From the NCBI GenBank assembly GCA_010671905.1, contig JAAHII010000001.1:6030289-6094288 (forward strand): DNA of 64,000 bases, written 5' to 3'. Both the position numbers and the translations under genes were made by a program. This document shows, in pieces, positions 1 to 64,000 of the stretch. This DNA comes from Leptolyngbya sp. SIOISBB (GTDB lineage Bacteria > Cyanobacteriota > Cyanobacteriia > Phormidesmidales > Phormidesmidaceae). Numbering within the stretch: position 1 is the stretch's first letter; each line of letters starts with the position of its first letter. A model generated the notes under the pieces. That model ran no database searches. It was not told the origin of the DNA and saw nothing but the letters and a program-made list of their open reading frames with translations.

Positions 1-67
1 TCTCAGTCTTTAACTATTGCTCTTTTCTCTATGCAGCTTTTAAGGCTCTCTACAGTAGCCACAAGTT

Positions 68-186
68 TCCTGGTGCCAATGGCGGTCTGGAACCACGCCG
101 ACCCATCCCGAACTCGGTTGTGAAACAGGCCTGCGGCGAAGATACTCTGGGGGTTGCCCCATGGGAAATTAGCTCGGTGCCAGGTC
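68..186 (+). rRNA. rrf: 5S ribosomal RNA
   Basis: This is a 119-nt stretch with the cyanobacterial 5S pattern. It begins TCCTGGTGCC and ends GGTGCCAGGTC, so the two ends pair as helix I. The conserved internal blocks GGAACCAC, CCATCCCGAACTCGG and GTGAAAC are all present. It is presumably the last gene of an rRNA operon whose 23S gene lies left of the window. The ends are set by terminal helix pairing and may be off by a base or two. Confidence 0.96.
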
Positions 187-196
187 CCTATTCAAG

Positions 197-240
197 CCCT
201 CTCCTATGTGACCAGGCATAGGAGAGGGTTTCGGTTTTCT
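197..240 (+). terminator. Rho-independent terminator of the rRNA operon
   Basis: A perfect 12-bp stem (CCCTCTCCTATG at 197-208 and its complement at 217-228) closes an 8-nt loop and is followed by a T-rich tail (TTTCGGTTTTCT). It begins 11 nt after the 5S end, as expected for the terminator of an rRNA operon. Confidence 0.93.
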
Positions 241-485
241 CTTTATCGAATGTTTCACTTGATTGCTCAGGCTTAACAAAGCCCGGGGTTTCTCAAGGTT
301 GTTTGAAAGATTCGCTATTGTGAGCCATGGTCTGAATCATTCATCCAACTCTAATGAGAATTAGCCCCGCGAGTTCTCTGAATTAATCGAGTTCCTCTAC
401 TGTCACCGCTGCACCGAATGCATCGGAGCGCGATAGACCGTCTCAACATCCTCTAAATCAGGCCCGGTAAGGCGCTCTTGCCAAG

Positions 486-1458
486 CTATTCATCTAGGGG
501 ACTCCGCACTCCACGCCCACCTCGATTGAGCACATGGGTGTAAATCATGGTGGTCTTTACATCTTTGTGACCCAGCAATTCTTGGATGGTGCGAATGTCA
601 TAGCCATTTTCCAAAAGATGAGTCGGCAAAGCTATGCCGAAACGTATGACACCCGACTCGCTTTTGGAGTCCAGCATGGCGCACGGCTCGCTTTACGGCC
701 TTTTGCAGTCCACTTTCGTGCCAGTGAAAACGGACAATGGCTCCACTGCAAGGGTCTTTACATCGCGTCGAGGCAGGAAAGACAAACTGCCCAACCCACT
801 GGCGATTAGCATTGGGATATTTTCGAGCTAATGCAAACGGTAGGGTCACGGCTCCATAGCCTTGGTTCAAATTACGGCCATGGATGCGTTTGACATCTTA
901 CCAGTGCTCTTGCAAAGGGTGTATCAGTTTCGTCGACAACATCGTGATCCGACTTTCTTGCCCCTTAGTATCCCTAACCACAATTTGGGGTTGAGGAAAA
1001 TCAAGATCTTTAATTCTCAACTGCATGGCTTCCCGCAGCCGTAAACCATTGCCATAAAGCAGTTGGACGATTAACAGATACACTCCTGACATCTGTTGGA
1101 TAACCGACCTCACCTCATTTGGTGTTAGGACAGTGGGTAACTTGCGAGAAAGTTTAGCGCGTATAGCATCAATCCTCTCGTCTAAAGGCTTTTGCAAAAT
1201 ATGGCGATAAAGGAAAATGAGCGCACTGAGCGCCTGATTTTGAGTGGAAGCAGCGACATGCTCTTTAACCGCGAGATGGGTCAGAAATGCCTTAATCTCT
1301 GGAACTCCCATATCGACAGGATGTCGCTTGTCATGAAAAAGGATGTAGCGGCGAATCCACTGTACATAGGTTTGCTCTGTGCGATAGGAATAGTGCTTCA
1401 TCCAAATCGCATCACGTACTTGCTCCAGTAGTTTCTTTGGCCTTGGGTCAGATTGCAT
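486..1458 (-). pseudogene. intI: Integron integrase (IntI-type tyrosine recombinase), disrupted
   Basis: This is a remnant of an integron integrase, the tyrosine recombinase that inserts and excises gene cassettes at attI and attC. The N-terminal SAM-like domain ([17 protein letters not shown]) and the start of the catalytic domain ([14 protein letters not shown], with the first catalytic Arg) are intact down to position 900. An in-frame TAA at 898-900 then interrupts the protein. The same frame resumes with the IntI-specific insertion (LPFALARKYPNA) and the HTFRHSFA box (His-x-x-Arg). A single-base shift near 625-640 moves the rest ([25 protein letters not shown], tyrosine nucleophile present) into another frame. 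The ending [11 protein letters not shown] is diagnostic of IntI. The start is the Met at 1458 ([11 protein letters not shown]); an upstream Met at 1488 is possible. With a nonsense codon plus a frameshift it is probably inactive. Confidence 0.9.
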
Positions 1459-1541
1459 GGGAAGACCAGCAGCAACGATGATGAACAAACTCTAAACACT
1501 GCAATGCCAGTCTCGGAGGGATGCTTATACTGAACGCGTCC

Positions 1542-1641
1542 ACCTAATCACCTATGTAGAGGTGTTGGGCTGACGTATTTCCACCTAATCCGCTCATTCA
1601 GGTGATTAGGCTGAATTTTTTCTACCTAATCACCTATGTAG
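1542..1641. repeat. attI-like zone with direct and inverted repeats upstream of intI
   Basis: An identical 18-bp direct repeat (ACCTAATCACCTATGTAG) occurs at 1542-1559 and 1624-1641. Between the copies, 1600-1610 (AGGTGATTAGG) is the exact reverse complement of part of the repeat and pairs partly with 1584-1590. The zone starts about 85 bp from the intI start, on the side where attI and the cassette promoter normally lie. Whether it is an attI site, a binding site for the integrase or an unrelated repeat cannot be decided from sequence alone. Confidence 0.5.
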
Positions 1642-1801
1642 GGAAGTTATGTAGAATGCGTCAGTCCAATAAATAGTTCGACCGCTCTATCTTGACTGTG
1701 AGACGTAGGTTGGTAGCTTTCTGTTGGTATTCAGTTCTACGGCAGATTATCGTTGCCGTTAAGGCCATAAACATTGGAAGGGCAAGTAGCTCAAAGTTGA
1801 T

Positions 1802-2311
1802 ATGCTAAGCATCTTCTTGAGAAGCACAGTATTGAAACTGCTGGTTATACCAGTAATCTGCCTATTTTTGATGCTATCAACTAAGGCCAGTTCTTCTCCT
1901 CAAATCGCGCCTGAGAATATCCGGCAAGTTTTACTCGCCTCAGCCCAAGTAAGTGATCCCGACCTGTCACCCAATAACTCAGGATTAATTCTCACCCACT
2001 TCTCTCATGTGTGTGAACTCTCGACAGATGAAGGAGAAACAATTTATGTTGGCGATCGCCGGGCAGTACTGGCTGGGATGTTAGCGCCTCGTGGGCTCAA
2101 TTACATTACCTTCTTTGCAGAAGATTTTACGTATCTTGGTAAGTATCAATATGTCACTGCCCGTCCCTTGTGGTGTGATGATGGCAAGCTGTATCTGTTT
2201 GGCGGTCTTGATGCAGGCGATGTTCCTAGCGGAAATAACGTGATTGATGTTAGTAGAGGGTTTCAACGTGTCCGTTTCTATTATGAGGAGGCATACGGAA
2301 GCTCAAACTGA
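1802..2311 (+). CDS. Secreted protein of unknown function, probable integron cassette gene
   Basis: This 169-residue protein is not one I recognise. It has an N-terminal signal-like segment: a basic residue, then a hydrophobic stretch (LVIPVICLFLMLS) with a plausible cleavage after STKASS. The mature part is soluble, with two Cys, one in HVCELSTDEG and one in PLWCDDGKLYLF. The gene diverges from the broken intI across the attI-like zone, and an attC-like hairpin starts 13 nt after its stop. This one-gene, one-attC order is what a captured cassette looks like. ATG at 1802 is the first Met and directly precedes the signal sequence. Function unknown. Confidence 0.65.
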   Translation: MLSIFLRSTVLKLLVIPVICLFLMLSTKASSSPQIAPENIRQVLLASAQVSDPDLSPNNSGLILTHFSHVCELSTDEGETIYVGDRRAVLAGMLAPRGLNYITFFAEDFTYLGKYQYVTARPLWCDDGKLYLFGGLDAGDVPSGNNVIDVSRGFQRVRFYYEEAYGSSN

Positions 2312-2324
2312 GTGAGCAGTCGAG

Positions 2325-2404
2325 CACTACGTTGGAACGGCGGAGCGAGAGCGATCGGCTATGGTGCAAAGGTGATTTGCCGCCGTTCAACTGCGCCGTT
2401 AGCG
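2325..2404 (+). other. attC: attC-like recombination site (cassette end)
   Basis: Arms TTGGAACGGCGG (2332-2343) and CCGCCGTTCAA (2380-2390) pair perfectly except for one unpaired G in the left arm, which resembles the extrahelical base typical of attC sites. The right side ends with GCGCCGTTAGCG, containing a GTTAG core of the R' type. The left outer box (CACTACG) is a poor match to the expected CTAACG, so the site may be degraded. Its position, just after a short gene that diverges from intI, fits a cassette. Confidence 0.5.
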
Positions 2405-2843
2405 AGGCTTGGAATTAATTAACAAATTATATTGCTTACTGAGTGTCAAAAATAGCCATTTTTGACACAGGTTATCAGCCGTTTCTCATCATCCAACTAT
2501 TGGGGTTTAGCATGTCCCCAAAGCTGTCCCTTAATCTATGCCACCTAAAGTCCTGGGTAGATGAGTATTGGTACATGTCTCTGGTTTTCAACCAGTTGCC
2601 CAAAAGCAGCAAACATTCGCCAGACACAGCAAGGATTCATCAAAATTGGGTGAACGACAGATTAGGCCTTTCAAGCTATAACCCTGAAGCGATATATTCC
2701 CAAGTTAGGCCGCTGAGCATTTTCTAGTCTTAATGACCCAAATTTTTTCTGCGGCTAGATGTCATCTGTTTTTCTGAGTACTGGTTGAACAATTTCTCAA
2801 CTACGGGTTAAGCGATCGCACCTCGATAAACTGACTCAACGCC
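2405..2843. other. Intergenic stretch after the cassette; no convincing gene
   Basis: This is an AT-rich segment. A perfect 11-bp inverted repeat (GTGTCAAAAAT and its complement, 4-nt loop) lies at 2443-2468. A 94-codon plus-strand frame (2443-2727) opens with a GTG inside that palindrome. It has no recognisable domain and no clear ribosome-binding site, so it was not called. It could be a second, degraded cassette, but no second attC was found. Confidence 0.4.
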
Positions 2844-3461
2844 CTAACGCGGCTGGAGAAATTGGGTCAGGGCCATCCCTTTGAGGCTGCTACCGATGAG
2901 ACCTGCAATAGCCGCACGGGCAACCCATTCCCAAACGGGGCGGGTATTGCCATAAATTGAGGCGTTCAGCATGTCAGGGAGAAACCAAAACAAGGTCAGG
3001 GTGAGAATGACTGCATTCATCAGTGGCCGACATCGCCACGGCTGACGATGCCGGTGCAACACCCAGGCTTGAGGCCCTGCCGCGATCGCCCCACAAACAA
3101 ACACACTCACGAACACGGGCCATCGCGCCAAGAGGACGCAGGCTAAGAGAGCAACGAGCACCAGGTAACCGCCGATTATCGTGGCCAGCGCCCACAACCG
3201 ATAGTGCGGCCAATAAGCACGCAAGGCCCAGCCTTGAGCGATGCCCCACAATTTTTGTTGACCGATGCCCGACATTGGGACAGGAGTCGCTGTTTTGCCA
3301 CCTAGAGTTATCGCTGGCCAGTTGAGACCTTTCATGAGTTTGCCAAACAGGTTGTCGAGTTCGAGTCGGCTCAGCTCCGCAATGAGGAAGCGGTCAAACG
3401 CCACTTCTGTTTGAGTTGCCTCGCGCAGTCGTTGCTCCAGGCCGTACCTGCTTCTGGGCAA
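2844..3461 (-). CDS. Membrane protein of unknown function
   Basis: This 205-residue protein is not recognised. Residues ~1-80 are soluble and mixed in charge. They are followed by hydrophobic segments: one long enough for two membrane passes (LWALATIIGGYLVLVALLAC onward), another around LMNAVILTLTLFWFLPDML, and a weaker one near the C terminus (AAIAGLIGSSLKGMAL). The base composition is similar to its neighbours. The 5' end overlaps a short opposite-strand frame (3411-3626), so the true start is uncertain and one of the two may not be real. Confidence 0.5.
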   Translation of the reverse strand: MPRSRYGLEQRLREATQTEVAFDRFLIAELSRLELDNLFGKLMKGLNWPAITLGGKTATPVPMSGIGQQKLWGIAQGWALRAYWPHYRLWALATIIGGYLVLVALLACVLLARWPVFVSVFVCGAIAAGPQAWVLHRHRQPWRCRPLMNAVILTLTLFWFLPDMLNASIYGNTRPVWEWVARAAIAGLIGSSLKGMALTQFLQPR

Positions 3462-3626
3462 TCATCAGAACGGTTTGCCTTTGCTCAAAACCACGAGCAA
3501 ACTATCGGCCAACGGCTTTACACCTTGGGAAGAGAGGCCGTGCAGCAACTCTTAGAGATGACGCAGGGGCTCCTGGCTCAGGGGGAGTCCATCGCTCAGA
3601 TTATGGAGGTGCTCATGCCCGCTTGA
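3411..3626 (+). CDS. Short hypothetical protein or gene remnant
   Basis: This is a 71-residue frame. Its last ~50 residues look protein-like: an amphipathic helix-forming end (LGREAVQQLLEMTQGLLAQG followed by ESIAQIMEVLMPA). The first ~18 residues lie antisense to the membrane-protein gene and look less natural. It may be the tail of a decayed gene. No function is proposed. Confidence 0.3.
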   Translation: MSCLAQSLLQAVPASGQSSERFAFAQNHEQTIGQRLYTLGREAVQQLLEMTQGLLAQGESIAQIMEVLMPA

Positions 3627-3717
3627 TATGACCGAGCACCCGCTGCTGTTTTTCTCTGCGCGTAACTTACCAAGTCGTGTCACCAGGGGCTTTGGTACCT
3701 GGTGCTCCAAGCGATGG

Positions 3718-6700
3718 TTACGCCACAGCTTCAGCTGAATTGATCGTGATGACTAAATCGTCGAAGTCATCATCAACCCAATCTTCGAAGCTCCAAGTAT
3801 TGCCATCGCGTTGAATGCGGGACTCCCCAATCGTGGCGAGGGTGTGCAGATTACCATCAATGACTAACGCCGGAGCATAGTAAGTGCCGCCTGCCAGCGT
3901 CAGGGCAATCTCCGCAGTTGCGTTGTTATCCACAAAGATCTCAGCATCTAGCAGATTGGCGATCGCCGCATCTTCATAGCCAGCGTCACCGACCATCAGA
4001 CCATCCACTTTGCCCTCAGCGTCCGTGACATAAAACCGTAGGACATTGTTGAAGGTCGCTTCACGACTAGCCGTGATGTTAACTGCCACTTCACCATCGA
4101 TGCCGGTTAGGTCAATCAACTCGGCCATGGGTTCAACGGTTTCCAGGGTGGGTGTGACTTCAAACTGGCTAACAATTCGCGGCTCTAGGTCGAGCACCGC
4201 TTGGGGATTAGCCAGCAGATCGGCTTCGCTGTAGGCGTCAATGCCGTAAGTGGTGACGGTCAGCTTTTGAGTTTCCGCGTCGATGTCAAACTCAGTCCAG
4301 CTAAAGGTGTGGGCCGCAACGTAGTCGCCCTGCAACAAAGTGGCGTTGATCAGATCATCAGCGATCGCCAAATTATTGTCCAAACCGACCGGGTCGTAAC
4401 CCAATAGATCAGTTTGCGCCACCAAAATCTGGGCGAGGAAGTCATCCTTATCGTTGGGAATGTCATCCAGATCGGGGGCGATGGGCAGCGCATCGTAAAT
4501 GGCTTGCTGCTCGGGGGTGATCAGACCAAAGGCTGAGGCAATATCGATGACATTCGGCCCAAACCGACCGTCAAAGAAGGCCACTGGGCCAGTGACGACC
4601 TCAAAGGCATTGGTGGCAATTTGTTCTTGCCCCGGCCCCGTTTGGTAGGTCAGGTTGTTAACAATCGTGCCGTGGAAATCGCCCGCCATGAACACCACAT
4701 TATCGATGTCGTTTTGGTCAATGAAGCTCAGCAACTCAGTACGCTCGGCAGCATACCCCTCGAAGCGATCTTCGGCATTTGCCACGCCAAAGTTCTGGAT
4801 GGGTTCGGGGACAACGACAAACTTCCAAGTCGTGCCGTCTGCTTCGGCAGCTAACAAGTCAGCTTTCAGTAGATCCAGCTGAGCGCGACCCAGCAGAGTG
4901 CGGCTGGGGTCAAAGGATTGCACCAAAAACTCCGTGGGGTCCGCAATGTTCGCTGGGTCTAACTGCGCATCGCGGAAGGAGCGACTGTCAGTCACAAAGA
5001 GTGCCGCGTCACTGCCAAAGGACTGCGATCGATAGAGCTGGCGTTCGCCATCGGTGCGAGCGTCGTCTGGCGTATCGTAAAACTGCTCTCGAATCGGCTG
5101 ATACTCGTGATATGCCTGCAGCGCGTCCTCGTAAGCCTGGGTGTCGTTGACGAATTCAACATCATCCGTGAACAGTGGATCGGGAGAAGAGCCAATATCT
5201 GGCGCATCGGGAGACTCGCCCGGCGCTGCGCCCCCGGCAAAGTTATCCACGACTTCGTGATCGTCGATGGTGGTGAACATGGATGTGGTGGCCTGCAAAT
5301 CAGACGTGGCGCTGAGGCCGAAGCGGGGACTGAGAACTTCGCTGTGCTTAATGCGAAACTCTGCGAGGGTGCGGGCTTGCGTGACACCAGGGAGAGCGGG
5401 TGTTGCAAAATCAGCGTAGATGGTGTCACCCAGCTTCACGAAGACATCCAAATCGCGCTCGGCGGCAGAACTCAGAATGGTATAAGGCGGCGCTTGCTGC
5501 CAATCACCGGCAATGCCAAAGGTGAGGCCAGTGAACTCGCCCGGTTCAGCGGCGGTCACGAAGCGTCCGGCTTCCGAGTTCCCGGCGGCATCGACAACGC
5601 GGAAGAAATATTCAGTCCCAGCGTCTAAGCCCTCCACCTCGACCTTGATGGGAATCTCGCTGTCGGTTACGGTGGCGATCGCACTGCCCGCAATACTGCC
5701 AAAATCCGCATTGGTGGAGTACTCAAACGTGACATCACCCAAAGCCGTGCTGCGAGTCCACAGCACAACAGAGTCTTGACTCACATCACCGCTGGCGACG
5801 CCATTCGGCAGGGTATCGGCACCGGTCAAAGCATTGGGGTTACGCGGATCGTAGCTGGCAGTATCAATATCCAACGCCTGCTCAAAAGCATTGGCCACAG
5901 CGGCCCAGTCCACAAACTTAAAGTTGGTGCTGTTGTTTTCTAGCTCCTCCTCGTCTTCCACTGCGTTTTGCGGATCGTTCGCGCCGTCTTGCACCACCAG
6001 CAAACCATTTGGGAAAGCGGAGCCCAGCGTGACATTGGTGACATCCAGTCCATCGGACTCGTTTACCTGGTCAAGGCCACCGATGTCGCCCACGGTGAAA
6101 CTGCCCAGGTATTCGTTATCGCCTTCACGCTCAAAGACCGCAAAGGAATTGCTGCCCTGGCTAGAGGCAATCAAGTAACCAGCACCGTCGTCGCCGTAGT
6201 AGATCGTGAGTCCTTCGATATCGGGCTCTAGGAAGTCGGCATCAATGGACTGCACCAAGTCAAAGTCGCTGCCGCCGTCCGGCTCTGCATCGAACTTGAG
6301 GATGCCGACTTCATTTTCTAACGCGACATAGAGGACGCCAAGCTCTTGATCGATCACCAACCCTTCTGACTGGGAGTCGGTGACGTCTCCAGTGGGCACA
6401 GGCAGGTCAATCAGCCGCACCACCTGAGCCGTCATCGCCAAGCCATCAGCGGGGCCAAGTTGCGGGATTAGTTCCAGTTGCGCCACTTGATTGCCATCGG
6501 CTTGAGTGACAAAGGCATACAGTTTGCCCGTTTCGGGGCTGCGGTAGGTGGCAAGTCCGTAGGCGGTGGCTTCGCCATCATCCACGCCAAAAATCGAGAA
6601 CTCGGGAGCGCTGAGGTTGCTCGCAGTGATGTCGAGCAGTGCATGAGGCAGGGGGTCTAACAAGTCCCCAAATTCGCTGATTTGGTAAATCGCGAGGGTG

Positions 6701-9273
6701 TCGTTGGCGCGATCGCTAAACACGGCCACATCCGTCAGTAGCGGGTCGCCCCCCACCAGCATCGACGGAAAGGCCACGTCGTACAGCAAATCCACATTGT
6801 TGTAGCGAATCTCGCCAAAGTCCGCTGGCAGAATCGTCTGCTGAATTTCCCCTTGCAGATTCAGCGTCGCGGCACCGCCATCCTTCAGCGTGACGATGAC
6901 TCGGCTGTCGTCTGGATTCTCTGGATTGATCCAAATGGCGGGATCGTCGGAGTCGCCCAGCAAGGGCGTTGTGCCCGCCTCGTCATCCACCGTCAGCGGT
7001 GTTTCCAACCCGGAGGGGACTACTGGAATCGCCGTCGTTTCTAGGGCAAAGGCGAGGAATTGAGTCACCTGGGTGTCGTTGAAGTTGTTGTCACTGGCAA
7101 TGATCAGCGACTGCCGACCATCCGGTAGGGTGGGGCCAAAGGTCAGGGCTTCCAGATTATCGGGGGCAATGCCCAAGTCCGCTTCGATATCCAGCAGCTC
7201 GCGCTTGGTCACGGTGGGGTCAATTTCAAACGGGCTCGGGGGCAAGATGTCGCCGTCGTCATCCAGGGGATCTTCACGGAACAGGTCTTGCACATCCTGA
7301 ACATCCAACGCGCCCTGCGATCGCACTTCGTACAGCTTGACGGTGTTGCCCACCCCAGCGGAGAAGGCTCGCTCTAGCGCCAGAAAGGAACCGTTGTTAT
7401 CTGTGGCCAGCAGTTCCACTAGACCATTGGTGCGGAAGCCATCGGCGGGATTCGGCGCATCGGGCACTGGCTCGACTTCATACACAAATTCGCCCACCGC
7501 CTCACCGCTGCTGAGGTCATATTTCACAATGCGGCTGAGGCTACTGTTGTCTAATCCGGCAGCGTCACTATCTTGGAACAGCGCGTTTTCCGTCGCGGTG
7601 TAGAGAAACTGACCATCGGGACTCAGGGTCAAGCTTTCAAAGGCCAGGTTATTGCGAATGCCGCTGGACTGATCGGCGGTAGGCAGAAACTTCTCATCCA
7701 CAGGCAGTTCAGATAGCTGCTGCCCATCTAAAGAAAACTCATTCACAAAGGGAGCCAACAGCGCGTTGGCATCGCCTTCTGACGAGATGTAGAGATTGCC
7801 GTTGGGGGCGATCGCAATGCCTTCTGGATCGATCCCACCAGCAGCAAACGGTTCACCATTGGCCTCTAGCAGTGGCGTAACATCGATGAATGCCACATCA
7901 TTGGCTGCAAAGTTGCCGTCACCGATATCAATCTGCAGTGTGTAAAAGCGAGCATCGGCGCGATCGTCCGCCAGCGCATAATAGAGTCCCGAATCGGCAT
8001 CGTAGGCCAAACCCGACAGCCCGCCAACTTCGGTGCCCTCGAACTCAAAGCCAGTGGGAAAGGTGATTTCGCCCAAGAATTCGAGGTCGGTAACGGTGAC
8101 GCGTTCCCCAATTGCTGGCGCAGGGGTGGCCTCGGCTTGGACATCGACATACACCAGACGGTGATCTGAGGTGGGAAATTCTGCTAGCGGAAACAGCGGA
8201 TCATCACTTGCCTGCCAAAAGACGCCCGCGTCGGTAATTTCCAGATTATTTGACGGCAATACATAGTCAACTCGCAAGTTGCCCGGTGTGCGATCGACGC
8301 CCGGATTATCAGGATTAAAACCAAAGTCAGCGGTATCAAAGGCTGGATTGCCGGTGTGGGTAACATTCGCGCCCGCCTGCCGGATAGCGGCGTCAATGCC
8401 CCCCTCGCTGCTCGGCGTCACCGAAGTATTCACTAAAGGATTTTCGAGAATCTGCTGAGCGGCACCGGGGCGGCTGTCGCCGTCAAAGGGGTCGGAGTTT
8501 TGATCACCAGCAATGACGAACTTGGCCCCCGCTTCAAGGCCGCCAAAGGTACCATTGTCGTCGTAAATATAGCCTTCACCTTTAACGTAGTCTGACCAAA
8601 AGCGGATTTCGTCATGGTTGCGACGACCGTTCAAATCTTCTGGCCCGTCGAACACAGGTGGGGTCGGGTGGCTCGCCAGCAGGTGAATGATTTCTCCATC
8701 CACCTCAATTGGGAGGTCAACATGATTCTTGGAGGAGAGACGGTATGCGGCTAACTCTTCGGAGGTGAACCAGTTGGCAGTGTCGCCGTCACTGTCCGCA
8801 TCCTGGGGGTCAGGCGGCAGCAGCGCATCGGGCATGTCAGCCCAGAGAAATTCCTGAAAGGTACGAATCTCATCTTCGACAATGGGGTATTTGGAGAAGA
8901 TAGCGAAGCCAAACTGTCCCTCAAAAAAGCCAAAGCCAAACGCATCGCCCGGCCCGCCAACATCGCCGTCGTTATTGAAATCAAGCCCTGAGGGGACGCC
9001 CGTGTTAGAGGGCGCAACGTAAACATAGGGGTACTCAACGGGATTTACCCCATTTTGCGACACTGACAGATAGTTTTCCTGAAAAAGGCTAGCCGCCTCG
9101 CCTGCGGCGTCAAAGTCAAACTCATTGACCAAAATCACGTCGGGGTTGTTGCGCTGAATGATTTCGGCTACTGATTGGGCTTGGGCATCGTCAGGGGTGG
9201 AAAGGTTCTCGATGAGTTCTCCCGCATTGGAGCGATTGAGGGAGGCATTGAAGCTGGCGAAACGAATAGACAT
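3718..9273 (-). CDS. Giant multidomain phosphoesterase: EEP nuclease + phytase-like domains + PhoD + DUF4114
   Basis: This is an 1851-residue polyprotein predicted to strip phosphate from several substrates outside the cell. Residues ~1-380 form an endonuclease/exonuclease/phosphatase domain (start IRFASFNASL, ILVNEFDFD, IAGDQNSDP, SDHRLVYVDV). Residues ~390-760 are an esterase-like phytase domain (LSGLAYDADSGLYYALADD, DPEGIAIAPNGNLYISSEGD). Residues ~770-1130 are a second phytase-type propeller (GDSDDPAIWINPENPDDSRV, EPDIEGLTIYYGDDG). Residues ~1190-1700 are a PhoD-type phosphodiesterase/alkaline phosphatase (GVASGDVSQDSVVLWTRS, KLGDTIYADF, DDHEVVDN, AGDFHGT). Residues ~1730-1851 are DUF4114, ending in Asp-rich SFEDWVDDDFDDLVITIN. 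There is no N-terminal signal peptide. The C-terminal module also occurs on two other phosphatases here, so export by a C-terminal signal (type I) is inferred. Domain limits are approximate. Confidence 0.9.
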   Translation of the reverse strand: MSIRFASFNASLNRSNAGELIENLSTPDDAQAQSVAEIIQRNNPDVILVNEFDFDAAGEAASLFQENYLSVSQNGVNPVEYPYVYVAPSNTGVPSGLDFNNDGDVGGPGDAFGFGFFEGQFGFAIFSKYPIVEDEIRTFQEFLWADMPDALLPPDPQDADSDGDTANWFTSEELAAYRLSSKNHVDLPIEVDGEIIHLLASHPTPPVFDGPEDLNGRRNHDEIRFWSDYVKGEGYIYDDNGTFGGLEAGAKFVIAGDQNSDPFDGDSRPGAAQQILENPLVNTSVTPSSEGGIDAAIRQAGANVTHTGNPAFDTADFGFNPDNPGVDRTPGNLRVDYVLPSNNLEITDAGVFWQASDDPLFPLAEFPTSDHRLVYVDVQAEATPAPAIGERVTVTDLEFLGEITFPTGFEFEGTEVGGLSGLAYDADSGLYYALADDRADARFYTLQIDIGDGNFAANDVAFIDVTPLLEANGEPFAAGGIDPEGIAIAPNGNLYISSEGDANALLAPFVNEFSLDGQQLSELPVDEKFLPTADQSSGIRNNLAFESLTLSPDGQFLYTATENALFQDSDAAGLDNSSLSRIVKYDLSSGEAVGEFVYEVEPVPDAPNPADGFRTNGLVELLATDNNGSFLALERAFSAGVGNTVKLYEVRSQGALDVQDVQDLFREDPLDDDGDILPPSPFEIDPTVTKRELLDIEADLGIAPDNLEALTFGPTLPDGRQSLIIASDNNFNDTQVTQFLAFALETTAIPVVPSGLETPLTVDDEAGTTPLLGDSDDPAIWINPENPDDSRVIVTLKDGGAATLNLQGEIQQTILPADFGEIRYNNVDLLYDVAFPSMLVGGDPLLTDVAVFSDRANDTLAIYQISEFGDLLDPLPHALLDITASNLSAPEFSIFGVDDGEATAYGLATYRSPETGKLYAFVTQADGNQVAQLELIPQLGPADGLAMTAQVVRLIDLPVPTGDVTDSQSEGLVIDQELGVLYVALENEVGILKFDAEPDGGSDFDLVQSIDADFLEPDIEGLTIYYGDDGAGYLIASSQGSNSFAVFEREGDNEYLGSFTVGDIGGLDQVNESDGLDVTNVTLGSAFPNGLLVVQDGANDPQNAVEDEEELENNSTNFKFVDWAAVANAFEQALDIDTASYDPRNPNALTGADTLPNGVASGDVSQDSVVLWTRSTALGDVTFEYSTNADFGSIAGSAIATVTDSEIPIKVEVEGLDAGTEYFFRVVDAAGNSEAGRFVTAAEPGEFTGLTFGIAGDWQQAPPYTILSSAAERDLDVFVKLGDTIYADFATPALPGVTQARTLAEFRIKHSEVLSPRFGLSATSDLQATTSMFTTIDDHEVVDNFAGGAAPGESPDAPDIGSSPDPLFTDDVEFVNDTQAYEDALQAYHEYQPIREQFYDTPDDARTDGERQLYRSQSFGSDAALFVTDSRSFRDAQLDPANIADPTEFLVQSFDPSRTLLGRAQLDLLKADLLAAEADGTTWKFVVVPEPIQNFGVANAEDRFEGYAAERTELLSFIDQNDIDNVVFMAGDFHGTIVNNLTYQTGPGQEQIATNAFEVVTGPVAFFDGRFGPNVIDIASAFGLITPEQQAIYDALPIAPDLDDIPNDKDDFLAQILVAQTDLLGYDPVGLDNNLAIADDLINATLLQGDYVAAHTFSWTEFDIDAETQKLTVTTYGIDAYSEADLLANPQAVLDLEPRIVSQFEVTPTLETVEPMAELIDLTGIDGEVAVNITASREATFNNVLRFYVTDAEGKVDGLMVGDAGYEDAAIANLLDAEIFVDNNATAEIALTLAGGTYYAPALVIDGNLHTLATIGESRIQRDGNTWSFEDWVDDDFDDLVITINSAEAVA

Positions 9274-9838
9274 AGGCTCTTGATCTCAAAGAGGGACAAA
9301 TGCAGCAAGGGGCGCAGGAAAAAGTGACGCGATCGCGATCGCGCTTCGCTTGGCCCATCTACGTCGGTGTAATGAAGTCCGGGGGCTGGTGAGAACGTCA
9401 GCAGCGGTATCACACCAAAGCTGACAATATCGGTAGGAATTCAAGAGCAGGTTATGGCTACTTTAATCTTCGGTCCCGTACTTTCACTGAACGGTTTCCA
9501 AGCTAACTGCAAAGCCTTGAACGTCAGTACTTCAGCTATTTGGCTGAGCGATCACCCAAACCGGAATCGAACCCAGCGCGAGTAACATTTGTTCGCACTT
9601 GTGAGCATTGGACAGTGGGGAATTGGGTTTGCTGGTGATAATTCAAAGGCGTTGGAAAGGGAAAAATCTGCGTGCCTATAACAGCGATCGCGCTCAAAAA
9701 ACAGTTCCAACAATCGGTCTTGTCAGTTTGGTGGGCTAAGTTAGTCCAGAGGGAAAACTGAAAAAGAGATCCATTAGAAGTCGTTCGCTATTGGGCTGAA
9801 TCTCTTATCGGGTTTGATCATCGTTTCCTCAAAGAATT
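9274..9838. other. Intergenic region between divergent phosphatase and TPR genes
   Basis: This 565-bp region must hold the promoters of both divergent genes. It contains stacked HIP1 octamers near 9330-9345. I found no convincing 11-nt-phased Pho box here; the best partial match, near 9490-9515 on the minus strand, has degenerate TTAA cores. No gene or RNA was recognised. Confidence 0.4.
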
Positions 9839-10612
9839 ATGGCGCTCTTGTATATGATTTATGGCTTGATCGGTCCGCTCAGCCTACTGGGCACTGCGTT
9901 TTGGATCTGGATGCTCTACGATTGTCTGAAAAATGGCTCTCGCGGCGGTTTTACGTGGGTCTGGATTCTGCTTTTTCTCAACATCATTGGAGCGGTGTTG
10001 TACTTTGTGATTGTGTGGATGCCCAATCATCCCAATGCGTTTGGCAATTTGCCTTGGGTCAAGCAGGGTAAATTACAGGATGCGCTATGGCAAGCAGAGG
10101 CTCAGGCTAAAAACATCGGCAACGCTTACCAATACCAGAAATTGGGCGACGTTCACTATCAATTAGGGAACTTAGAAGCGGCAGGGCAAGCATACGAGAC
10201 AGCGTTGGAGAAAGACCCCGAAAATATTCAAACGCTTTGGGGAATTTCGAGTGTAGAAGCGGAACAGAAAAAAATGACAATGGCTCGCGATCATTTGGCC
10301 AAGCTCATCGCCCTGAAGCCAGACTTTTCCTACGGTGAAGCTTCTCTGGCCTATGGGCAGGTGTTGTATCAGCTAGAGGAGCGCGATCGCGCTGAGGCTC
10401 ATCTTCAGGAACATGTTAAGTCCTGGAGTCATCCCCAGGCTTACCTCATGCTGGCACAGATACAACAGGAAGCTGGGGACGTAGCGAAGGCTCGTGACAC
10501 CCTTGAAACCATGATTATCAAGATCAAAAGCTCAACCCAGTTCCAATACCGTAAAAACAAACACTATGTTCAGCAGGGCGAACGCCTATTGTCTCAACTC
10601 TCGCCCAGTTGA
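9839..10612 (+). CDS. TPR protein with N-terminal membrane anchor
   Basis: This 257-residue protein has two hydrophobic segments in its first ~65 residues (IYGLIGPLSLLGTAFWIWML, then WVWILLFLNIIGAVLYFVIV). The arrangement resembles PLDc_N-type membrane anchors. The rest carries tetratricopeptide repeats from ~residue 95 onward (YQKLGDVHYQLGNLEAAGQA, LEKDPENIQTLWGISSVEAE, LAYGQVLYQLEERDRAEAHL). Such proteins usually act as scaffolds at the membrane; no enzymatic domain is seen. It lies between two giant phosphatase genes transcribed the other way, so any link to phosphate uptake is only positional. The ATG at 9839 directly precedes the first membrane segment. Confidence 0.8.
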   Translation: MALLYMIYGLIGPLSLLGTAFWIWMLYDCLKNGSRGGFTWVWILLFLNIIGAVLYFVIVWMPNHPNAFGNLPWVKQGKLQDALWQAEAQAKNIGNAYQYQKLGDVHYQLGNLEAAGQAYETALEKDPENIQTLWGISSVEAEQKKMTMARDHLAKLIALKPDFSYGEASLAYGQVLYQLEERDRAEAHLQEHVKSWSHPQAYLMLAQIQQEAGDVAKARDTLETMIIKIKSSTQFQYRKNKHYVQQGERLLSQLSPS

Positions 10613-10842
10613 CTGGCCAGTAAGTCAGTGGGTAGTTCTCAAACGCCACAATTATCCGCTACTCTCCTGTCCATAAATTTATATCAATAGAACCGACGAA
10701 ATTTTGCTTGAGCGATCGCCCCAACCAGCCATATTGCCGTGATCGTTGCCTTAATCGACAGTGCGATCGCGTTTTTTGACCCCAGAATGTCTGCTGTTGC
10801 CTCTGGCCTTTGGGGTAAACTGCATGACTCTTTGAATTGCAA

Positions 10843-10872
10843 GAGAAAACCCCCACCGTTAACCGATGGAGG
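10843..10872 (-). terminator. Rho-independent terminator of the 1099-aa phosphatase gene
   Basis: Read on the minus strand, CCTCCATCG pairs with CGGTGGGGG (9 bp with G-U pairs) around a 5-nt loop and is followed by TTTTCTCTT. It lies 36 nt past the end of the phosphatase gene. Confidence 0.8.
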
Positions 10873-10908
10873 CGACTAAGAAACTTGGACAGTTGTTAAC
10901 GTCGATGA

Positions 10909-13900
10909 TTAAGCGATCACTGGTTCAACCGCATCGACGGTGAAAACTAAATCGTTGAAATCACTGTCGATCCAGTCTTCGAAGGTCCACACACTGCCAT
11001 CTCGCTTGATCCGGTCATGTCCGCGGGCGTTGTCACCAATGGAGCCCAAATTGTGAAGGTCGCCATCAATGAGCAACACCGGCGCATAGAAGGTGCCGCC
11101 AGCCAACACCAATTCAGCGGTGCCGGTTTCACCATTGCCGATAAAGATGTCTGGATCTAACAGATTTTCAGCCACGACGGCTTCGTAACCCTCTTCACCC
11201 GGCAAGAAGCCAGCGACACTGCCGAGAGCATCCGTTTGGTAGAACTTCAGCACGTTATCGAAGGCGGCTTCGCGGCTGAGGCTCGCACTTACGGTGACAT
11301 CGCCGTCAATGCCGGTGAGGTCAACCAAAACATCGATGGGTTCAGCATTGGCAATGTCTTCTGGTGCGACGCCAAAGAGCGTTTGGTACATCACCCGGTA
11401 GATATCGGTGTTGTCGGTGGTATCGGGCAACAGATCCGCATTGAGACCGTAAGTCTTGGACACGATGCCGCCAGCCACGTCAGAACGAGTTGCCCAAGCT
11501 ACGCCAAAGTCAAAGACATCGCCATCAGCATCCGGTGCGCCCGTGGTAAAGGGTTCAAAGATATCGGTGCTGAAGCCCGGCACATCATTGCTACCGTCGA
11601 CGTCATCGACCTGCACTAACACCCCATCAGCCTCAGGACCGAAGGCTTGAGTTTCTGCCTGAACCCGCAGGGTAAAGGGCGTTGCCGTCTCATCCACTTC
11701 ATCATTGGGAAGACCAAATCCACCGATGGGGATATCGTCTACTTCCAAACCACCGGCATCAGAGTCAGCCGCAGTAATAATCAGCGTGTTGGGGTCGGTG
11801 TTGTCCACAAAGTCCATGGCCACGCCGAGTGCTTCATCCGCCCGAATTGCAGCTTCGATGGTGCCCGCCGCGTTGTTGTCGTTACCGAAGTTATCGGTGG
11901 CTTCTTCTTCCATCACGAGGAAAAAGCCGTCGGGGTCGGCATCGAGAATGGGCAGTGCGGCCTCTACCATCTCAGCGATGGTCGGTGGATTCGGGTTGAG
12001 CGGTGGCTGACCGTAGAGAATCAGGTCGCCGTTCTCATCCACGAAGCCATCACGGCGCAGCTCATCTTCAAAGAAGTCGTTGTAGGTATCTTCTGCCCCG
12101 AAGATGCCTAACAGCTTGTCGGTGTTATCGGGGGTAACCGCCAGCAGCTCTTCCCGAGTGAAGACCACAGTGTAACCGGCGGCTTCCGCTTCTTCGATTA
12201 GGTTGCGGCCATCTTCGCGGGTGCCTTCTTCACCAAAGACGCCGATGGTGCCCACGGGTAAGTAGTCAGTTTCCCCCGCACCAAGGATCACGTCCGGGCG
12301 CTGATCTAAGATCTCAGCGGTGATTTCTTCGGTGTTGCCACGATTGTCCACATCGGCCAGGAATGCACCCGTACCGGGCTCGGCGATAAAGCCGGAGTTG
12401 ATGATACCGATCGCTTTACCCGCAGCCTGAGCTTCTTGCATGATGGTGTCAGGCTTACCCGAGAGGGAGACGATTTCTTCACCGCCCTCATCGACGGGGG
12501 CATCAAAACCAAAGCTCCCGGCAAAGGGCTTCACGCCGTAAGCGTGGGTCACCGCACCACCGTTAGACGTGCCCACGATGCGATCGTCCATGTGGCCGAG
12601 GTACACACTCGCATCACTCATCTCGTCCCAGTTCAGGCGACCATCGGGGCCTGCGGACGCAAAACGAGCCGCCGCCCAGTGAGAGGGGCTGGTGCCATCG
12701 GGGTGAAAGAAGATAACGTTGCCGACCTCGGAGGTCGGTTCAGGCGCTTCACGGGGAGCCAAATCGTCGGGCACACCCTCGGGTGCATCCAAGCTGATGT
12801 CAAACAGGCTCTCGTACATCAAGCGGTAGATGCCCGTGTTGTCGATGGTGGAGCCCAGGCGATCGGCCCCTTCGCCCCAGGCTTTGCTGACGATGCTACC
12901 GGCAAAGTCGGGGAGGCCAGCCCAGGCCACGCCAAACTCGTAAACGTTGCCATTGGCTGCCGGGGCGGCTACGAAGGGCGCTGTATCGCTGCCGGTGGTG
13001 CCGTCAAAGGGAACGGTAACGCCGCTGTTTTCGCCCGCTTCATCAAGTTGACGCTGGGTAGTTAGGGTGCCAACGGTTTCACCAGACACATCGTCGACTT
13101 CGAGGGAACCGCCAGCACTATCAGCAGCGGTAATGACGAAGGTGTTGGACTGGACATTTTCAACAAAGTCCTTGGCAACCCCGATCGCTTGGTCGGCATT
13201 CAGAGTGGCATCAATCGCACCCCGAGCATTGTTGGTGTTACCGAAGTTATCGGTACCTTCTTCCTCCAGCACGATGAAGAAGCCTTCCCCATCGTCATCA
13301 CCTTCATTCGCGAAGAGATCTAGCGCCAGGGTGGCCTCAAGCATGTCACCCACGGTGGGGGGATCGGTAAACCCATCGCCATCGGTGTCAAGCACGAGTC
13401 CATCAGGGTTAGGCGCATCGGCGACCGGCTGGCCGTAGGTAACCAACTCACCGTCAGCATCGACGAAGCCATTCTCGATGAGAAAGCCTTCGGGAAATTC
13501 GTTGAAGTTGTCATCCGCCGCAAACATCCCCAAAACCAACTCTGTGCTGGGATCAAGGGCATCCAACTGTTCCTGGTTGTAGACAATGGTATAGCCCAAG
13601 TCTTCAGCGATTTCAACCAGGTTTAGACCATCGGTACGAGTGCCTTCCCCAAAGACCCCGGTGACACCTTCTGGCAGGTAGTCTTGCTCACCGGCCCCCA
13701 TGATCACGTTGTACTTCGCCCGGGGCTGAGCATCCTCTGCGAGCGTGCCATCGCTTTCTGCATCGAAGAAGAGCTGGGCGGTAATGCCTTCGCGATCGCC
13801 TCGGCTAACGGCATCAGCGAAGAACACCCCAGTACCGGGCTCAGCAATGAAGCCAGAGTTGATGATCGCAGTCGGGCGACCGGCAGCAGCGGCTTCTTCT

Positions 13901-14208
13901 AGAATCGTGAAGTCGCTCTCAGAGCCATCAACATTCTGACCCTGTAACCCGGCCAGAGAGGTGTACTCGTCACCATTTTCATCAAAGCCAAAACTGGGGG
14001 CAACGGCCTTGATGCCATAGGCGTGTACCACCGCTCCAGCGTTGGAGGTGGCCACAATCGCATCATCCAGGTGACCGAGATAAACCGCAGATTCGGGGGC
14101 CGTATCCCAGTTGAGGCGACCATCCGGCCCGACTGACTCAAACCGCGCAGCCCCAAAGTGAGACGGATCGGCACCGTCGGGGTGAATAAAGATAACGTTA
14201 CTGGTCAT
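10909..14208 (-). CDS. Tandem alkaline phosphatase-superfamily polyprotein with DUF4114 tail
   Basis: This 1099-residue protein has two homologous PhoA-superfamily domains (~1-480 and ~490-960) and a C-terminal DUF4114 module (~970-1099). Each phosphatase copy starts with a metal-site strand (IFIHPDG or IFFHPDG), has a nucleophile-region motif (TSNAGAVVHAYG or TSNGGAVTHAYG) and ends like PhoA relatives (DNTDIYRVMYQTLFG). Compared with E. coli PhoA, the DSA box reads TSN, the D-x-H-x-x-H ligand block reads TDNFGN-x-NN, and the TADHAH block reads TAADSDA or TAADSAG. Several classical metal ligands are therefore not obvious, and activity or metal preference may differ. There is no N-terminal signal peptide. 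The DUF4114 tail is very similar to those of the 1851-aa and GDPD proteins. A Pho-box-like site lies about 160 bp upstream and a terminator follows. Confidence 0.88.
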   Translation of the reverse strand: MTSNVIFIHPDGADPSHFGAARFESVGPDGRLNWDTAPESAVYLGHLDDAIVATSNAGAVVHAYGIKAVAPSFGFDENGDEYTSLAGLQGQNVDGSESDFTILEEAAAAGRPTAIINSGFIAEPGTGVFFADAVSRGDREGITAQLFFDAESDGTLAEDAQPRAKYNVIMGAGEQDYLPEGVTGVFGEGTRTDGLNLVEIAEDLGYTIVYNQEQLDALDPSTELVLGMFAADDNFNEFPEGFLIENGFVDADGELVTYGQPVADAPNPDGLVLDTDGDGFTDPPTVGDMLEATLALDLFANEGDDDGEGFFIVLEEEGTDNFGNTNNARGAIDATLNADQAIGVAKDFVENVQSNTFVITAADSAGGSLEVDDVSGETVGTLTTQRQLDEAGENSGVTVPFDGTTGSDTAPFVAAPAANGNVYEFGVAWAGLPDFAGSIVSKAWGEGADRLGSTIDNTGIYRLMYESLFDISLDAPEGVPDDLAPREAPEPTSEVGNVIFFHPDGTSPSHWAAARFASAGPDGRLNWDEMSDASVYLGHMDDRIVGTSNGGAVTHAYGVKPFAGSFGFDAPVDEGGEEIVSLSGKPDTIMQEAQAAGKAIGIINSGFIAEPGTGAFLADVDNRGNTEEITAEILDQRPDVILGAGETDYLPVGTIGVFGEEGTREDGRNLIEEAEAAGYTVVFTREELLAVTPDNTDKLLGIFGAEDTYNDFFEDELRRDGFVDENGDLILYGQPPLNPNPPTIAEMVEAALPILDADPDGFFLVMEEEATDNFGNDNNAAGTIEAAIRADEALGVAMDFVDNTDPNTLIITAADSDAGGLEVDDIPIGGFGLPNDEVDETATPFTLRVQAETQAFGPEADGVLVQVDDVDGSNDVPGFSTDIFEPFTTGAPDADGDVFDFGVAWATRSDVAGGIVSKTYGLNADLLPDTTDNTDIYRVMYQTLFGVAPEDIANAEPIDVLVDLTGIDGDVTVSASLSREAAFDNVLKFYQTDALGSVAGFLPGEEGYEAVVAENLLDPDIFIGNGETGTAELVLAGGTFYAPVLLIDGDLHNLGSIGDNARGHDRIKRDGSVWTFEDWIDSDFNDLVFTVDAVEPVIA

Positions 14209-15043
14209 GGTTTAGGGGGTTAATCCATTCAAAACAAACAGACACATGAAATTAAGAGTCCGCAGCAAAAACATTGACAAAAGGCCAAGACGGCAAAATG
14301 CCTTTGACACCTGGACTCTCAATTCATTAGAGTCCCAGCTCGAAATTATTTAACGGCAACAGTCCAGTTAAGGTCTTATTAATAACCAGAAAAATCTCAG
14401 GGATTCAGTTGTTTTTGATGACCTCAAGATCCCTAGGATCCATTTCTGTCAAGGCTTTATGTGAAATCGAAAAGCAATCAAAGGCCTCAATATCGATGGT
14501 TACAATAGTAAAAAATAAATTTTCCATACTGAAATACCAAGCTAAATAATGCTTCGATAAGAGCAGCTTTTCTTGCCAAGAGCAGAGTCTATCAAAGTAA
14601 TTGTTTAATCTAAATCCTAAGAATTAATAAGGCGAATTTTCTCTGGCAAATATCAAAATACTTAATTGAATCAAGCAGGCATTACGGTTCAAATCAGGGG
14701 TGCAATCTCTTGGCTACCGGCGATCGCTGCTTCATAGACTCACGAAAACAAGCCACCTCGCTGAGAGGTGATTTCCAAGCCTTGTGAAAGTTGATGACAT
14801 CAAAGCTTTTAGTCTGTTGCTTAAAGTGGAGATCAAAACGCGGAAGCCATCGTCAACATTGACCGACAGGCTGCTTGAGCCCTCTTGACAAGTTAGCGGT
14901 GAAGGTGGCTAGAGCGTCGGACGGCAATCGCAGGATCGAGCGATCGCCCCACCCAATTCAATCGTTTGAACATTGTGGAAGTGCTGAATACATGGCCAAG
15001 AGGTGCGATCGCGCCTGCTTCCAGTCCTACACTGCCAGACTAT
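14209..15043. other. Long AT-rich intergenic region upstream of the tandem phosphatase
   Basis: This 835-bp region is markedly more AT-rich than its surroundings between ~14380 and 14680. It contains the Pho-box-like site at 14365-14383. I see no plausible gene; a short frame at 14875-15063 has no recognisable content. Two HIP1-related sites occur at its right end. Confidence 0.4.
14365..14383 (-). promoter_or_regulatory. Pho-box-like site upstream of the tandem phosphatase
   Basis: On the minus strand, ATTAATAA, 3 nt, then CTTAACTG places two TTAA cores exactly 11 nt apart. This fits the cyanobacterial PhoB/SphR site, PyTTAAPyPy(T/A) repeats with 3-nt spacers. The third repeat is not conserved. 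The site is 157-175 bp upstream of the start codon. It is a moderate match only. Confidence 0.4.
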
Positions 15044-15403
15044 CTATGACTCGTTGCCTGTAGTTGAAGCCCCATGATGATGGTCGGTTTCTCGCTCGTG
15101 CATCAGCTCAGCAATTTTTTGATGAATGGCCTGAGCATCAAGAATACCTTTATCAATCAGCAGCTTTTCACAAGCATCGACCCAACGCGCGTAATCGGTG
15201 TGGGTATCGTCAGCGTTAGATTCCGCCATGGCAATTTCCTGGGTGAGTTGGTCAACCCATTCGGCCCAGGTGTAGCGGCGATCGCTCGCCAGTTGATTGA
15301 CGATCGCAAAGGCTGTCGCCTCCCAAGGAGCTTGAAAAACGCGCTCTGGTGAAGCGTCGCTGAGGCCATCTGACAAAGGCTCTTGGGGAAATTGTAGGGA
15401 CAT
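15044..15403 (-). CDS. Nitrile hydratase accessory/activator protein
   Basis: This 119-residue protein resembles the small nitrile hydratase activator family, which is related to the N-terminal half of the beta subunit and helps load the metal. The family pattern is visible in FQAPWEATAFAIVNQLA, YTWAEWVDQLTQEI and YARWVDACEKLLIDKGIL. The end is His-rich (TDHHHGAS), plausible for metal handling. It is the last gene of a minus-strand series alpha, beta-N, beta-C, activator, with only 13 bp between it and beta-C, so co-transcription is likely. A second activator occurs at 25563-25916. Confidence 0.82.
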   Translation of the reverse strand: MSLQFPQEPLSDGLSDASPERVFQAPWEATAFAIVNQLASDRRYTWAEWVDQLTQEIAMAESNADDTHTDYARWVDACEKLLIDKGILDAQAIHQKIAELMHERETDHHHGASTTGNES

Positions 15404-15416
15404 GAATCAGCACCCC

Positions 15417-15785
15417 TTAAGGAACTTCAAGATGAGCGTCAAACAGGTCAAGATAGAGGGCGTCTTGGACAGCCGCCTCGGAACCCCAGAGTTCTTGAGC
15501 GGCAAAGCGGATGCTGTAGACGTGCTGAGGCGATGTGCTCAATCGCTGACCCAACGTATCAGGAAAAACGTAAACGCCATGGGCTCTCACCACCGTGCCG
15601 ACTTTACCGCGCACGTAGCGGGGCAGGCGCGTATAGGTTTTGGGATGCATGACCTTAGCGCGCACTAAATCTCCCACTTGGAATTGCGGGGGCAAGTCGC
15701 TCGCTACCTGGCAGTTTGCTCCCTGCTGCAAAAGGGCCTTGGCAGCAGCAGCAGACATACATTCATTAGGCGGTTCAATCGTCAT
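15417..15785 (-). CDS. Nitrile hydratase beta subunit, C-terminal half (separate gene)
   Basis: This 122-residue protein corresponds to the SH3-like C-terminal domain of nitrile hydratase beta. Visible motifs are FQVGDLVRAKVMHPKTYTRL, PRYVRGKVGTVVRAHGVYVF and HVYSIRFAAQELWG, followed by a closing DLFDAHLEVP. A normal beta subunit (~220-250 residues) carries both halves in one chain. Here the N-terminal half is a separate gene just upstream (38-bp gap) with its own stop. The break falls in the inter-domain linker, and this part has its own ATG and ~35 linker-like residues, so it looks like a genuine split rather than a frameshift. The split recalls thiocyanate hydrolase and other three-subunit nitrile hydratase relatives. 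Confidence 0.85.
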   Translation of the reverse strand: MTIEPPNECMSAAAAKALLQQGANCQVASDLPPQFQVGDLVRAKVMHPKTYTRLPRYVRGKVGTVVRAHGVYVFPDTLGQRLSTSPQHVYSIRFAAQELWGSEAAVQDALYLDLFDAHLEVP

Positions 15786-15823
15786 CGCAATCTTTCAGGG
15801 ACGCTAATTATATCGACTCAAAG

Positions 15824-16138
15824 TCACTCAGCCTCTGCCTTCTGTTTCAAATGGGCCACCCGGGCTTCGATTTCAGCAGGTGACAGCAAATCATGCTCTG
15901 CCAGCAACAGTTCGAGGGCGTAGAGCCACCGCTCATAGTAACTAGAGCTGAGGTATCGCCCTGGTGGGATGCGTTCTGAGGCGTGGCGGGTTTCATCCAC
16001 CGGGAAGTAATTGATAAAGGTGGCAAAGCTCATCGCAAAGACCTTCGCTTCCCAGTCACTATGAAAAACCGGTTCATCTTCCTCAATGGGAATCGGGCCT
16101 AAACCCTGCATGCCGCCCATATCGTGGGGACCATTCAT
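15824..16138 (-). CDS. Nitrile hydratase beta subunit, N-terminal half (separate gene)
   Basis: This 104-residue protein opens with the classic beta-subunit start ([15 protein letters not shown]) and continues [15 protein letters not shown] and [18 protein letters not shown]. It ends in a helical linker ([17 protein letters not shown]) and stops where a full-length beta would continue. The start is supported by an AGGAGG ribosome-binding sequence 7 bases before the ATG. It sits between the alpha gene and the beta C-half, giving an alpha / beta-N / beta-C order and a predicted three-chain enzyme. Confidence 0.87.
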
Positions 16139-16772
16139 CGCGATCGCCTCCTAAGCCGCGACTGGCGTGGGGGGAACTGGGGGGTAGTACCTTGGCCGTC
16201 CCAATCATGGCGTTGCGGGTCACCAGTGCGGCCAACTCTGATTCCGCCAGGGTTTCGGTGCCCCTCGGTCGCTCTGGCAGCACCAGATATCGCAAATCGG
16301 CGTTGCTGTCCCACACGCGCACTTCTACGGTGTCTGGCAGCTCTAGTCCAAACTCCGCAAGGACGCTGCGGGGTTCAATCACGGCCCGCGAGCGATACGC
16401 AAAGGATTTGTACCAGGTGGGGGGCAACCCCAAAATGGCCCACGGATAGCAGGAGCAGAGGGTACACACCACGAGGTTATGCACCTTCGGCGTATTTTCG
16501 ACCACTACCATATGCTCGCTTGAAAATCCCGTCAGGCCCAACTCAGCGATCGCCGCTGTGCCGTCGGCCAATAGTCGGTGTTTAAAGTCCGCATCAACCC
16601 AAGCTTTGGCCACAATCTGAGCCCCAATATGCGGCCCCACGGTGTGTTCATAGTGCTCGATGATGACATCCAGGGCAGCGGGATCCACAATACCTTTCTC
16701 AATCAGCAAAGACTCGATCGCCTTTACCCGCAAGGCAATTTCGGCTTCAGGATGGTGGTGAGAGTCTGTCAT
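16083..16772 (-). CDS. nthA: Nitrile hydratase alpha subunit, cobalt type (3' end probably frameshifted)
   Basis: This is the catalytic alpha subunit, which hydrates nitriles to amides. The metal-binding claw [10 protein letters not shown] is present around residue ~112; Thr at its second position marks the cobalt type. Other family blocks are [42 protein letters not shown] and [17 protein letters not shown]. The open frame runs 56 bases into the beta-N gene with an unnatural tail ([13 protein letters not shown]). If the 6-G run at 16179-16184 were five, the protein would end ...PPTPVAA at a TAG (16151-16153), just before the beta-N ribosome-binding site. An extra base there, real or from sequencing, is therefore likely. 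The divergent neighbour is the isochorismatase-fold gene. Confidence 0.9.
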
Positions 16773-16955
16773 AAGGTTAACAACACCAAGTTTTTTGACG
16801 TCACAAATATGCTGTCAAACTTTCGATATTGAATGGAACCACGTGTGAATTGAATGGATTGTATCAAGATTAGCCTCAAACCCCAACTCGGCGATCGTAA
16901 TGTTGCCGTACTTAAACCAATAAAGATACAGTTCAATTAATTAATCGAGGCGTTT

Positions 16956-17643
16956 ATGGTTTCTGCTAAAACGTACAGTCATCCTTTCCATTTGCCCTTG
17001 GAAAAAACGGCTTTGTTGGTCATTGATATGCAAAATGATTTTTTGTCACCCTGATGGCTTCAACGGTAGCGAATTAGCCCTTGACCTGACTAGAGTTCGA
17101 GCCATCATTCCCTCAATTCAAACCCTACTTGCCTGGGCGCGGCAAACTAAAATTCAAGTCATTTTTACCCGAGAAAGTCACGCGCCAGACTTATCAGATC
17201 TCACCTCTAGTAAACGAACCCGGTATGCCAACGCGGGTTCACCTATTGGTCAACGCGGCAAAATGGGGCGATTTTTAGTCCGGGGTGAACCCGGTGTGGC
17301 GCTAATTGATGAACTGCAACCCCAACCGCAAGAATGGCAGTTGGACAAGCCTGCTCACTCCTGTTTTGTGGCGACTGACCTGGATCAAAAATTGCGCATC
17401 GCCCACATCACTCATTTGTTGATTGCCGGAGTCACAACAGAATGCTGCGTATTGGCCACCTATCGTCATGCCAGCGATCTTGGCTATTACTGCCTCCTTC
17501 TAGAGGATTGCTGCGCGGCTTTCAATCCCCAAGACCATGACGCCACCATCCACATTTTGCAGTCAGAGGGCGGCGTTTTAGGCTGGGTAGGCAATTCTCC
17601 GCAGCTCTTTGAGTCGTTATCGGCTCTTTCCACAAAAGACTAA
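16956..17643 (+). CDS. Isochorismatase-family cysteine hydrolase, frameshifted near its start
   Basis: This is a predicted amidohydrolase of the isochorismatase fold, a family that hydrolyses small amides, biuret, nicotinamide and similar compounds. The natural start is ATG at 16956 (MVSAKTYSHPFHL), leading to ALLVIDMQNDF with the catalytic Asp. A 6-T run at 17039-17044 then breaks the frame; with five T the protein continues DFCHPDGFNGS in the frame of the downstream part. The Lys (QLDKPAHSCF) and the nucleophilic Cys region (AGVTTECCVLATYRHASDLG) are intact. It sits divergently next to the nitrile hydratase alpha gene and upstream of the ABC transporter. A role in cleaving the amide made by nitrile hydratase is possible but inferred from position. 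Confidence 0.82.
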
Positions 17644-17980
17644 ATGGCCAATTCCTGGTTTTGAGCGCCCCCCTCTGCAGCCCCGGAACTGTAGAGCGAT
17701 AGGGGGCACAAGGTGACTCGGTGGAGCAGTTGTGAATGGGAGTTTTCGCGATCGCGCCCCGCTCACCCAGCCCACTGAAATCCGAGCATCCGAGAATGCG
17801 ATATTCATTATTCCGTAAACTAAAGAACTTTATTTACTGTATCAGCAATAATCTGTTCCTTCCTCTGCTGAAACTGTGCTTTCAATTACAACGGTTCCCT
17901 CTTCAGTCATTTACTGTCTAACCACGTCCCGCTCCTTGTAGATGACTCGCATTCGGTTGATTTCCTTGAGGTGAAGCGTC
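17644..17980. other. Intergenic region before the ABC transporter operon
   Basis: This 337-bp region must contain the promoter of the three-gene transporter operon. A GAGG ribosome-binding sequence lies about 9 bases before the first gene's ATG. I saw no NtcA (GTA-N8-TAC) site and no other recognised element. Confidence 0.4.
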
Positions 17981-19045
17981 ATGACCCAGACTTCCCAGTG
18001 GCTAAAACGGCTGTTGCCCCTGACTGCCAGCGTTTTTCTCGGGGTTGCCTGCGCCGCTCCCGAAGCGACTGAAGCACCTTCAGAGGCACCCGCAGCCGAT
18101 GCCTCTGAGGGGGGTGACGCTGCTGAGGAGCTGATTTCGGTCAAGGCCGGGCATTTAGTCGCGTTGGATATGGCTCCATTATTCGTAGGAGTAGAATCAG
18201 GCTGTTTTGCTGACAATGACCTAGCTGTAGAAACCGTATTTTTTACGAATCCAGGTGATAACAATGCTGCCTTAGCCGGGGGGCAAATCGACTTTAGTAC
18301 AAATCCCTTTACACTGCCTTTCTTTGCGGCTAATAGTGGCGTGCCGATCAAGACGGTTGCTGCCGCTGGTGGGTGGGGAGTCATGCAGGTGATTATTAAT
18401 AATGAGTATGGAGTAGAATCGGTTGATGATTTAGTGACTTTTGTGTCCGAAAATCCCGATACTAAGCTCAAAATTGCGACCCTGCGCGGTGATACCTTAG
18501 AGCTAATTTTGGTAGATGCTTTTGAGGCAGCAGGCATTAGCGTCGAGGCCTTTGAAATGGTCTATTTTGATGATCTGTTGGCCATGGTCGATGTCTTTCG
18601 AGTTGGGGAAGTCGATGTGTTGAGTCACATCAAGCCCTACACCACCCAGTTTGTCGCTAGCGGTGAGGCCACGGTGCTGACCGACAATGCGGAAGTTTGG
18701 TCTCCCACGACGCCAAACACCGTCGTCAGCGTCCTAGAAAATACCTTGGACGAACGTCCCGAAGTGGTTGAGGCGTATATTGCCGGATTGCAGTGTGCGG
18801 CAGAAATCATCAACACCGAGCCAGACGCGGCGATCGCCCTGTTGACTAACGGTAACTATTACCGCGTTGAGGATGACGTGTTGCTCACGGCCTTTGAGAC
18901 CCAGCCCGCTCCCATTACGTTTACGCCCGATTTAGAGGCGGTGCAGACGGTGGTCGATAAGATGGTGGAGCTGCAGTACATTGAGTCGGATGTGCCCGCC
19001 GCTGAGATTTTTGACACCGCCATCGTCAAAGAGCTAGAGAAGTAA
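17981..19045 (+). CDS. ABC transporter substrate-binding lipoprotein, SsuA/NMT1 type
   Basis: This 354-residue periplasmic binding protein belongs to the NMT1/SsuA group, whose members bind sulfonates, nitrate, pyrimidine precursors, taurine and related small molecules. The N terminus is a lipoprotein signal (LTASVFLGVACAAP, lipobox Cys ~24) followed by a low-complexity Ala/Glu/Pro linker. The mature part shows the fold's hallmarks: AGHLVALDMAPLFVGVESG, a DFSTNPFTLPFF pocket region and KIATLRGDTLELIL. Its gene is followed after one base by the permease and then the ATPase. The ligand is unknown; location inside the nitrile hydratase region suggests an N-containing compound such as a nitrile, amide or thiocyanate. 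Confidence 0.88.
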   Translation: MTQTSQWLKRLLPLTASVFLGVACAAPEATEAPSEAPAADASEGGDAAEELISVKAGHLVALDMAPLFVGVESGCFADNDLAVETVFFTNPGDNNAALAGGQIDFSTNPFTLPFFAANSGVPIKTVAAAGGWGVMQVIINNEYGVESVDDLVTFVSENPDTKLKIATLRGDTLELILVDAFEAAGISVEAFEMVYFDDLLAMVDVFRVGEVDVLSHIKPYTTQFVASGEATVLTDNAEVWSPTTPNTVVSVLENTLDERPEVVEAYIAGLQCAAEIINTEPDAAIALLTNGNYYRVEDDVLLTAFETQPAPITFTPDLEAVQTVVDKMVELQYIESDVPAAEIFDTAIVKELEK

Positions 19046-19046
19046 C

Positions 19047-19856
19047 ATGCCTCAGTCTTCTCCGGGTGACCCAGCTTGGCAGCCCTCTCTGCTCGCGATC
19101 ACCTGTGGGCTGCTGTCGTGTGGGCTCCTCGTCGGCATTTGGGAAATGGCGGGCAGCAATCCAGCCAATCCGGTGACGCAGGTGTTGCCGCCGCCGTCAC
19201 AGTTTTTGCCAGCGTTGTTTGAAAGTGACTTTAAGGTGGGGTTGGGCTCGCAATCGGCGTCCATTTATCAATCGGTGACTGTAACGCTCATTCGTGTCTC
19301 TTTGGGCATGGCGATCGCCTTTGTCGGCTCCATTGCCTGTGGCCTACTCATCAGTCTTTCCAAGTGGTCAGAGCTGTTTATTCTCCCGATTCTGGGGTTG
19401 ATGGCCCCGATCGCGCCCATTGCCTGGGTACCCCTCGCCCTCGTCGTCTTTGGCGTCAGCAATCTGACGGCGGTGTTTATTGTGTTTATGGGGGTGTTCT
19501 TTACGCTGACGATCGCCACGGTTGCAGAGATTAAGCGGATTCCAGAGCCGCTGTTAATGACGGCTCAAAATTTGGGCGGTGGCAGTTTTAACCGCTGGCG
19601 TTGGGTGATCATTCCCGCAGTGTTGCCAGGAGTGTTTACCCTCTTGAGACTCAACTTTATTGCGGCTTGGATGGCCGTTTTGGCGGCAGAAATGACCGGA
19701 TTGCGCGATGGCCTGGGCACGGTGGTCATGACTGGGCGCAACCTGTTCAACAGCAATCTCATTCTGCTGGGCATCTGCATCATTGGCATTACCGGATTTG
19801 CCGTCGATCGCCTGCTGTTGTTCATTCAGCGCAAGTTTTTCTGGTGGCAGGTGTAG
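19047..19856 (+). CDS. ABC transporter permease, SsuC type
   Basis: This 269-residue integral membrane protein of the BPD_transp_1 type has about six membrane segments. The EAA-like loop that docks the ATPase is visible (LMTAQNLGGGSFNRWRWVII followed by PAVLPGVF). It starts one base after the stop of the binding-protein gene and ends 2 bases before the ATPase start, so the three are co-translated parts of one importer. The family matches nitrate/sulfonate/taurine-type permeases; the substrate is not readable. Confidence 0.9.
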   Translation: MPQSSPGDPAWQPSLLAITCGLLSCGLLVGIWEMAGSNPANPVTQVLPPPSQFLPALFESDFKVGLGSQSASIYQSVTVTLIRVSLGMAIAFVGSIACGLLISLSKWSELFILPILGLMAPIAPIAWVPLALVVFGVSNLTAVFIVFMGVFFTLTIATVAEIKRIPEPLLMTAQNLGGGSFNRWRWVIIPAVLPGVFTLLRLNFIAAWMAVLAAEMTGLRDGLGTVVMTGRNLFNSNLILLGICIIGITGFAVDRLLLFIQRKFFWWQV

Positions 19857-19858
19857 GT

Positions 19859-20719
19859 ATGGAGCGTGGTCCCTTTTCCCAATCACCCTTCTCGACTGGC
19901 CCCATCCTTTCCTGCCAGCAGCTGACGAAAGGGTTCGCGCGGGGACGTCAAACCACCACCGTTTTAGAAAACATCCATCTGGATGTGGTACCAGGGGATT
20001 TCGTCACCATTTTGGGGCAATCGGGCGGTGGCAAATCGACCCTGTTACAGCTTCTAGGCGGCTTCACTGCGCCCACTCAGGGGCAAGTGCTGTTTCACGG
20101 CGTGCCCCTCAAAGGCATTACCCCCAAGATCGGTATGGTCTTTCAAGAAAACACGCTGTATCCCTGGCTGACGGTAGAGCAAAATATTGGCTTTGGGTTT
20201 AAAGTCAGGGGCAAAAAGCGGCACCAATATCAGCATCAGGTTAGCGATGTCTTAGAGCAGGTGGGTCTAACTCAAGCCCGTGCCCTTTACCCTCACCAGC
20301 TCTCAGGGGGCATGAAGCAGCGGGTGTCGATCGCCCGTTCCATTGCGGTGCAACCCGACGTGTTGTTGTTAGATGAACCTTTCTCTGCTCTCGACATTCA
20401 ACTGCGGCGACGGTTGCAAAGTTTTTTATCAGCGATTTGGCAGGACACTGCGACGACGATGGTGCTGGTGACCCACAACGTTGAAGAAGCGATCTTGCTC
20501 GGTCAAAAGCTGCTGGTGATTGGTGACAAACCCGGTCGCATCATTGAAACGGTCGATATCGCCGCGCCACCCTTTCGCGATCGCTACGACCCTCAATTTT
20601 TAGCGTTGCAGCGCCATTTAGAAACTGTGATTGAAACCGATGCCCAGACCCAAGCCGCAAACCGGCAGAGCATGTATGAAACCTTGTCTCCGCCTGCCCC
20701 CAACCCCATCAGACCTTAA
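19859..20719 (+). CDS. ABC transporter ATPase, SsuB/TauB type
   Basis: This 286-residue ATPase powers the SsuA/C-type importer. Walker A is GQSGGGKST, the Q-loop is MVFQENTLYPWLTV, the signature is LSGGMKQRVSIARSI, Walker B is VLLLDEPFSALD, and the switch His is in LVTHNVEEAI. The start is ATG at 19859, 2 bases after the permease stop; a longer open frame upstream is only antisense or out-of-frame permease sequence. The C terminus carries a ~25-residue Gln/Pro-rich extension. Confidence 0.93.
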   Translation: MERGPFSQSPFSTGPILSCQQLTKGFARGRQTTTVLENIHLDVVPGDFVTILGQSGGGKSTLLQLLGGFTAPTQGQVLFHGVPLKGITPKIGMVFQENTLYPWLTVEQNIGFGFKVRGKKRHQYQHQVSDVLEQVGLTQARALYPHQLSGGMKQRVSIARSIAVQPDVLLLDEPFSALDIQLRRRLQSFLSAIWQDTATTMVLVTHNVEEAILLGQKLLVIGDKPGRIIETVDIAAPPFRDRYDPQFLALQRHLETVIETDAQTQAANRQSMYETLSPPAPNPIRP

Positions 20720-20761
20720 ATGAGAGTTGCCTGGGGGACACACTCCCCCAATTTGCCGACC

Positions 20762-21286
20762 TCAAGGCTGGACTCGGGCCGGGTATTGCGCCTTATGAAT
20801 TTTGAGAATGGTGCGAGAATCTAGCCGCTTTACGTCTGAATGACTTTTGAGGGAATTAATAAACGCCAACAGATCTTGATTGTCTTTGTAAATGTATTCC
20901 AGCATGAGATTCAACTCCCCCGTGACCGAAGCAATGTAGCTGATATTTTCCATCGCCATCAGCTGATTGAGGCTGGTTTCTAAAAAGGACGGCTGCACCT
21001 CCAGTTCTAGATAGGCCACATTTTCATGTTTGACTTTACCCGTATTGATAAAGGCACTGATGGAAATAATGGCTTCGTCTAGCAAACGCTTGACGCGATA
21101 CCGAATGGTCGCTTCTGGGGCATCAATTGCTCGGGCGATATCGCTATAGGCGATGCGGCCATTGCGCTGCAGGCATTCAATAATTTTTAGATCGAGCTGG
21201 TCAATTTCATAGCCGTCAAGGGCTTTACCGGAGAAATCATCATTCGGCATCAGGTTGGGGGCGTTAGAGGCGATCGCTGGTTGCAA
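20762..21286 (-). CDS. Lrp/AsnC-family transcriptional regulator
   Basis: This 174-residue regulator has an N-terminal winged helix-turn-helix (DQLDLKIIECLQRNGRIAYS then DIARAIDAPEATIRYRVKRL) and a C-terminal RAM ligand-binding domain (YLELEVQPSFLETSLNQLMA, SVTGELNLMLEYIYKD). Members sense amino acids or other small nitrogen metabolites and often control neighbouring genes. It converges on the transporter operon and is the only dedicated regulator in the nitrile hydratase region, so local control is likely. The start could be Met1 (21286) or Met13 (21250); the HTH begins well after either. Confidence 0.88.
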   Translation of the reverse strand: MQPAIASNAPNLMPNDDFSGKALDGYEIDQLDLKIIECLQRNGRIAYSDIARAIDAPEATIRYRVKRLLDEAIISISAFINTGKVKHENVAYLELEVQPSFLETSLNQLMAMENISYIASVTGELNLMLEYIYKDNQDLLAFINSLKSHSDVKRLDSRTILKIHKAQYPARVQP

Positions 21287-21825
21287 CTATCCATATTACC
21301 GACTTACCAGTTTTCTACAGTCCAGCCATAAGAATTACAGATTTCGCAAGCTCAAGACAGAATTTTCAGATTTCAGCAATCAAAATGTAGCGAGGTCTAC
21401 GATTTGCCAAATTAACAAACGATATCTTAGACGTTAGAAAACTTGAGTATTCAAGGTGATACGGTGCTTGGTCTTTAGACCTTGATAGACGACTCTGATT
21501 TTTCTTCTGCAGGGATATTTTCGGACTGTTCGATCACGTTCAAATAAGGTATTGCAGCATCGACTCGTGGTTCAGATGAGTCAGGTTAAAGCGAGTTTGA
21601 GATCTCTAATTTTCCTTTGGAGTGCCTGACTTCTTGGCTGACTCGCAGCGTCAAGCATCTGCAGCAGGTCGCCGAGTTTGTTGAATCAGTAATCTTCGAT
21701 TTTTTGGCAATCCTCAGGTTTATTTCGTAAACACATTTGCTCAGGCAGCCCACAGAGTTCGTGGCATCAAAGCAAGATTCTGAAAGCTTTTTAGGCAAAA
21801 CCCATTGTGAAGGAGGGAGTCTACG
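21287..21825. other. Intergenic region between the regulator and the DUF1097 gene
   Basis: This 539-bp region lies between divergent genes and must hold both promoters. A small palindrome GGTCTTTAGACC is seen near 21472-21483. No coding frame or RNA gene was recognised. It is the natural place to look for Lrp-family binding sites. Confidence 0.4.
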
Positions 21826-22329
21826 GTGCAGCAATCCGAAGCATACAGCATCAGTATTGGCGTTTTAGGGGGAGTCGATGTTTTCTTGACGGCGACGGTG
21901 ATTCCAGTTCCCGTTTGGGTGACGTTTACCGCTTGGGCCTCGTTTTTTATCGTCGGCGGTGGCACTCGCGGGTTCGTCAAATCGATCGCTTGCAATATTA
22001 CCGGCATTATCATCGCGGCTCTATCTTTGTTAGCGATTGATTTGATTGGTGCTAGTCCAATTGTTGCGGCCATCTGTGTGGGCATTGGCAGCGCGGGCAT
22101 GGTGCAAGCCTCTAAATTGCCGTTTACCCACGGCATTACCCCCGCGATTGTTTGGGGCTTTTCGCAGACGGTGGGCACGGTGGCGGTGACTGGGCTATCG
22201 GTCACCGCCCCGCTACCTAACAATCCCGTTTTAATTGCGATCGCGGCCATGATTTTGGGCGCTATTTTTGGCTACCTTTCTGAGGCTTGGGGCAATGCCA
22301 TGACGTCGTCGCTACAGCCCGAGAAGTAA
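21826..22329 (+). CDS. DUF1097-family membrane protein
   Basis: This 167-residue, highly hydrophobic protein has about five membrane segments and the DUF1097-like pattern (WVTFTAWASFFIVGGGTRGF, then VKSIACNITGIIIAAL). Family members are inner-membrane proteins of poorly known function. Translation starts with GTG at 21826, preceded by a GGAGG-type ribosome-binding sequence (AAGGAGGGAG about 10 bases upstream). It is the first gene of a plus-strand series DUF1097, CobW, nitrile hydratase beta, alpha, activator. A role in moving a nitrogen compound or cobalt is possible but only positional. Confidence 0.7.
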   Translation: MQQSEAYSISIGVLGGVDVFLTATVIPVPVWVTFTAWASFFIVGGGTRGFVKSIACNITGIIIAALSLLAIDLIGASPIVAAICVGIGSAGMVQASKLPFTHGITPAIVWGFSQTVGTVAVTGLSVTAPLPNNPVLIAIAAMILGAIFGYLSEAWGNAMTSSLQPEK

Positions 22330-22383
22330 AGGTTTCGCAGTCGTTCAACTTGCAATCGCTAGTTCAGGGAGTTTCCAGCATTT

Positions 22384-23367
22384 ATGGCATTGATTCAAAA
22401 AGTTCCAGTCACCGTGCTCACCGGCTATTTAGGGGCGGGCAAAACCACGTTACTGAACCGCATCTTGACGGAAAATCACGGTCAGCGGGTTGCCGTCATT
22501 GTGAATGAATTTGGCGAAGTTGGGATTGATCATCAGTTAGTGATTGATGCCGACGAAGAAATTTTTGAGATGAATAACGGCTGCATCTGCTGCACTGTTC
22601 GTGGCGATCTGATTCGCATTATTGGCAATCTCATGGCCCAGGGCGAGCCCTTTGATCATCTCGTAATTGAAACCACGGGCTTGGCCGATCCGGCACCGGT
22701 GATTCAATCCTTCTTTACTGATGAAGTGATGGCGCGGCAAACGCAGCTCGATGCCGTGGTGACGGTGGTAGATGCCAAACACGTGGAAGCCCACTGGGAT
22801 AGCCACGAGGTGCAGGAGCAAGTCGCCTTTGCCGATGTGCTGTTGCTCAACAAGACAGATTTGATTGCTCCCGAGCAGCTCCAGATCTTGGAAGCCAAAG
22901 TGCGGGGCATCAACGCGATCGCCACCATCTACTCCACCCAAAACTGTGAAATCAGCCTGGACAAACTGCTGGGTGTGCAGGCCTTTGATCTCAAGAATGC
23001 CCTGAGCATTGATCCTGAATTTTTAGAGGAAGATGCTCACGAACATGATGACTCGGTGTATTCCGTCGCGATTACCGCCACCGGCACCGTGGACAGCGAC
23101 AAACTGAATCGCTGGCTTTATCAGCTCGTACAGGCTAAAGGGGCCGACATCTTTCGTATGAAAGGCATTTTGGATGTGGACAACGCCGATCGACGCTTTG
23201 TGTTTCAGGGCGTACACATGACGTTGGATGGTCGCCCTGGTAAACCCTGGCAACCCGGTGAGCAACGCCGCAGTGAACTGGTGTTTATTGGCCGCAATCT
23301 GGATGAAGACGAGTTGCGCCAAGGCTTCCAAACCTGTTTGGCACCGGTGTATGCCGACGTGACCTGA
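22384..23367 (+). CDS. CobW-type G3E GTPase, probable metal chaperone for nitrile hydratase
   Basis: This 327-residue P-loop GTPase of the COG0523/CobW group handles metal delivery. Walker A is [12 protein letters not shown] (~residues 15-26). The metal-binding CxCC motif is [13 protein letters not shown]. The GTP base-specificity motif is LLNKTDL. The C-terminal CobW_C domain includes [20 protein letters not shown] and closing [15 protein letters not shown] short His/Asp-rich linker (EEDAHEHDD) precedes it. COG0523 proteins accompany cobalt nitrile hydratases in other bacteria. It lies 45 bp upstream of the beta subunit gene, so a role in cobalt insertion is well supported by context. Confidence 0.87.
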
Positions 23368-23412
23368 GCCTCGTTGAATCTTGACTGACCTTGTTGAAAG
23401 TGACCTAATCTG

Positions 23413-24168
23413 ATGAAATTACAGCATTATCTGGGGGGTTTAGAAAACCTCGACCCCGTGAATTTTGAAACCCAGGTGTTTGTCGAGCCTTGGGAACAGC
23501 GCATTTTTGGCATTCATACTGCCATGATGGCGCTGAGCAATCATCTGGGGGAGTCGCTGCCGGATTATGACATCACACAGGTGCCCACTGAGTTCAAAAG
23601 TTTTTGGACCTGGGGCCATTTGCGTATGGGGGCCGAGGGGCTGCAGCCGTTTGAATATTTTCGGCTGCGTTACTACGAAAAGTGGTTGGGGGGCATCTCC
23701 GGCTTCTTCGTAGAGGAAGGCTATATCACTCAGGAAGAACTGGACCAGCGGACAGCGGAAATTTTAGCCGATGAAGCGAACGCCCAAGCCCCCTTGCCCA
23801 GTGGCGGTGACGCGGCCATTGATGAGCAAGTGGTGAAGTACTTGCTTGAAGGGGATTCACCGATGCGTCCCCTGCCAGCTGCTCCCATGTTCAGCGTGGG
23901 CGATCGCGTGCGGGTCAAAAACATTGTCTCTGCCGACCACACCCGCCTACCCGGTCACATTCGCGGCCGCGTGGCAGAAATCGTCAAAGTCTATGACGAG
24001 GCCTACACCTACTTTTTCAAGACCACGGATGGCATCGGCACGCCCATGCCGATTTACAGCATCGCCATCCAGGCCACCGACATCTGGGAGCCCTCCCTGG
24101 CGGATGCCAAATCGGTCTATTACAACGACGTTTTTGAAGTGTATCTGGAGTATTTGGAAGCAGGCTAA
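23413..24168 (+). CDS. nthB: Nitrile hydratase beta subunit (full length)
   Basis: This 251-residue beta subunit keeps both halves in one chain. The N-terminal helical half runs MKLQHYLGGLENLDPV, FVEPWEQRIFGIHTAM and FEYFRLRYYEKWLGGI. The SH3-like C-terminal half runs FSVGDRVRVKNIVSADHTRL, GHIRGRVAEIV and YNDVFEVYLEYL. It belongs with the alpha gene at 24773, but a 600-bp repeat-filled gap separates the two. It differs clearly from the split beta at 15.4-16.1 kb, so the two enzymes are paralogues of separate origin rather than a recent duplication. Confidence 0.92.
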   Translation: MKLQHYLGGLENLDPVNFETQVFVEPWEQRIFGIHTAMMALSNHLGESLPDYDITQVPTEFKSFWTWGHLRMGAEGLQPFEYFRLRYYEKWLGGISGFFVEEGYITQEELDQRTAEILADEANAQAPLPSGGDAAIDEQVVKYLLEGDSPMRPLPAAPMFSVGDRVRVKNIVSADHTRLPGHIRGRVAEIVKVYDEAYTYFFKTTDGIGTPMPIYSIAIQATDIWEPSLADAKSVYYNDVFEVYLEYLEAG

Positions 24169-24241
24169 GAGCCAACCGATTCACCCCAGAACGGCTTAGT
24201 ACAGCGTAAAGTAAGTTTTCTACCGTTATCAACGGAGGCTT

Positions 24242-24329
24242 GATCCCCCAACCCCCTTAAAAAGGGAGGCATCCCAATCCAGATACTGAATAGCCCCTTT
24301 TTCAAGGGGGGCGGCGACAGCGGGGGATC
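24242..24329. repeat. Short interspersed palindromic repeat (GATCCCCC type)
   Basis: Terminal 8-bp inverted repeats (GATCCCCC at 24242-24249 and GGGGGATC at 24322-24329) enclose inner arms ACCCCCTTAAAAAGGG and CCCCTTTTTCAAGGGGGG. A related but interrupted copy flanks the ISAs1-type element (26095-26150 and 27331-27362). It is likely a non-autonomous MITE or REP-like element. Confidence 0.7.
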
Positions 24330-24420
24330 GAGCTACGATCGCTGCCGTACGGCACAAAACTTAGTTTCCAGAGTACTTAGGAACGCGGATGAATTAATGC
24401 ATCGTTTTAGTTTGTCGGAG

Positions 24421-24440
24421 GGGCGCACGGCCGTGCGCCC
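24421..24440. repeat. Perfect 20-bp palindrome
   Basis: GGGCGCACGG is followed directly by its exact complement CCGTGCGCCC. It lies between the GATCCCCC repeat and MITE copy 1, in the gap between nitrile hydratase beta and alpha. It may form a hairpin that attenuates transcription across the gap. Confidence 0.6.
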
Positions 24441-24475
24441 GTAACCAGATTGGGGATTTTATTAAATCCTGATTC

Positions 24476-24661
24476 CTTAGGATCGGAAATTAAATAATGT
24501 GCTGGTTTATCCCCTGTCGGGAGGGGTGCCCGCAGGGCGGGGTGGGTGCCAATCGCTCGCACTACTGACCAACCCACCCCGTTGCCCCTCCCAGGAGGGG
24601 ATATGACATCCGGCTTTGCTTCAAAGCAAATTACGGATTTTATTAAATCCTGATTCCTTAG
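24476..24661. repeat. MITE family A, copy 1
   Basis: This 186-bp non-coding element has terminal inverted repeats (CCTTAGGATCGGAAATTAAA at the left, complement of CTAAGGAATCAGGATTTAAT at the right). It has an internal GC-rich near-palindrome built of CCCTCCCGA/GGGAGGGG and CCACCCCG-type arms. A 27-bp direct copy of its right end also lies immediately to the left (24454-24480). Copies 2 (31181-31365, inverted) and 3 (45332-45506) confirm a family. It occupies the gap between the beta and alpha genes. Confidence 0.8.
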
Positions 24662-24772
24662 CCAGGCCAGGCCACCCCTTCGAGCCTGCCGTTTGACCGG
24701 TGATTCCAGCCACCAAAATCAGTCTTCCTGTCCAACTGCCCATTTTGAACCTGACGCCGAGAGGAGCGCATA

Positions 24773-25396
24773 ATGCCCAGTAACTATCCAGGATTTGGCT
24801 ATCCTGCTGATCGAGAAACCGTCAGTGCTGCCAAGGTCAAAGCCCTAGAATCGCTATTGATTGAGAAGGGCGTCATCACCAGCAATACGGTCGATACCGT
24901 GCTCAGCCATTTTGAGACCAAGATGGGGCCGTTTAATGGGGCCAAACTGGTAGCGCGGGCATGGGTCGACCCGGAATTTAAAGAGCTGCTGATCGCTGAC
25001 TGCAATGCCGCCTGCCAGCAAATGGACTTTCCCGAAGGTATGTCCGGGGCGGAAGGGGAACACATGCGCGTGGCCGAAAACACCCCCGAAGTCCACAACG
25101 TCATTGTCTGCACCCTCTGTTCCTGTTATCCCTGGCCTACCCTCGGACTGCCCCCGTACTGGTACAAAGATCCGACGTTTCGGGCACGGGTCACGCGGGA
25201 GCCACGCGTCGTGCTCTCAGAGTTTGGGGTCGAGCTGGACGACTCGGTCGAGGTGCGCCTGTGGGATACCAGCGGTCAGATTCGTTGGTGGGTCTTGCCG
25301 CTGCGCCCTGAGGGAACTGAAGGCATGAGTGAAGAAGAACTCGCTGCTCTGCTCACCCCAGAAGCCATGATGGGCGTCGCAACGGTCAAGGTCTAA
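24773..25396 (+). CDS. nthA: Nitrile hydratase alpha subunit, cobalt type (second enzyme)
   Basis: This intact 207-residue alpha subunit carries the metal claw [10 protein letters not shown] at ~residue 111; Thr indicates cobalt. The conserved frame includes [44 protein letters not shown] and GLPPYWYKDPTFRARV. A ribosome-binding sequence GAGAGGAG lies 6 bases before the ATG. It is related to, but clearly different from, the alpha at 16.1-16.8 kb (for example PEGMSGAEGEHMRV against [11 protein letters not shown]). It is followed by an activator gene. Transcription must cross or restart after the repeats that separate it from beta. Confidence 0.94.
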   Translation: MPSNYPGFGYPADRETVSAAKVKALESLLIEKGVITSNTVDTVLSHFETKMGPFNGAKLVARAWVDPEFKELLIADCNAACQQMDFPEGMSGAEGEHMRVAENTPEVHNVIVCTLCSCYPWPTLGLPPYWYKDPTFRARVTREPRVVLSEFGVELDDSVEVRLWDTSGQIRWWVLPLRPEGTEGMSEEELAALLTPEAMMGVATVKV

Positions 25397-25562
25397 GCCC
25401 AACTCTCTAAAACACGACTACAGATTTTGCTCCCTTGCTCCCAACTCCATCACATCCTCACTCGTCCGAAATCTGTAACCTCAAAACAGAGAATCGTCGG
25501 TATAAGCCATGTTTCTGCCTGCTGATATCGCTCCCCTGCTGAATCCTTTTCCATACCTGTGC

Positions 25563-25916
25563 ATGTTTACTAAATTTGAACACTTTGCCGCCACCAGTTT
25601 GATGGGTTCTCCCGAAGAGGCCCCCCCACGTCAGGACGGACATCTGCAGTTCGATCGCGAGTGGGAAAAGCTGGCTTTTGGAGTGGCGATCGCCCTCTCG
25701 AAGCAAGGCTATTTTGAGTGGGAAGACTTTCGCCAAACGCTGATTGCCACCATCGCCGAGTGGGAAGCGACCCACGAACTAGATGACCCCGAGTGGGACT
25801 ATTACCAGTGCTGGCTGGCCGCCCTCGAAAAGTTAGTCGTGGAGGCTGGGGTTGTGGGGGCAGAAGAATGGCAAACCCTGGTAACTCAGCTGCTCGATTG
25901 CAAAGCCACGACCTAA
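25563..25916 (+). CDS. Nitrile hydratase accessory/activator protein (second copy)
   Basis: This small activator is of the same family as the 15.0-kb gene, related to the beta subunit N-half. The core is visible as QFDREWEKLAFGVAIALSKQ, YFEWEDFRQTLIATIAEWEA and YYQCWLAALEKLVVEAGVV. It is the last gene of the second nitrile hydratase set. The open frame extends upstream to 25509, but the added residues do not look like the family. Starts at 25563 (MFTKFEHFA) or 25602 (MGSPEEAPP) are both plausible; I chose the former. Confidence 0.82.
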   Translation: MFTKFEHFAATSLMGSPEEAPPRQDGHLQFDREWEKLAFGVAIALSKQGYFEWEDFRQTLIATIAEWEATHELDDPEWDYYQCWLAALEKLVVEAGVVGAEEWQTLVTQLLDCKATT

Positions 25917-26150
25917 CCGTCGTCCTACTTTCACTAAACAGCTCGCTTTAGGCTGCAACCGCTGCTTTCCTTAGTGCAGAGAGGATTTATTCCTTTTCGC
26001 CTACTTTCCCTTTAGGACTTACGCAGTTGAAGCCGATTTGGGTACCTTGAATCTCCAAACGGTCGGGAAATTATACTGATTCTGCATGACAGCCCGACCC
26101 TTAAAAAGGGGAAATCCCAGCTTGAATCGGAGTGAGCCCCCTCCTGGGAG

Positions 26151-27330
26151 TAGGGTTGATTCATTGTAGTGAGAGTAAAACCTGGTCAAGTCGATTGGCG
26201 AAAAACCGTTTGGCCTGAGCGATGGAGTCCAGATTGAACCGCCGTGCTGCCGTGATGAAGAAATTGCGAATGGTCGAGTAGTTAGCGGCAGTGTTGGCCG
26301 CGCGTTGCGGTGCCCGGTCTTCGTTGAGGACAACATCTTTCGGCCAATGCAAGCGATTCTCAATCGACCAATGCCCTTGTAATCCTTTTAGAAAGGTCGC
26401 CGCATCCGCATCCAGGTTACTGATGTAATAGTGGGTTTGGGCAAAGGGCCGCCTTTCACGGTAGCCCCATCGTTCGACACACAGCCCCCGCTGCAGTCCT
26501 GGCCACGACTCGGCCCAGTCCTGGCCAGTCACCTCATAGACCGACACTCGGCGATAGACCCAACGGCCATGACTGCGGTCTTCGCGTTGTTCGCAATCGA
26601 GCGGTTCCTGGTGCTCACTCACCTGTTTCAGGGCGTTGAGCAACGTCGGTTGATTCCCCTTCACCGTCAAGAGGTAGTAAGCTTTTTGCTGGTGTAGGCA
26701 GGCGACCGTTTTTTTTGACAATGCAGTGCATCCGCAGTGACTAACACCCCTTCGAGGTCAAGGGTCGCGAGCATCTGCTGGACGACTTGCTGTTCACTTT
26801 GATGCTGGTTTTCCATCCCCTCACTGGCATAGACAAAGCCCCGGCGATGTCCAAACAGACTGACCATCATGACAAAGTTTTGCTGGGCGCTGGCGTAGTC
26901 CTTCATCGTCCCCTTGATGCTCTTGCCGTCAATGGCCACCCACTCCGCTTCGCTTAAGGGCACCGATGCGGCCGCCCACTGGCGAAAGATGCGCGTTAAA
27001 ACAATAAAGTCGCACTGCTCTAGCACCCGCCGGAACGTCGAGTCCGAAGGGGTCGCCGAGCGCACCGGACGGTTGAGTTGGCGACAGAGTTCCCCGCCGT
27101 ACTGTTGCGCAAAGGTTTCCATCGGGCGAGCGCCCCAGTAGCCGCACATCGCGCCGGTAATCAGCAACAACAACAGTAGCCAGAGCGGATAGCGCAGGCC
27201 CCGTAAGTGGCGAAAGTCCTCGGCGGTTTCCAGAAGAGTCAGTAAGGGAAAGTCCATCTTGCATTCCTAACAGCAACATCCCCAATAAGACCTATTCTCA
27301 TTTTTCTCTTCCGACAATGAATCAACCCTA
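26151..27330 (-). mobile_element. ISAs1-type insertion sequence
   Basis: This 1180-bp element has inverted ends: TAGGGTTGATTCATTGT at the left (26151 on) and the complement of ACAATGAATCAACCCTA at the right (ending 27330). The match continues imperfectly for another ~10 bp. It carries one transposase gene on the minus strand. No clear target duplication is seen, but the flanks on both sides match the two halves of the GATCCCCC repeat, so it inserted into such a repeat. Confidence 0.85.
26161..27257 (-). pseudogene. ISAs1-family transposase, split at an A8 run
   Basis: The upstream part (27257 to ~26720) carries the ISAs1 N-terminal and first catalytic blocks (FRHLRGLRYPLWLLLLL, WVAIDGKSIKGT, LVTADALHCQ). 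The downstream part carries YLLTVKGNQPTLL, HYYISNLDADAATFLKGLQG and the end block HWSIENRLHWPKDVVLNED with the catalytic Glu. The two are in different frames, joined at eight consecutive A (coding strand, 26710-26717). A -1 slip there gives CQKKTVACLHQQK, matching the expected protein. This could be a base deletion, a sequencing error or real ribosomal slippage. Confidence 0.85.
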
Positions 27331-27362
27331 CTTCAACAAGGGGGCAGCGACAGCGGGGGATC
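27331..27362. repeat. Right half of the GATCCCCC repeat cut by the ISAs1-type element
   Basis: The sequence CTTCAACAAGGGGGCAGCGA and following bases up to GGGGGATC (27355-27362) match the right half of the repeat at 24242-24329. The left half, more degenerate (CCCTTAAAAAGGGG), lies at 26095-26150 on the other side of the insertion sequence. Confidence 0.65.
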
Positions 27363-28001
27363 TGCCATTTGCGCTGAGTTCTAGAGATATGTATAAGCGA
27401 TAGCCTGCTCAAGGAGAGTTGCCGCAGGCGGTGAGGTTATAGCAGATGCCAAAACTCCAACCCTGAGTCTGGGTGAAGTTTATAGCTTGATTTTGGACAA
27501 ATAGCACTGTACAGCCAGCCGTAGTTAAGTTGGGCCACTCTCGATTACCGTCATCACCATCTGATAGGCTTTTCGTTTCTGTAGGACTGGCCCTTCTCGC
27601 AAGGTATTACAACTTCAGCATGCCGTAGGGTAGGACACTTCCCGAAGGGTATGCTGCGATCTCGTTACAGGTATCGCAGAATTTTTCTCCCCCTTTCGGA
27701 CAATCAAGCCGGGGTTTGAAAATCCTGGCCAGGGCACAGCTTGCGCAATGGACGCAACGTCATGATTCAGAAGACCGCGCTCGCACTACGGGCCGTTTTT
27801 CTGCGGATTCGAAAATTAATCTTTGTAAAAAGATTCATCCATTTGTTGCATCTCAGAGTCTTTGCTCTGAGATGCCTTTGAGTGTAGGTCTCCCCATTCT
27901 CATTTGAGAAACTCAGTAAACTGAATCACGCAAACCAACGACGCTCTCAAGGGAACAAATAATTTGGATTGAATTAATTGGGTATTTGGAGGCAAAATGG
28001 C
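27363..28001. other. Intergenic region with a strong hairpin
   Basis: This 640-bp region has no convincing gene. A perfect 11-bp hairpin (GCATCTCAGAG at 27848-27858, complement at 27865-27875, 6-nt loop) lacks a T run. A short frame at 27716-27907 overlaps that hairpin and has no recognisable content. Confidence 0.4.
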
Positions 28002-28847
28002 ATGCGGCGAACACAATTGTTCGTATCAAGAGGGTTGCTGGGACTATGGATTGCCTTGTTTGGTGCTTTGCTATTCCTATTAGTGTTCGAGGCTAGAGGC
28101 GGCGGTATAGAGGTGCCTTTTGCCGGAGTTGCGATTAAGGCTGACGCCACGACTATCGTCCACTTACCCAATCGCATCTTTACCTGTACAGAAACAGAGC
28201 AGCAGTTTCAGTGTCAGGCTGACATTCAAGGCCGTCCGCTAGTCATGACTTTCGAGTCATCATCGAACTCTGAGCTACGTAGTTGTCAGGCGCAATACGA
28301 TGGCAATTCCTTAGTTTGCCTGGGTGGGTGGGTAGATTATGCCCCCGTGCTTTCAGAATCGTTTGAAATTACCGGCTTAGAACTGAGCCCACAACAGTTG
28401 AATTCCCTACAGCAACAATACTGGGCCACTAACAAACTGTTGACGCTCAGTGATTCGAAGCTGATCCGAATCAGTGTGTGGTTCTCGATCGCGACCGGAA
28501 TGATGGCGGCTTACTTTGCCTGGTTTTATCCCAGTCGATGGAGCAAAGGCTTGGCCGCGGTGGCTGGGGGATTTGTGGCGTATCAGTTGGCTTGGTCGAA
28601 CTTGGCAAGTGTGCAGTACACCACGGTGACTCCCTATGTACTGACCACTACTAATTGGGATCGGATCGTTAGTGGTGGGTCGATCGCGGCAGGCGTCTTA
28701 GTCATGGTGATCGTCGCTCTGCTGCTGCGGCATCGAACCAATCGAGTCGCCAAGACCTTGATGACCCTCAGCAATGGGATCGGGAGCGCCTGGATCGCCG
28801 GATATATTCTGCTGCTTATGCTCTTGGGGTCGGGGTTTGTCGATTAA
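28002..28847 (+). CDS. Membrane protein of unknown function
   Basis: This ~281-residue protein is not recognised. It has an N-terminal membrane segment (GLLGLWIALFGALLFLLVFE), then a ~130-residue extracytoplasmic-looking domain with four Cys (FTCTETEQQFQCQ, LRSCQAQYDGNSLVCLGGW) that could form two disulfides. Four further membrane segments follow to the C terminus. The start is ATG at 28002, with a GGAGG ribosome-binding sequence 8 bases upstream; a TTG start at 27978 would include that sequence and is less likely. It is intact although bordered by mobile DNA on both sides: a DDE element is inserted 18 bp past its stop. Confidence 0.7.
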   Translation: MRRTQLFVSRGLLGLWIALFGALLFLLVFEARGGGIEVPFAGVAIKADATTIVHLPNRIFTCTETEQQFQCQADIQGRPLVMTFESSSNSELRSCQAQYDGNSLVCLGGWVDYAPVLSESFEITGLELSPQQLNSLQQQYWATNKLLTLSDSKLIRISVWFSIATGMMAAYFAWFYPSRWSKGLAAVAGGFVAYQLAWSNLASVQYTTVTPYVLTTTNWDRIVSGGSIAAGVLVMVIVALLLRHRTNRVAKTLMTLSNGIGSAWIAGYILLLMLLGSGFVD

Positions 28848-28992
28848 GCATCGCGGCTTAGGAATCTGGACAGTGCGAAGTTCTTTCTGCGAATCAGGTA
28901 TGCCCCTAGAAAAAGAACATTCCAGGCAGGAATGTTCGAGACTGGCTGAAATAACCACAATCAGCCAAATTCATTATGGAGTTATGCCAGCG

Positions 28993-29746
28993 GGCGTTGC
29001 TGAATCAAGAGATGAATCTTGGTGGGACTGGAACGTCGTCGAACTTAAGGTAGTGAAGTAGCAGTCGAACCGAGTGAGCCAGCATTTCCACGGACTTTGA
29101 ATAGCACAGTGTCTTGCGATGCAGGCGGGCCAGATAATGTCGGAGGCGTGTGTTTTCGCCTTCCACCCGAGTCATGTACGTTTTGCTAACAATCTGATCG
29201 CCTTCCGGAATGAAGCCCGGATAGACCGACCACCCATCGGTGATATAGAAATAGCATTGCCACTGGGCAACCAGTTCCCAAAGGGGACGAAAGGTTTCGG
29301 CACTATGGTCCCCGAGAACCCAACCCAAGAGGCCCTGGCGGAAGTGGTCAACAGCCGTCCATAGCCAAATCCGGTTTTTTTGAGCCCACAAAGGTTTCTA
29401 GTTCGTCGAGCTCCCCCACCTCGGGGGTCGTGTCAGGGTTATAAGCCTCAGGCAGAAGGTCACCCAACTGCTTCACCCAGGTAATGACCGTTGTATGATG
29501 CACTCCTTTGACGCGTTCGATGGCCCGAAATCCTGAGCCATTGACGTACATCTTGAGACATTCGCGTCTCACCGCATCCGAGTAGCCCCGGTGTGGATCG
29601 TAGGCATCAATAAACTGACGACCACAAGTTACACAAATGTGGTTTTGCTTACCTTTTCTCCTGCCATTCTTACGGATGTGAGTCGCCCCGCACTCTGGAC
29701 ATTGCATCACCGATTATCCTAATTCATCTTTTGATTATGCAACGCC
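28993..29746 (-). mobile_element. IS1-family insertion sequence
   Basis: This 754-bp element has ~23-bp imperfect inverted ends (GGCGTTGCTGAATCAAGAGA at the left; complement of GGCGTTGCATAATCAAAAGA at the right). An exact 8-bp target duplication TGCCAGCG flanks it (28985-28992 and 29747-29754). It sits inside the transposase gene of the larger DDE element, giving a clear insertion order. Confidence 0.93.
29005..29710 (-). CDS. insAB: IS1 transposase (InsA + InsB by -1 frameshift)
   Basis: The upstream frame (29348-29710) has the InsA zinc finger (CPECGATHIRKNG with a second Cys pair in HICVTCGRQF) and a helix-turn-helix (FRAIERVKGVHHTTVITWVK). The downstream frame (ending 29005) has the InsB DDE domain (RIWLWTAVDHFRQG, YFYITDGWSVYPGF, HYLARLHRKTLCYSKS). 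They overlap at an A7 run followed by C (AAAAAAAC, about 29375-29382 on the minus strand). A -1 slip there gives VGSKKNRIWLWTAVD, the normal continuous IS1 protein. Programmed frameshifting is standard in IS1, so the element may be intact. Confidence 0.9.
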
Positions 29747-31180
29747 TGCCAGCGTTGGGAGCAAATCCTGCAGCAGTTGCGCCCCGTCTTCGGACGTGAA
29801 GCGACTTTCGACTGGTTTGTGCGCTTGATGTGGGGAATTCTATTGAATCCTCAGCCTGCCACTATCACCCGTTACGTGAACGCGTTAGGTCTCAGCGAAA
29901 GCGTCTATGCTCAGGCGCTGCATTGGTTCCATAGCCGGGCCTTCAGGGTTGATGAGCTGTGCCGCCACTGGGGACGGTGGTTGCAAGAACACCCCCAGTG
30001 TTGCCGATTACAAGGGCAGCGGGTCTATGTGGGCGATGGGTTCAAAGTGAGCAAAGAAGGTCGCCAGATGCCTGGGGTGAAAAAAGCTGCATCAGGAATC
30101 GGCCGATGTCAGTAAGCCGGAATGGATTCGGGGGCACTACTTCAGTGCGTTAGGTCTGCTGTTAGGGAGCGGCCCCGCTCTGTTTGCCACCCCGATAGTG
30201 CTCAAGCTTCACGATGGCCTTGAACCGCCTGAGGGGGAGGCTCAACTCAGTCTCGTAGAGAAGATGGCAGCCTTGTGTATCGCGTTCATGGAACGCGGCA
30301 GTACGGTAATTTTGGATGCCTACTATGCCTCTGGCAAGGTCTTAAAACCCTTTCGGCAGCATGGCTTGCACTTAATCACACGGGTACGCATTTCGACAGT
30401 GGCTCATGCGCCCTTTTCTCCTCTACCCGGTCGTCGCGGACCGGGACGACCGCGCCAATGGGGCTCTGAGGTGAGATTGCGAGAGTTGTTTTTGCCTCTG
30501 GAAGATTGCGCACACGCCTCGCTCTGGCTTTATGGTCGATACGTCAGGGTCTGCTACCAGTGCTTTGAGCTCTATTGGGATAGTCCTGATGAGCCGGTCT
30601 TGTTTGTGTTGACTCAACTGCCAGGGGGGGAAGCCCATCATCTTGCTCGCTAGTGATGTCACCCTGCCAGCCACCGAGGTCATTGAAGCCTATGGCTGGC
30701 GCTTCAAAATCGACCTGAGCTTCCGAACGTTGGTGCATCTGTTGGGAGGATTTGGCTATCGCTTCTGGCTCAAAGCCATGGACTCAACCGGTCTCTGGCC
30801 CCAAAACTTATCCTTGGGTGACCACGATGAATCGTTTCGACACCAAGTCACCCGGAAGGTTGAAGCCTTTGAACGCTTCCTCCACCTCAACGCGATGGCC
30901 TTCGGCGTGCTCCAAGTCCTGGCCCTCGAAATGCCTCAGAGCGTTTGGACACACTTTCCCAGATGGTTCCGGACATTACCCAGCCACGGCTATCCCAGCG
31001 AGCAAATTGTTCGACTCTCTCTCCAACATCAACTCGCCAGTAATTTAGCTGAAAGCAGACAGTCTCTACTTTTGACTAAATTACTCGCAGATAAAAACGC
31101 GGCCCCAAAAGCAGTAGCTCGGCCGTCATTGCAGCTTTAGCTTTGGTCGACAAACACAACACAAACTTATGACTGTCCAG

Positions 31181-31365
31181 TTAGGAATGAGAATTTAATA
31201 AATTCGTAATTTGACTTGAAGCAAAGCCGGATATCACATCCCCTTCTGGGAGGGGCAACGGGGTGGGTTGGTCAGTAGTGCGAGAGATCGGAACCCACCC
31301 CGCCCTGCGGGCACCCCTCCCGAGAGGGGATAGATCAGCACATTATTTAATTCCCGATCTTTAAG
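31181..31365. repeat. MITE family A, copy 2 (inverted relative to copy 1)
   Basis: This ~185-bp copy runs from TTAGGAATGAGAATTTAATA to the matching end ATTCCCGATCTTTAA. Internal blocks CTTGAAGCAAAGCCGGATAT, GGGGTGGGTTGGTCAGTAGT and CCACCCCGCCCTGCGGGCAC match copy 1 in reverse. Its left edge served as target for the DDE element. Confidence 0.8.
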
Positions 31366-31513
31366 TGAGTTGAGCGCGATTCCCGAATGCCCGCATCGTC
31401 ATGGCTCTGGGCGATGACGATGCGGGCTCAAGGTCTCCAGCCGACGATAGCTCAACCTGGCGTGGCGATCGCGGCCAGCGTCGGCAGAAGCTGATCCCGA
31501 CTCGAGACGGCGG

Positions 31514-34500
31514 CTACACCGCCACGGTTTCCACCGCATTGACAGTGAAGATCAAATCGTTGAAATCGCTGTCAATCCAGTCTTCAAAGCTCCAAACACT
31601 ACCCTCCCGTTGAATCCGCACATGTCCTTGGGCATTGTCACCCAGGGAACCCAAATTGTGGGCGTTGCCATCAATGAGCAACACCGGCGCATAAAAGGTA
31701 CCGCCAGAGAGCACCAGTTCAGCGCTACCGGTTTCACCATTGCCAATAAAGACCTCAGCATCCAGCAGATTGTCGGCAATGGCCGCTTCATAGCCCGCTT
31801 CACCGGGCAACAAGCCATCAACCCGGCCGCGAGCATCGGTCTGGTAGAACTTCAACACATTGTCGAAGTGGGCTTCGCGGCTCACGATCGCACTTACCGT
31901 CACATCGCCATCAATGCCAGTAAGGTCAACCAACTCTGCCAAAGGTCCGGTTTGGCCGGCTACCCCTAAGCGATCGTCGAGATTCAACGGAGTGGCCAAC
32001 TCCAGTTGAATGATCTCGTTGTTGTCAATTTCCTCGCCACTAAAGTCCCGCCCGATAGAGAAGGGATAGTTGTTGTCATTGGCGACCAGAATGGTGGTTT
32101 CATCCAAGACCAGCACGTCTTCGATGGTGACGAACGGAAACTCGAAGGTGGTTTCACCGTCGCCATTCAAATCGTCAGGATCGCTGATGTCCAGCAGATC
32201 CACCACTTCTTCTTTAGCGACAAAACCCGCATCATCAATGTCAGAAAAATCGACCTTGAAGATCTTTTTGAACGCCGCTGCTTCGCCTTGGCGACCGTCG
32301 CGCTCGATGACCAGGAACTCGTCATCGTTAATGGGAGTAAAGTCGCCGATGGCATGATTGGCGGCATCTAGTTGGTAGAGACCCAATATCCCTTCAAAGC
32401 TGCTGCTCGCAACGTCAAATTCGTAGATGCGTACAGACGCTTCTGGATCGCCGAAGACGGTGCCCTCCAGCATGGGATAAAGCGTGGTGCGATCAGGACT
32501 AAAGGCCATGCCCTCATAGCCGCGAGTTTGTCTGAGGTTGGCAAACTCCTCGGCAGTTTCAAATTGCTCGACCACGATTCGCCCCGTCTCGGGGAAATCG
32601 GTAAAGAAACCATCGACGCCGAGTTCAATCAGTTGCTCAAACTCTTCGCCGGTCGTTTGGGGCGTGCCGTCCGGATTCAGCGTCAGGAAGCGCTCCTCAT
32701 CGCGCAGGGTGTAAGGATGCACCTGCAGTCCGGCGTTGTGGGCAAAGTCAATCAGCGGGAAGATTTCTCCGGTCAACTGCGTGGTAATTTCTGCCACGCC
32801 GTCACCGTTACCATCGACTGGAGTATCTAAGGACTCTCGCAGCAGAATGCTATTTTTCCAGGGGCCGATGCCGTCAGCATAACCGCTGATCACATCAATC
32901 ACTTCCTGATTCGCAAAGTCCTCATAGGTTGGCCCCACCGTGAAGTCCACGACATCCACGAGGTCGCCGTAAATTTCCCGCAGAGCATCGGTACCCAGAC
33001 CCAGATTGTTGGAAACATCAAAGGGTACCGAGAAGCCGCCGCCGCCCAGGTTAATGAACTGACCTTCGATATCGCCAAACAGCTGCACCAGCGGCAGATC
33101 GTCCAAACCAGCCTCAGGCAGCACATTTTCTCGCAGGTCAATCAGGTTAGACACCTCGAAGGACTGAATGAAGATGCGATCTGGATCGGTGAAGCCGGTG
33201 TCGATAAGCGTTTGGGCCAGCGGTTCTTCCAGAGATAGACCTTGCTCATCGAAGAACGTGGGGTGCTTGGTTTCGGGATAGATCCCAATATCGCGACCGA
33301 CAATGGGGCTCAGTTCTTGCACCAGCTCGATGACTTCTGCCAGGGTCGGAATTTCAAACAAGCCGTCGAAGGCATCGCTGCGATTATCGCGGGACTGCAC
33401 GGCTCGAATGGTTTTGATTTCTTCAAGGGTAAAGTCTTCGGCAAACCACCCCCCGACGAGAGCGCCATCCAAATTCTTGACCGTCACGCGATCGCTAAAT
33501 TCTGGCAGGTCAGCGACGTTGGTCGTCAGGGTCGTGTTTTGCAGTACGACCGGGTTGCCGTCGGCATCCCGCACGATTTCACCATTTTCATCCAGTTCGA
33601 CTTGGGCCAGGGTGGGCTCGTGGCGGGCAATCAACACGCCGTCGCTGGTGATCGCCAGATCGGGCTCGACAAAATCAGCGCCCTGATAAATCGCGAGGCG
33701 ATAGGCTTCTAGGGTGTGCTCAGGGAAGTCGCCGCTGGCGCCTCGGTGAGCAATGACCAGTGGAGTTTGGCCGTTCAACGAGTTGAAGTCAAAGTCAGGG
33801 TTTTGGGGCGATCGCACCGTATCACTCACCAGGCGATCGACAACTGGATCACCCGTACGCGGGAAGTCAGTAAAGAAACCATCAGCACCAATTTCGACCA
33901 ATTGCTGGAACTCTTGCCCCGGCGTTTGGGGCGTACCATCGGGATTCAGCGTCAGGAAACGCTCCTCGTCTCGCAGCGTGTAGGGATGCACCTGGAGACC
34001 CGCGTCATGGGCAAAGTCAATCAGCGGGAAAATTTCACCCGTGAGCTGAGTGGTAATTTCGGCCACGCCGTCGCCATTGCCATCTACCGGCGTATCCAGG
34101 GATTCCCGCAGCAGAATGCTGTTTTTCCAAGGACCCAGGCCCTCGGCATAGAGATCACTAATGGTCTGAATCGCTTCGGGATTGGCAAAGTCCTGATAGG
34201 TGGGGCCAACGGTGAAATCAACAACATCCACGAGATCGCCGTAGATCTCCCGTAGGGCATCGGTTCCTAATCCCAGGTTGTTAGACACATCAAAGGGCAC
34301 CGAGAAGCCACCGCCGCCGAGGTTAATGAAACTGTCTTCAATGTCGCCAAACAGCTGCACCAGCGGCAGGTCACCGATGCCAGCGTCATCTAACTGTCCC
34401 TGCAGGTCAATGAGGTTAGCGATTTCAAAGGACTGAATGAAGATCCGATTGGGGTCAGTAAAGCCGGTGGCTTGCAGGGTTTCTAGCAGGGGTTCCTCTA

Positions 34501-35597
34501 GAGACAGACCCTGCTCATCAAAAAAGGTCGGGTGCTTGGTCTCGGGATAGATGCCTACTTGTACCCCCGTTTCCGCCTCGACTTCCTGCACCAGCTCGAT
34601 CACTTCTTGCAGGGTCGGGATTTCGAACAAGCCGTTAAAAGTCTGATCGCGATTTGCCCGAGGCTGCACGGCGCGAATCTGTTTAATTTCTTCCAGGGTA
34701 AAGTCTTCGGCAAACCAGCCACCGACCAAGGCCCCATCCAAGTTTTTGACCGTGAGCTTATCCGCAAACTGTTCCAGTTCGGCGACATTGGTAGTCGCGG
34801 AAGTGACGGTCGGGCTACCATTGGCATCCAGTACGATTTCGCCGTTTTCATCCAGCTCAACCACGGCAATCATGGGCTCATGGCGGGCAATCAGGACGCC
34901 ATCACTGGTGGTAACCAAATCTGGTTCGATGAAGTCTGCACCTGCGGCAATGGCGGCTCGGTAAGCCTCCAACGTGTGCTCAGGGGAGGTCACCACTAGC
35001 TCCCCGGTGCCCAATCACCAAAGGTTCCTGGCCATTGAGGGTATTCAGCTCAACTGGATTGGGCGTAGCAATCGGTGCTTCCAGCAGTTCCCCGGCGCTA
35101 TTGAAGTGCAGGATGAAGGGACCGAACTCTTCGCCGATCCAGATATCGCCATTAGCGTCAATGACGAAGGACTCAATATCAAAATCGGCACCGGTTAACA
35201 GGCGTTCTTCAGTACCTTCATTCTGAATATCAAAGGGAATCAGGTCATTAGGGTCGCTGAGGGAGACAAAGCCCTCGATCGCTACAGTGCCATCACCGCC
35301 AGCGCCATTGAAGCTGGGCACTGCTTGGTATAGCCGTAGCAGGTAATCAGTACTATTCGCCTCGTTGCCAAAGCCATTGTCAGATAGAAACCAGAAGGTG
35401 TCGCTTTCGCCGTTCGGGGCAAACTGCACACCACTGAAACCTTGTACGGGCTGACCGTCGAAAGGACCCGTGCGACCATTCGCCGAAATCGGCTGGATGC
35501 GGGCGATCGCATCAATGTTGCCATTATCACTTCCTGACGGTGGCCCTTCTGCGAAGGTGTCAGCCGGCAGCGACGAAAATCCAATCAATGTAGCCAT
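31514..35597 (-). CDS. Giant GDPD-GDPD-phytase-like polyprotein with DUF4114 tail (one frameshift)
   Basis: This ~1360-residue phosphodiesterase is predicted to release phosphate from glycerophosphodiesters and phytate-like esters. Residues ~1-190 form the first half of an esterase-like phytase domain ([58 protein letters not shown]). Two glycerophosphodiester phosphodiesterase domains follow (~195-570 and ~590-960), each with HRGASGD, DFIEPDL or DFVEPDL, and ARHEP. The second half of the phytase-like domain resumes at ~965 ([20 protein letters not shown]). DUF4114 ends the chain (~1230-1360, [15 protein letters not shown]). The frame breaks once, at a GGGG run (34983-34986): the sequence reads GDLP-stop where [12 protein letters not shown] is expected. 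There is no N-terminal signal. A good Pho-box pair lies ~80-95 bp upstream. Confidence 0.9.
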
Positions 35598-36161
35598 GAC
35601 GCCAATCCTGAAATAAGTGAATTCACCAATAACAGAACTAGGGTTTCATACTCTTTTTAAGAGATGGTTTTTTCTAGTTAATTCAAGATTAAGCAATGCA
35701 TTAATTTTTGCATCCACTCACTCATAAAATTGGACAATACCCTCAGAAAGTTAGCTTTAATGAAAGCCTAAAGGTATCCGAAAGAATCATCATGCTCTTC
35801 CCGATTATTGAAATATAAATAAAGTATAGTTGCCGGACTCAAAAAGCTTTTAGATTTTTGTTAAATTCACCACCAAATCAAATTCTCCATTTTCTGGAAA
35901 GTCCGAAATCCAATCCTAGAAATACCAGAATAATCTGATTTACTCATTGTGCAAGAATGATCATGGAAATAATTCGGCTATATTAATTAGCCATATTTGT
36001 AAGAGAATATGAACTAAAATATTCTTGTAATTCAGGGTCTCTAATACCTTATTAAGGTCTCTTGATCAAGATTTTAATTTCATAAATAGTCATCTCCCTG
36101 ACTTTTGCTGATTCAAATATCCTCTCATAGTAAATTTAGGAGGCTTCTGATGTTGAGATGC
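35598..36161. other. AT-rich promoter region of the GDPD polyprotein
   Basis: This is a 564-bp, very AT-rich stretch. It holds the Pho-box pair at 35675-35693 and a palindrome around CTCTTTTTAAGAG near 35651-35663. Beyond that, to 36161, no gene or repeat was recognised. Confidence 0.5.
35675..35693 (-). promoter_or_regulatory. Pho-box pair upstream of the GDPD polyprotein
   Basis: On the minus strand, CTTAATCT, 3 nt, then ATTAACTA gives two TTAA cores exactly 11 nt apart. The first matches PyTTAAPyPy(T/A) fully and the second at 7 of 8 positions. This is the spacing of the cyanobacterial SphR/PhoB box. The distance to the start codon is 78-96 bp. Phosphate-starvation induction is predicted. 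Confidence 0.6.
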
Positions 36162-37859
36162 CTATCGAGTGGATAAAATAGAGGCTTCCGCAATGTCTTT
36201 GACTAAAGGGATTGAACCATTTTCACTGATTGAATTTTGCGTTAAAGCGCTTCGTGGGAGTACTCGTAAGACTTCCTCAATTGTGGTCGTCCCATCCAAC
36301 AATTTTTCAATCGCCGCATTGCGAAATGACAGATATCCAACCTTGTCTAAGTAGCGATGTAGTTGGGTGATCGTGCCGTCGTACATGATTTCGCGGATGT
36401 GATCGTCCATCTGCAGTAGTTCGACGATCGCCTCTCGACCTAAATATCCCGACTGAAAACAGTGGCTACAGCCTTTGCCCCTTTGCCAATTAGCGTTGGC
36501 GACTTGGTGTTTGGTTAACCCCAACAGCTTGACGCTCTCGGGCTTCGGGCGAGTCGGTTCGCTACAGTGCGGGCAAACTCGCCGCACCAAACGCTGGGCC
36601 ACAACTCCTAGTAGAGCATCGCTAATCAGTCCGACATCGGGGCCAATGTCTTTAATGCGAGGAATGGCCCCCACCGCATCATTTGTGTGCAACGTCGTAA
36701 AGACCAAGTGCCCGGTGAGGGCAGCCCGCACCGCTGTTTCCGCCGTCGCGTGATCGCGAACTTCCCCCACCATAATGATGTCAGGGTCTTGTCTGAGAAT
36801 TGCTCGTAACCCAGCGGCAAAGGTCATGCCAGCTGCCTCATTTACCTGGGTTTGAGTGATGCGTGGTAAGACGTATTCGACGGGGTCTTCAACCGTCACT
36901 ACATTTACGGTTTCGGTGGCAATCTCTTGCAAGCTGGTGTACAAGGTGCTGGTTTTGCCCGACCCCGTCGGCCCGGTAAAGATAATCATGCCCTGGGGCT
37001 GAGCTAGCCAAGTCCGGTAAACCGCTAACGCTTTTTCTGGAAAGCCCAACTTATCAATGGTGGAAAAGGGATTTTCCCGAGGCAGCAGTCGCACAACCGC
37101 TTTTTCGCCGCCGACACAAGGAAGAGTGCTGACCCGCATATCCATATCGAGGTCAATCTCTTTGTCTAGAGCATATTGCTCGCCAATACGACCGTCTTGA
37201 GGGCGACGACTATCGGCAATATCCATATTTGCCATCACCTTCAGTGCCACCACTACTCGTCGGCTAACGTCCACTGGCAGGGTGGTGATGTTGCGCAGCA
37301 CCCCATCAATTCGATAGCGCACCCGCAGTCCTTCGGTGGTCGGTTCTAAATGAATATCGCTGGCTCGGTGACGCAGTGCACTGGAAATGACGGCCTTAAT
37401 GCGCTCTCGTTGCCCCTCGGCCTTGGCTAAATACAGCTCTGTTGTTTCACCGGCATCCTCCAGCATCTTTTCCCCGGTGAGCGGGTCAAGCAGAGGACCC
37501 GCGCTAATCTGGCTTAAATCAACATTGCGATTGTGATGCCAGGTGCGGTAGCTCTTCGGGGAAACCGGAATCACCTCAATCTGGGTCAAGGTGCGATCGC
37601 AGACCTGCTGCACCACTGCCGGCGAAATGGTGAGCGGACTGCCCAAATAAAAACAATTTCGCCACAGGAGTAGCGGCATCACCGGCGGCATCTCCAACCC
37701 CGAAACTAGCTGAAAGAAGCGACTACAGACTTCCTCATCTAACCGGTCTAAGTTGACACTACCCTGCTCATTGCACAAAAGTTGAAGCGCTTTTTCGCAG
37801 GTAATCTCGCCTTTTTTAAGCTGTTTCCAGGCTGATACAGACCAAGCCGGTGTTTGCAT
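36162..37859 (-). CDS. GspE/PilB-family secretion or pilus assembly ATPase
   Basis: This ~565-residue hexameric secretion ATPase is of the type II secretion/type IV pilus group. Walker A is GPTGSGKTSTLY, the Asp box and Walker B are in LRQDPDIIMVGEVRD, the His box is LVFTTLHTNDA, and a four-Cys zinc site is made of CPHC and CSHC. Other marks are SDIHLEPTTEGLRVRYRIDG and VSTLPCVGGEKAVVRLLP. The N-terminal region is short and divergent. The open frame reaches 37901, but its first 14 residues fall in a mobile repeat, so the Met at 37859 (MQTPAWSV) is preferred. No other pilus or secretion gene is nearby; its neighbours are two phosphatases. Lone paralogues can serve specialised export. Confidence 0.88.
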   Translation of the reverse strand: MQTPAWSVSAWKQLKKGEITCEKALQLLCNEQGSVNLDRLDEEVCSRFFQLVSGLEMPPVMPLLLWRNCFYLGSPLTISPAVVQQVCDRTLTQIEVIPVSPKSYRTWHHNRNVDLSQISAGPLLDPLTGEKMLEDAGETTELYLAKAEGQRERIKAVISSALRHRASDIHLEPTTEGLRVRYRIDGVLRNITTLPVDVSRRVVVALKVMANMDIADSRRPQDGRIGEQYALDKEIDLDMDMRVSTLPCVGGEKAVVRLLPRENPFSTIDKLGFPEKALAVYRTWLAQPQGMIIFTGPTGSGKTSTLYTSLQEIATETVNVVTVEDPVEYVLPRITQTQVNEAAGMTFAAGLRAILRQDPDIIMVGEVRDHATAETAVRAALTGHLVFTTLHTNDAVGAIPRIKDIGPDVGLISDALLGVVAQRLVRRVCPHCSEPTRPKPESVKLLGLTKHQVANANWQRGKGCSHCFQSGYLGREAIVELLQMDDHIREIMYDGTITQLHRYLDKVGYLSFRNAAIEKLLDGTTTIEEVLRVLPRSALTQNSISENGSIPLVKDIAEASILSTR

Positions 37860-37881
37860 GGCACATCGATTCCAAAAATAG

Positions 37882-37968
37882 TTAGGCGTTACGCAGTTCA
37901 AAATTCCAGACGCGATAGGTAGGGGATCCTAAGAGCCGTTCGAACTTTGTCAAGTGCGTAAGTCCTAA
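37882..37968. repeat. Short MITE with TTAGGACTTACGCA-type ends
   Basis: This 87-bp element has inverted ends TTAGGCGTTACGCAGTT (left) and the complement of TTAGGACTTACGCAC (right). Such ends are common in cyanobacterial non-autonomous elements. A half-copy (TTTAGGACTTACGCAGTTGA) occurs at about 26012-26031. It abuts the 5' end of the GspE-like gene, so it may have displaced or supplied its promoter. Confidence 0.7.
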
Positions 37969-38000
37969 AACAGTGTAGACCTCATTTCTCTTCTCAAGGC

Positions 38001-38030
38001 GGGGGCGCATGCTGTCAATCATGCGCCCCC
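38001..38030. terminator. Stem-loop after phoX
   Basis: A perfect 11-bp hairpin (GGGGGCGCATG at 38001-38011, complement at 38020-38030) with an 8-nt loop lies 13 bp past the phoX stop. There is no T run on either strand, so it may act in mRNA stability or as an atypical terminator. Confidence 0.55.
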
Positions 38031-38042
38031 AGGAATTAGGCA

Positions 38043-39938
38043 CTATGACCCAACAATCCCGCCACCCTTACGGGTAATCACCACCGTGGCATCCCGAGGA
38101 ATGGTTACTCCATCGGTAGCCGCCGGGAAATTGGTCGCAGTGGGGTCGCCATTGCCAGGATGCTGCAGGTTGATAAACATCGTCTGGCGATCGGGTGTAA
38201 CTGCAATGCCAGTCACCTCACAGCCATTGACTCCGACAAACAGGCGGCGAATTTCACCCGTATTGGCGTCAGCGACTAGCATCTGGTCATTCAACTGCAC
38301 ATCCCCAAAAGTGGGCTGTCGGCCATCGGTTTCAATGAACAAACGACCATCTGGGTCAGCCCAAAGACCGTCGGGGCTGCCAAAGCCGATATCAGGATTT
38401 TCCTGAACGCTCGCGTCGTTTGCATTGACGAAGATTTCCCACTTAAAGGTCGTGCCCACGAGCTGATCATCATCAATGATCTTCATGATGTGGCCATTCG
38501 CGTTGGGCGCGACTGGGTTAGCGGCATCGGCAACCTCTCGCCGACTATTGTTGGTCAGGGTGCAGAAGATTTCACCCGTTTTAGGCGCATAGGTCGTCCA
38601 CTCTGGGCGATCCATCGGTGTCGCACCTAACGTATCAGCGGCTAGTCGCACAAACGTCAGAACTTCGGCTTGGTCAGCAAATTGAGCCGCCAGAGCCGGA
38701 TGCTCAATGGTCATCTCAAGCCAGTCGCCAGTGCCATCATCATTGAATCTAGCCGCGTAGAGCTTGCCCTCATCAAGGGGACTGATGCCTCTGTTCAGCA
38801 TCGCCCGGTAATTACCGGAGGAAACATACTTGTAAATGTAGTCAAAGCGCTGGTCATCACCCATGTACCCGACGGCCCGTCCACCTTTGCCAATTGTTAG
38901 AGCAATGCCTTCATGCTTAACGCGACCTAGGGCGGTGCGCTTAACCGGCGTTTGAGTCCCATCCATGGGGTCAATCTCGACAATCCAGCCGAAGCGATTT
39001 TCTTCGTTCCGGTATGCCGGGTTTGCCAGGTCAAAGCGCGGATCAAACAGGTGCCAGCTGTAGCCAAACCCATCGGTGCTAAAGCCATAGCGATCTTGCT
39101 CTGCTGTGGGCTCCCAACCTTCTGCGGCAGTACCAAAATAGCCGTTGAAGTTTTCCTCACAGGTCAGGTAAGTTCCCCAGGGCGTGTAGCCGTTGGCGCA
39201 GTTATTCACCGTCCCCAACGGAGCATTACCAGCAGGGGTCTCCAGCAGTGGACTACCCGCAGCTGGCCCGCTAAAGGTAACTGGCGTATTGACGTGAATA
39301 CGACGCGCATTGGGGCTGCTGACGTTTTGCCAAGTCCCGTTGCCGTTCTTGCGAATTTCCACGACTGACACACCGTGGGCGTGCTGAGACAGGCGCACAT
39401 CTTCTAGACTTTCGGGATCGGCTTTGCCGAGAACGTGGGTATTGCGACCAAACTCATGGTTAATCGCCAGCATGCCGCGCTCATTGCTGTTGTTAATGGG
39501 GAAGAACCACATCCCATCATGGCCAATACCCACCATCTCAGCTTGCTCAGCTGCCGAAGGCCGGGTCGTCGGGTCACCAGTGTAGTCGGAGCCGTTACCC
39601 TGAATGGAGGTTCCCCAAGGAATCACGACGCTGTACTCGTAGTCTGCTGAGATGCTGGGAACCGGTCCATCAGCTGGCCCCAGACCAGCAAACCCAATCA
39701 AAGCTGCCTGAGCCAAAGTTGTGCCAGACCCCAAAGCGGTCGAGGCACCGGAACCGCCTGTTGCTGCGGCAACAGCACCCGGTACTAAGGCTCGATTGCC
39801 TGCCAGAGCGGCTAAAAAACCAGTTGCAGAAAATGCCGCACTGCGCATCAGGACATGACGGCGAGACATGCTGGCTTTCAGAACGTCTTCAAAGGGCCGA
39901 TTTCCTGATTTGTTGCTCACTTCATTGTCGTGAACCAT
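38043..39938 (-). CDS. phoX: PhoX-family alkaline phosphatase, Tat-exported
   Basis: This ~631-residue PhoX/DUF839 alkaline phosphatase is a calcium/iron-type periplasmic or extracellular phosphomonoesterase made during phosphate limitation. A twin-arginine signal is seen near residues 25-55 (SRRHVLMRSAAFSATGFLAA). Family blocks include MLAINHEFGRNTHVL, NCANGYTPWGTYLTCEENFN, GRVKHEGIALTIGKGGRAVG, YMGDDQRFDYIYKYVSSGNY and SPDGLWADPDGRLFIETDGR. The start is ATG at 39938 (MVHDNEVSNKSG), because the possible upstream TTG start overlaps the ribosome-binding sequence AGAGGAAG. I found no clear Pho box upstream. Confidence 0.94.
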   Translation of the reverse strand: MVHDNEVSNKSGNRPFEDVLKASMSRRHVLMRSAAFSATGFLAALAGNRALVPGAVAAATGGSGASTALGSGTTLAQAALIGFAGLGPADGPVPSISADYEYSVVIPWGTSIQGNGSDYTGDPTTRPSAAEQAEMVGIGHDGMWFFPINNSNERGMLAINHEFGRNTHVLGKADPESLEDVRLSQHAHGVSVVEIRKNGNGTWQNVSSPNARRIHVNTPVTFSGPAAGSPLLETPAGNAPLGTVNNCANGYTPWGTYLTCEENFNGYFGTAAEGWEPTAEQDRYGFSTDGFGYSWHLFDPRFDLANPAYRNEENRFGWIVEIDPMDGTQTPVKRTALGRVKHEGIALTIGKGGRAVGYMGDDQRFDYIYKYVSSGNYRAMLNRGISPLDEGKLYAARFNDDGTGDWLEMTIEHPALAAQFADQAEVLTFVRLAADTLGATPMDRPEWTTYAPKTGEIFCTLTNNSRREVADAANPVAPNANGHIMKIIDDDQLVGTTFKWEIFVNANDASVQENPDIGFGSPDGLWADPDGRLFIETDGRQPTFGDVQLNDQMLVADANTGEIRRLFVGVNGCEVTGIAVTPDRQTMFINLQHPGNGDPTATNFPAATDGVTIPRDATVVITRKGGGIVGS

Positions 39939-40145
39939 GTCAAGTCTTCCTCTCAATTTTTTGACATCTCAACCTCAGCCAGGTCAGGCAATATCAGCCC
40001 AAACAAAGGGCATCGATATAGGCAACTGCCCCGACAAAACTGCTCAGTAAGGTGAAACCACTTCCCTACTTCATCCCAGCAAATGTTCCTTCGATAAAAT
40101 CTCAACTTAGGAACACACTTTCCGCTTAGAAAATGTCGCTGGTCT

Positions 40146-40162
40146 ATGTCCAGACTGGACAT
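40146..40162. promoter_or_regulatory. 17-bp palindrome between phoX and a divergent-free upstream gene
   Basis: ATGTCCAG and CTGGACAT flank a single central A, forming a perfect 17-bp palindrome. It lies about 205 bp upstream of the phoX start and 52 bp past the end of the next gene. It may be an operator for a dimeric regulator, or a decayed hairpin. No regulator is assigned. Confidence 0.4.
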
Positions 40163-40213
40163 TTCAATATGCTCAAAGCGATCGCTAAACCATCCAGTCC
40201 ATGCGCCTCAGCT

Positions 40214-40771
40214 TCAATCGATATCGCTCAGAATTTGTTGAGCAGAATCACCACTCATCCGACCGCTATCGACTAACTGGTCGGCAAATTGACGATATCC
40301 AGCTGACCTGGAAACTCGGCCTGCGGAGGAAACCCTGGATGAACTGGCAACTATCGTCGAAGTTGGCTCATTATGCCGTTGAGCTAATTCAATAGAGGAG
40401 TTGTAGTAACGAGTCCACGCATCTACAACCGGCTGCTTTTGCCAATCCTCACGGGAGACCCGAGTCTCTGAAAGAGGCATTACTTCACCGTTCCGGTTAA
40501 GCATTACCACCACCTCTACAGTGGTGAGGGCAGGGTTTTGACTGAAATTTTGATTGATTGTGTTGCTCACAAGCAGTTCCGCTTCAAGGACTACTTCACG
40601 TTCTGAAACGATGTTGCTGTAGATAGGAATATCGACCATGACTCGTGTCGTTTCAGCCTTTGCCGGATCAGCAGAATAAATCAACGCTGAAGTTACGAGG
40701 ACACTGATCAGCAGGATTAAGAGTCTTCGCAAAAGGACAGTGCGCGTTCTCAAAGATTGAATGAAATGCAT
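40214..40771 (-). CDS. Secreted protein of unknown function
   Basis: This 185-residue protein is not recognised. It has a typical Sec signal peptide: basic start (RTRTVLLRRLL), hydrophobic core (LLILLISVLVTSALIY) and likely cleavage after AKA (DPAKAETTRV). The mature part has a small beta-rich domain (VVLEAELLVSNTINQNFSQN, TTVEVVVMLNRNGEVMPLS) followed by a Ser-rich low-complexity tail. It lies upstream of phoX in the same orientation with a 275-bp gap. The region upstream carries a tandem repeat with Pho-box-like periodicity. Confidence 0.7.
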   Translation of the reverse strand: MHFIQSLRTRTVLLRRLLILLISVLVTSALIYSADPAKAETTRVMVDIPIYSNIVSEREVVLEAELLVSNTINQNFSQNPALTTVEVVVMLNRNGEVMPLSETRVSREDWQKQPVVDAWTRYYNSSIELAQRHNEPTSTIVASSSRVSSAGRVSRSAGYRQFADQLVDSGRMSGDSAQQILSDID

Positions 40772-40850
40772 AGAGGCAGGTAGATTACAGCCGAAAAAAT
40801 CAGTACCGTGATTTCACTGACTGATAGTCGCACAGATTCAATTTTCTTGA

Positions 40851-41098
40851 GTAAAGATAACGTTAACCTCTGTTCAAATAAACCTCAAAGCCTTATTTAG
40901 GTTGTCTCAAGCAAGCCGAGCCATATAGGCTTGTTAATTTGACAATAAATTTTGATATTTTCAAGCTTCTTTCCTAGGTAAAGAAAACGTTAAATTCTGT
41001 TCAAATAAACCTCAAATCTTGGTTAGGTTGAGTTAACAAAGCCTGCCTCATAGACTCATTAAATTGTCAATATTTTTTTGTATTTTGTAAGTCTTAGA
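40851..41098. repeat. Tandem duplication of a 127-bp promoter-region segment
   Basis: Two diverged copies (from 40851 and from 40978) lie with a constant offset of 127 bp. Both contain the identical 20-mer CTGTTCAAATAAACCTCAAA (40870-40889 and 40997-41016). In each copy three T(T/C)AA cores are phased by 11 nt (GTTAACCT, TTCAAATA, CTCAAAGC in the first). This resembles degenerate Pho boxes on the plus strand. The segment lies upstream of the small secreted protein gene, facing away from it. Confidence 0.6.
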
Positions 41099-42132
41099 AG
41101 TTTTTGTCGACTTTCTTGGTGTTGAGCATTGATCCGTCATGAAAGCTTCAAGAGGCAACCTGTTGCAAGCGTGAACACGATATCTGTCTCATGACTTCAT
41201 CTTGCCGAGTCATGATATGAGGCTTAATGAGCCAGGCAAGAGGTTGGTGAAACTCATTGGCGGTCGTTTGAAGTGTGATCACTACATTGAGTGGTAAGAG
41301 CAATGGGGAGTTGACAAAGGTGAAGCCGCGCAAGTCAAGCTCCTTCATACTCAGACGGATCTCAATTTTCGACCCGTGTTGTTGGATAACTGCGCCGCGC
41401 TAGCCCCTAACTGCAAGAACTATTTAGTGCGGGGGGTAGGTAGTTGATCGAAGGGACTTTTTGGTGGAGCAGTGCCCCAATTGCCGCAGATCTCCCGCAT
41501 TCTTCCAGTTCAGCAAAAGTATCGGCGGGTAAGGAGGCAAACCCGACTAAATTTGCTGACACCATATCCTTATGGATCTCCTACAAAAACAAACAGCGAA
41601 GGAGAAACCTGAATCCGGCGACTGTTTCCCCTTCAGTGCGTCAGCGTCTCATGGCAGCCTTCAGTAGGCCATCATTTCTGGCTAATGCCGGTTGCTGTTT
41701 GGATTATCAATTGACTAGAAACTGTTGAACGATCGCCACGACAACGAGTGTGATCGCATCATGGTTCTTCGACGTGCCTGACCCTACAGAACCTCAGGTA
41801 TAGCGAACCGCAGTTTGATCAGGTCGCTCTGGATTGTCGGAACCGCTTTCTAGCCTGCTTTTCAATTCCGCATTCCGACCTCTGCATTCCGCATTCTGCT
41901 ATATGAGCCACTGATCAAAACTGACGGCAGTTGGCATCTCGGGCATCGGGGTTTTTGGCTAGCGATCGCCAAGACTTAGCAAACATACACGGCTCCTTAC
42001 ACATGTGGATAGCAAGTTAAGCATTTCTAATTATCAATAGAAGACTTGTGTCTAATAGATGATTCTCTAGTTATTGCCTAGAACAATCAGGTCCAACGTG
42101 GGGCATGTTGAAACAAAGAGCAGGGAATAACA
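41099..42132. other. Long intergenic region holding a 105-bp repeat
   Basis: This 1-kb region has no convincing gene. Short frames at 41148-41348 (minus) and 41444-41728 (plus) have no recognised motif or good ribosome-binding site. The 105-bp repeat at 41799-41903 is the only clear element. The GTG-start gene at 42133 takes its promoter from the right end. Confidence 0.4.
41799..41903. repeat. 105-bp repeat B, copy 1
   Basis: The element begins TATAGCGAACCGCAGTTTGA and ends GCATTCTGCTATA, with short TATAGC/GCTATA inverted ends. It contains the tandem-like motif ATTCCGCATTCCGACCTCTG. An equally long inverted copy lies at 62901-63005. It is probably a non-autonomous mobile repeat. Confidence 0.75.
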
Positions 42133-43335
42133 GTGTCTTTAAATATTGCATATCTAGCTCAGGGCAAGCTGTACATCAAGTCAAACAACCAAGCTGCTCG
42201 CGAAATTGAGAGCGAGTTTGGCCGGTCGGTTCAGCAACGGCGACTCCAGGTCGAACGCCGTCAGGCCATGCGCAATCGCAGCATCCAGGCGATGTTACAA
42301 CCCTCCACTAGTAATCAGCAGAATCATCAGACCGAGGCGACAGTACCGGTGCACATCACCAGTATTTGTCGCACTGAGCGAGACCACCTGCTCTACACGC
42401 TGGAATCCGCAGAAATGGGTGGACTTTTTCAATATGACCCCGTGCGACAAAACGAACAGCGACTGTTTCACAACACGGAGTTTCACCTTAGTTATCTAGA
42501 CTTTAGTCAACAGCATCAACTTTTAGTCTGTACAAAAACTTACCCCACTGGCATTAGCAATCTAGCCACATTAGAACTCAACCATCACTCTCCCCAAGAT
42601 CTCACAGAGGGCGATTCGATCGATTTTGCGCCGCGTTGGATTGACCACAAACAAAAGGCAGTAGTGTATCAATCGGCTGGTGTTAGTCGAAATAGTCAAG
42701 GTTATGTAAACAACCGAGCACCGTTTACGATCGCAGAGTTGGATTTTGCACAGCAAGATGTGCGTACTCTGGCTGAAGATCCCAAATCTGATCTCTTAGG
42801 GCCGCAATGTTCTGCCGATGGTTGGCTTTACTACATTCGGCGTCCCTATCAACCCTTGGGAAGGGTTGATCTGATTCACTTACTCAAAGAGCTGTTGTTA
42901 TTACCCATCCGGCTTATCTATGCGATTTTTCAGGCTTTTAATATTTTCAGTCAAATGACGACAGGGCAACCACTGGTTAATGCGGCAACCCGCAAACAGG
43001 TAGATCGGCAAACCTTACGAACGCTGGGAGGACTATTCCTACCCCAAAATTTACCTAAGAAGCATCGTGGTGAAGCAGATGCCCCCGCTTTAGTGCCCCC
43101 CAACTGGCAATTAGTTCGTCAGAAGACGCCAGGAACAGTGGAAGTTTTAGCTAAGGGCGTCTTGTCTTACGACCTAACTGAAGATGGCACAGTGGTCTAC
43201 ACTAACGGCAGTGGCGTATATATGATTCGCACAGATACCCAGGGTGGCCCAACGACCCGGCAACCGCATGAACGCCTGCTGGTGGGGCAGCTGATAGAGT
43301 CAGTGACCATTTTGCCATCAAGTCCTAAAGCTTGA
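42133..43335 (+). CDS. Hypothetical beta-propeller-like protein
   Basis: This 400-residue protein starts with GTG at 42133. The sequence shows repeated ~40-50-residue beta-rich units of the TolB/WD40-like kind (DHLLYTLESAEMGGLFQYDP, HQLLVCTKTYPTGISNLATL, APFTIAELDFAQQDVRTLAE, and a last unit VYTNGSGVYMIRTDTQ). An Arg/Gln-rich helical insert occupies residues ~28-60, and a hydrophobic segment (LLLLPIRLIYAIFQAFNIF) near residue 260 may touch the membrane. It has no signal peptide and no enzymatic motif. No operon partner is visible. Confidence 0.75.
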   Translation: MSLNIAYLAQGKLYIKSNNQAAREIESEFGRSVQQRRLQVERRQAMRNRSIQAMLQPSTSNQQNHQTEATVPVHITSICRTERDHLLYTLESAEMGGLFQYDPVRQNEQRLFHNTEFHLSYLDFSQQHQLLVCTKTYPTGISNLATLELNHHSPQDLTEGDSIDFAPRWIDHKQKAVVYQSAGVSRNSQGYVNNRAPFTIAELDFAQQDVRTLAEDPKSDLLGPQCSADGWLYYIRRPYQPLGRVDLIHLLKELLLLPIRLIYAIFQAFNIFSQMTTGQPLVNAATRKQVDRQTLRTLGGLFLPQNLPKKHRGEADAPALVPPNWQLVRQKTPGTVEVLAKGVLSYDLTEDGTVVYTNGSGVYMIRTDTQGGPTTRQPHERLLVGQLIESVTILPSSPKA

Positions 43336-43716
43336 TGTGACTGTAGGGAAAGCGATCGTTACCTCAAAAGCCATACAGAGCCAATCCTTTTGAGTATTGT
43401 TTTTTGCATACACTCGTTCCAACCTGCAGCGATCGCTATTTCATAAAAAGTTCTGGCCAATGATTCTTCAGCCTAATTTCATTATTAAGCAGCACCATAT
43501 TTGCCACTGTGGATTGCTTGCAGCTTAGAGCTTATTGGCTTTGTCAATTGCCCTGTTCCTAGCCTTCAGACAGGGAGCAAGGGCAACCTTCAGGCCAAAA
43601 TCAGGCACTTAGGAGCCAGTCGAAGAACAGAACAATAAAGGCGCCACAAAAACCTTGACCACTTGGTCTAGATTGCGTTAATGTTGGGCCATGGTTGAAT
43701 ACCCCGCAGGTTGTAA
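43336..43716. other. Intergenic region upstream of the TetR-SDR pair
   Basis: This 381-bp region has no recognised gene. It presumably contains the promoter of the regulator gene. The sequence ACTTGGTCTAGATTG near 43658-43672 partly resembles GACCAATCG at 44328-44336, downstream of the regulator; both could be operator half-sites, but the match is weak. Confidence 0.35.
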
Positions 43717-44307
43717 ATGACTCGTGGCCCTGACAAACAGTTCGATACCGAAGTCGCTTTAGAAAAGGCGATGGAGGTGTTTTGGGCGCATGGCTACGAA
43801 GCCTCAAGCCTCTCTGAATTGCTGAAAAGTATGGGGATTGGAAAGAAAAGCTTGTATGACACCTTTGGCAACAAGCAATCACTTTTCCTCAAGGCGCTGG
43901 AGCATTATGCTCACATCACCATTCGAGATGTCCGGGCGCGTTTGTCTGCAGAGGGGTCCCCGTTGGCCAACCTGAAGCAACTGCTGAAAGATTGGCATGG
44001 GGTAAATAGCCGCTCTGGTAGCTGTGGCTGCATGTTTGGCACAAATATTGCCGATTTCAACACCGAGGATGAGGCGATCGCCAAAGTCATGCGGGGCTAT
44101 CTGCAACAGCTAGAGGATGTGTTAGCGGCAACCCTAACGCGAGCTCAAGCCCAAGGCGAACTCAGTGTTGAGGCTAATCCCCGTGATTTAGCTCGGTTAC
44201 TGCTCTGCACTGCTCAGGGCATGGCTTTGCTCAGTCGCATTATGGATGATGACCCCACACTCGATGGGGCACTGGCCGCGACTGTTTCAGTGTTAAGTCA
44301 TAGCTAA
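43717..44307 (+). CDS. TetR-family transcriptional regulator
   Basis: This 196-residue repressor has an N-terminal helix-turn-helix (EVALEKAMEVFWAHGYEASS, GIGKKSLYDTFGNK) and a C-terminal TetR_C-type ligand domain with a Cys-rich loop (SRSGSCGCMFG) that may sense a reactive compound. It is followed 61 bp later by an SDR oxidoreductase in the same direction. Such pairs are usually autoregulated, with the ligand related to the enzyme's substrate. Confidence 0.9.
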   Translation: MTRGPDKQFDTEVALEKAMEVFWAHGYEASSLSELLKSMGIGKKSLYDTFGNKQSLFLKALEHYAHITIRDVRARLSAEGSPLANLKQLLKDWHGVNSRSGSCGCMFGTNIADFNTEDEAIAKVMRGYLQQLEDVLAATLTRAQAQGELSVEANPRDLARLLLCTAQGMALLSRIMDDDPTLDGALAATVSVLSHS

Positions 44308-44368
44308 TTTTTTTTGACTTAACTTAGACCAATCGTTCAATGTTTTATTTCAAATTTGGAGGTTTCTC

Positions 44369-45112
44369 ATGGCATACGACATCATCAACAAGACCGTTCT
44401 GGTAACTGGTGCCAATCGTGGCATTGGTAAAGTGCTCGTCGAATCTTTCCTAGAGCACGGAGCGGCCAAGGTTTACGCTGCGGTACGTCGGCTCGATAGC
44501 GTCGCGCCGCTGATAGAGCAGTACGGCGACAAAATTGTGCCCATCCAGATCGATTTATCTGACTCGACCTCTATTCTCGCGGCGGCCCAAACGGCGACTG
44601 ATGTTGAGGTAGTGGTCAACAATGCGGGCGTACTCAAAACGTCTACGGCGCTGGACGAGGACGCGATCGCTTCTCTCAAATTTGAGATGGATGTCAATGT
44701 GTATGGGCTAATCACCATGGCTCAAGCCTTTGCTCCGGTGCTCAAAGCGAATGGCGGCGGCGTCTTTGCTCAACTCAACTCGGTGGTTTCGATGAAGACA
44801 TTCTCAAACTTTGCCACCTATTCGGCCTCCAAAGCGGCAGCCTATTCGATTACCCAAGCCTTACGAGAACTCCTCAGCGAGCAAGGTACGACGGTGTTGA
44901 GTGTGCATCCTGGCCCTATCGCCACCGATATGGGTGATGCGGCGGGTCTGGGCGAAATCGCTGAGTCCCCCACTTTGGTGGCTGAGGGCATGATCAACGC
45001 TCTGCAGGCAGGCGAGTTTCATGTCTTCCCAGACACGATGGCGCGACAAATTGGCGGAGCCTATCAGAGCTTTGCTAAAAATGTGGTCGAAGTCACCATG
45101 ACGGAAGGCTAA
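44369..45112 (+). CDS. Short-chain dehydrogenase/reductase
   Basis: This 247-residue SDR of the classical type has the dinucleotide-binding motif VTGANRGIG (residues ~12-20), the structural VNNAGV, the catalytic Ser in LNSVVSMK, and YSASK with catalytic Tyr and Lys. It likely reduces or oxidises a small carbonyl compound with NAD(P)H. A strong GGAGG ribosome-binding sequence precedes the ATG. It is paired with the TetR regulator just upstream. The substrate is unknown. Confidence 0.92.
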
Positions 45113-45149
45113 CCGTTTCTCATTAATTCCTGACCATCAACCTTATAGG

Positions 45150-45186
45150 GAGAGCACCCATGCCATTCAGCATTTTGTGTGCTCTC
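45150..45186 (+). terminator. Stem-loop after the SDR gene
   Basis: GAGAGCAC (45150-45157) pairs with GTGCTCTC (45179-45186) across a 21-nt loop, starting 38 bp past the SDR stop. No T run follows, so termination is only likely. Confidence 0.45.
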
Positions 45187-45219
45187 GGCGTTGTGGCATG
45201 AAGGGGTGACGAACGCACG

Positions 45220-45262
45220 ATGGATACTCGATTTTAAGGACCACCCAAAACCGAGTATCCAT
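45220..45262. repeat. Imperfect 16-bp inverted repeat
   Basis: ATGGATACTCGATTTT at 45220-45235 is mirrored by AAAACCGAGTATCCAT at about 45247-45262, with a single mismatch and a short loop. It may be a further termination or processing hairpin, or a small mobile-element remnant. Confidence 0.5.
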
Positions 45263-45331
45263 AAGCTATCGCATCTGTAACTGGTCTGAAGTTGTGCGAC
45301 AAATAGAATTTGGTTTCGGCTATCTACCCTA

Positions 45332-45506
45332 CTAAGGAGCGAGGATTATATAAATTCCGCTATTTGCCTTGGGCCAAGGAGATCACATTTCCCCTCCGAG
45401 GAGGGGCGGCGGGGTGGGTTGCCCATGAAGGATCGAACCCACCCCGCCTACGGCACCCCTCCGAGGAGGGGAAAACCCGGCACACTATTAAATTCCTGAT
45501 CCTAAG
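45332..45506. repeat. MITE family A, copy 3
   Basis: This 175-bp copy has the same plan as copies 1 and 2: an AT-rich end (CTAAGGAGCGAGGATTATAT), paired CCCCTCCGAGGAGGGG blocks, GGGGTGGGTT and CCACCCCGCC arms, and end ATTAAATTCCTGATCCTAAG. It is more diverged than the other two. Confidence 0.75.
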
Positions 45507-45819
45507 CCATTTCAGAGTTTCATTTCTCCATCTGAACTCTACTGTCTGAACTCCGCTCCTTATATATGCTGTCTTCAATTTCTAGAACGCTGTTTTTTGA
45601 GCCAGTTGCGATCGCGCCGCTTCGATAACTCAATATCCTCTGGCAACCCTCGCCTCTCTAGCGCAGGTTTGAAAGTACTTGACGATTTATTGAAATCATC
45701 GAAATCAGCTATTTAGAAAGGAGACAGGCTTGCGTATATTGGGCACGCTCAGGATGAAGATTTAACGTTTCATACGGAATAGCACAAAAGAACTATTCTT
45801 GCTTGAGGGCTTTAAAGTT

Positions 45820-46344
45820 ATGACGATTCTACAATACATGGCTGCAGAGCTATTTTTAGGCTGTTTAGTGAGCATCATCATTAAGCAGATAGCTGTATTT
45901 AGAGCGAGTTACGCTGGCAATACTCAAGTACTTCGAACTAAAGATTATTCTTCAAGACATCTGCAAGAAAGTTCGATAGCACCTTTTGATTTTTTAGGGC
46001 TTCCTCTACAAACTGTTATCGTCCATTACGACGGAGAAGAGGTTATCTCTGAGCAATTCTTTAATCTTTTGGGTGGTTCAACTGAAGCTAGGTATCAGAA
46101 TGGTCAATACGCAGGGTACGGTTATTCAGTCGTAACTTACTTCCAAGCTATTTACACAGCAACAGTTGTCCTACCAATTCCTATGGGGTTGTTTCTCTTA
46201 GCCATTCCCAGCCTCGATATTCATATCAATGGCTTGCTGCTACTTTGTTCGGGAATAGCCTGGTGGATTCTAACTATATTCCTTCCATTCGTTTTACATC
46301 CACTTACTTCTATGCTTTTTCATACTCAAAACATCGATACATAG
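45820..46344 (+). CDS. Membrane protein of unknown function
   Basis: This ~174-residue protein is not recognised. It has an N-terminal membrane segment (YMAAELFLGCLVSIIIKQIA), a ~75-residue soluble middle and two C-terminal membrane segments (ATVVLPIPMGLFLLAIPSLD; LLLLCSGIAWWILTIFLPFV). The ATG at 45820 is chosen; an upstream TTG at 45799 is possible. The gene is more AT-rich than its neighbours and flanked by repeats, so it may be a recent arrival. Confidence 0.65.
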   Translation: MTILQYMAAELFLGCLVSIIIKQIAVFRASYAGNTQVLRTKDYSSRHLQESSIAPFDFLGLPLQTVIVHYDGEEVISEQFFNLLGGSTEARYQNGQYAGYGYSVVTYFQAIYTATVVLPIPMGLFLLAIPSLDIHINGLLLLCSGIAWWILTIFLPFVLHPLTSMLFHTQNIDT

Positions 46345-46398
46345 GCGTATCAGAAACAAGTCTGTGTGACTTGTGCGTGACAGGCTACAGCGTTAACT

Positions 46399-46439
46399 GA
46401 CTGCGGGAATACGACCAAATCCTGGTGCACCCCGCAGTC
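46399..46439 (-). terminator. Stem-loop after the glutamate synthase gene
   Basis: GACTGCGGG (46399-46407) pairs perfectly with CCCGCAGTC (46431-46439) across a 23-nt loop, 22 bp past the gene's end. No T run is present on the minus strand, so the terminator role is inferred. Confidence 0.5.
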
Positions 46440-46460
46440 TCAAAACAGCGGTCAACTGTA

Positions 46461-49400
46461 CTAGACAGAGCTGAGGACTTTGTCTTCAGCTGCAACATCA
46501 GGATTAGCTAAGGGGGTATCGGCCTCAGAGGGTGGCACCACCTGCCAAAACTTCGGTAGATAGATTTCCCAGTCAGCCAAGAGCTTAGCTGCTTTGGCGC
46601 TGCCCGTGTGCTCGGCGTGAGCTTCAATCATCGACCGAAGCTGCTGGGCACCGGCTTCAGTGATAACTCGCTGCACCTTGACGATTTCGGGGTTCACGCG
46701 CGTGGGGAAGTTACCCTCTTCATCGAGGAAGTAAGCCAGTCCCCCCGTCATGCCCGCGCCGACGTTGCGACCCACATGGCCAAGGACGATGACGACTCCA
46801 CCGGTCATGTACTCGCAGCAATGGTCACCAGCGCCTTCGATCACCGCCTGGCCCTTCGAGTTGCGGACGGCAAAGCGTTCACCAGCAATGCCCTGGGCAT
46901 AGAGGGTGCCCCCGGTGGAGCCATACAGACAGGTATTGCCGAGAATCACATTCTTCGACGGATCGTAGGTGATGCCTGGGAAGGGTTTGATGACGATTTC
47001 GCCACCGTGCATTCCTTTACCCACATAGTCATTGGCTTCGCCAATCAGAGTGAGGGTCATCCCGGGCAGGTTGAACGCACCGAAGCTTTGACCAACGCTG
47101 CCTTCGAAAGTGAGATCTAGATGGCCTTCGAAGCCACTATTGCCATACTGCTCAGCGATCGCGCCTGACACTCTCGCTCCAACGGTGCGATCCGTGTTGA
47201 TGACTTTGAAGGCTTTTTTGACTGTACTTTGGTTGGCGATCGCGGCTTTGATATCGGCATCCGCCAGCATCTCGTCATCAAGGACCGGGCCATTGCTGTG
47301 AATATCGCCATGATCTAGCCAGGTGCGATCGCCCGACACATCCGGCAGGTCCAACAGCGCCGCCAACGTAAGGGAATCGGTTTTGGTGAGCTGAACGCCT
47401 GCACGGGGTTGCAGTAAATCGGTCCGACCCACAATCTCATCCAAAGAGCGGAAGCCTAGACGAGCTAGCAGCGATCGCACCTCTTCGGCAATGAAGGAGA
47501 AGAAGTTGACCACATGCTCGGGAATGCCAGTAAAACGCTTCCGCAGTTCGGCTTTTTGGGTAGCAACACCGACGGGGCAGTTGTTGGTATGGCAGACCCG
47601 GGCCATGATGCAGCCTTCTGCGATCATGGCAATAGAACCGAAGCCATACTCTTCAGCGCCCATGAGCGCCCCCATAATCACATCCCAGCCCGTTTTGAGG
47701 CCACCGTCTACCCGGAGCAGGACGCGATCGCGCAGCTGATTGGCCATCAACACCTTGTGGACTTCAGTTAAACCGAGTTCCCAAGGTAAGCCCGCGTGCT
47801 TGATGGAGCTGAGGGGAGACGCGCCCGTGCCGCCATCGTGACCCGAAATCTGAATGACGTCGGCATTCGCCTTGGCAACGCCAGCAGCAATGGTGCCGAT
47901 GCCGATTTCTGCCACCAGTTTCACCGAGACGCCCGCCTTGGGGTTGATTTGGTGCAGATCAAAGATGAGTTGCGCCAGATCCTCAATGGAGTAGATGTCA
48001 TGGTGGGGCGGGGGAGAAATCAGGGAAACCCCCGGTTTGGAGCGCCGCAGCATGGCGATGTAAGGACTGACTTTCTTGCCTGGGAGTTGACCGCCCTCAC
48101 CCGGCTTCGCCCCTTGGGCCATTTTGATTTCGATCTGCTTGGCGTGCATCAGATATTCTGGCGTCACCCCAAAGCGGCCCGACGCGACCTGCTTAATGGC
48201 AGAGCTCGCGGTGTCGCCATTGCGGAGTCCTTTCAAGTTGGGGAACAGCTCAGAGCGCCCTTCGGCATCCACCGTCTTCAGCACTTCAAAGCGCTTCGGA
48301 TCTTCGCCGCCCTCACCCGAGTTTGACTTGCCACCAATGCGGTTCATGGCGATCGCCAATACCTCATGCGCTTCTTGAGATAGGGCGCCCAAAGACATGC
48401 CCCCAGTGCAGAACCGCTCCATAATGCTGGCAACGGGCTCGACTTCGTCAATGGGAATGGGGGTGCGATCGCTCTTCAGATCCAGCAAATCCCTTAGTGC
48501 CGTGGGGGTGCGGCCTTCTAACTGCGCTTTATAGACTTCATAATGATCGTACTGCTTCGACACCAACGCTTTGTGTAGCGCCTTGGTGAGGGCCGGGGTA
48601 TTCATGTGGTACTCGCCCTTGGGCATGGCTTTCACAAAACCCATATTTTCCAAGCGCTTGCCACTAATTTCTGGGAAGGCCTTTTGGTGGAAGCGATTGG
48701 TTTCCTGGGCTAGATCGGCCAGGGTGAGGCCACCCAAACGCGAAGTCGTGCCCCGAAAAGCCGTTTCTAGCAAGTCAGAGCCGATGCCCACCGCTTCAAA
48801 GATCTGCGCCCCCTGATAGCTGGTAATCAGAGAGATTCCCATCTTCGAGAGAATTTTTAGCAGACCGTTTTCTACCGCTTTGCGATAGTTGGCTTGGGCA
48901 CCGTTAACGGTAACCCGCTCAATTCGTCCGGTCTCCATCAGCTTTTGGGTGCGACTGTCATGCCACCAGTGACGCACCGATTCCAGGGCCAGATAAGGAC
49001 AGATCGCACTCGCGCCATAGCCCACCAAGCAGGCAAAGTGATGAGTGCTCCAGCACTGGGCGGTATCCACCACGATAGACGCTTTCATCCGTAGCCCTTC
49101 GCGAATCAGGTGGTGATGCACCGCCCCGGTCGCCACCAAGGGTGGAATGTAGGTCGTGTCTGCTGTCAGCTGGCAGGGCTGGCCAGCGGCATCGACGCGA
49201 TCGCTCAACACGATAATCTCACTGCCAGCTTTCACGGCCGCATCCACGCGATCGCACAGCGTTGCGATCGCCTGCTTTAGACCATCCGGGCCATCACTAA
49301 TGCCATAGAGGGTCGAAATCGTCGCGGTGGGGAAGCCCGATGACTGTACCAGGTTCAACTCCACTGCGTTCAAAACCGGGGACTCCAGCTTCAGCAGTCG

Positions 49401-51125
49401 GGCATACTCGGCATGCTCTTCCAACAAATTACCCCGCTTCCCAAGCTGAGTTTCTAGAGACATCACCAACCGCTCCCGCAGGGGATCGATCGGCGGATTG
49501 GTGACCTGAGCAAACCGCTGCTTAAAGTAGTCGTATAGCAGGTGGGCTTTGGTCGAGAGCACCGCCAGGGGAATATCATCGCCCATGCAGAAGGTGGGCT
49601 CTTTGCCCTGAGCCGCCATGTCTTGGATGATCATTTCCACGTCTTCGGCGGTGTAACCAAAGGCCGTTTGCTGCTGCAAGAGTGTTGCTCTTTCCTGCGT
49701 CGCCGCTTCGGCAAATAGCTGAGGCTGAATGGATTTACGGTATTGAGCCAGCCACTCGCCATAGGGCTGTTGCGCGGCAATGCGCTGCTTGATATCCCAG
49801 TTTTTAAGAATTTCGTGGGTCTCAAAATCCACCGCAATCATCTGCCCTGGACCGAGGCGACCTTTTTCGACAATGCTCTCAACGGGCACATCGACGACAC
49901 CCGCTTCTGACGACACAATAATCAGACCATCCGAGGTGATGATGTAGCGGGCGGGCCGCAAACCGTTCCGATCCAATGCCGCCGCGACTTGCTTACCATC
50001 GCCAAAAGCGATCAAAGCTGGGCCATCCCAAGGCTCTTGCAGGCCGCTGTGAAAATCGTAAAAATCGACAATTTCAGGATACTGTTCCAGGTCTGGTTGG
50101 TTACGATACGCCTCAGGCACCATAATCATCAGGGCTTCCAGCGGGGTGCGTCCCGAGCGGACGAGCAGTTCCATCACGCCATCGAGGTTAGCAGAGTCGC
50201 TGTTGTCCATCTTCACAATGGGCAGCAACTCTTCAATGTGGCCTTGCCACAGGGGATGAGTGAGGTCAGCTTCGCGCGCCTTCATCCAATTGATGTTGCC
50301 GACTAAAGTATTAATTTCGCCGTTGTGGCCGACCAGACGCATGGGATGCGCTAAGGGCCACTTGGGCATGGTGTTGGTGCTAAAGCGGCGGTGATAAATA
50401 GCGAAGGGGCTGACATAGTCAGAGTTTTGCAAGTCTAAGTAGAACTGACTGAGCACCTCAGAACGCACCATCCCTTTGTAAACAATGGTGCGAGAGGAAA
50501 AAGAACAAATGTAAGTTTCTTTCAGCTGTTGGGCGATCGCAGCCTCCCCTTGCCAGCTCATCTGGGCCCGATGGATGCGGCGGCGCAGGCGATACAGTTC
50601 ACGTTCCAGGTCATCACCGCTGGCATGATCACACTGCACAAAAAATTGCTCAATCCGCGGCTGGTTTTGCTTGGCCAACACGCCTAGCACGTCTGTTTGA
50701 ACGGGCACTACTCGCCAGCCCAAAACAGTAAACCCTTCGGCTTGAGCTGCCGTGGCAAAGATCTCCCGAGCGATCGTGGCGGCCTCTGGCTGCAGCGGCA
50801 GAAAAACCATCGCGACCCCAGTCTTTTCCGGCTCTAATGTCGCGTCAAGGTCTGCTGCTTGCAGCAACGTCCAGGGAATCGCGGTCATGACCCCAGCCCC
50901 ATCGCCAGAATCTCGATCCGCACAACAGCCCCCCCGATGTTCCATACAGCCCAAAGCCTTCAGCGCCTGCTGCACCAGCTTAAAACTGGCTCGCCCTTGC
51001 TGATCGGCAACAAAACCTACGCCACAGGCGTCTCGTTCTTCGACGATGGCGCGCGGCCCCCACTGGAGCATGCTATTGGTCTGATGTTGGTTGGACTGGT
51101 TCAGGTTCAACGGTGTATTCCCCAT
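46461..51125 (-). CDS. gltS: Glutamate synthase large subunit, probably ferredoxin-dependent
   Basis: This 1554-residue GOGAT makes two glutamates from glutamine and 2-oxoglutarate, the main route of ammonium assimilation with glutamine synthetase. A 33-residue propeptide precedes the nucleophilic Cys34 (DACGVGF) of the glutaminase domain. The glutaminase continues with [18 protein letters not shown]. The central and FMN-binding domains include [31 protein letters not shown] and [20 protein letters not shown]. The 3Fe-4S cluster ligands are C-x5-C-x4-C in [13 protein letters not shown]. The C-terminal glycine-rich helix domain follows ([27 protein letters not shown]). No small subunit (gltD) lies nearby, and the size fits the cyanobacterial ferredoxin enzyme, but NADH-type gltB cannot be excluded. 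Confidence 0.93.
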
Positions 51126-51648
51126 GAGACGGCTCGTATTGAAAGAGGTGATATCAACGAAAACAGTCGCCCCTAGCGACTCTAAGCTTGCCTGCCATGA
51201 CAGGTAGCCGATATGTCCTCACTAGAAAGCAACTAGAAGCTTTAGGAAGTAAAGAAACCCTAGCAACTATCTAAGTAGTGGTCTGAAATCAGGCATCCCT
51301 GATCGAGTTTGGGCGATCAGCAAGTTACTTTGCGATGCTTTGCTATCAGCATTTAGCTTGGCCAATGCACACTTAGACGGTAGTCTCAGCCAAGCTGCAA
51401 CAGGCTATCAAGAGCGATATCTATCATGAGCCTGGATTGATGATTATACCCTTTCGTTCCGCTGCCGTAGGGTGTCACACAAAACCATCGACCTTACAGA
51501 CCAAGGGGATTTCCCGATTACAGACGGATGCCTTGAAAGCGTTGACAAGTATTGCAGTATTACGTCGGGATGTTCTGTTTCGCTGTGTGAACGATTACGC
51601 TTTTGAAGAATTCTCTGTGGGGAACCAACCTCACGCTGGAGGCAGCGC
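51126..51648. other. Divergent intergenic region between glutamate synthase and glycosidase genes
   Basis: This 523-bp region must carry both promoters. I searched by eye for GTA-N8-TAC (NtcA) and found none. A minus-strand frame crossing 51444-52028 overlaps the next gene and looks like an antisense shadow. No RNA or repeat was seen. Confidence 0.4.
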
Positions 51649-53472
51649 ATGCAAGCGATGAAGTCTGGAACATGTCTCAATCCCTGGATTGGCTCGATGA
51701 TGGGCTTAGGCATCGTCGGCATGACTTTAGGGGCCACTATCAGCTCTCGGCAATCGGCGATCGCGCTGCCCATGCAGCAGGACCAAACATCGCCGCGACT
51801 AGTGGCTCCCCTAGCGCAGTTGCCCGCCAGCCTGCAAGGCACAACCATCACCGTTGGTAGCACGACGGTCCCTATCCCCTGGGAGCGTCGAGGAGATCGC
51901 CTCGGCATGGCTGATCTGCCCCTAATGACCCATCTGGGCTTAGATTTGCAAGATAGTACGACCCCTGACCAGCAACCAGTTCTGTGGTTTGCGGATGAGG
52001 CCGATATGCTACCGACATGGTTTAGCAACGGCTATCGGTTTCTAGATATCACCGCCTGGGCAGCCCAGCAGGGTTGGCAATTGACGCCGAACGGGACAAA
52101 TTTACGCCTTCAGGCTCCCAGCGGCACGGTGACAGCCGGGCGACGAGGCAAGCAAGTCTGGGGCGATCGTCTCGTATTGGATGTGGATCGCCCAGTGCTT
52201 TGGAGTTTTGATGAAGACGCGACATCTTTCACCCTGACCTTGCAGGCGACGCCTGGCAGCAGCTTTGATCCAGCCCTGCTGACTACTGGTGAAGGCAATG
52301 AGCTCAACTCCTTAACCGTGGCCACCAGCGGTGGACAGATGCAAATCCGAGGCACCTTTGACGAAACCTCTCGACCGCGGGTGTGGAGTTTGCCGAATCC
52401 CCATCGCGTAGTCATTGATATCAGTCAGGTGGATGTCGTCCCTCGGGAAATTCGCTGGGCGCCGGGGGTTTTGTGGCAACAACAGTATCTGACTGTGGGC
52501 GATCGCCCATTTCCTGTCCATCAAATCTGGCTGAGTCTCAGCGACGACACCCGCCTAGAGCCGATCTGGAGCAATGCCAATCAACTCCCTGGCATTACGC
52601 CCCTCAAAACGATGGCCGCGACGAATCAAGCCTACGTGGCGATCAATGCCGGATTTTTCAACCGCAATAATCAGTTGCCTTTAGGCGCGATTCGTCGCAG
52701 TGGGCAATGGATTTCTGGCCCCATCTTGGGCAGAGGGGCGATCGCCTGGAATCCGCAACGCCAGTTTGCCCTGAGTCGTCTCTCTTTAACTCACACCCTG
52801 ACCACACAGCAGGGCAACTCCTTCACGGTTAATCACATCAACAGTGGCTATGTGCAGGCAGGCATCGGTCTGTATACCAGTGTCTGGGGGCGCACCTATA
52901 CCCCAATTACTGACGGTGAACGGATTATTACAGTGGATGATAACCGCGTGATCCAGCAAACTCCGGCCAGCGCTGCCGGAACCGGTGCCTATGCGATTCC
53001 GCCCCAGGGCTATCTGCTGGTGTTGCGTTCCTTCAATTCAGCCGCCCAGTCTCTGCCCATCGGCATGACAGTGGCCCTCACCCCCGATTTGCGGCCACCC
53101 AACTTCGCTAATTTCTCGACCGCGATTGGGGGTGGCCCCATTCTGGTGCAAAACGGTCAGATTGTCGCTGATGCCAAAGCTGAGGGTTTTAGCGATGCCT
53201 TTGCAGCTCAAGCGGCCCCTCGGAGTGCGATCGGGGTCACCACTGACGGCAATCTCATTCTGGCGGCCATCCACTTTAGCCCGGGTGGTCGAGGGCCGAC
53301 TCTGCGCGAGACAGCCGAAATTATGCGGCAACTCGGGGCGATCGACGCCCTAAATCTAGATGGCGGTACCTCTTCGAGCCTATATTTGGGCGGCACCATT
53401 ATCAACCGTCACGGCAGTACGGTGGGCCGAGTGCATAACGGGTTGGGCGTCTTTATCAACGCTCCACAGTGA
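51649..53472 (+). CDS. Secreted phosphodiester glycosidase-family (NAGPA-like) protein
   Basis: This 607-residue exported protein has an N-terminal signal-like segment (PWIGSMMGLGIVGMTLGATI). Residues ~30-300 form a stalk-like beta-rich region that in cyanobacteria often precedes this domain. The C-terminal ~280 residues match the phosphodiester glycosidase domain (YVAINAGFFNRNNQLPLGAI, AIGGGPILVQNGQIV, APRSAIGVTTDGNLILAAIH, GAIDALNLDGGTSSSLYLGG). The family includes the enzyme that uncaps GlcNAc-phosphodiesters in animals; bacterial members probably act on cell-wall or polysaccharide phosphodiesters. Start ATG at 51649 is followed closely by another Met (MQAMKSG). Confidence 0.87.
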   Translation: MQAMKSGTCLNPWIGSMMGLGIVGMTLGATISSRQSAIALPMQQDQTSPRLVAPLAQLPASLQGTTITVGSTTVPIPWERRGDRLGMADLPLMTHLGLDLQDSTTPDQQPVLWFADEADMLPTWFSNGYRFLDITAWAAQQGWQLTPNGTNLRLQAPSGTVTAGRRGKQVWGDRLVLDVDRPVLWSFDEDATSFTLTLQATPGSSFDPALLTTGEGNELNSLTVATSGGQMQIRGTFDETSRPRVWSLPNPHRVVIDISQVDVVPREIRWAPGVLWQQQYLTVGDRPFPVHQIWLSLSDDTRLEPIWSNANQLPGITPLKTMAATNQAYVAINAGFFNRNNQLPLGAIRRSGQWISGPILGRGAIAWNPQRQFALSRLSLTHTLTTQQGNSFTVNHINSGYVQAGIGLYTSVWGRTYTPITDGERIITVDDNRVIQQTPASAAGTGAYAIPPQGYLLVLRSFNSAAQSLPIGMTVALTPDLRPPNFANFSTAIGGGPILVQNGQIVADAKAEGFSDAFAAQAAPRSAIGVTTDGNLILAAIHFSPGGRGPTLRETAEIMRQLGAIDALNLDGGTSSSLYLGGTIINRHGSTVGRVHNGLGVFINAPQ

Positions 53473-53705
53473 AGGATTGTTGAGGAAGTGCTCTAGAGCC
53501 GTAGAGGCGCTTGCTGCAGCACTTGGTCTCGACTCCAGCTGACAGCTCTAGGGCGCGACATCAATATGATCCCAGAAGCCTTTTGGGCTAAGCATGATCG
53601 CGTCCGCATTTATTCAACAAGCTAGGGGCTGCCATTCCCCTACGGAAAGGATTTGACCGCTAAATGATGAGACCGGCCCTAGTAGCAGGTTGGGACCATC
53701 ACCCA

Positions 53706-54632
53706 TTATTCAATAAACTCACCGTCAGAGTCAGCATCCTCTGGTTCGGTAGCATCTGGAGCAGGCTGATCAGAAGGTACTGGTGACTCGGTAGGCACCA
53801 ACTCCTCACCCTCTAATCCGGCGGCGGGTGCGGTGTCTTCCCCAATGGCCAACTGCCGCACCTGATCCTTAAATTGGGCCGGGGCCAACTCTTCGGCTTG
53901 ACGGAACAGCACTGCAGCATCGGGCTCTCGACCCGTATCCCTCAGCACCAATGCTTTTGCCAACACGGGACGAAAATCGTCCTCAGCAGCCTCGATCGCG
54001 TCGTCGTACACCCGCAAAGCTTCATCAACGTTGTCCTCTTCGACATATACCTGGGCCAATAGGAGCTGTACAGAACCAACATCAATGGCTCCCGGCGTGA
54101 CTTCGTTAGCCTGCGGCGCCGACTGTAAGGTATCTTGCAGCAACCCAACCGCCGCTTGGGGACGCTCTTGTTGCAGTAAGAGGGCTGTGAGTCCTTGCAG
54201 CGCATTCATATCACCAGGGCGCTGGGTCAACACAGTGCGATATTCATCCGCTGCCCCTTCTAAATCACCAATGCTTTGTTTCGTCTGCCCTAGCAAAACT
54301 CGATATTCTGGCGTATTGGGATTCAGCTCCGCCAATTTCTCCAGCGGCGCGACGACCCCTTCTAAATCTTCTAGTTGAATCCGGGCTTCAACCAAACCCT
54401 CGATCGCGGTTTGGTTATCGGGTTCTCGCTCCAAAACCAGTTCATAGCCTCGGGCTCGGGCCTCGAGTTCAGCTTGGGGATCAGCCCCCTCTGACGGATT
54501 GTTGCCCTGGGAGGTCGCAGTGGTGGGTTGATTCCCTCCGGTCAAAAAGGGCAACACCGATAGGGCCAAAAAGGCGCCTACGGCAACAACTAGAACACTA
54601 ATGACCAACCAACGGTTGCGCTTCACAGCCAC
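53706..54632 (-). CDS. Membrane-anchored TPR protein
   Basis: This 308-residue protein starts with a basic N terminus and one membrane segment (NRWLVISVLVVAVGAFLALS). A flexible linker (TTATSQGNNPSEGADP) leads to five or six tetratricopeptide repeats (YELVLEREPDNQTAIEGLVE, YRVLLGQTKQSIGDLEGAAD, NALQGLTALLLQQERPQAAV, ALRVYDDAIEAAEDDFRPVL). The tail is acidic and low in complexity (DATEPEDADSDGEFIE). It is probably a protein-protein scaffold facing the periplasm or thylakoid lumen. It diverges from the Pro-rich hypothetical gene. No partner can be named. Confidence 0.82.
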   Translation of the reverse strand: MAVKRNRWLVISVLVVAVGAFLALSVLPFLTGGNQPTTATSQGNNPSEGADPQAELEARARGYELVLEREPDNQTAIEGLVEARIQLEDLEGVVAPLEKLAELNPNTPEYRVLLGQTKQSIGDLEGAADEYRTVLTQRPGDMNALQGLTALLLQQERPQAAVGLLQDTLQSAPQANEVTPGAIDVGSVQLLLAQVYVEEDNVDEALRVYDDAIEAAEDDFRPVLAKALVLRDTGREPDAAVLFRQAEELAPAQFKDQVRQLAIGEDTAPAAGLEGEELVPTESPVPSDQPAPDATEPEDADSDGEFIE

Positions 54633-54941
54633 AAGCGAGATTCCGAATTCAACGTGCTCATCTTAGCGCCTTCGTTAGCGAATCAAAGTCCTAATCCATC
54701 AATAAAATAAAGAAATGACAAATCTCTCATTCATCCTCGAAAAGAGTGCGGATTTGCCGCTTACTCTACAGGAAACAATTATTAAAGATATTGGCTAAAT
54801 CGCCATCTTTCACCTTTATAGACAACGGGCTGGGAAGGATCTCGCGGGATACAAACTGCAGTGCTAACCTTGAGTGAATAACCCCCACCCAGTCAATCTA
54901 TTTAGGTGGGAGTGTTCAGGTTCAGGAGGATTCGAAGACCC
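54633..54941. other. Divergent promoter region, no gene seen
   Basis: This 309-bp AT-rich region lies between two divergent genes. An AGGAGG ribosome-binding sequence at 54924-54929 decides the start of the plus-strand gene. Nothing else was recognised. Confidence 0.4.
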
Positions 54942-56012
54942 ATGAGCGCAGCGGAGAATACCCCCCCCAACGCAGCATCTCAAAATTCAGGCAAACCCTT
55001 AAGTGCCCCCCCGAAACGGCCTTCCCTACAGAAGCCCCCACCCCGACCTGAAGCGGCTACTCCGCCAGCCATCAAAGCTCAACCGGCAGCTCCGGCTCCT
55101 GAAACAACATCTACCCCAGCTGCGCCCTCAGAGCTATCAGCGCAATCGGCAGAGAGCACACCACCAGTATCGAAAGTCACGAATCATCCGATCGCGCCTC
55201 CGAGTGAACCGATGCAATATCGAGCGATCGGCTTAGTGAGGGGGGTTTATCAACCGGAAGAAGAACAGCTTAATCGGGGCAATATTGTGACCGAGGATGG
55301 CACCTACATTGACGCCGTGCTGTTAGGTCGCGTGACCAGTTTGATTAAAAAACACATAGATTTAGAGGCCGCTCACCTCTGGGTCGTGTATCCGCGCACG
55401 CGCCAACCAGCCGAAGATGCTGAAGACAGCGCTGAGGATAGCAGCCTACATTTGCAAATTGTTGGTATTTGGGAACCGGATACGCTCGGTCTGCCGGGAG
55501 AAAATCCTAAAACGACAGCTGACGCGGGCGCGGCCGACGAGAGCGCAGCTGATGAGGCCGCCGCCGAGGACGCGGACGACAAGTCAGCGGCAAGCAGCGC
55601 CGCCATGACGCCGGAAGCCGAGGCCCCCGCAGAAAATTACTTCTCGATTCGGGGTGAAGTCTTGGGTTATGACGAGGATGCGGAAACCATCCTGGTCAAA
55701 ATTGTTCAGGCTTCCAAGCGCTCTAGCGCTAGCAAGACGCCAAAAGCGTTTAAGCTGCACATTTTTGGGGCGATCTCCGGTAAGACCTTAGGGTACTTTT
55801 GGGAGTTTGACGTCGAGCGCCAGGGCGAAAAGCTCATGATGACCGATGGCCATCCGATTCGGATGGTACCGCCGAAGAAGAAAAAGAAAGGTCGGTCGCC
55901 TTATCCCCGTCGCAGTCGGCAGGGTGATGGCGGCGATCGCCCCCGCCCCACTCGCCATCCGGATAAGCCCCGCATCAAGCCGCCCGCCCCAGTAAAATCC
56001 AATCCGCTTTAG
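54942..56012 (+). CDS. Cyanobacterial hypothetical protein with Pro/Ala-rich head and basic tail
   Basis: This ~356-residue protein is not assigned a function. Residues ~1-85 are Pro/Ala/Ser low complexity. A conserved-looking folded block follows (YRAIGLVRGVYQPEEEQLNR, DGTYIDAVLLGRVTSLIKKH, AHLWVVYPRTRQ), then an Ala/Asp/Glu-rich linker (~190-225). A second folded block (FSIRGEVLGYDEDAETILVK, FKLHIFGAISGKTLGYFWEF) precedes a Lys/Arg/Pro-rich tail that could bind nucleic acid. The start at 54942 is set by the AGGAGG upstream; the open frame reaches 54906. Confidence 0.78.
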   Translation: MSAAENTPPNAASQNSGKPLSAPPKRPSLQKPPPRPEAATPPAIKAQPAAPAPETTSTPAAPSELSAQSAESTPPVSKVTNHPIAPPSEPMQYRAIGLVRGVYQPEEEQLNRGNIVTEDGTYIDAVLLGRVTSLIKKHIDLEAAHLWVVYPRTRQPAEDAEDSAEDSSLHLQIVGIWEPDTLGLPGENPKTTADAGAADESAADEAAAEDADDKSAASSAAMTPEAEAPAENYFSIRGEVLGYDEDAETILVKIVQASKRSSASKTPKAFKLHIFGAISGKTLGYFWEFDVERQGEKLMMTDGHPIRMVPPKKKKKGRSPYPRRSRQGDGGDRPRPTRHPDKPRIKPPAPVKSNPL

Positions 56013-56086
56013 TGATGGATATCGCCAGTGTGGCCAGCAGCGATCGCTCCCTCGATCTGCTTGATCTACAAGTGCATTAAAAGGCG

Positions 56087-56593
56087 TTATCGACAGACAC
56101 TCCGGTAACGCTTTTTAAGGAGACGCAAATACTTGAGCCACCACTCAGCCGGTTTGCCATAGAAGGCAAAAATATCGCCAAAGGCCTGGTTTGCGCACTG
56201 GTGGTGTATCAAGTGGCGTTCTGGCGTGGTGATGTACAGCACCTGGCACAGTTGACTTAGCCAAATGGGCCGAGGCTTCGTGGGCCAGAAACGATGACGC
56301 CAGATGACATGCAGTTCCGCGAGCACGAGGCCCAGTCCCACTCCCCAAGGGGAAATCAGCCACAACCAGGGAATGAAGACAAAATAGGGAAAGGCACCGA
56401 GAAAGCCATCGATCAGAGCCAGCGGCTGGCGATTTTTAATGGCATAACGCACAAAGCTGCGTTTAGGACTGTGGTGCACCAGGTTGTGGAATTTACCAAA
56501 CACGTGCTCTGGCACGTGATAGCCAAAAGTGGCGACAAAATCTCCCAGTAGCAGCAGCAACACTGCCGCAAGCAGCAATCGCGTCCCAGCCAT
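56087..56593 (-). CDS. Fatty acid hydroxylase / sterol desaturase-family membrane protein
   Basis: This ~168-residue membrane enzyme of the di-iron hydroxylase superfamily has several membrane segments. Histidine clusters FHNLVHHSP and ERHLIHH, plus the single ELHVIWRHRFWP, would form the metal site. Family members hydroxylate or desaturate lipids or carotenoids; the short length and incomplete spacing make the substrate unclear. The Met at 56593 (MAGTRLLL) is preferred because GGGGAG lies ~9 bases upstream; a GTG at 56614 would overlap it. Confidence 0.78.
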   Translation of the reverse strand: MAGTRLLLAAVLLLLLGDFVATFGYHVPEHVFGKFHNLVHHSPKRSFVRYAIKNRQPLALIDGFLGAFPYFVFIPWLWLISPWGVGLGLVLAELHVIWRHRFWPTKPRPIWLSQLCQVLYITTPERHLIHHQCANQAFGDIFAFYGKPAEWWLKYLRLLKKRYRSVCR

Positions 56594-56928
56594 ATCTAAA
56601 TCTCCCCACTCCACAGCCCACCTAGCCGCACGCTATCAGGCAATTGTTAATAGCCTTTTAACACTGGATTTAGGAAGGATTTAGAGGATGTTGTGAAGTG
56701 GGGAGCAGACCGACGAAAACCTGGCTCTAATCTTGAGAACCGCTCTACAATTTTGAATAATTTTTACAGTGATCTGCGCCCGTCTGCTGAAAAGTCGCCC
56801 GCTGGGTCTTTAAGATTAAGTCCCGTGGTCGCGCCAAAGTTGACTTGTATTAAGTAGTTCCTGCATTCACTCGATCCCCACTGGTTTTTGCTAAAACCAT
56901 TTATCAAGGAATTTGATCATCAGCCCCT
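56594..56928. other. Intergenic region, no gene seen
   Basis: This 335-bp region separates the divergent hydroxylase-family gene and the 550-residue hypothetical. AT-rich blocks near 56740-56770 could be promoter elements. No repeat or RNA was recognised. Confidence 0.4.
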
Positions 56929-58581
56929 ATGTATTCCCTCAGTCCTTTCACTTGCGCTCGACTGCAACGGTTGCCCAAGCAACCGGTTATTTGGGAAGGC
57001 GATCGCCGGCCGATCGCCGAGGGTATGCTGGATGCATTTGGCTATGACAGTAGCTTGGCCGATGCGGATGAAGATGAAGCCAGCGATTGCATTATCTGGG
57101 TCGATGGCACCGAGGGCGTATTAAGAGCCGTCACGATTATTCCTGCTGATACCGGCCACGAAGCCGTCGTGAGAACGCTTCTGCAAGCGATGGAACATCC
57201 TCAAGGCGCCATTCCCCCGGCCCGGCCACACAAACTCGTGGTGTGCGATCGCGAAATTCACTTTTTTTTGCGCGGGGCCTTGCAAGACCTTGATCTGACC
57301 GTCGATTACGCCGAAGCGCTGCCCATCATTGACGAGATTTTTGAGAGTTTACAGCAGCCTGATGCGATCTCTGAGTCATCCCTGCCACCCGATTGGGAAA
57401 GTGCTCTCAACGAGCAGGCCCATCAGCTCTGGGATAATGCCCCCTGGAATCACCTAGGGGATGATCAAATTCTTCGGATCGAGCTGAATCAGTGGAATCT
57501 AGGGACGCTGTATGTCTCAGTACTGGGCATGGCTGGCTTAGAATACGGTTTGCTCATTTATCGCTCCCTTGATTCCCTCACTCAGTTTCGGAAAACCGCC
57601 ACCGAGAGCAATCTCACCCCCCGCCAAATGCAGCAGGCTTTTCTGTCTCAAGATTGTCTGTTTTTGAATTTCGAGCTCGTGCGCGACGAAGCGGACACCC
57701 CACTCCTGCCCCTACCGTGGATGCAGACTGCCCCCTCAGAGGTTATTCCTGAGTTCGGCAGTCTCCATCCCCTAGAGGGCCTAAGACATACGCTGGAGCT
57801 AGAAGAAGCGGCAGCCCTGAGAGTGTGCCTGCAAGGACTCAACTATTTTTTAACGGCTCACGAAGATGTCTTGAGTCGGTCAGACTTTTCTGAACTGACA
57901 CAGACCTATGATTTGCCGAATCCCTTAAGCAAGTCTCAGCTAACCATCAAAATCGCTACTTGCCCTGACATTACGGCCCAACTTGAGATCGCTGAAGACT
58001 TTGGCGACAGCGACGCAGACTTGGCAGCGTTTGAACTACCGCGCTTTCGGGATGACTATGTGCCCGAAGGGGCCATGGTTTTGCTCACCCGTTTACCGCA
58101 GACGACGCTCCAGACCATTGGTCGAGGCCCACGCTATCATGCGCTCGGGACTCCCCCTGTAGCTACTGAAATGATTCCGGTCGTGGCGATCCAAACCTCA
58201 CGACCGAAGGCTCAAAAGCTCGCATCCCAATTGGAAACGGCACAGGGCATTAAGGCTGTCTGTTTTAATCCCGGTAGCGATCCGATGTCAGGCGATACCT
58301 TACAACTGGGGTTACTGCACACCAGGGATGGCGATTTTCATCTGTTTATTGAATTCCTGATGCAAGATGCCCACGACAGCAAGTTGCTCACGCAATGGCA
58401 GCAATGGTGTGCAGACAGCAACGGTTTTTGTGGCGTGATGATTGCTTCTGGCGTCACTGGAGCCGCTCGGGGCAAGCCGGGTCCCAAAGAGACCATCGCC
58501 TTTTTTGAAACTTACTTAAAGACCCCAGAAGAACTGAATATCCCCCCTTTACAAATGAGCTATGCCTTGGATTGGGAATAA
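56929..58581 (+). CDS. Conserved cyanobacterial hypothetical protein (DUF6930-like N terminus)
   Basis: This 550-residue soluble protein has no signal peptide. The N-terminal part (RLQRLPKQPVIWEGDRRPIA, SDCIIWVDGTEGVLRAVTII, PHKLVVCDREIHFFLRGALQ) looks like a conserved cyanobacterial family of unknown role that I associate with DUF6930 from memory. A middle region is rich in Asp/Glu/Leu, and the C-terminal part has a further conserved-looking stretch (NGFCGVMIASGVTGAARGKP followed by KETIAFFETYL). No catalytic motif is recognised. The first in-frame ATG is used. Confidence 0.72.
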   Translation: MYSLSPFTCARLQRLPKQPVIWEGDRRPIAEGMLDAFGYDSSLADADEDEASDCIIWVDGTEGVLRAVTIIPADTGHEAVVRTLLQAMEHPQGAIPPARPHKLVVCDREIHFFLRGALQDLDLTVDYAEALPIIDEIFESLQQPDAISESSLPPDWESALNEQAHQLWDNAPWNHLGDDQILRIELNQWNLGTLYVSVLGMAGLEYGLLIYRSLDSLTQFRKTATESNLTPRQMQQAFLSQDCLFLNFELVRDEADTPLLPLPWMQTAPSEVIPEFGSLHPLEGLRHTLELEEAAALRVCLQGLNYFLTAHEDVLSRSDFSELTQTYDLPNPLSKSQLTIKIATCPDITAQLEIAEDFGDSDADLAAFELPRFRDDYVPEGAMVLLTRLPQTTLQTIGRGPRYHALGTPPVATEMIPVVAIQTSRPKAQKLASQLETAQGIKAVCFNPGSDPMSGDTLQLGLLHTRDGDFHLFIEFLMQDAHDSKLLTQWQQWCADSNGFCGVMIASGVTGAARGKPGPKETIAFFETYLKTPEELNIPPLQMSYALDWE

Positions 58582-59053
58582 AGGGCTTTAGGGAGCGGGC
58601 AGTAGTGCGTTTGGCTGTAGTGGGCGAGGGAGCAAAGGGGCAAGTAAACCTTGGAGTGGCGGCTGTCACTACTCGATTACTTATCAAGTTGAACTTCTTC
58701 GCAATCTGCATTTAAGTCAGGTCATTGCAAATCGCTGCAATGCCAATTCAATCAGAATTTCGTTTTTGACCTCTGACCTCTGCTATAGACTTCCAGAACG
58801 CCTTTTTGCTCAGCCCTAGTTAACAACAACGGCGTAAATTTGCATGTCATTTGTGATGGGCCAGGGGAGCAAGGGGGAGCGGATTCTGGAGAGGTATTGC
58901 GACTTGTGCCATAGAGGACTAGCTTCTGTGCCTGTTCAGAATTGAGCGTTAGCGCGATCGCTCAAAAATGGGAACACGGATTCTTTCCCCACAAGCTCCC
59001 CACAGACCATTAAAATACGTAAAGTTATCTTCATAAAGGACACGTCACGACGC
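58582..59053. other. Intergenic region upstream of crtQ
   Basis: This 472-bp region contains a partial match to repeat B's ACCTCTG-ACCTCTGCTATAG end near 58770-58787, probably an old remnant. It must also hold the crtQ promoter. No gene was seen. Confidence 0.4.
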
Positions 59054-60490
59054 ATGCGAGTTGCGATTGTTGGAGCCGGGTTAGCTGGTCTATCCACAGC
59101 CGTTGAATTGGCCGACGCGGGTCATGAGGTCGAAATCTTTGAAAGCCGTCCCTTTGTCGGTGGCAAGGTCGGCAGCTGGATCGACAAGGACGGTAACCAT
59201 GTCGAGATGGGCTTACACGTCTTTTTTGGCTGCTATTACAACCTGTTTGAACTGATGCAGCGGGTTGATGCATTTCACCATTTACGGCTGAAGGATCATA
59301 CCCATACCTTTGTGAATCGCGGTGGCGTGACTGGGGAACTGGACTTTCGCTTCATTACGGGAGCCCCCTTTAACGGTCTGAAGGCTTTCTTTACGACGTC
59401 GCAACTGTCAGCAGTGGATAAAGCGATGAACGCGCTCGCCCTAGGCACTAGCCCGATTGTTCGGGGCCTAGTAGATTTCGACGGTGCCATGCGGGTCATT
59501 CGCGAGCTAGATCGCATTAGCTTTGCGGACTGGTTTCGCAAGCACGGCGGCTCTAACGGCAGTCTCAAGCGCATGTGGAACCCGATCGCCTACGCTTTGG
59601 GGTTCATCGACACCGAAAATATCTCGGCTCGCTGCATGTTGACCATCTTCCTGTTCTTTGCCGTTAAGAGCGAAGCGTCGGTGTTGCGGATGCTGGAAGG
59701 CTCGCCAGACGAATTTTTGCATAAACCAATTTTGAATTATTTGACCGCCCGGGGGGCCAAGGTGCATACTCGGCGGGGCGTGCGCGAAGTCCTGTTTGAA
59801 GATAAGGGCAATGCGACCCACGTCACTGGATTGGCGATCGCCAATGGCGACGAAACCGAAACCGTGACTGCTGATGTTTACGTGGCCGCCTGCGACGTAC
59901 CGGGCATCAAACGGTTGCTGCCGAAAGGTTGGCGCCGCTGGCCTGAGTTTGACAATATCTACAAGCTCGATGCTGTGCCTGTGGCGACCGTGCAGCTGCG
60001 ATTTGATGGTTGGGTGACAGAGCTGCAAGATCCTCAAGCGATGAAGCAAATCGACACCCCCACCGGACTCGACAATCTGCTCTATACCCCAGATGCTGAC
60101 TTTTCCTGCTTTGCCGATCTGGCCCTGACGAGCCCGACCGACTATTACCGCGAAGGCGAAGGCTCACTGCTGCAGTGCGTTCTGACCCCTGGTGACCCCT
60201 TCATCAAAGAAAATAACGAAGCGATCGCCCAGCATGTGCTCAAACAAGTGCATGATCTTTTCCCGTCTTCTCGCGAGCTCAACATGACCTGGCATAATGT
60301 CGTCAAGTTAGCTCAATCCCTCTATCGTGAGGCTCCCGGCATGGATCCCTATCGGCCTAACCAAGTGACACCAGTCGATAACTTCTTTTTGGCCGGTAGC
60401 TACACGCAGCAGGACTACATCGATAGTATGGAAGGGGCAACCCTGTCTGGTAAGCAAGCTGCCCAGGCCGTTTTGGAGCACATAAGATAA
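59054..60490 (+). CDS. crtQ: Zeta-carotene desaturase (plant/cyanobacterial type)
   Basis: This 478-residue flavoenzyme converts zeta-carotene to neurosporene and lycopene in the poly-cis carotenoid pathway, at the thylakoid membrane. The FAD-binding site is [20 protein letters not shown] (residues 3-22), with [12 protein letters not shown] just after. Family blocks include [40 protein letters not shown] and a C-terminal FAD-contact motif [20 protein letters not shown]. Length and motifs match cyanobacterial CrtQ/ZDS. The SRPBCC gene starts 6 bases after its stop, a typical cyanobacterial arrangement, so the two are probably co-transcribed. Confidence 0.95.
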
Positions 60491-60496
60491 CCCACC

Positions 60497-60958
60497 ATGA
60501 GTGACTGGCTCGAACATAGCGTCTTGGTCGAAGTGAATGCTCCTGTCGAACTGTCTTGGGAGTTGTGGTCTGACTTAGAGCAGATGCCTCGCTGGATGAA
60601 ATGGATCGAGTCGGTCAAGGTTTTGGAAGAAGACCCAGATTTATCTCGCTGGAAGCTGGCGTCTGGCGGTTTCGAATTTACCTGGTTGTCACGCATTACG
60701 AAGCTGGTCGACCATCAGCTGATTCAGTGGGAAGCCGTGGATGGTCTCCCCAATCGGGGAGGCATCCGATTTTATGACCATAAAGACACGAGCGCTGTCA
60801 AATTGACGGTGGCTTATTCGATTCCGAGTTTGATCGGCAAGCTCATGGATAATCTGTTTTTAGGTCGCATTGTGGAAGGAACCCTCAAGGCTGACCTGCA
60901 GCGGTTCCAAACCTATGTCGATAAAGTGCAGCAAGAGAAAGGACAGCCAGCTGATTAG
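60497..60958 (+). CDS. SRPBCC (START/polyketide cyclase-like) family protein
   Basis: This 153-residue protein has a START-like ligand-binding fold: HSVLVEVNAPVELSWELWSD at the start, a helix MPRWMKWIESVKVLEED, then strands FEFTWLSRITKLVDHQLIQW and VKLTVAYSIPSLIG. Homologues directly follow crtQ in many cyanobacteria. It may bind a carotenoid or other hydrophobic molecule. It lies 6 bp after crtQ and 3 bp before the methylase-like gene. Confidence 0.88.
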   Translation: MSDWLEHSVLVEVNAPVELSWELWSDLEQMPRWMKWIESVKVLEEDPDLSRWKLASGGFEFTWLSRITKLVDHQLIQWEAVDGLPNRGGIRFYDHKDTSAVKLTVAYSIPSLIGKLMDNLFLGRIVEGTLKADLQRFQTYVDKVQQEKGQPAD

Positions 60959-60961
60959 CCC

Positions 60962-62818
60962 ATGAAGCTTGGCCATCATTCCCTAGCCCAAGCGCTTGCT
61001 CAACATCATGGTCGGTTTGCCCATGCCTCAACCGGTCTGCCAGGGGCCGTTGAGCGGGATTATTTTGCCCATATTCTGCTCTGCCGATTGTTGCTGATTT
61101 ATGACCTGCAGGTCGCCGGTTGGCTGGCTGGGGGCGATCGCTGGTACTTGCACAACCAACTCGGTCTACAGGCATCAGCAACTCCCAGTAGTTTTTTCAA
61201 GACGTTTTTACAGCCGCTCTGTCATCAGGGTTTGAGTTTGCCGACATCCGAGCGGCCTCAGTCGCTCAGTGCCCGCATTGGCGACATTCCCTGTCTCGGG
61301 AGTTGGCTCTTTGCGCCCCACCCGTTGGAATTACAATACCCCCAAGTCGATCTGCCTGACGAACCGCTGGAGCAATTTTTAGGTTGGCTGGCCGAACAGG
61401 TTTGGCAGCGCGACCCGCCGCCGCCGCCCCTGCCCCTCAATGCCCAACAGTCAGAGGTAGCGACAATTACGCGCCCGGCTCTGGCTGCCGCTTGGGAAGC
61501 CTTGATGACGGCACCCGATAGCAAGCCCAAGTTTACGCCAGTAGCCAAGCTCGCTGCAATCTGCCAGCAAACCGTTGATGCCCACATTTTGCAAGTGCTG
61601 TCAGCTCCCGCTGCTGAAAAGCCACTGTCAGATTGGCTCTCGGGCATAACTGATGAAGACTGTGTGCAGTTAATCACGCAGGTTTTACCCAGTCTGTCGA
61701 TCCTCGATCCCGCCTGTGGATCAGGGCGATTCTTACTCATGGCCTTAGACCGCTTGCAGGGGATTTATCAAACCTGCTGGGACTATGCCCAACAGGCCAG
61801 TCATCCCCAGTTACAAAATTGGGTGCGATCGCTGCAATCCCTACCCTGCTCACCGCAATGGGCCTGGACTCAGCAGATCTTGACGCAAAACCTTTATGGT
61901 GTCGATGTGCGATCAACAGCGATCGCGGTGACTCAGACCCAACTCTGGTTACGGTTGCTGTCCACAGCCCCATCTGAAGCACCGTTGCCCCTACTACCGG
62001 ATTTAGATTTCAACATCATTGCGGGGAATGCACTGATCGGCTTCATTCGGGTAGATGAAGAGAGTTTTGACCAAATTGCGCCCCCGCGATCGCAGGCAGA
62101 AACGGACAAAGCCACGGTACTCCAGGGCAATCTCTTACAGCCATTGGCTGCAGCTAACTATCGCGATACCCTGGCCGAAAAACAAATTCGCATTGAGCAT
62201 TATCGTGCCCAAACCCACGCGATGGGGGCGGAAGGCGGCATTCCCGAATATGTGCAGCGCGAATTTTTGCGCGATCGCATTGAGTCAGTCAACGCGGCTG
62301 TTCAGCAAAAGCTGAACGGCTTGCTATTTGAAACATTGAGTCGCCAACTCGGCATTTTAGTCCCAGAACCTCAACCGTCTGGTAGAACCCGCAAGCGTCT
62401 CCTAACGCCAGCCGACATGACAGCCCTGCAGCCGGTTCACTGGGGATTCGCCTTCAACGCAATTCTGTCTCAAGGCGGGTTTGATTTGATCATTACCCAA
62501 GCTCCAGAAGGAACACTGAGACCGCAAGCAGCCGAATTTTATGACCGCCATCGAGACCGCTTTGAGCAGCTAGAGATATCGTTGTCGGCATTTCGGCGAT
62601 CGCGCCGTCAAACCCTGCAGCAGCATCCAGAACTGGCCACCCATTGGGCAACCTATGCCGGGCGCATCAATTGCCTGCGCGACTATGTGCGCCGGAGTCC
62701 CGACTATGCTCCCTTAGGCCCGCTAACGACCCGCCGCTCAATTGCGCTGAAGCCACTTTTTGCCCAGCGGTGTCAACTATTGATAAAAGTCGGCCCAATT
62801 CCGCCCCATATTGAATAA
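60962..62818 (+). CDS. Adenine DNA methylase-like protein with a degenerate catalytic motif
   Basis: This 618-residue protein resembles N6-adenine methylases of type I / Eco57I-type restriction systems. The SAM-binding motif is intact (ILDPACGSGRFLLMALDRLQ, near residue 255), followed by NLYGVDVRSTAIAVTQTQLW. The catalytic NPPY position, expected near residue 505, instead reads FDLIITQAPEG, so methyl transfer is doubtful. The N-terminal part (LGHHSLAQALAQHHGRF, ARIGDIPCLGSWLF) is unlike typical methylases. No restriction subunit or specificity gene is nearby. It begins 3 bases after the SRPBCC gene, so it may be part of the crtQ transcript. Confidence 0.78.
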   Translation: MKLGHHSLAQALAQHHGRFAHASTGLPGAVERDYFAHILLCRLLLIYDLQVAGWLAGGDRWYLHNQLGLQASATPSSFFKTFLQPLCHQGLSLPTSERPQSLSARIGDIPCLGSWLFAPHPLELQYPQVDLPDEPLEQFLGWLAEQVWQRDPPPPPLPLNAQQSEVATITRPALAAAWEALMTAPDSKPKFTPVAKLAAICQQTVDAHILQVLSAPAAEKPLSDWLSGITDEDCVQLITQVLPSLSILDPACGSGRFLLMALDRLQGIYQTCWDYAQQASHPQLQNWVRSLQSLPCSPQWAWTQQILTQNLYGVDVRSTAIAVTQTQLWLRLLSTAPSEAPLPLLPDLDFNIIAGNALIGFIRVDEESFDQIAPPRSQAETDKATVLQGNLLQPLAAANYRDTLAEKQIRIEHYRAQTHAMGAEGGIPEYVQREFLRDRIESVNAAVQQKLNGLLFETLSRQLGILVPEPQPSGRTRKRLLTPADMTALQPVHWGFAFNAILSQGGFDLIITQAPEGTLRPQAAEFYDRHRDRFEQLEISLSAFRRSRRQTLQQHPELATHWATYAGRINCLRDYVRRSPDYAPLGPLTTRRSIALKPLFAQRCQLLIKVGPIPPHIE

Positions 62819-62900
62819 AGACAAGGCTCAATGCTACGGCTACAGCCAACCCCGTTAAAGCGCGCAGTGAGTGTGTAGTTGAGCAGCAGCCGATCGCCTC

Positions 62901-63005
62901 TATAGCAGAATTCGGAATGCGGAGGTCGGAATGTGGAATTGAAATGCTTGCCAGAAGCTGGTTTCAATTATCCAGGTCGGCCTGATCAAACTGCGGCTTG
63001 CTATA
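62901..63005. repeat. 105-bp repeat B, copy 2 (inverted relative to copy 1)
   Basis: It begins TATAGCAGAATTCGGAATGC and ends GCGGCTTGCTATA. Reverse-complemented, it matches the element at 41799-41903 over its full length, including TTTGATCAGG and TTCAATTCC-type blocks. Both copies are exactly 105 bp. It sits between the convergent methylase-like and kinase genes. Confidence 0.75.
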
Positions 63006-63091
63006 ATTCGCTCCGACGGTCTCTGTCCCGTCTACACCAAAGCTAGTGTTGTCCTGCTCAAGGATGACGCTCCAAGCTGCTGGATTGACTT

Positions 63092-64000
63092 TCAGAGATC
63101 AATGGGAAGTGAAACTGTGAATGTACTCCCTTGGTCTATCTCACTATTTAAGGAAAGGTGTCCCTGGTGCCGTTGCACAATGGCCTGAGCAATGGCCAAT
63201 CCTAAGCCCGTCCCTCCAGTCGTGCGGGAGCGATCGCTGTTCACCCGATAAAAGCGCTCAAAAATCCGCCTTTGCTCCGCCGCCGGAATCCCAATCCCCG
63301 TATCTTTAACCGTAATCTTGGCGGAGCGATCGCGAGTCGCTAAGCTCACTATGACAGCCCCCCCTGATGGCGTGTATTGAATCGCATTCGCTATCAAGTT
63401 AGACACCAGGCGGTAAAGCTGAGATTCCTGCCCCATGACGTGGATTTCGGTATCGGGGAGCTGGTGACTGAGGCGAATATCAGTCGTAGCGGCAAACTCC
63501 GCCAGTTCCTCAGTTAAGTCAGCAACGATGTCGTTTAAGCAGCAGGGTTGTAGCGGTTTGGGGGTGCCATCTTGTTCCAGACTGGTGAGCAAGAGCAGGT
63601 CAGCGACCAACTGACTCAGGCGACGACCCTGACGCTCGACGGTGGGCAACAGCTTGGACACCTGTTCTGATTCTTCCGGTGGCAGACGGAGAATTGCTTC
63701 CACGGTGGCGAGGAGACTGGCGAGGGGCGATCGCAATTCATGGGCCGCGTTAGCGGTGAACTGTTGCTGTTGCTGGTAGGACTGGTAAATCGGTTGCATC
63801 GCCAGACCCGACAGCCACCAGCTCGCAATGGCGATCAATCCCAATATCAGCGGAAAGCTGGCGATTAAAATCCATCGCAGCCGTTGGCGTTCCGCATCAA
63901 AGGCCCTCAAGGTACGCCCCACCTGCAGATACCCCCAAGAGGGATGTTCGTGGGACACCTCGTCAGGGACGTGGGTGTGGGCCGCGCTGTGGATGATGGT
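63092..64000 (-). CDS. Two-component sensor histidine kinase, RppB-like (5' part outside window)
   Basis: This is a membrane sensor kinase whose coding frame stays open to the window edge (HSAAHTHVPDEVSHEHPSWG), so the N terminus and first membrane segment are missing. Visible parts are a membrane segment (WILIASFPLILGLIAIASWW), the H-box AAHELRSPLASL with the phosphorylated His, the N-box LVSNLIANAIQYTP, G1 DTGIGIP, the F-box IFERFYR and G2 GGTGLGLAIAQA. The segment LSGLAMQPIYQSYQQQQQFT is characteristic of cyanobacterial RppB-type kinases, which respond to nickel, redox or similar signals. The partner regulator probably lies to the right. Confidence 0.9.
   Translation of the reverse strand, partial: TIIHSAAHTHVPDEVSHEHPSWGYLQVGRTLRAFDAERQRLRWILIASFPLILGLIAIASWWLSGLAMQPIYQSYQQQQQFTANAAHELRSPLASLLATVEAILRLPPEESEQVSKLLPTVERQGRRLSQLVADLLLLTSLEQDGTPKPLQPCCLNDIVADLTEELAEFAATTDIRLSHQLPDTEIHVMGQESQLYRLVSNLIANAIQYTPSGGAVIVSLATRDRSAKITVKDTGIGIPAAEQRRIFERFYRVNSDRSRTTGGTGLGLAIAQAIVQRHQGHLSLNSEIDQGSTFTVSLPIDL

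Follow-up and report, generated by a model that had tools for sequence, protein, structure and literature searches.

Among solved structures, PDB 3QXE, which we take to be the cobalt nitrile hydratase (NHase) of Pseudomonas putida NRRL 18668, is one of the nearest to one of the two alpha subunits described below (set 1) and the nearest to the accompanying beta N-terminal subunit (beta-N). The P. putida beta subunit is one chain, whereas that of set 1 is two, and we know of no importer or hydrolase like those reported here beside the P. putida enzyme. Toyocamycin nitrile hydratase (TNH) works in nucleoside-antibiotic biosynthesis and is a three-chain NHase whose chains resemble those of set 1, a likeness of size rather than of compared sequence. 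Its alpha (21.2 kDa), beta (10 kDa) and gamma (11.4 kDa) chains are present in two copies each, according to the accessible text of PMC8574189. Excerpts of PMC3511329 give the P. putida gene order as alpha-beta-P14K, matching the alpha-beta-activator order of set 1, and that of Rhodococcus rhodochrous J1-type cobalt NHases as beta-alpha-activator, matching our second set (set 2). Set 2 differs from the J1-type enzymes in its association with a COG0523 GTPase; Nha3-type COG0523 activators are described, in the consulted portion of PMC2770081, as occurring exclusively with Fe-type NHase genes.

The thiocyanate hydrolase (SCNase) of Thiobacillus thioparus (PDB 2DD4) is built from three chains that correspond by homology to NHase alpha, beta-N and beta-C (the beta C-terminal part), but the set-1 chains score much closer to NHase. 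A guanylurea hydrolase operon combines, as our locus does, an SsuA-like binding protein, an isochorismatase-fold hydrolase, a permease and an ATPase; it includes a nucleoside-deaminase-like gene and lacks an NHase. Its binding protein and permease are 22% and 26% identical to those of the cluster, and its hydrolase is 45% identical, with Glu at the TrtA-Q202 position in both enzymes and Tyr at the K132 position where the cluster hydrolase has His. Plasmid pAQ4 of Picosynechococcus sp. PCC 7002 carries the complete gene neighbourhood of set 2 (GTPase, DUF1097, nthB, nthA, accessory protein and HupE/UreJ), and its nthA is 85% identical to set-2 alpha. Since the whole plasmid, to which this search was limited, contains one NHase alpha, set 1 is absent from pAQ4. 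Cyanobacterial NHases are already noted in the available parts of PMC3323583 and PMC10098168, and genomes of nitrifiers are reported to contain nthA and biuH in the available part of PMC12625717, with no shared cluster stated there. Among the matches listed for open-licence PubMed Central titles and abstract starts, we found no description of the present cluster.

Gene content of the cluster

The window, a 64,000-nucleotide stretch of Leptolyngbya sp. SIOISBB DNA, carries the following genes:

15044..15403, minus strand: set-1 activator, an NHase accessory protein of NhlE/P14K type (TIGR03889, 62.5 bits, cut-off 46)
15417..15785, minus strand: set-1 beta C-terminal subunit (PF02211, 108.5 bits; a separate gene in set-1 relatives too)
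15824..16138, minus strand: set-1 beta N-terminal subunit (PF21006, 118.1 bits)
16083..16772, minus strand: set-1 NHase alpha with CTLCSC (TIGR01323, 298.4 bits, cut-off 249.85)
16956..17643, plus strand: putative isochorismatase-fold cysteine hydrolase, biuret/guanylurea-hydrolase-like (PF00857; unbroken in relatives)
17981..19045, plus strand: substrate-binding lipoprotein, NMT1/SsuA-like (PF13379, PF09084)
19047..19856, plus strand: ABC permease (PF00528)
19880..20719, plus strand: ABC ATPase (PF00005; start approximate, extent set by relatives; a longer listed ORF starts at 19601)
20762..21286, minus strand: Lrp/AsnC-family regulator (PF13404, PF01037)
21826..22329, plus strand: DUF1097 membrane protein (PF06496)
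22384..23367, plus strand: CobW/COG0523 GTPase (PF02492, PF07683; CICC motif read from the translation)
23413..24168, plus strand: set-2 NHase beta, unsplit (TIGR03888, 203 bits, cut-off 152.2)
24773..25396, plus strand: set-2 NHase alpha with CTLCSC (TIGR01323, 288.3 bits, cut-off 249.85)
25509..25916, plus strand: set-2 activator (TIGR03889, 80.2 bits)

Profile searches reproduced the gene order and coordinates of a preliminary description, including the importer, isochorismatase-fold hydrolase, Lrp protein, DUF1097 protein and CobW GTPase between the sets. Both alphas were correctly called as NHase, each exceeding its cut-off and carrying the cobalt motif CTLCSC. The description had also proposed two cobalt alpha/beta/activator sets. 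This stands for set 2, an ordinary cobalt NHase in the order beta-alpha-activator accompanied by the CobW GTPase and DUF1097, and needs amending for set 1, which comprises four genes (alpha, beta-N, beta-C and activator). Both beta domains are present in either set, as separate PF21006 and PF02211 proteins in set 1 and as a TIGR03888 match in set 2. The two set-1 chains score 107.2 and 112.9 bits on TIGR03888, each below the cut-off of 152.2 that marks a single-chain beta, so by its profiles set 1 is a split-beta variant of cobalt nitrile hydratase. We take the two conserved Arg regions of NHase beta to have a catalytic role; the motifs DETR and TRLPRY(V/I)RG occur in the set-1 beta of all 19 relatives and of the window. 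Cobalt binding and nitrile hydration are the predicted activities of both sets.

Two frame differences mark the window assembly. In the hydrolase, the N-terminus and catalytic Asp are encoded upstream of the ORF in another frame, because the window carries a T that two relatives lack; the frame changes near 17045. In set-1 alpha, DNA comparison shows an additional base in or beside a C run near the 3' end of the gene, which puts the last ~28 residues in a different frame from those of relatives. Either an assembly error or a true lesion would account for the extra bases.

Distribution and conservation

The preliminary description had suggested a search for the same gene set in other cyanobacteria. 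Set-1 alpha (at least 78% identity) was detected in 19 of 388 sampled cyanobacterial genomes, and in every carrier a set-2 alpha lies no more than ~13 kb away on the same contig. These carriers, the window and 18 relatives, are akin and do not represent 19 independent cases. All have the split beta and cobW, and 18 have the importer and a hydrolase of one type or the other; the exception, L026, ends ~1 kb beyond beta-C. Gene order varies, with at least four arrangements (the window type, L026, L059 and L065/L066). The split beta also holds in 19 of 19 relatives' set-1 loci, comprising the 18 census genomes besides the window plus L034 (G020), which lies outside the 19 carriers, came from a separate search and has a contig that stops in the permease. 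A HupE-like gene, absent from the window, accompanies set 2 in 26 of the 36 relatives' loci searched, and on pAQ4.

Set 1 together with the importer, hydrolase and Lrp protein (module 1) also occurs on a plasmid of Gloeocapsopsis dulcis (L173), where an alpha of set-2 type (67%) lies 103 kb off, and in Prochlorococcus AG-355-J09 (L086), whose 29.6% GC compares with 31.6% over the initial 5 kb of the locus. A single alpha match and no set-2 alpha came from the Prochlorococcus assembly (94% complete); if it is representative, set 2 is not strictly needed. The Prochlorococcus alpha had no relative in viral_contigs, and among phage records its permease found distant matches only. In the tree, a branch with SH-aLRT 100 separates set 1 and Prochlorococcus from the rest; the 21 set-1 rows stand for 20 genomes, as L161 repeats L086 and L082 repeats L068, and L081 (G003) was omitted. 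L087 and L119 also have a split beta and are placed elsewhere, so that the label needs three changes on this quick tree with many weak branches. Both are metagenome assemblies, in which a frame error may explain the split.

Nitrile hydratase as such is not rare in cyanobacteria: an NHase-alpha relative (E<=1e-10, SCNase-gamma profile) is present in 61 of 376 sampled genomes. The earlier remark that the pathway is unusual in a cyanobacterium was thus overstated for NHase.

Hydrolase residues

The closest solved relatives of the hydrolase are triuret and biuret hydrolases. Of its Asp-Lys-Cys triad, Lys and Cys are retained by all 15 orthologues from relatives and by the Prochlorococcus protein, and the catalytic Asp of orthologues sits in IDMQ or VDMQ. 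At the two substrate sites, these same proteins and the window protein have His (TrtA K132/BiuH K145) and Glu (Q202/Q215), positions held by Lys and Gln in TrtA, two BiuHs and eight plasmid homologues drawn from 5 of the best 30 of 887 records. Glu in place of Gln is shared with the characterised guanylurea hydrolase, a marker inferred from that one enzyme. Such residues suggest that the candidate substrate is an amide resembling urea or guanidine. In L059, L065 and L066, the hydrolase slot is held by another hydrolase of the same fold, 27-28% identical, and a similar one is found on L173.

A proposed route for nitrile nitrogen

We propose that the cluster probably comprises two linked modules that use a nitrile as a nitrogen source. 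In module 1, the SsuABC-type importer would take up a small polar nitrile, the three-chain cobalt NHase (alpha, beta-N and beta-C) would hydrate it to an amide, and the isochorismatase-fold cysteine hydrolase would release ammonia from the amide, with the Lrp-type protein as the likely regulator. Module 2 would be a second, two-chain cobalt NHase that comes with its own activator, a COG0523 GTPase, DUF1097 and often a HupE-type metal permease; it would extend activity to a second group of substrates and may provide both NHases with cobalt. The preliminary description had sketched a pathway of uptake, nitrile-to-amide and possibly amide-to-ammonia conversion, which agrees with the gene content and gains weight from the conservation of the set; it had not placed the hydrolase near the biuret and guanylurea hydrolases. 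The frame-shifted hydrolase of the window assembly speaks against the proposal, as does the Prochlorococcus assembly for the need of set 2. If the proposal is true, importer-coupled nitrile would be a nitrogen source for cyanobacteria, including a marine Prochlorococcus cell, for which it is seldom considered, and three-chain NHases would have a further biological setting beyond antibiotic biosynthesis and thiocyanate use. Module 2 also links a COG0523 GTPase and a HupE permease to a cobalt NHase. The identity of the substrate is testable, as the laboratory strain PCC 7002 has module 2 and unbroken module-1 sequences exist.

A narrower version, which we regard as quite unlikely, makes module 1 a dedicated route for an N-cyano or guanidine-like nitrile. 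Cyanoguanidine, for example, would be hydrated to guanylurea, from which the hydrolase would free ammonia and a guanidine-like product to be finished by cyanobacterial guanidine enzymes. Guanidine-I riboswitches occur elsewhere in the genome in 9 of 9 set-1 carriers, but also in 29 of 39 genomes overall. Were this version true, the fact that a Prochlorococcus cell and a desert cyanobacterium both carry the module would mean that nature offers a source of nitrile nitrogen not yet recognised.

Alternative explanations

Thiocyanate hydrolysis requires no amide hydrolase, which would make the hydrolase of module 1 superfluous if set 1 were a cobalt SCNase and the cluster used thiocyanate. The three separate chains of set 1, an architecture that set 2 does not share, are SCNase-like, set-1 alpha is partly similar to the SCNase gamma model, and SCNases have been claimed in Cyanobacteria by a BLAST criterion (PMC10098168, accessible text). 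However, the alphas score 190.3 (set 1) and 190.1 bits on that model (TIGR03887), under its cut-off of 291.45, which no match exceeds in any of the 376 cyanobacterial genomes. The split subunits are likewise far nearer NHase beta, at 2e-20 versus 9e-4 for SCNase beta (beta-N) and 3e-27 versus 1e-6 for SCNase alpha (beta-C). Profile scores and genome census together led us to reject thiocyanate hydrolase as the identity of set 1; thiocyanate, named earlier as a possible substrate, is disfavoured, and we consider its use by the cluster very unlikely. The kinship of the hydrolase to triuret and biuret hydrolases would suit a module for the breakdown of biuret, triuret or a nitrile converted to biuret, which we judge very improbable. 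Its His and Glu replace the substrate-binding Lys and Gln of TrtA and BiuH, and in BiuH, Lys145 variants are effectively inactive and Gln215Glu raises KM more than 25-fold (PMC5806882, in the portion available). The G012 hydrolase reaches 211 bits, far below the BiuH cut-off of 370, and allophanate hydrolase (TIGR02713) exceeds its cut-off in 3 of 9 set-1 carriers among 39 genomes and is absent at that level from the window genome. The two substrate residues and this absence led us to reject a biuret or triuret hydrolase.

Both NHases could instead act on a nitrile made inside the cell, to detoxify or tailor it, with the adjacent importer being unrelated and serving sulfonates or some other solute. 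The binding protein is SsuA-like and no closer, scoring 88 bits on TIGR01728 against the 163.5 expected of an SsuABC aliphatic sulfonate importer, and set 2 is found without the importer in many genomes. Against this, the importer keeps its place next to the split NHase and a hydrolase although gene order changes, which holds for 18 of the 19 census loci, for Prochlorococcus and for the G. dulcis plasmid. We consider internal detoxification or tailoring unlikely. An AlphaFold2 model of the binding protein, built from four sequences, had a pLDDT of 38.

Control elements

Rfam returned no family at gathering score within the cluster and one chance-level match under it. The NtcA pattern GTAN8TAC was absent upstream of the genes for set-1 alpha (21 loci), the hydrolase (biuH, 17), cobW (19), duf1097 (17), set-2 beta (19) and set-2 alpha (20). 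Upstream of the binding-protein gene, 4 of 20 loci have it, as do 4 of 17 upstream of lrp, against a background expectation of ~0.5 each among these related loci; nitrogen control through NtcA is at best hinted at.

Two linked nitrile hydratases form a conserved unit

The window (G000:C1:6030289-6094288) is part of an 8.3-Mb cyanobacterial genome, and its nitrile hydratase (NHase) cluster is laid out as follows:

Minus strand: set 1, in the order alpha, beta-N, beta-C, activator; by domain search, the NHase beta subunit is two genes
Divergent from set 1: operon of isochorismatase-fold hydrolase, binding lipoprotein, permease and ATPase
3' of the importer operon, opposite strand: Lrp-type regulator
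Beyond the Lrp gene: DUF1097, CobW GTPase, then set 2 (beta, alpha, activator)

Both alphas contain CTLCSC and exceed the NHase alpha cut-off in a profile search. Judged by the available text of PMC3511329, set 1 shares the order alpha-beta-activator with the Pseudomonas putida NHase and set 2 has the gene order of the Rhodococcus NHase; one cluster therefore joins both types. The set-2 beta-to-alpha gap (window 24169-24772) measures 604 bp and may hold an insertion; across 32 relatives' loci this gap ranges from 8 to 290 bp. Very large multidomain phosphorus-scavenging proteins, identified by domain search, lie on the minus strand of the flanks (3718-14208 and 31514-35014): a 1851-aa protein with Exo_endo_phos, Phytase-like, Phytase and PhoD domains, a 1099-aa protein with alkaline phosphatase domains, and a 1166-aa protein with GDPD and Phytase-like domains.

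We searched alpha-1 against 388 cyanobacterial genomes and found a set-1 alpha, defined at 78% identity or more, in 19. In every carrier that contig also bears a set-2 alpha, no more than about 13 kb from the set-1 alpha. Reading the 19 loci (the window and 18 relatives), we found the split beta, the set-2 alpha, beta and activator, and cobW in all 19, the importer in 18, and DUF1097 and Lrp in 17 each, one Lrp gene being cut by the chosen locus boundary. A hydrolase orthologue is present in 15 loci including the window, and 3 have a different hydrolase that shares the fold; the remaining locus, whose contig ends, has none. Gene order varies: besides the window type, set 1 directly follows set 2 (locus L026), both sets are co-directional and accompanied by an alternative hydrolase (L065, L066), or a second CobW adjoins set 1 (L059). 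Since linkage survives rearrangement, it argues for a functional tie between the sets. Many genomes carry set 2 without set 1. The two cobalt-type NHases, the importer and the amide-hydrolase-fold enzyme constitute a conserved unit.

Two genes of the window differ in frame from two relatives. The N-terminus of the hydrolase, including the catalytic Asp, is out of frame with the remainder (T6 versus T5 and CT4), and alpha-1 has one additional base close to its 3' end, in or adjoining a C run, so that the stop before beta-N is lost and alpha-1 reads through to overlap beta-N. Because both differences sit at homopolymers, assembly error is likely for each. The hydrolase frame is open through the catalytic Asp in 15 relatives.

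Hydrolase residues and candidate substrates

The closest solved relatives of the cluster hydrolase are triuret (TrtA) and biuret (BiuH) hydrolases, and its orthologues retain the catalytic triad. TrtA Lys132 is replaced by His and Gln202 by Glu in 15/15 relatives' orthologues and in Prochlorococcus. Lys and Gln occur in TrtA, two BiuHs and all eight plasmid homologues, which come from 5 records among the best 30 matches of 887. Accessible text reports BiuH Lys145 variants as effectively inactive and a KM raised over 25-fold by Gln215Glu (PMC5806882), and a proposal that the placing of this glutamine governs biuret versus triuret choice (PMC7948467). The guanylurea hydrolase of plasmid pMET-2 is described as active towards guanylurea and hardly at all towards biuret (PMC9800807, in part); assigned to its plasmid gene via a deaminase neighbour, it has Tyr and Glu at the two positions, and shares the Glu with the cluster hydrolase, a parallel to one characterised enzyme. 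In the alternative hydrolase found in L059, L065, L066 and L173 (the Gloeocapsopsis dulcis plasmid), Tyr replaces the Lys and the Gln position is a gap, a pattern that counts neither for nor against an N-cyano or guanylurea reading.

We lean towards the two NHases, importer and hydrolase acting in series on one nitrile. That the substrates would be N-cyano compounds is a doubtful proposal, although it would agree with the hydrolase residues and with the pMET-2 parallel. Against these readings, the cluster binding protein shares only 22% identity with its pMET-2 counterpart, the NtcA pattern is missing from most regions upstream of cluster genes in relatives' loci, and guanidine-I riboswitches are widespread anyway (29/39 genomes). 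Cyanoguanidine is chiefly known as a synthetic compound.

Metal supply

Of 36 relatives' loci searched, 26 contain a HupE/UreJ-like gene, which adjoins the set-2 activator in 25 of the 26; it is incomplete or fragmented in L022, L031 and L035 (the last at a contig end). It is also found on pAQ4, a plasmid of Picosynechococcus sp. PCC 7002. Part of PMC4284471 assigns Synechocystis HupE to cobalt transport. The window lacks the gene and has transposase-like ORFs 3' of the set-2 activator instead; by eye, several ORFs downstream of set 2 (26022-31137) resemble transposase pieces. In the available text of PMC2770081, Nha3-type COG0523 activators accompany Fe-type NHase genes exclusively, and the pairing of a COG0523 GTPase with cobalt-type NHase here is therefore a notable difference.

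Split beta subunits and module 1 beyond the 19 genomes

Among 80 named loci recovered with the set-1 alpha profile and checked for beta hits, beta-N and beta-C are separate ORFs in cyanobacterial L081, L082 and L086 and in two MAGs, L087 (Rhodospirillales) and L119 (Rhodospirillaceae); L089 has no beta match, and the others have a one-chain beta, which in some is matched solely or in part by the set-2 beta profile. L119 (3285-5724) has an unsplit beta upstream of alpha, followed by split beta-N and beta-C. In a quick alpha tree, a branch with SH-aLRT 100 separates the 21 set-1 rows (20 genomes) together with Prochlorococcus (two copies) from the rest, and a branch with SH-aLRT 99 does so for set 2 (35 rows). 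The split label requires three changes on this tree. By sequence matching, beta-N and beta-C are far nearer NHase than thiocyanate hydrolase (SCNase). No SCNase exceeded the cut-off in our census of 376 cyanobacterial genomes, contrary to the report of cyanobacterial SCNases in part of PMC10098168.

The G. dulcis plasmid bears module 1 (set 1, importer, hydrolase and Lrp), with a set-2-type alpha (67%) 103 kb away and cobW pieces nearby. This cobW (NZ_CP119970.1 245656-247572) matches as two pieces, the second with stops, and may be interrupted. A tyrosine recombinase gene sits 0.8 kb before the module-1 alpha, and IS6 transposases flank the module, upstream at about 7 kb and downstream at 4 kb, so it is probably mobile.

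Prochlorococcus AG-355-J09 (L086) also bears module 1, its contig ending within beta-C; its genome assembly shows no further NHase alpha. Within its family, 5/400 sampled genomes have any match, and AG-355-J09 alone a set-1-type alpha. The module's GC (29.6%, versus 31.6% over the locus's first 5 kb) speaks against contamination. Two other genomes of the family encode NHase-alpha-like proteins with CTVCSCYP (L164 871-1848, L165 1498-2568), whose N-termini resemble twin-arginine signals by eye, which would suggest exported NHase.

Cyanobacterial NHases were already documented, as seen in parts of PMC3323583 and PMC10098168, and three-chain NHase-family members are known in toyocamycin nitrile hydratase and SCNase. 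The gene combination, its linkage pattern and the Prochlorococcus occurrence are described in no title or abstract opening among the open-licence PubMed Central matches listed.

Some relatives carry an NHase alpha of a third type, which is divergent (50-56% to set 1) and has CSCYPRA:

Third alpha type: L031 12890-13881; L023 1266-2263; L064 4044-4631; L068 1695-2300; L027 4378-4935

L031 and L023 also have a beta-C match; in L031 an additional ABC ATPase and permease lie close by. A set-2 alpha subgroup has CTMCSCYP rather than CTLCSCYP (L065, L066, L069, L070, L072, L074, L075, L032), and two identical alpha rows, L068 and L082, have CSLCSCYP.
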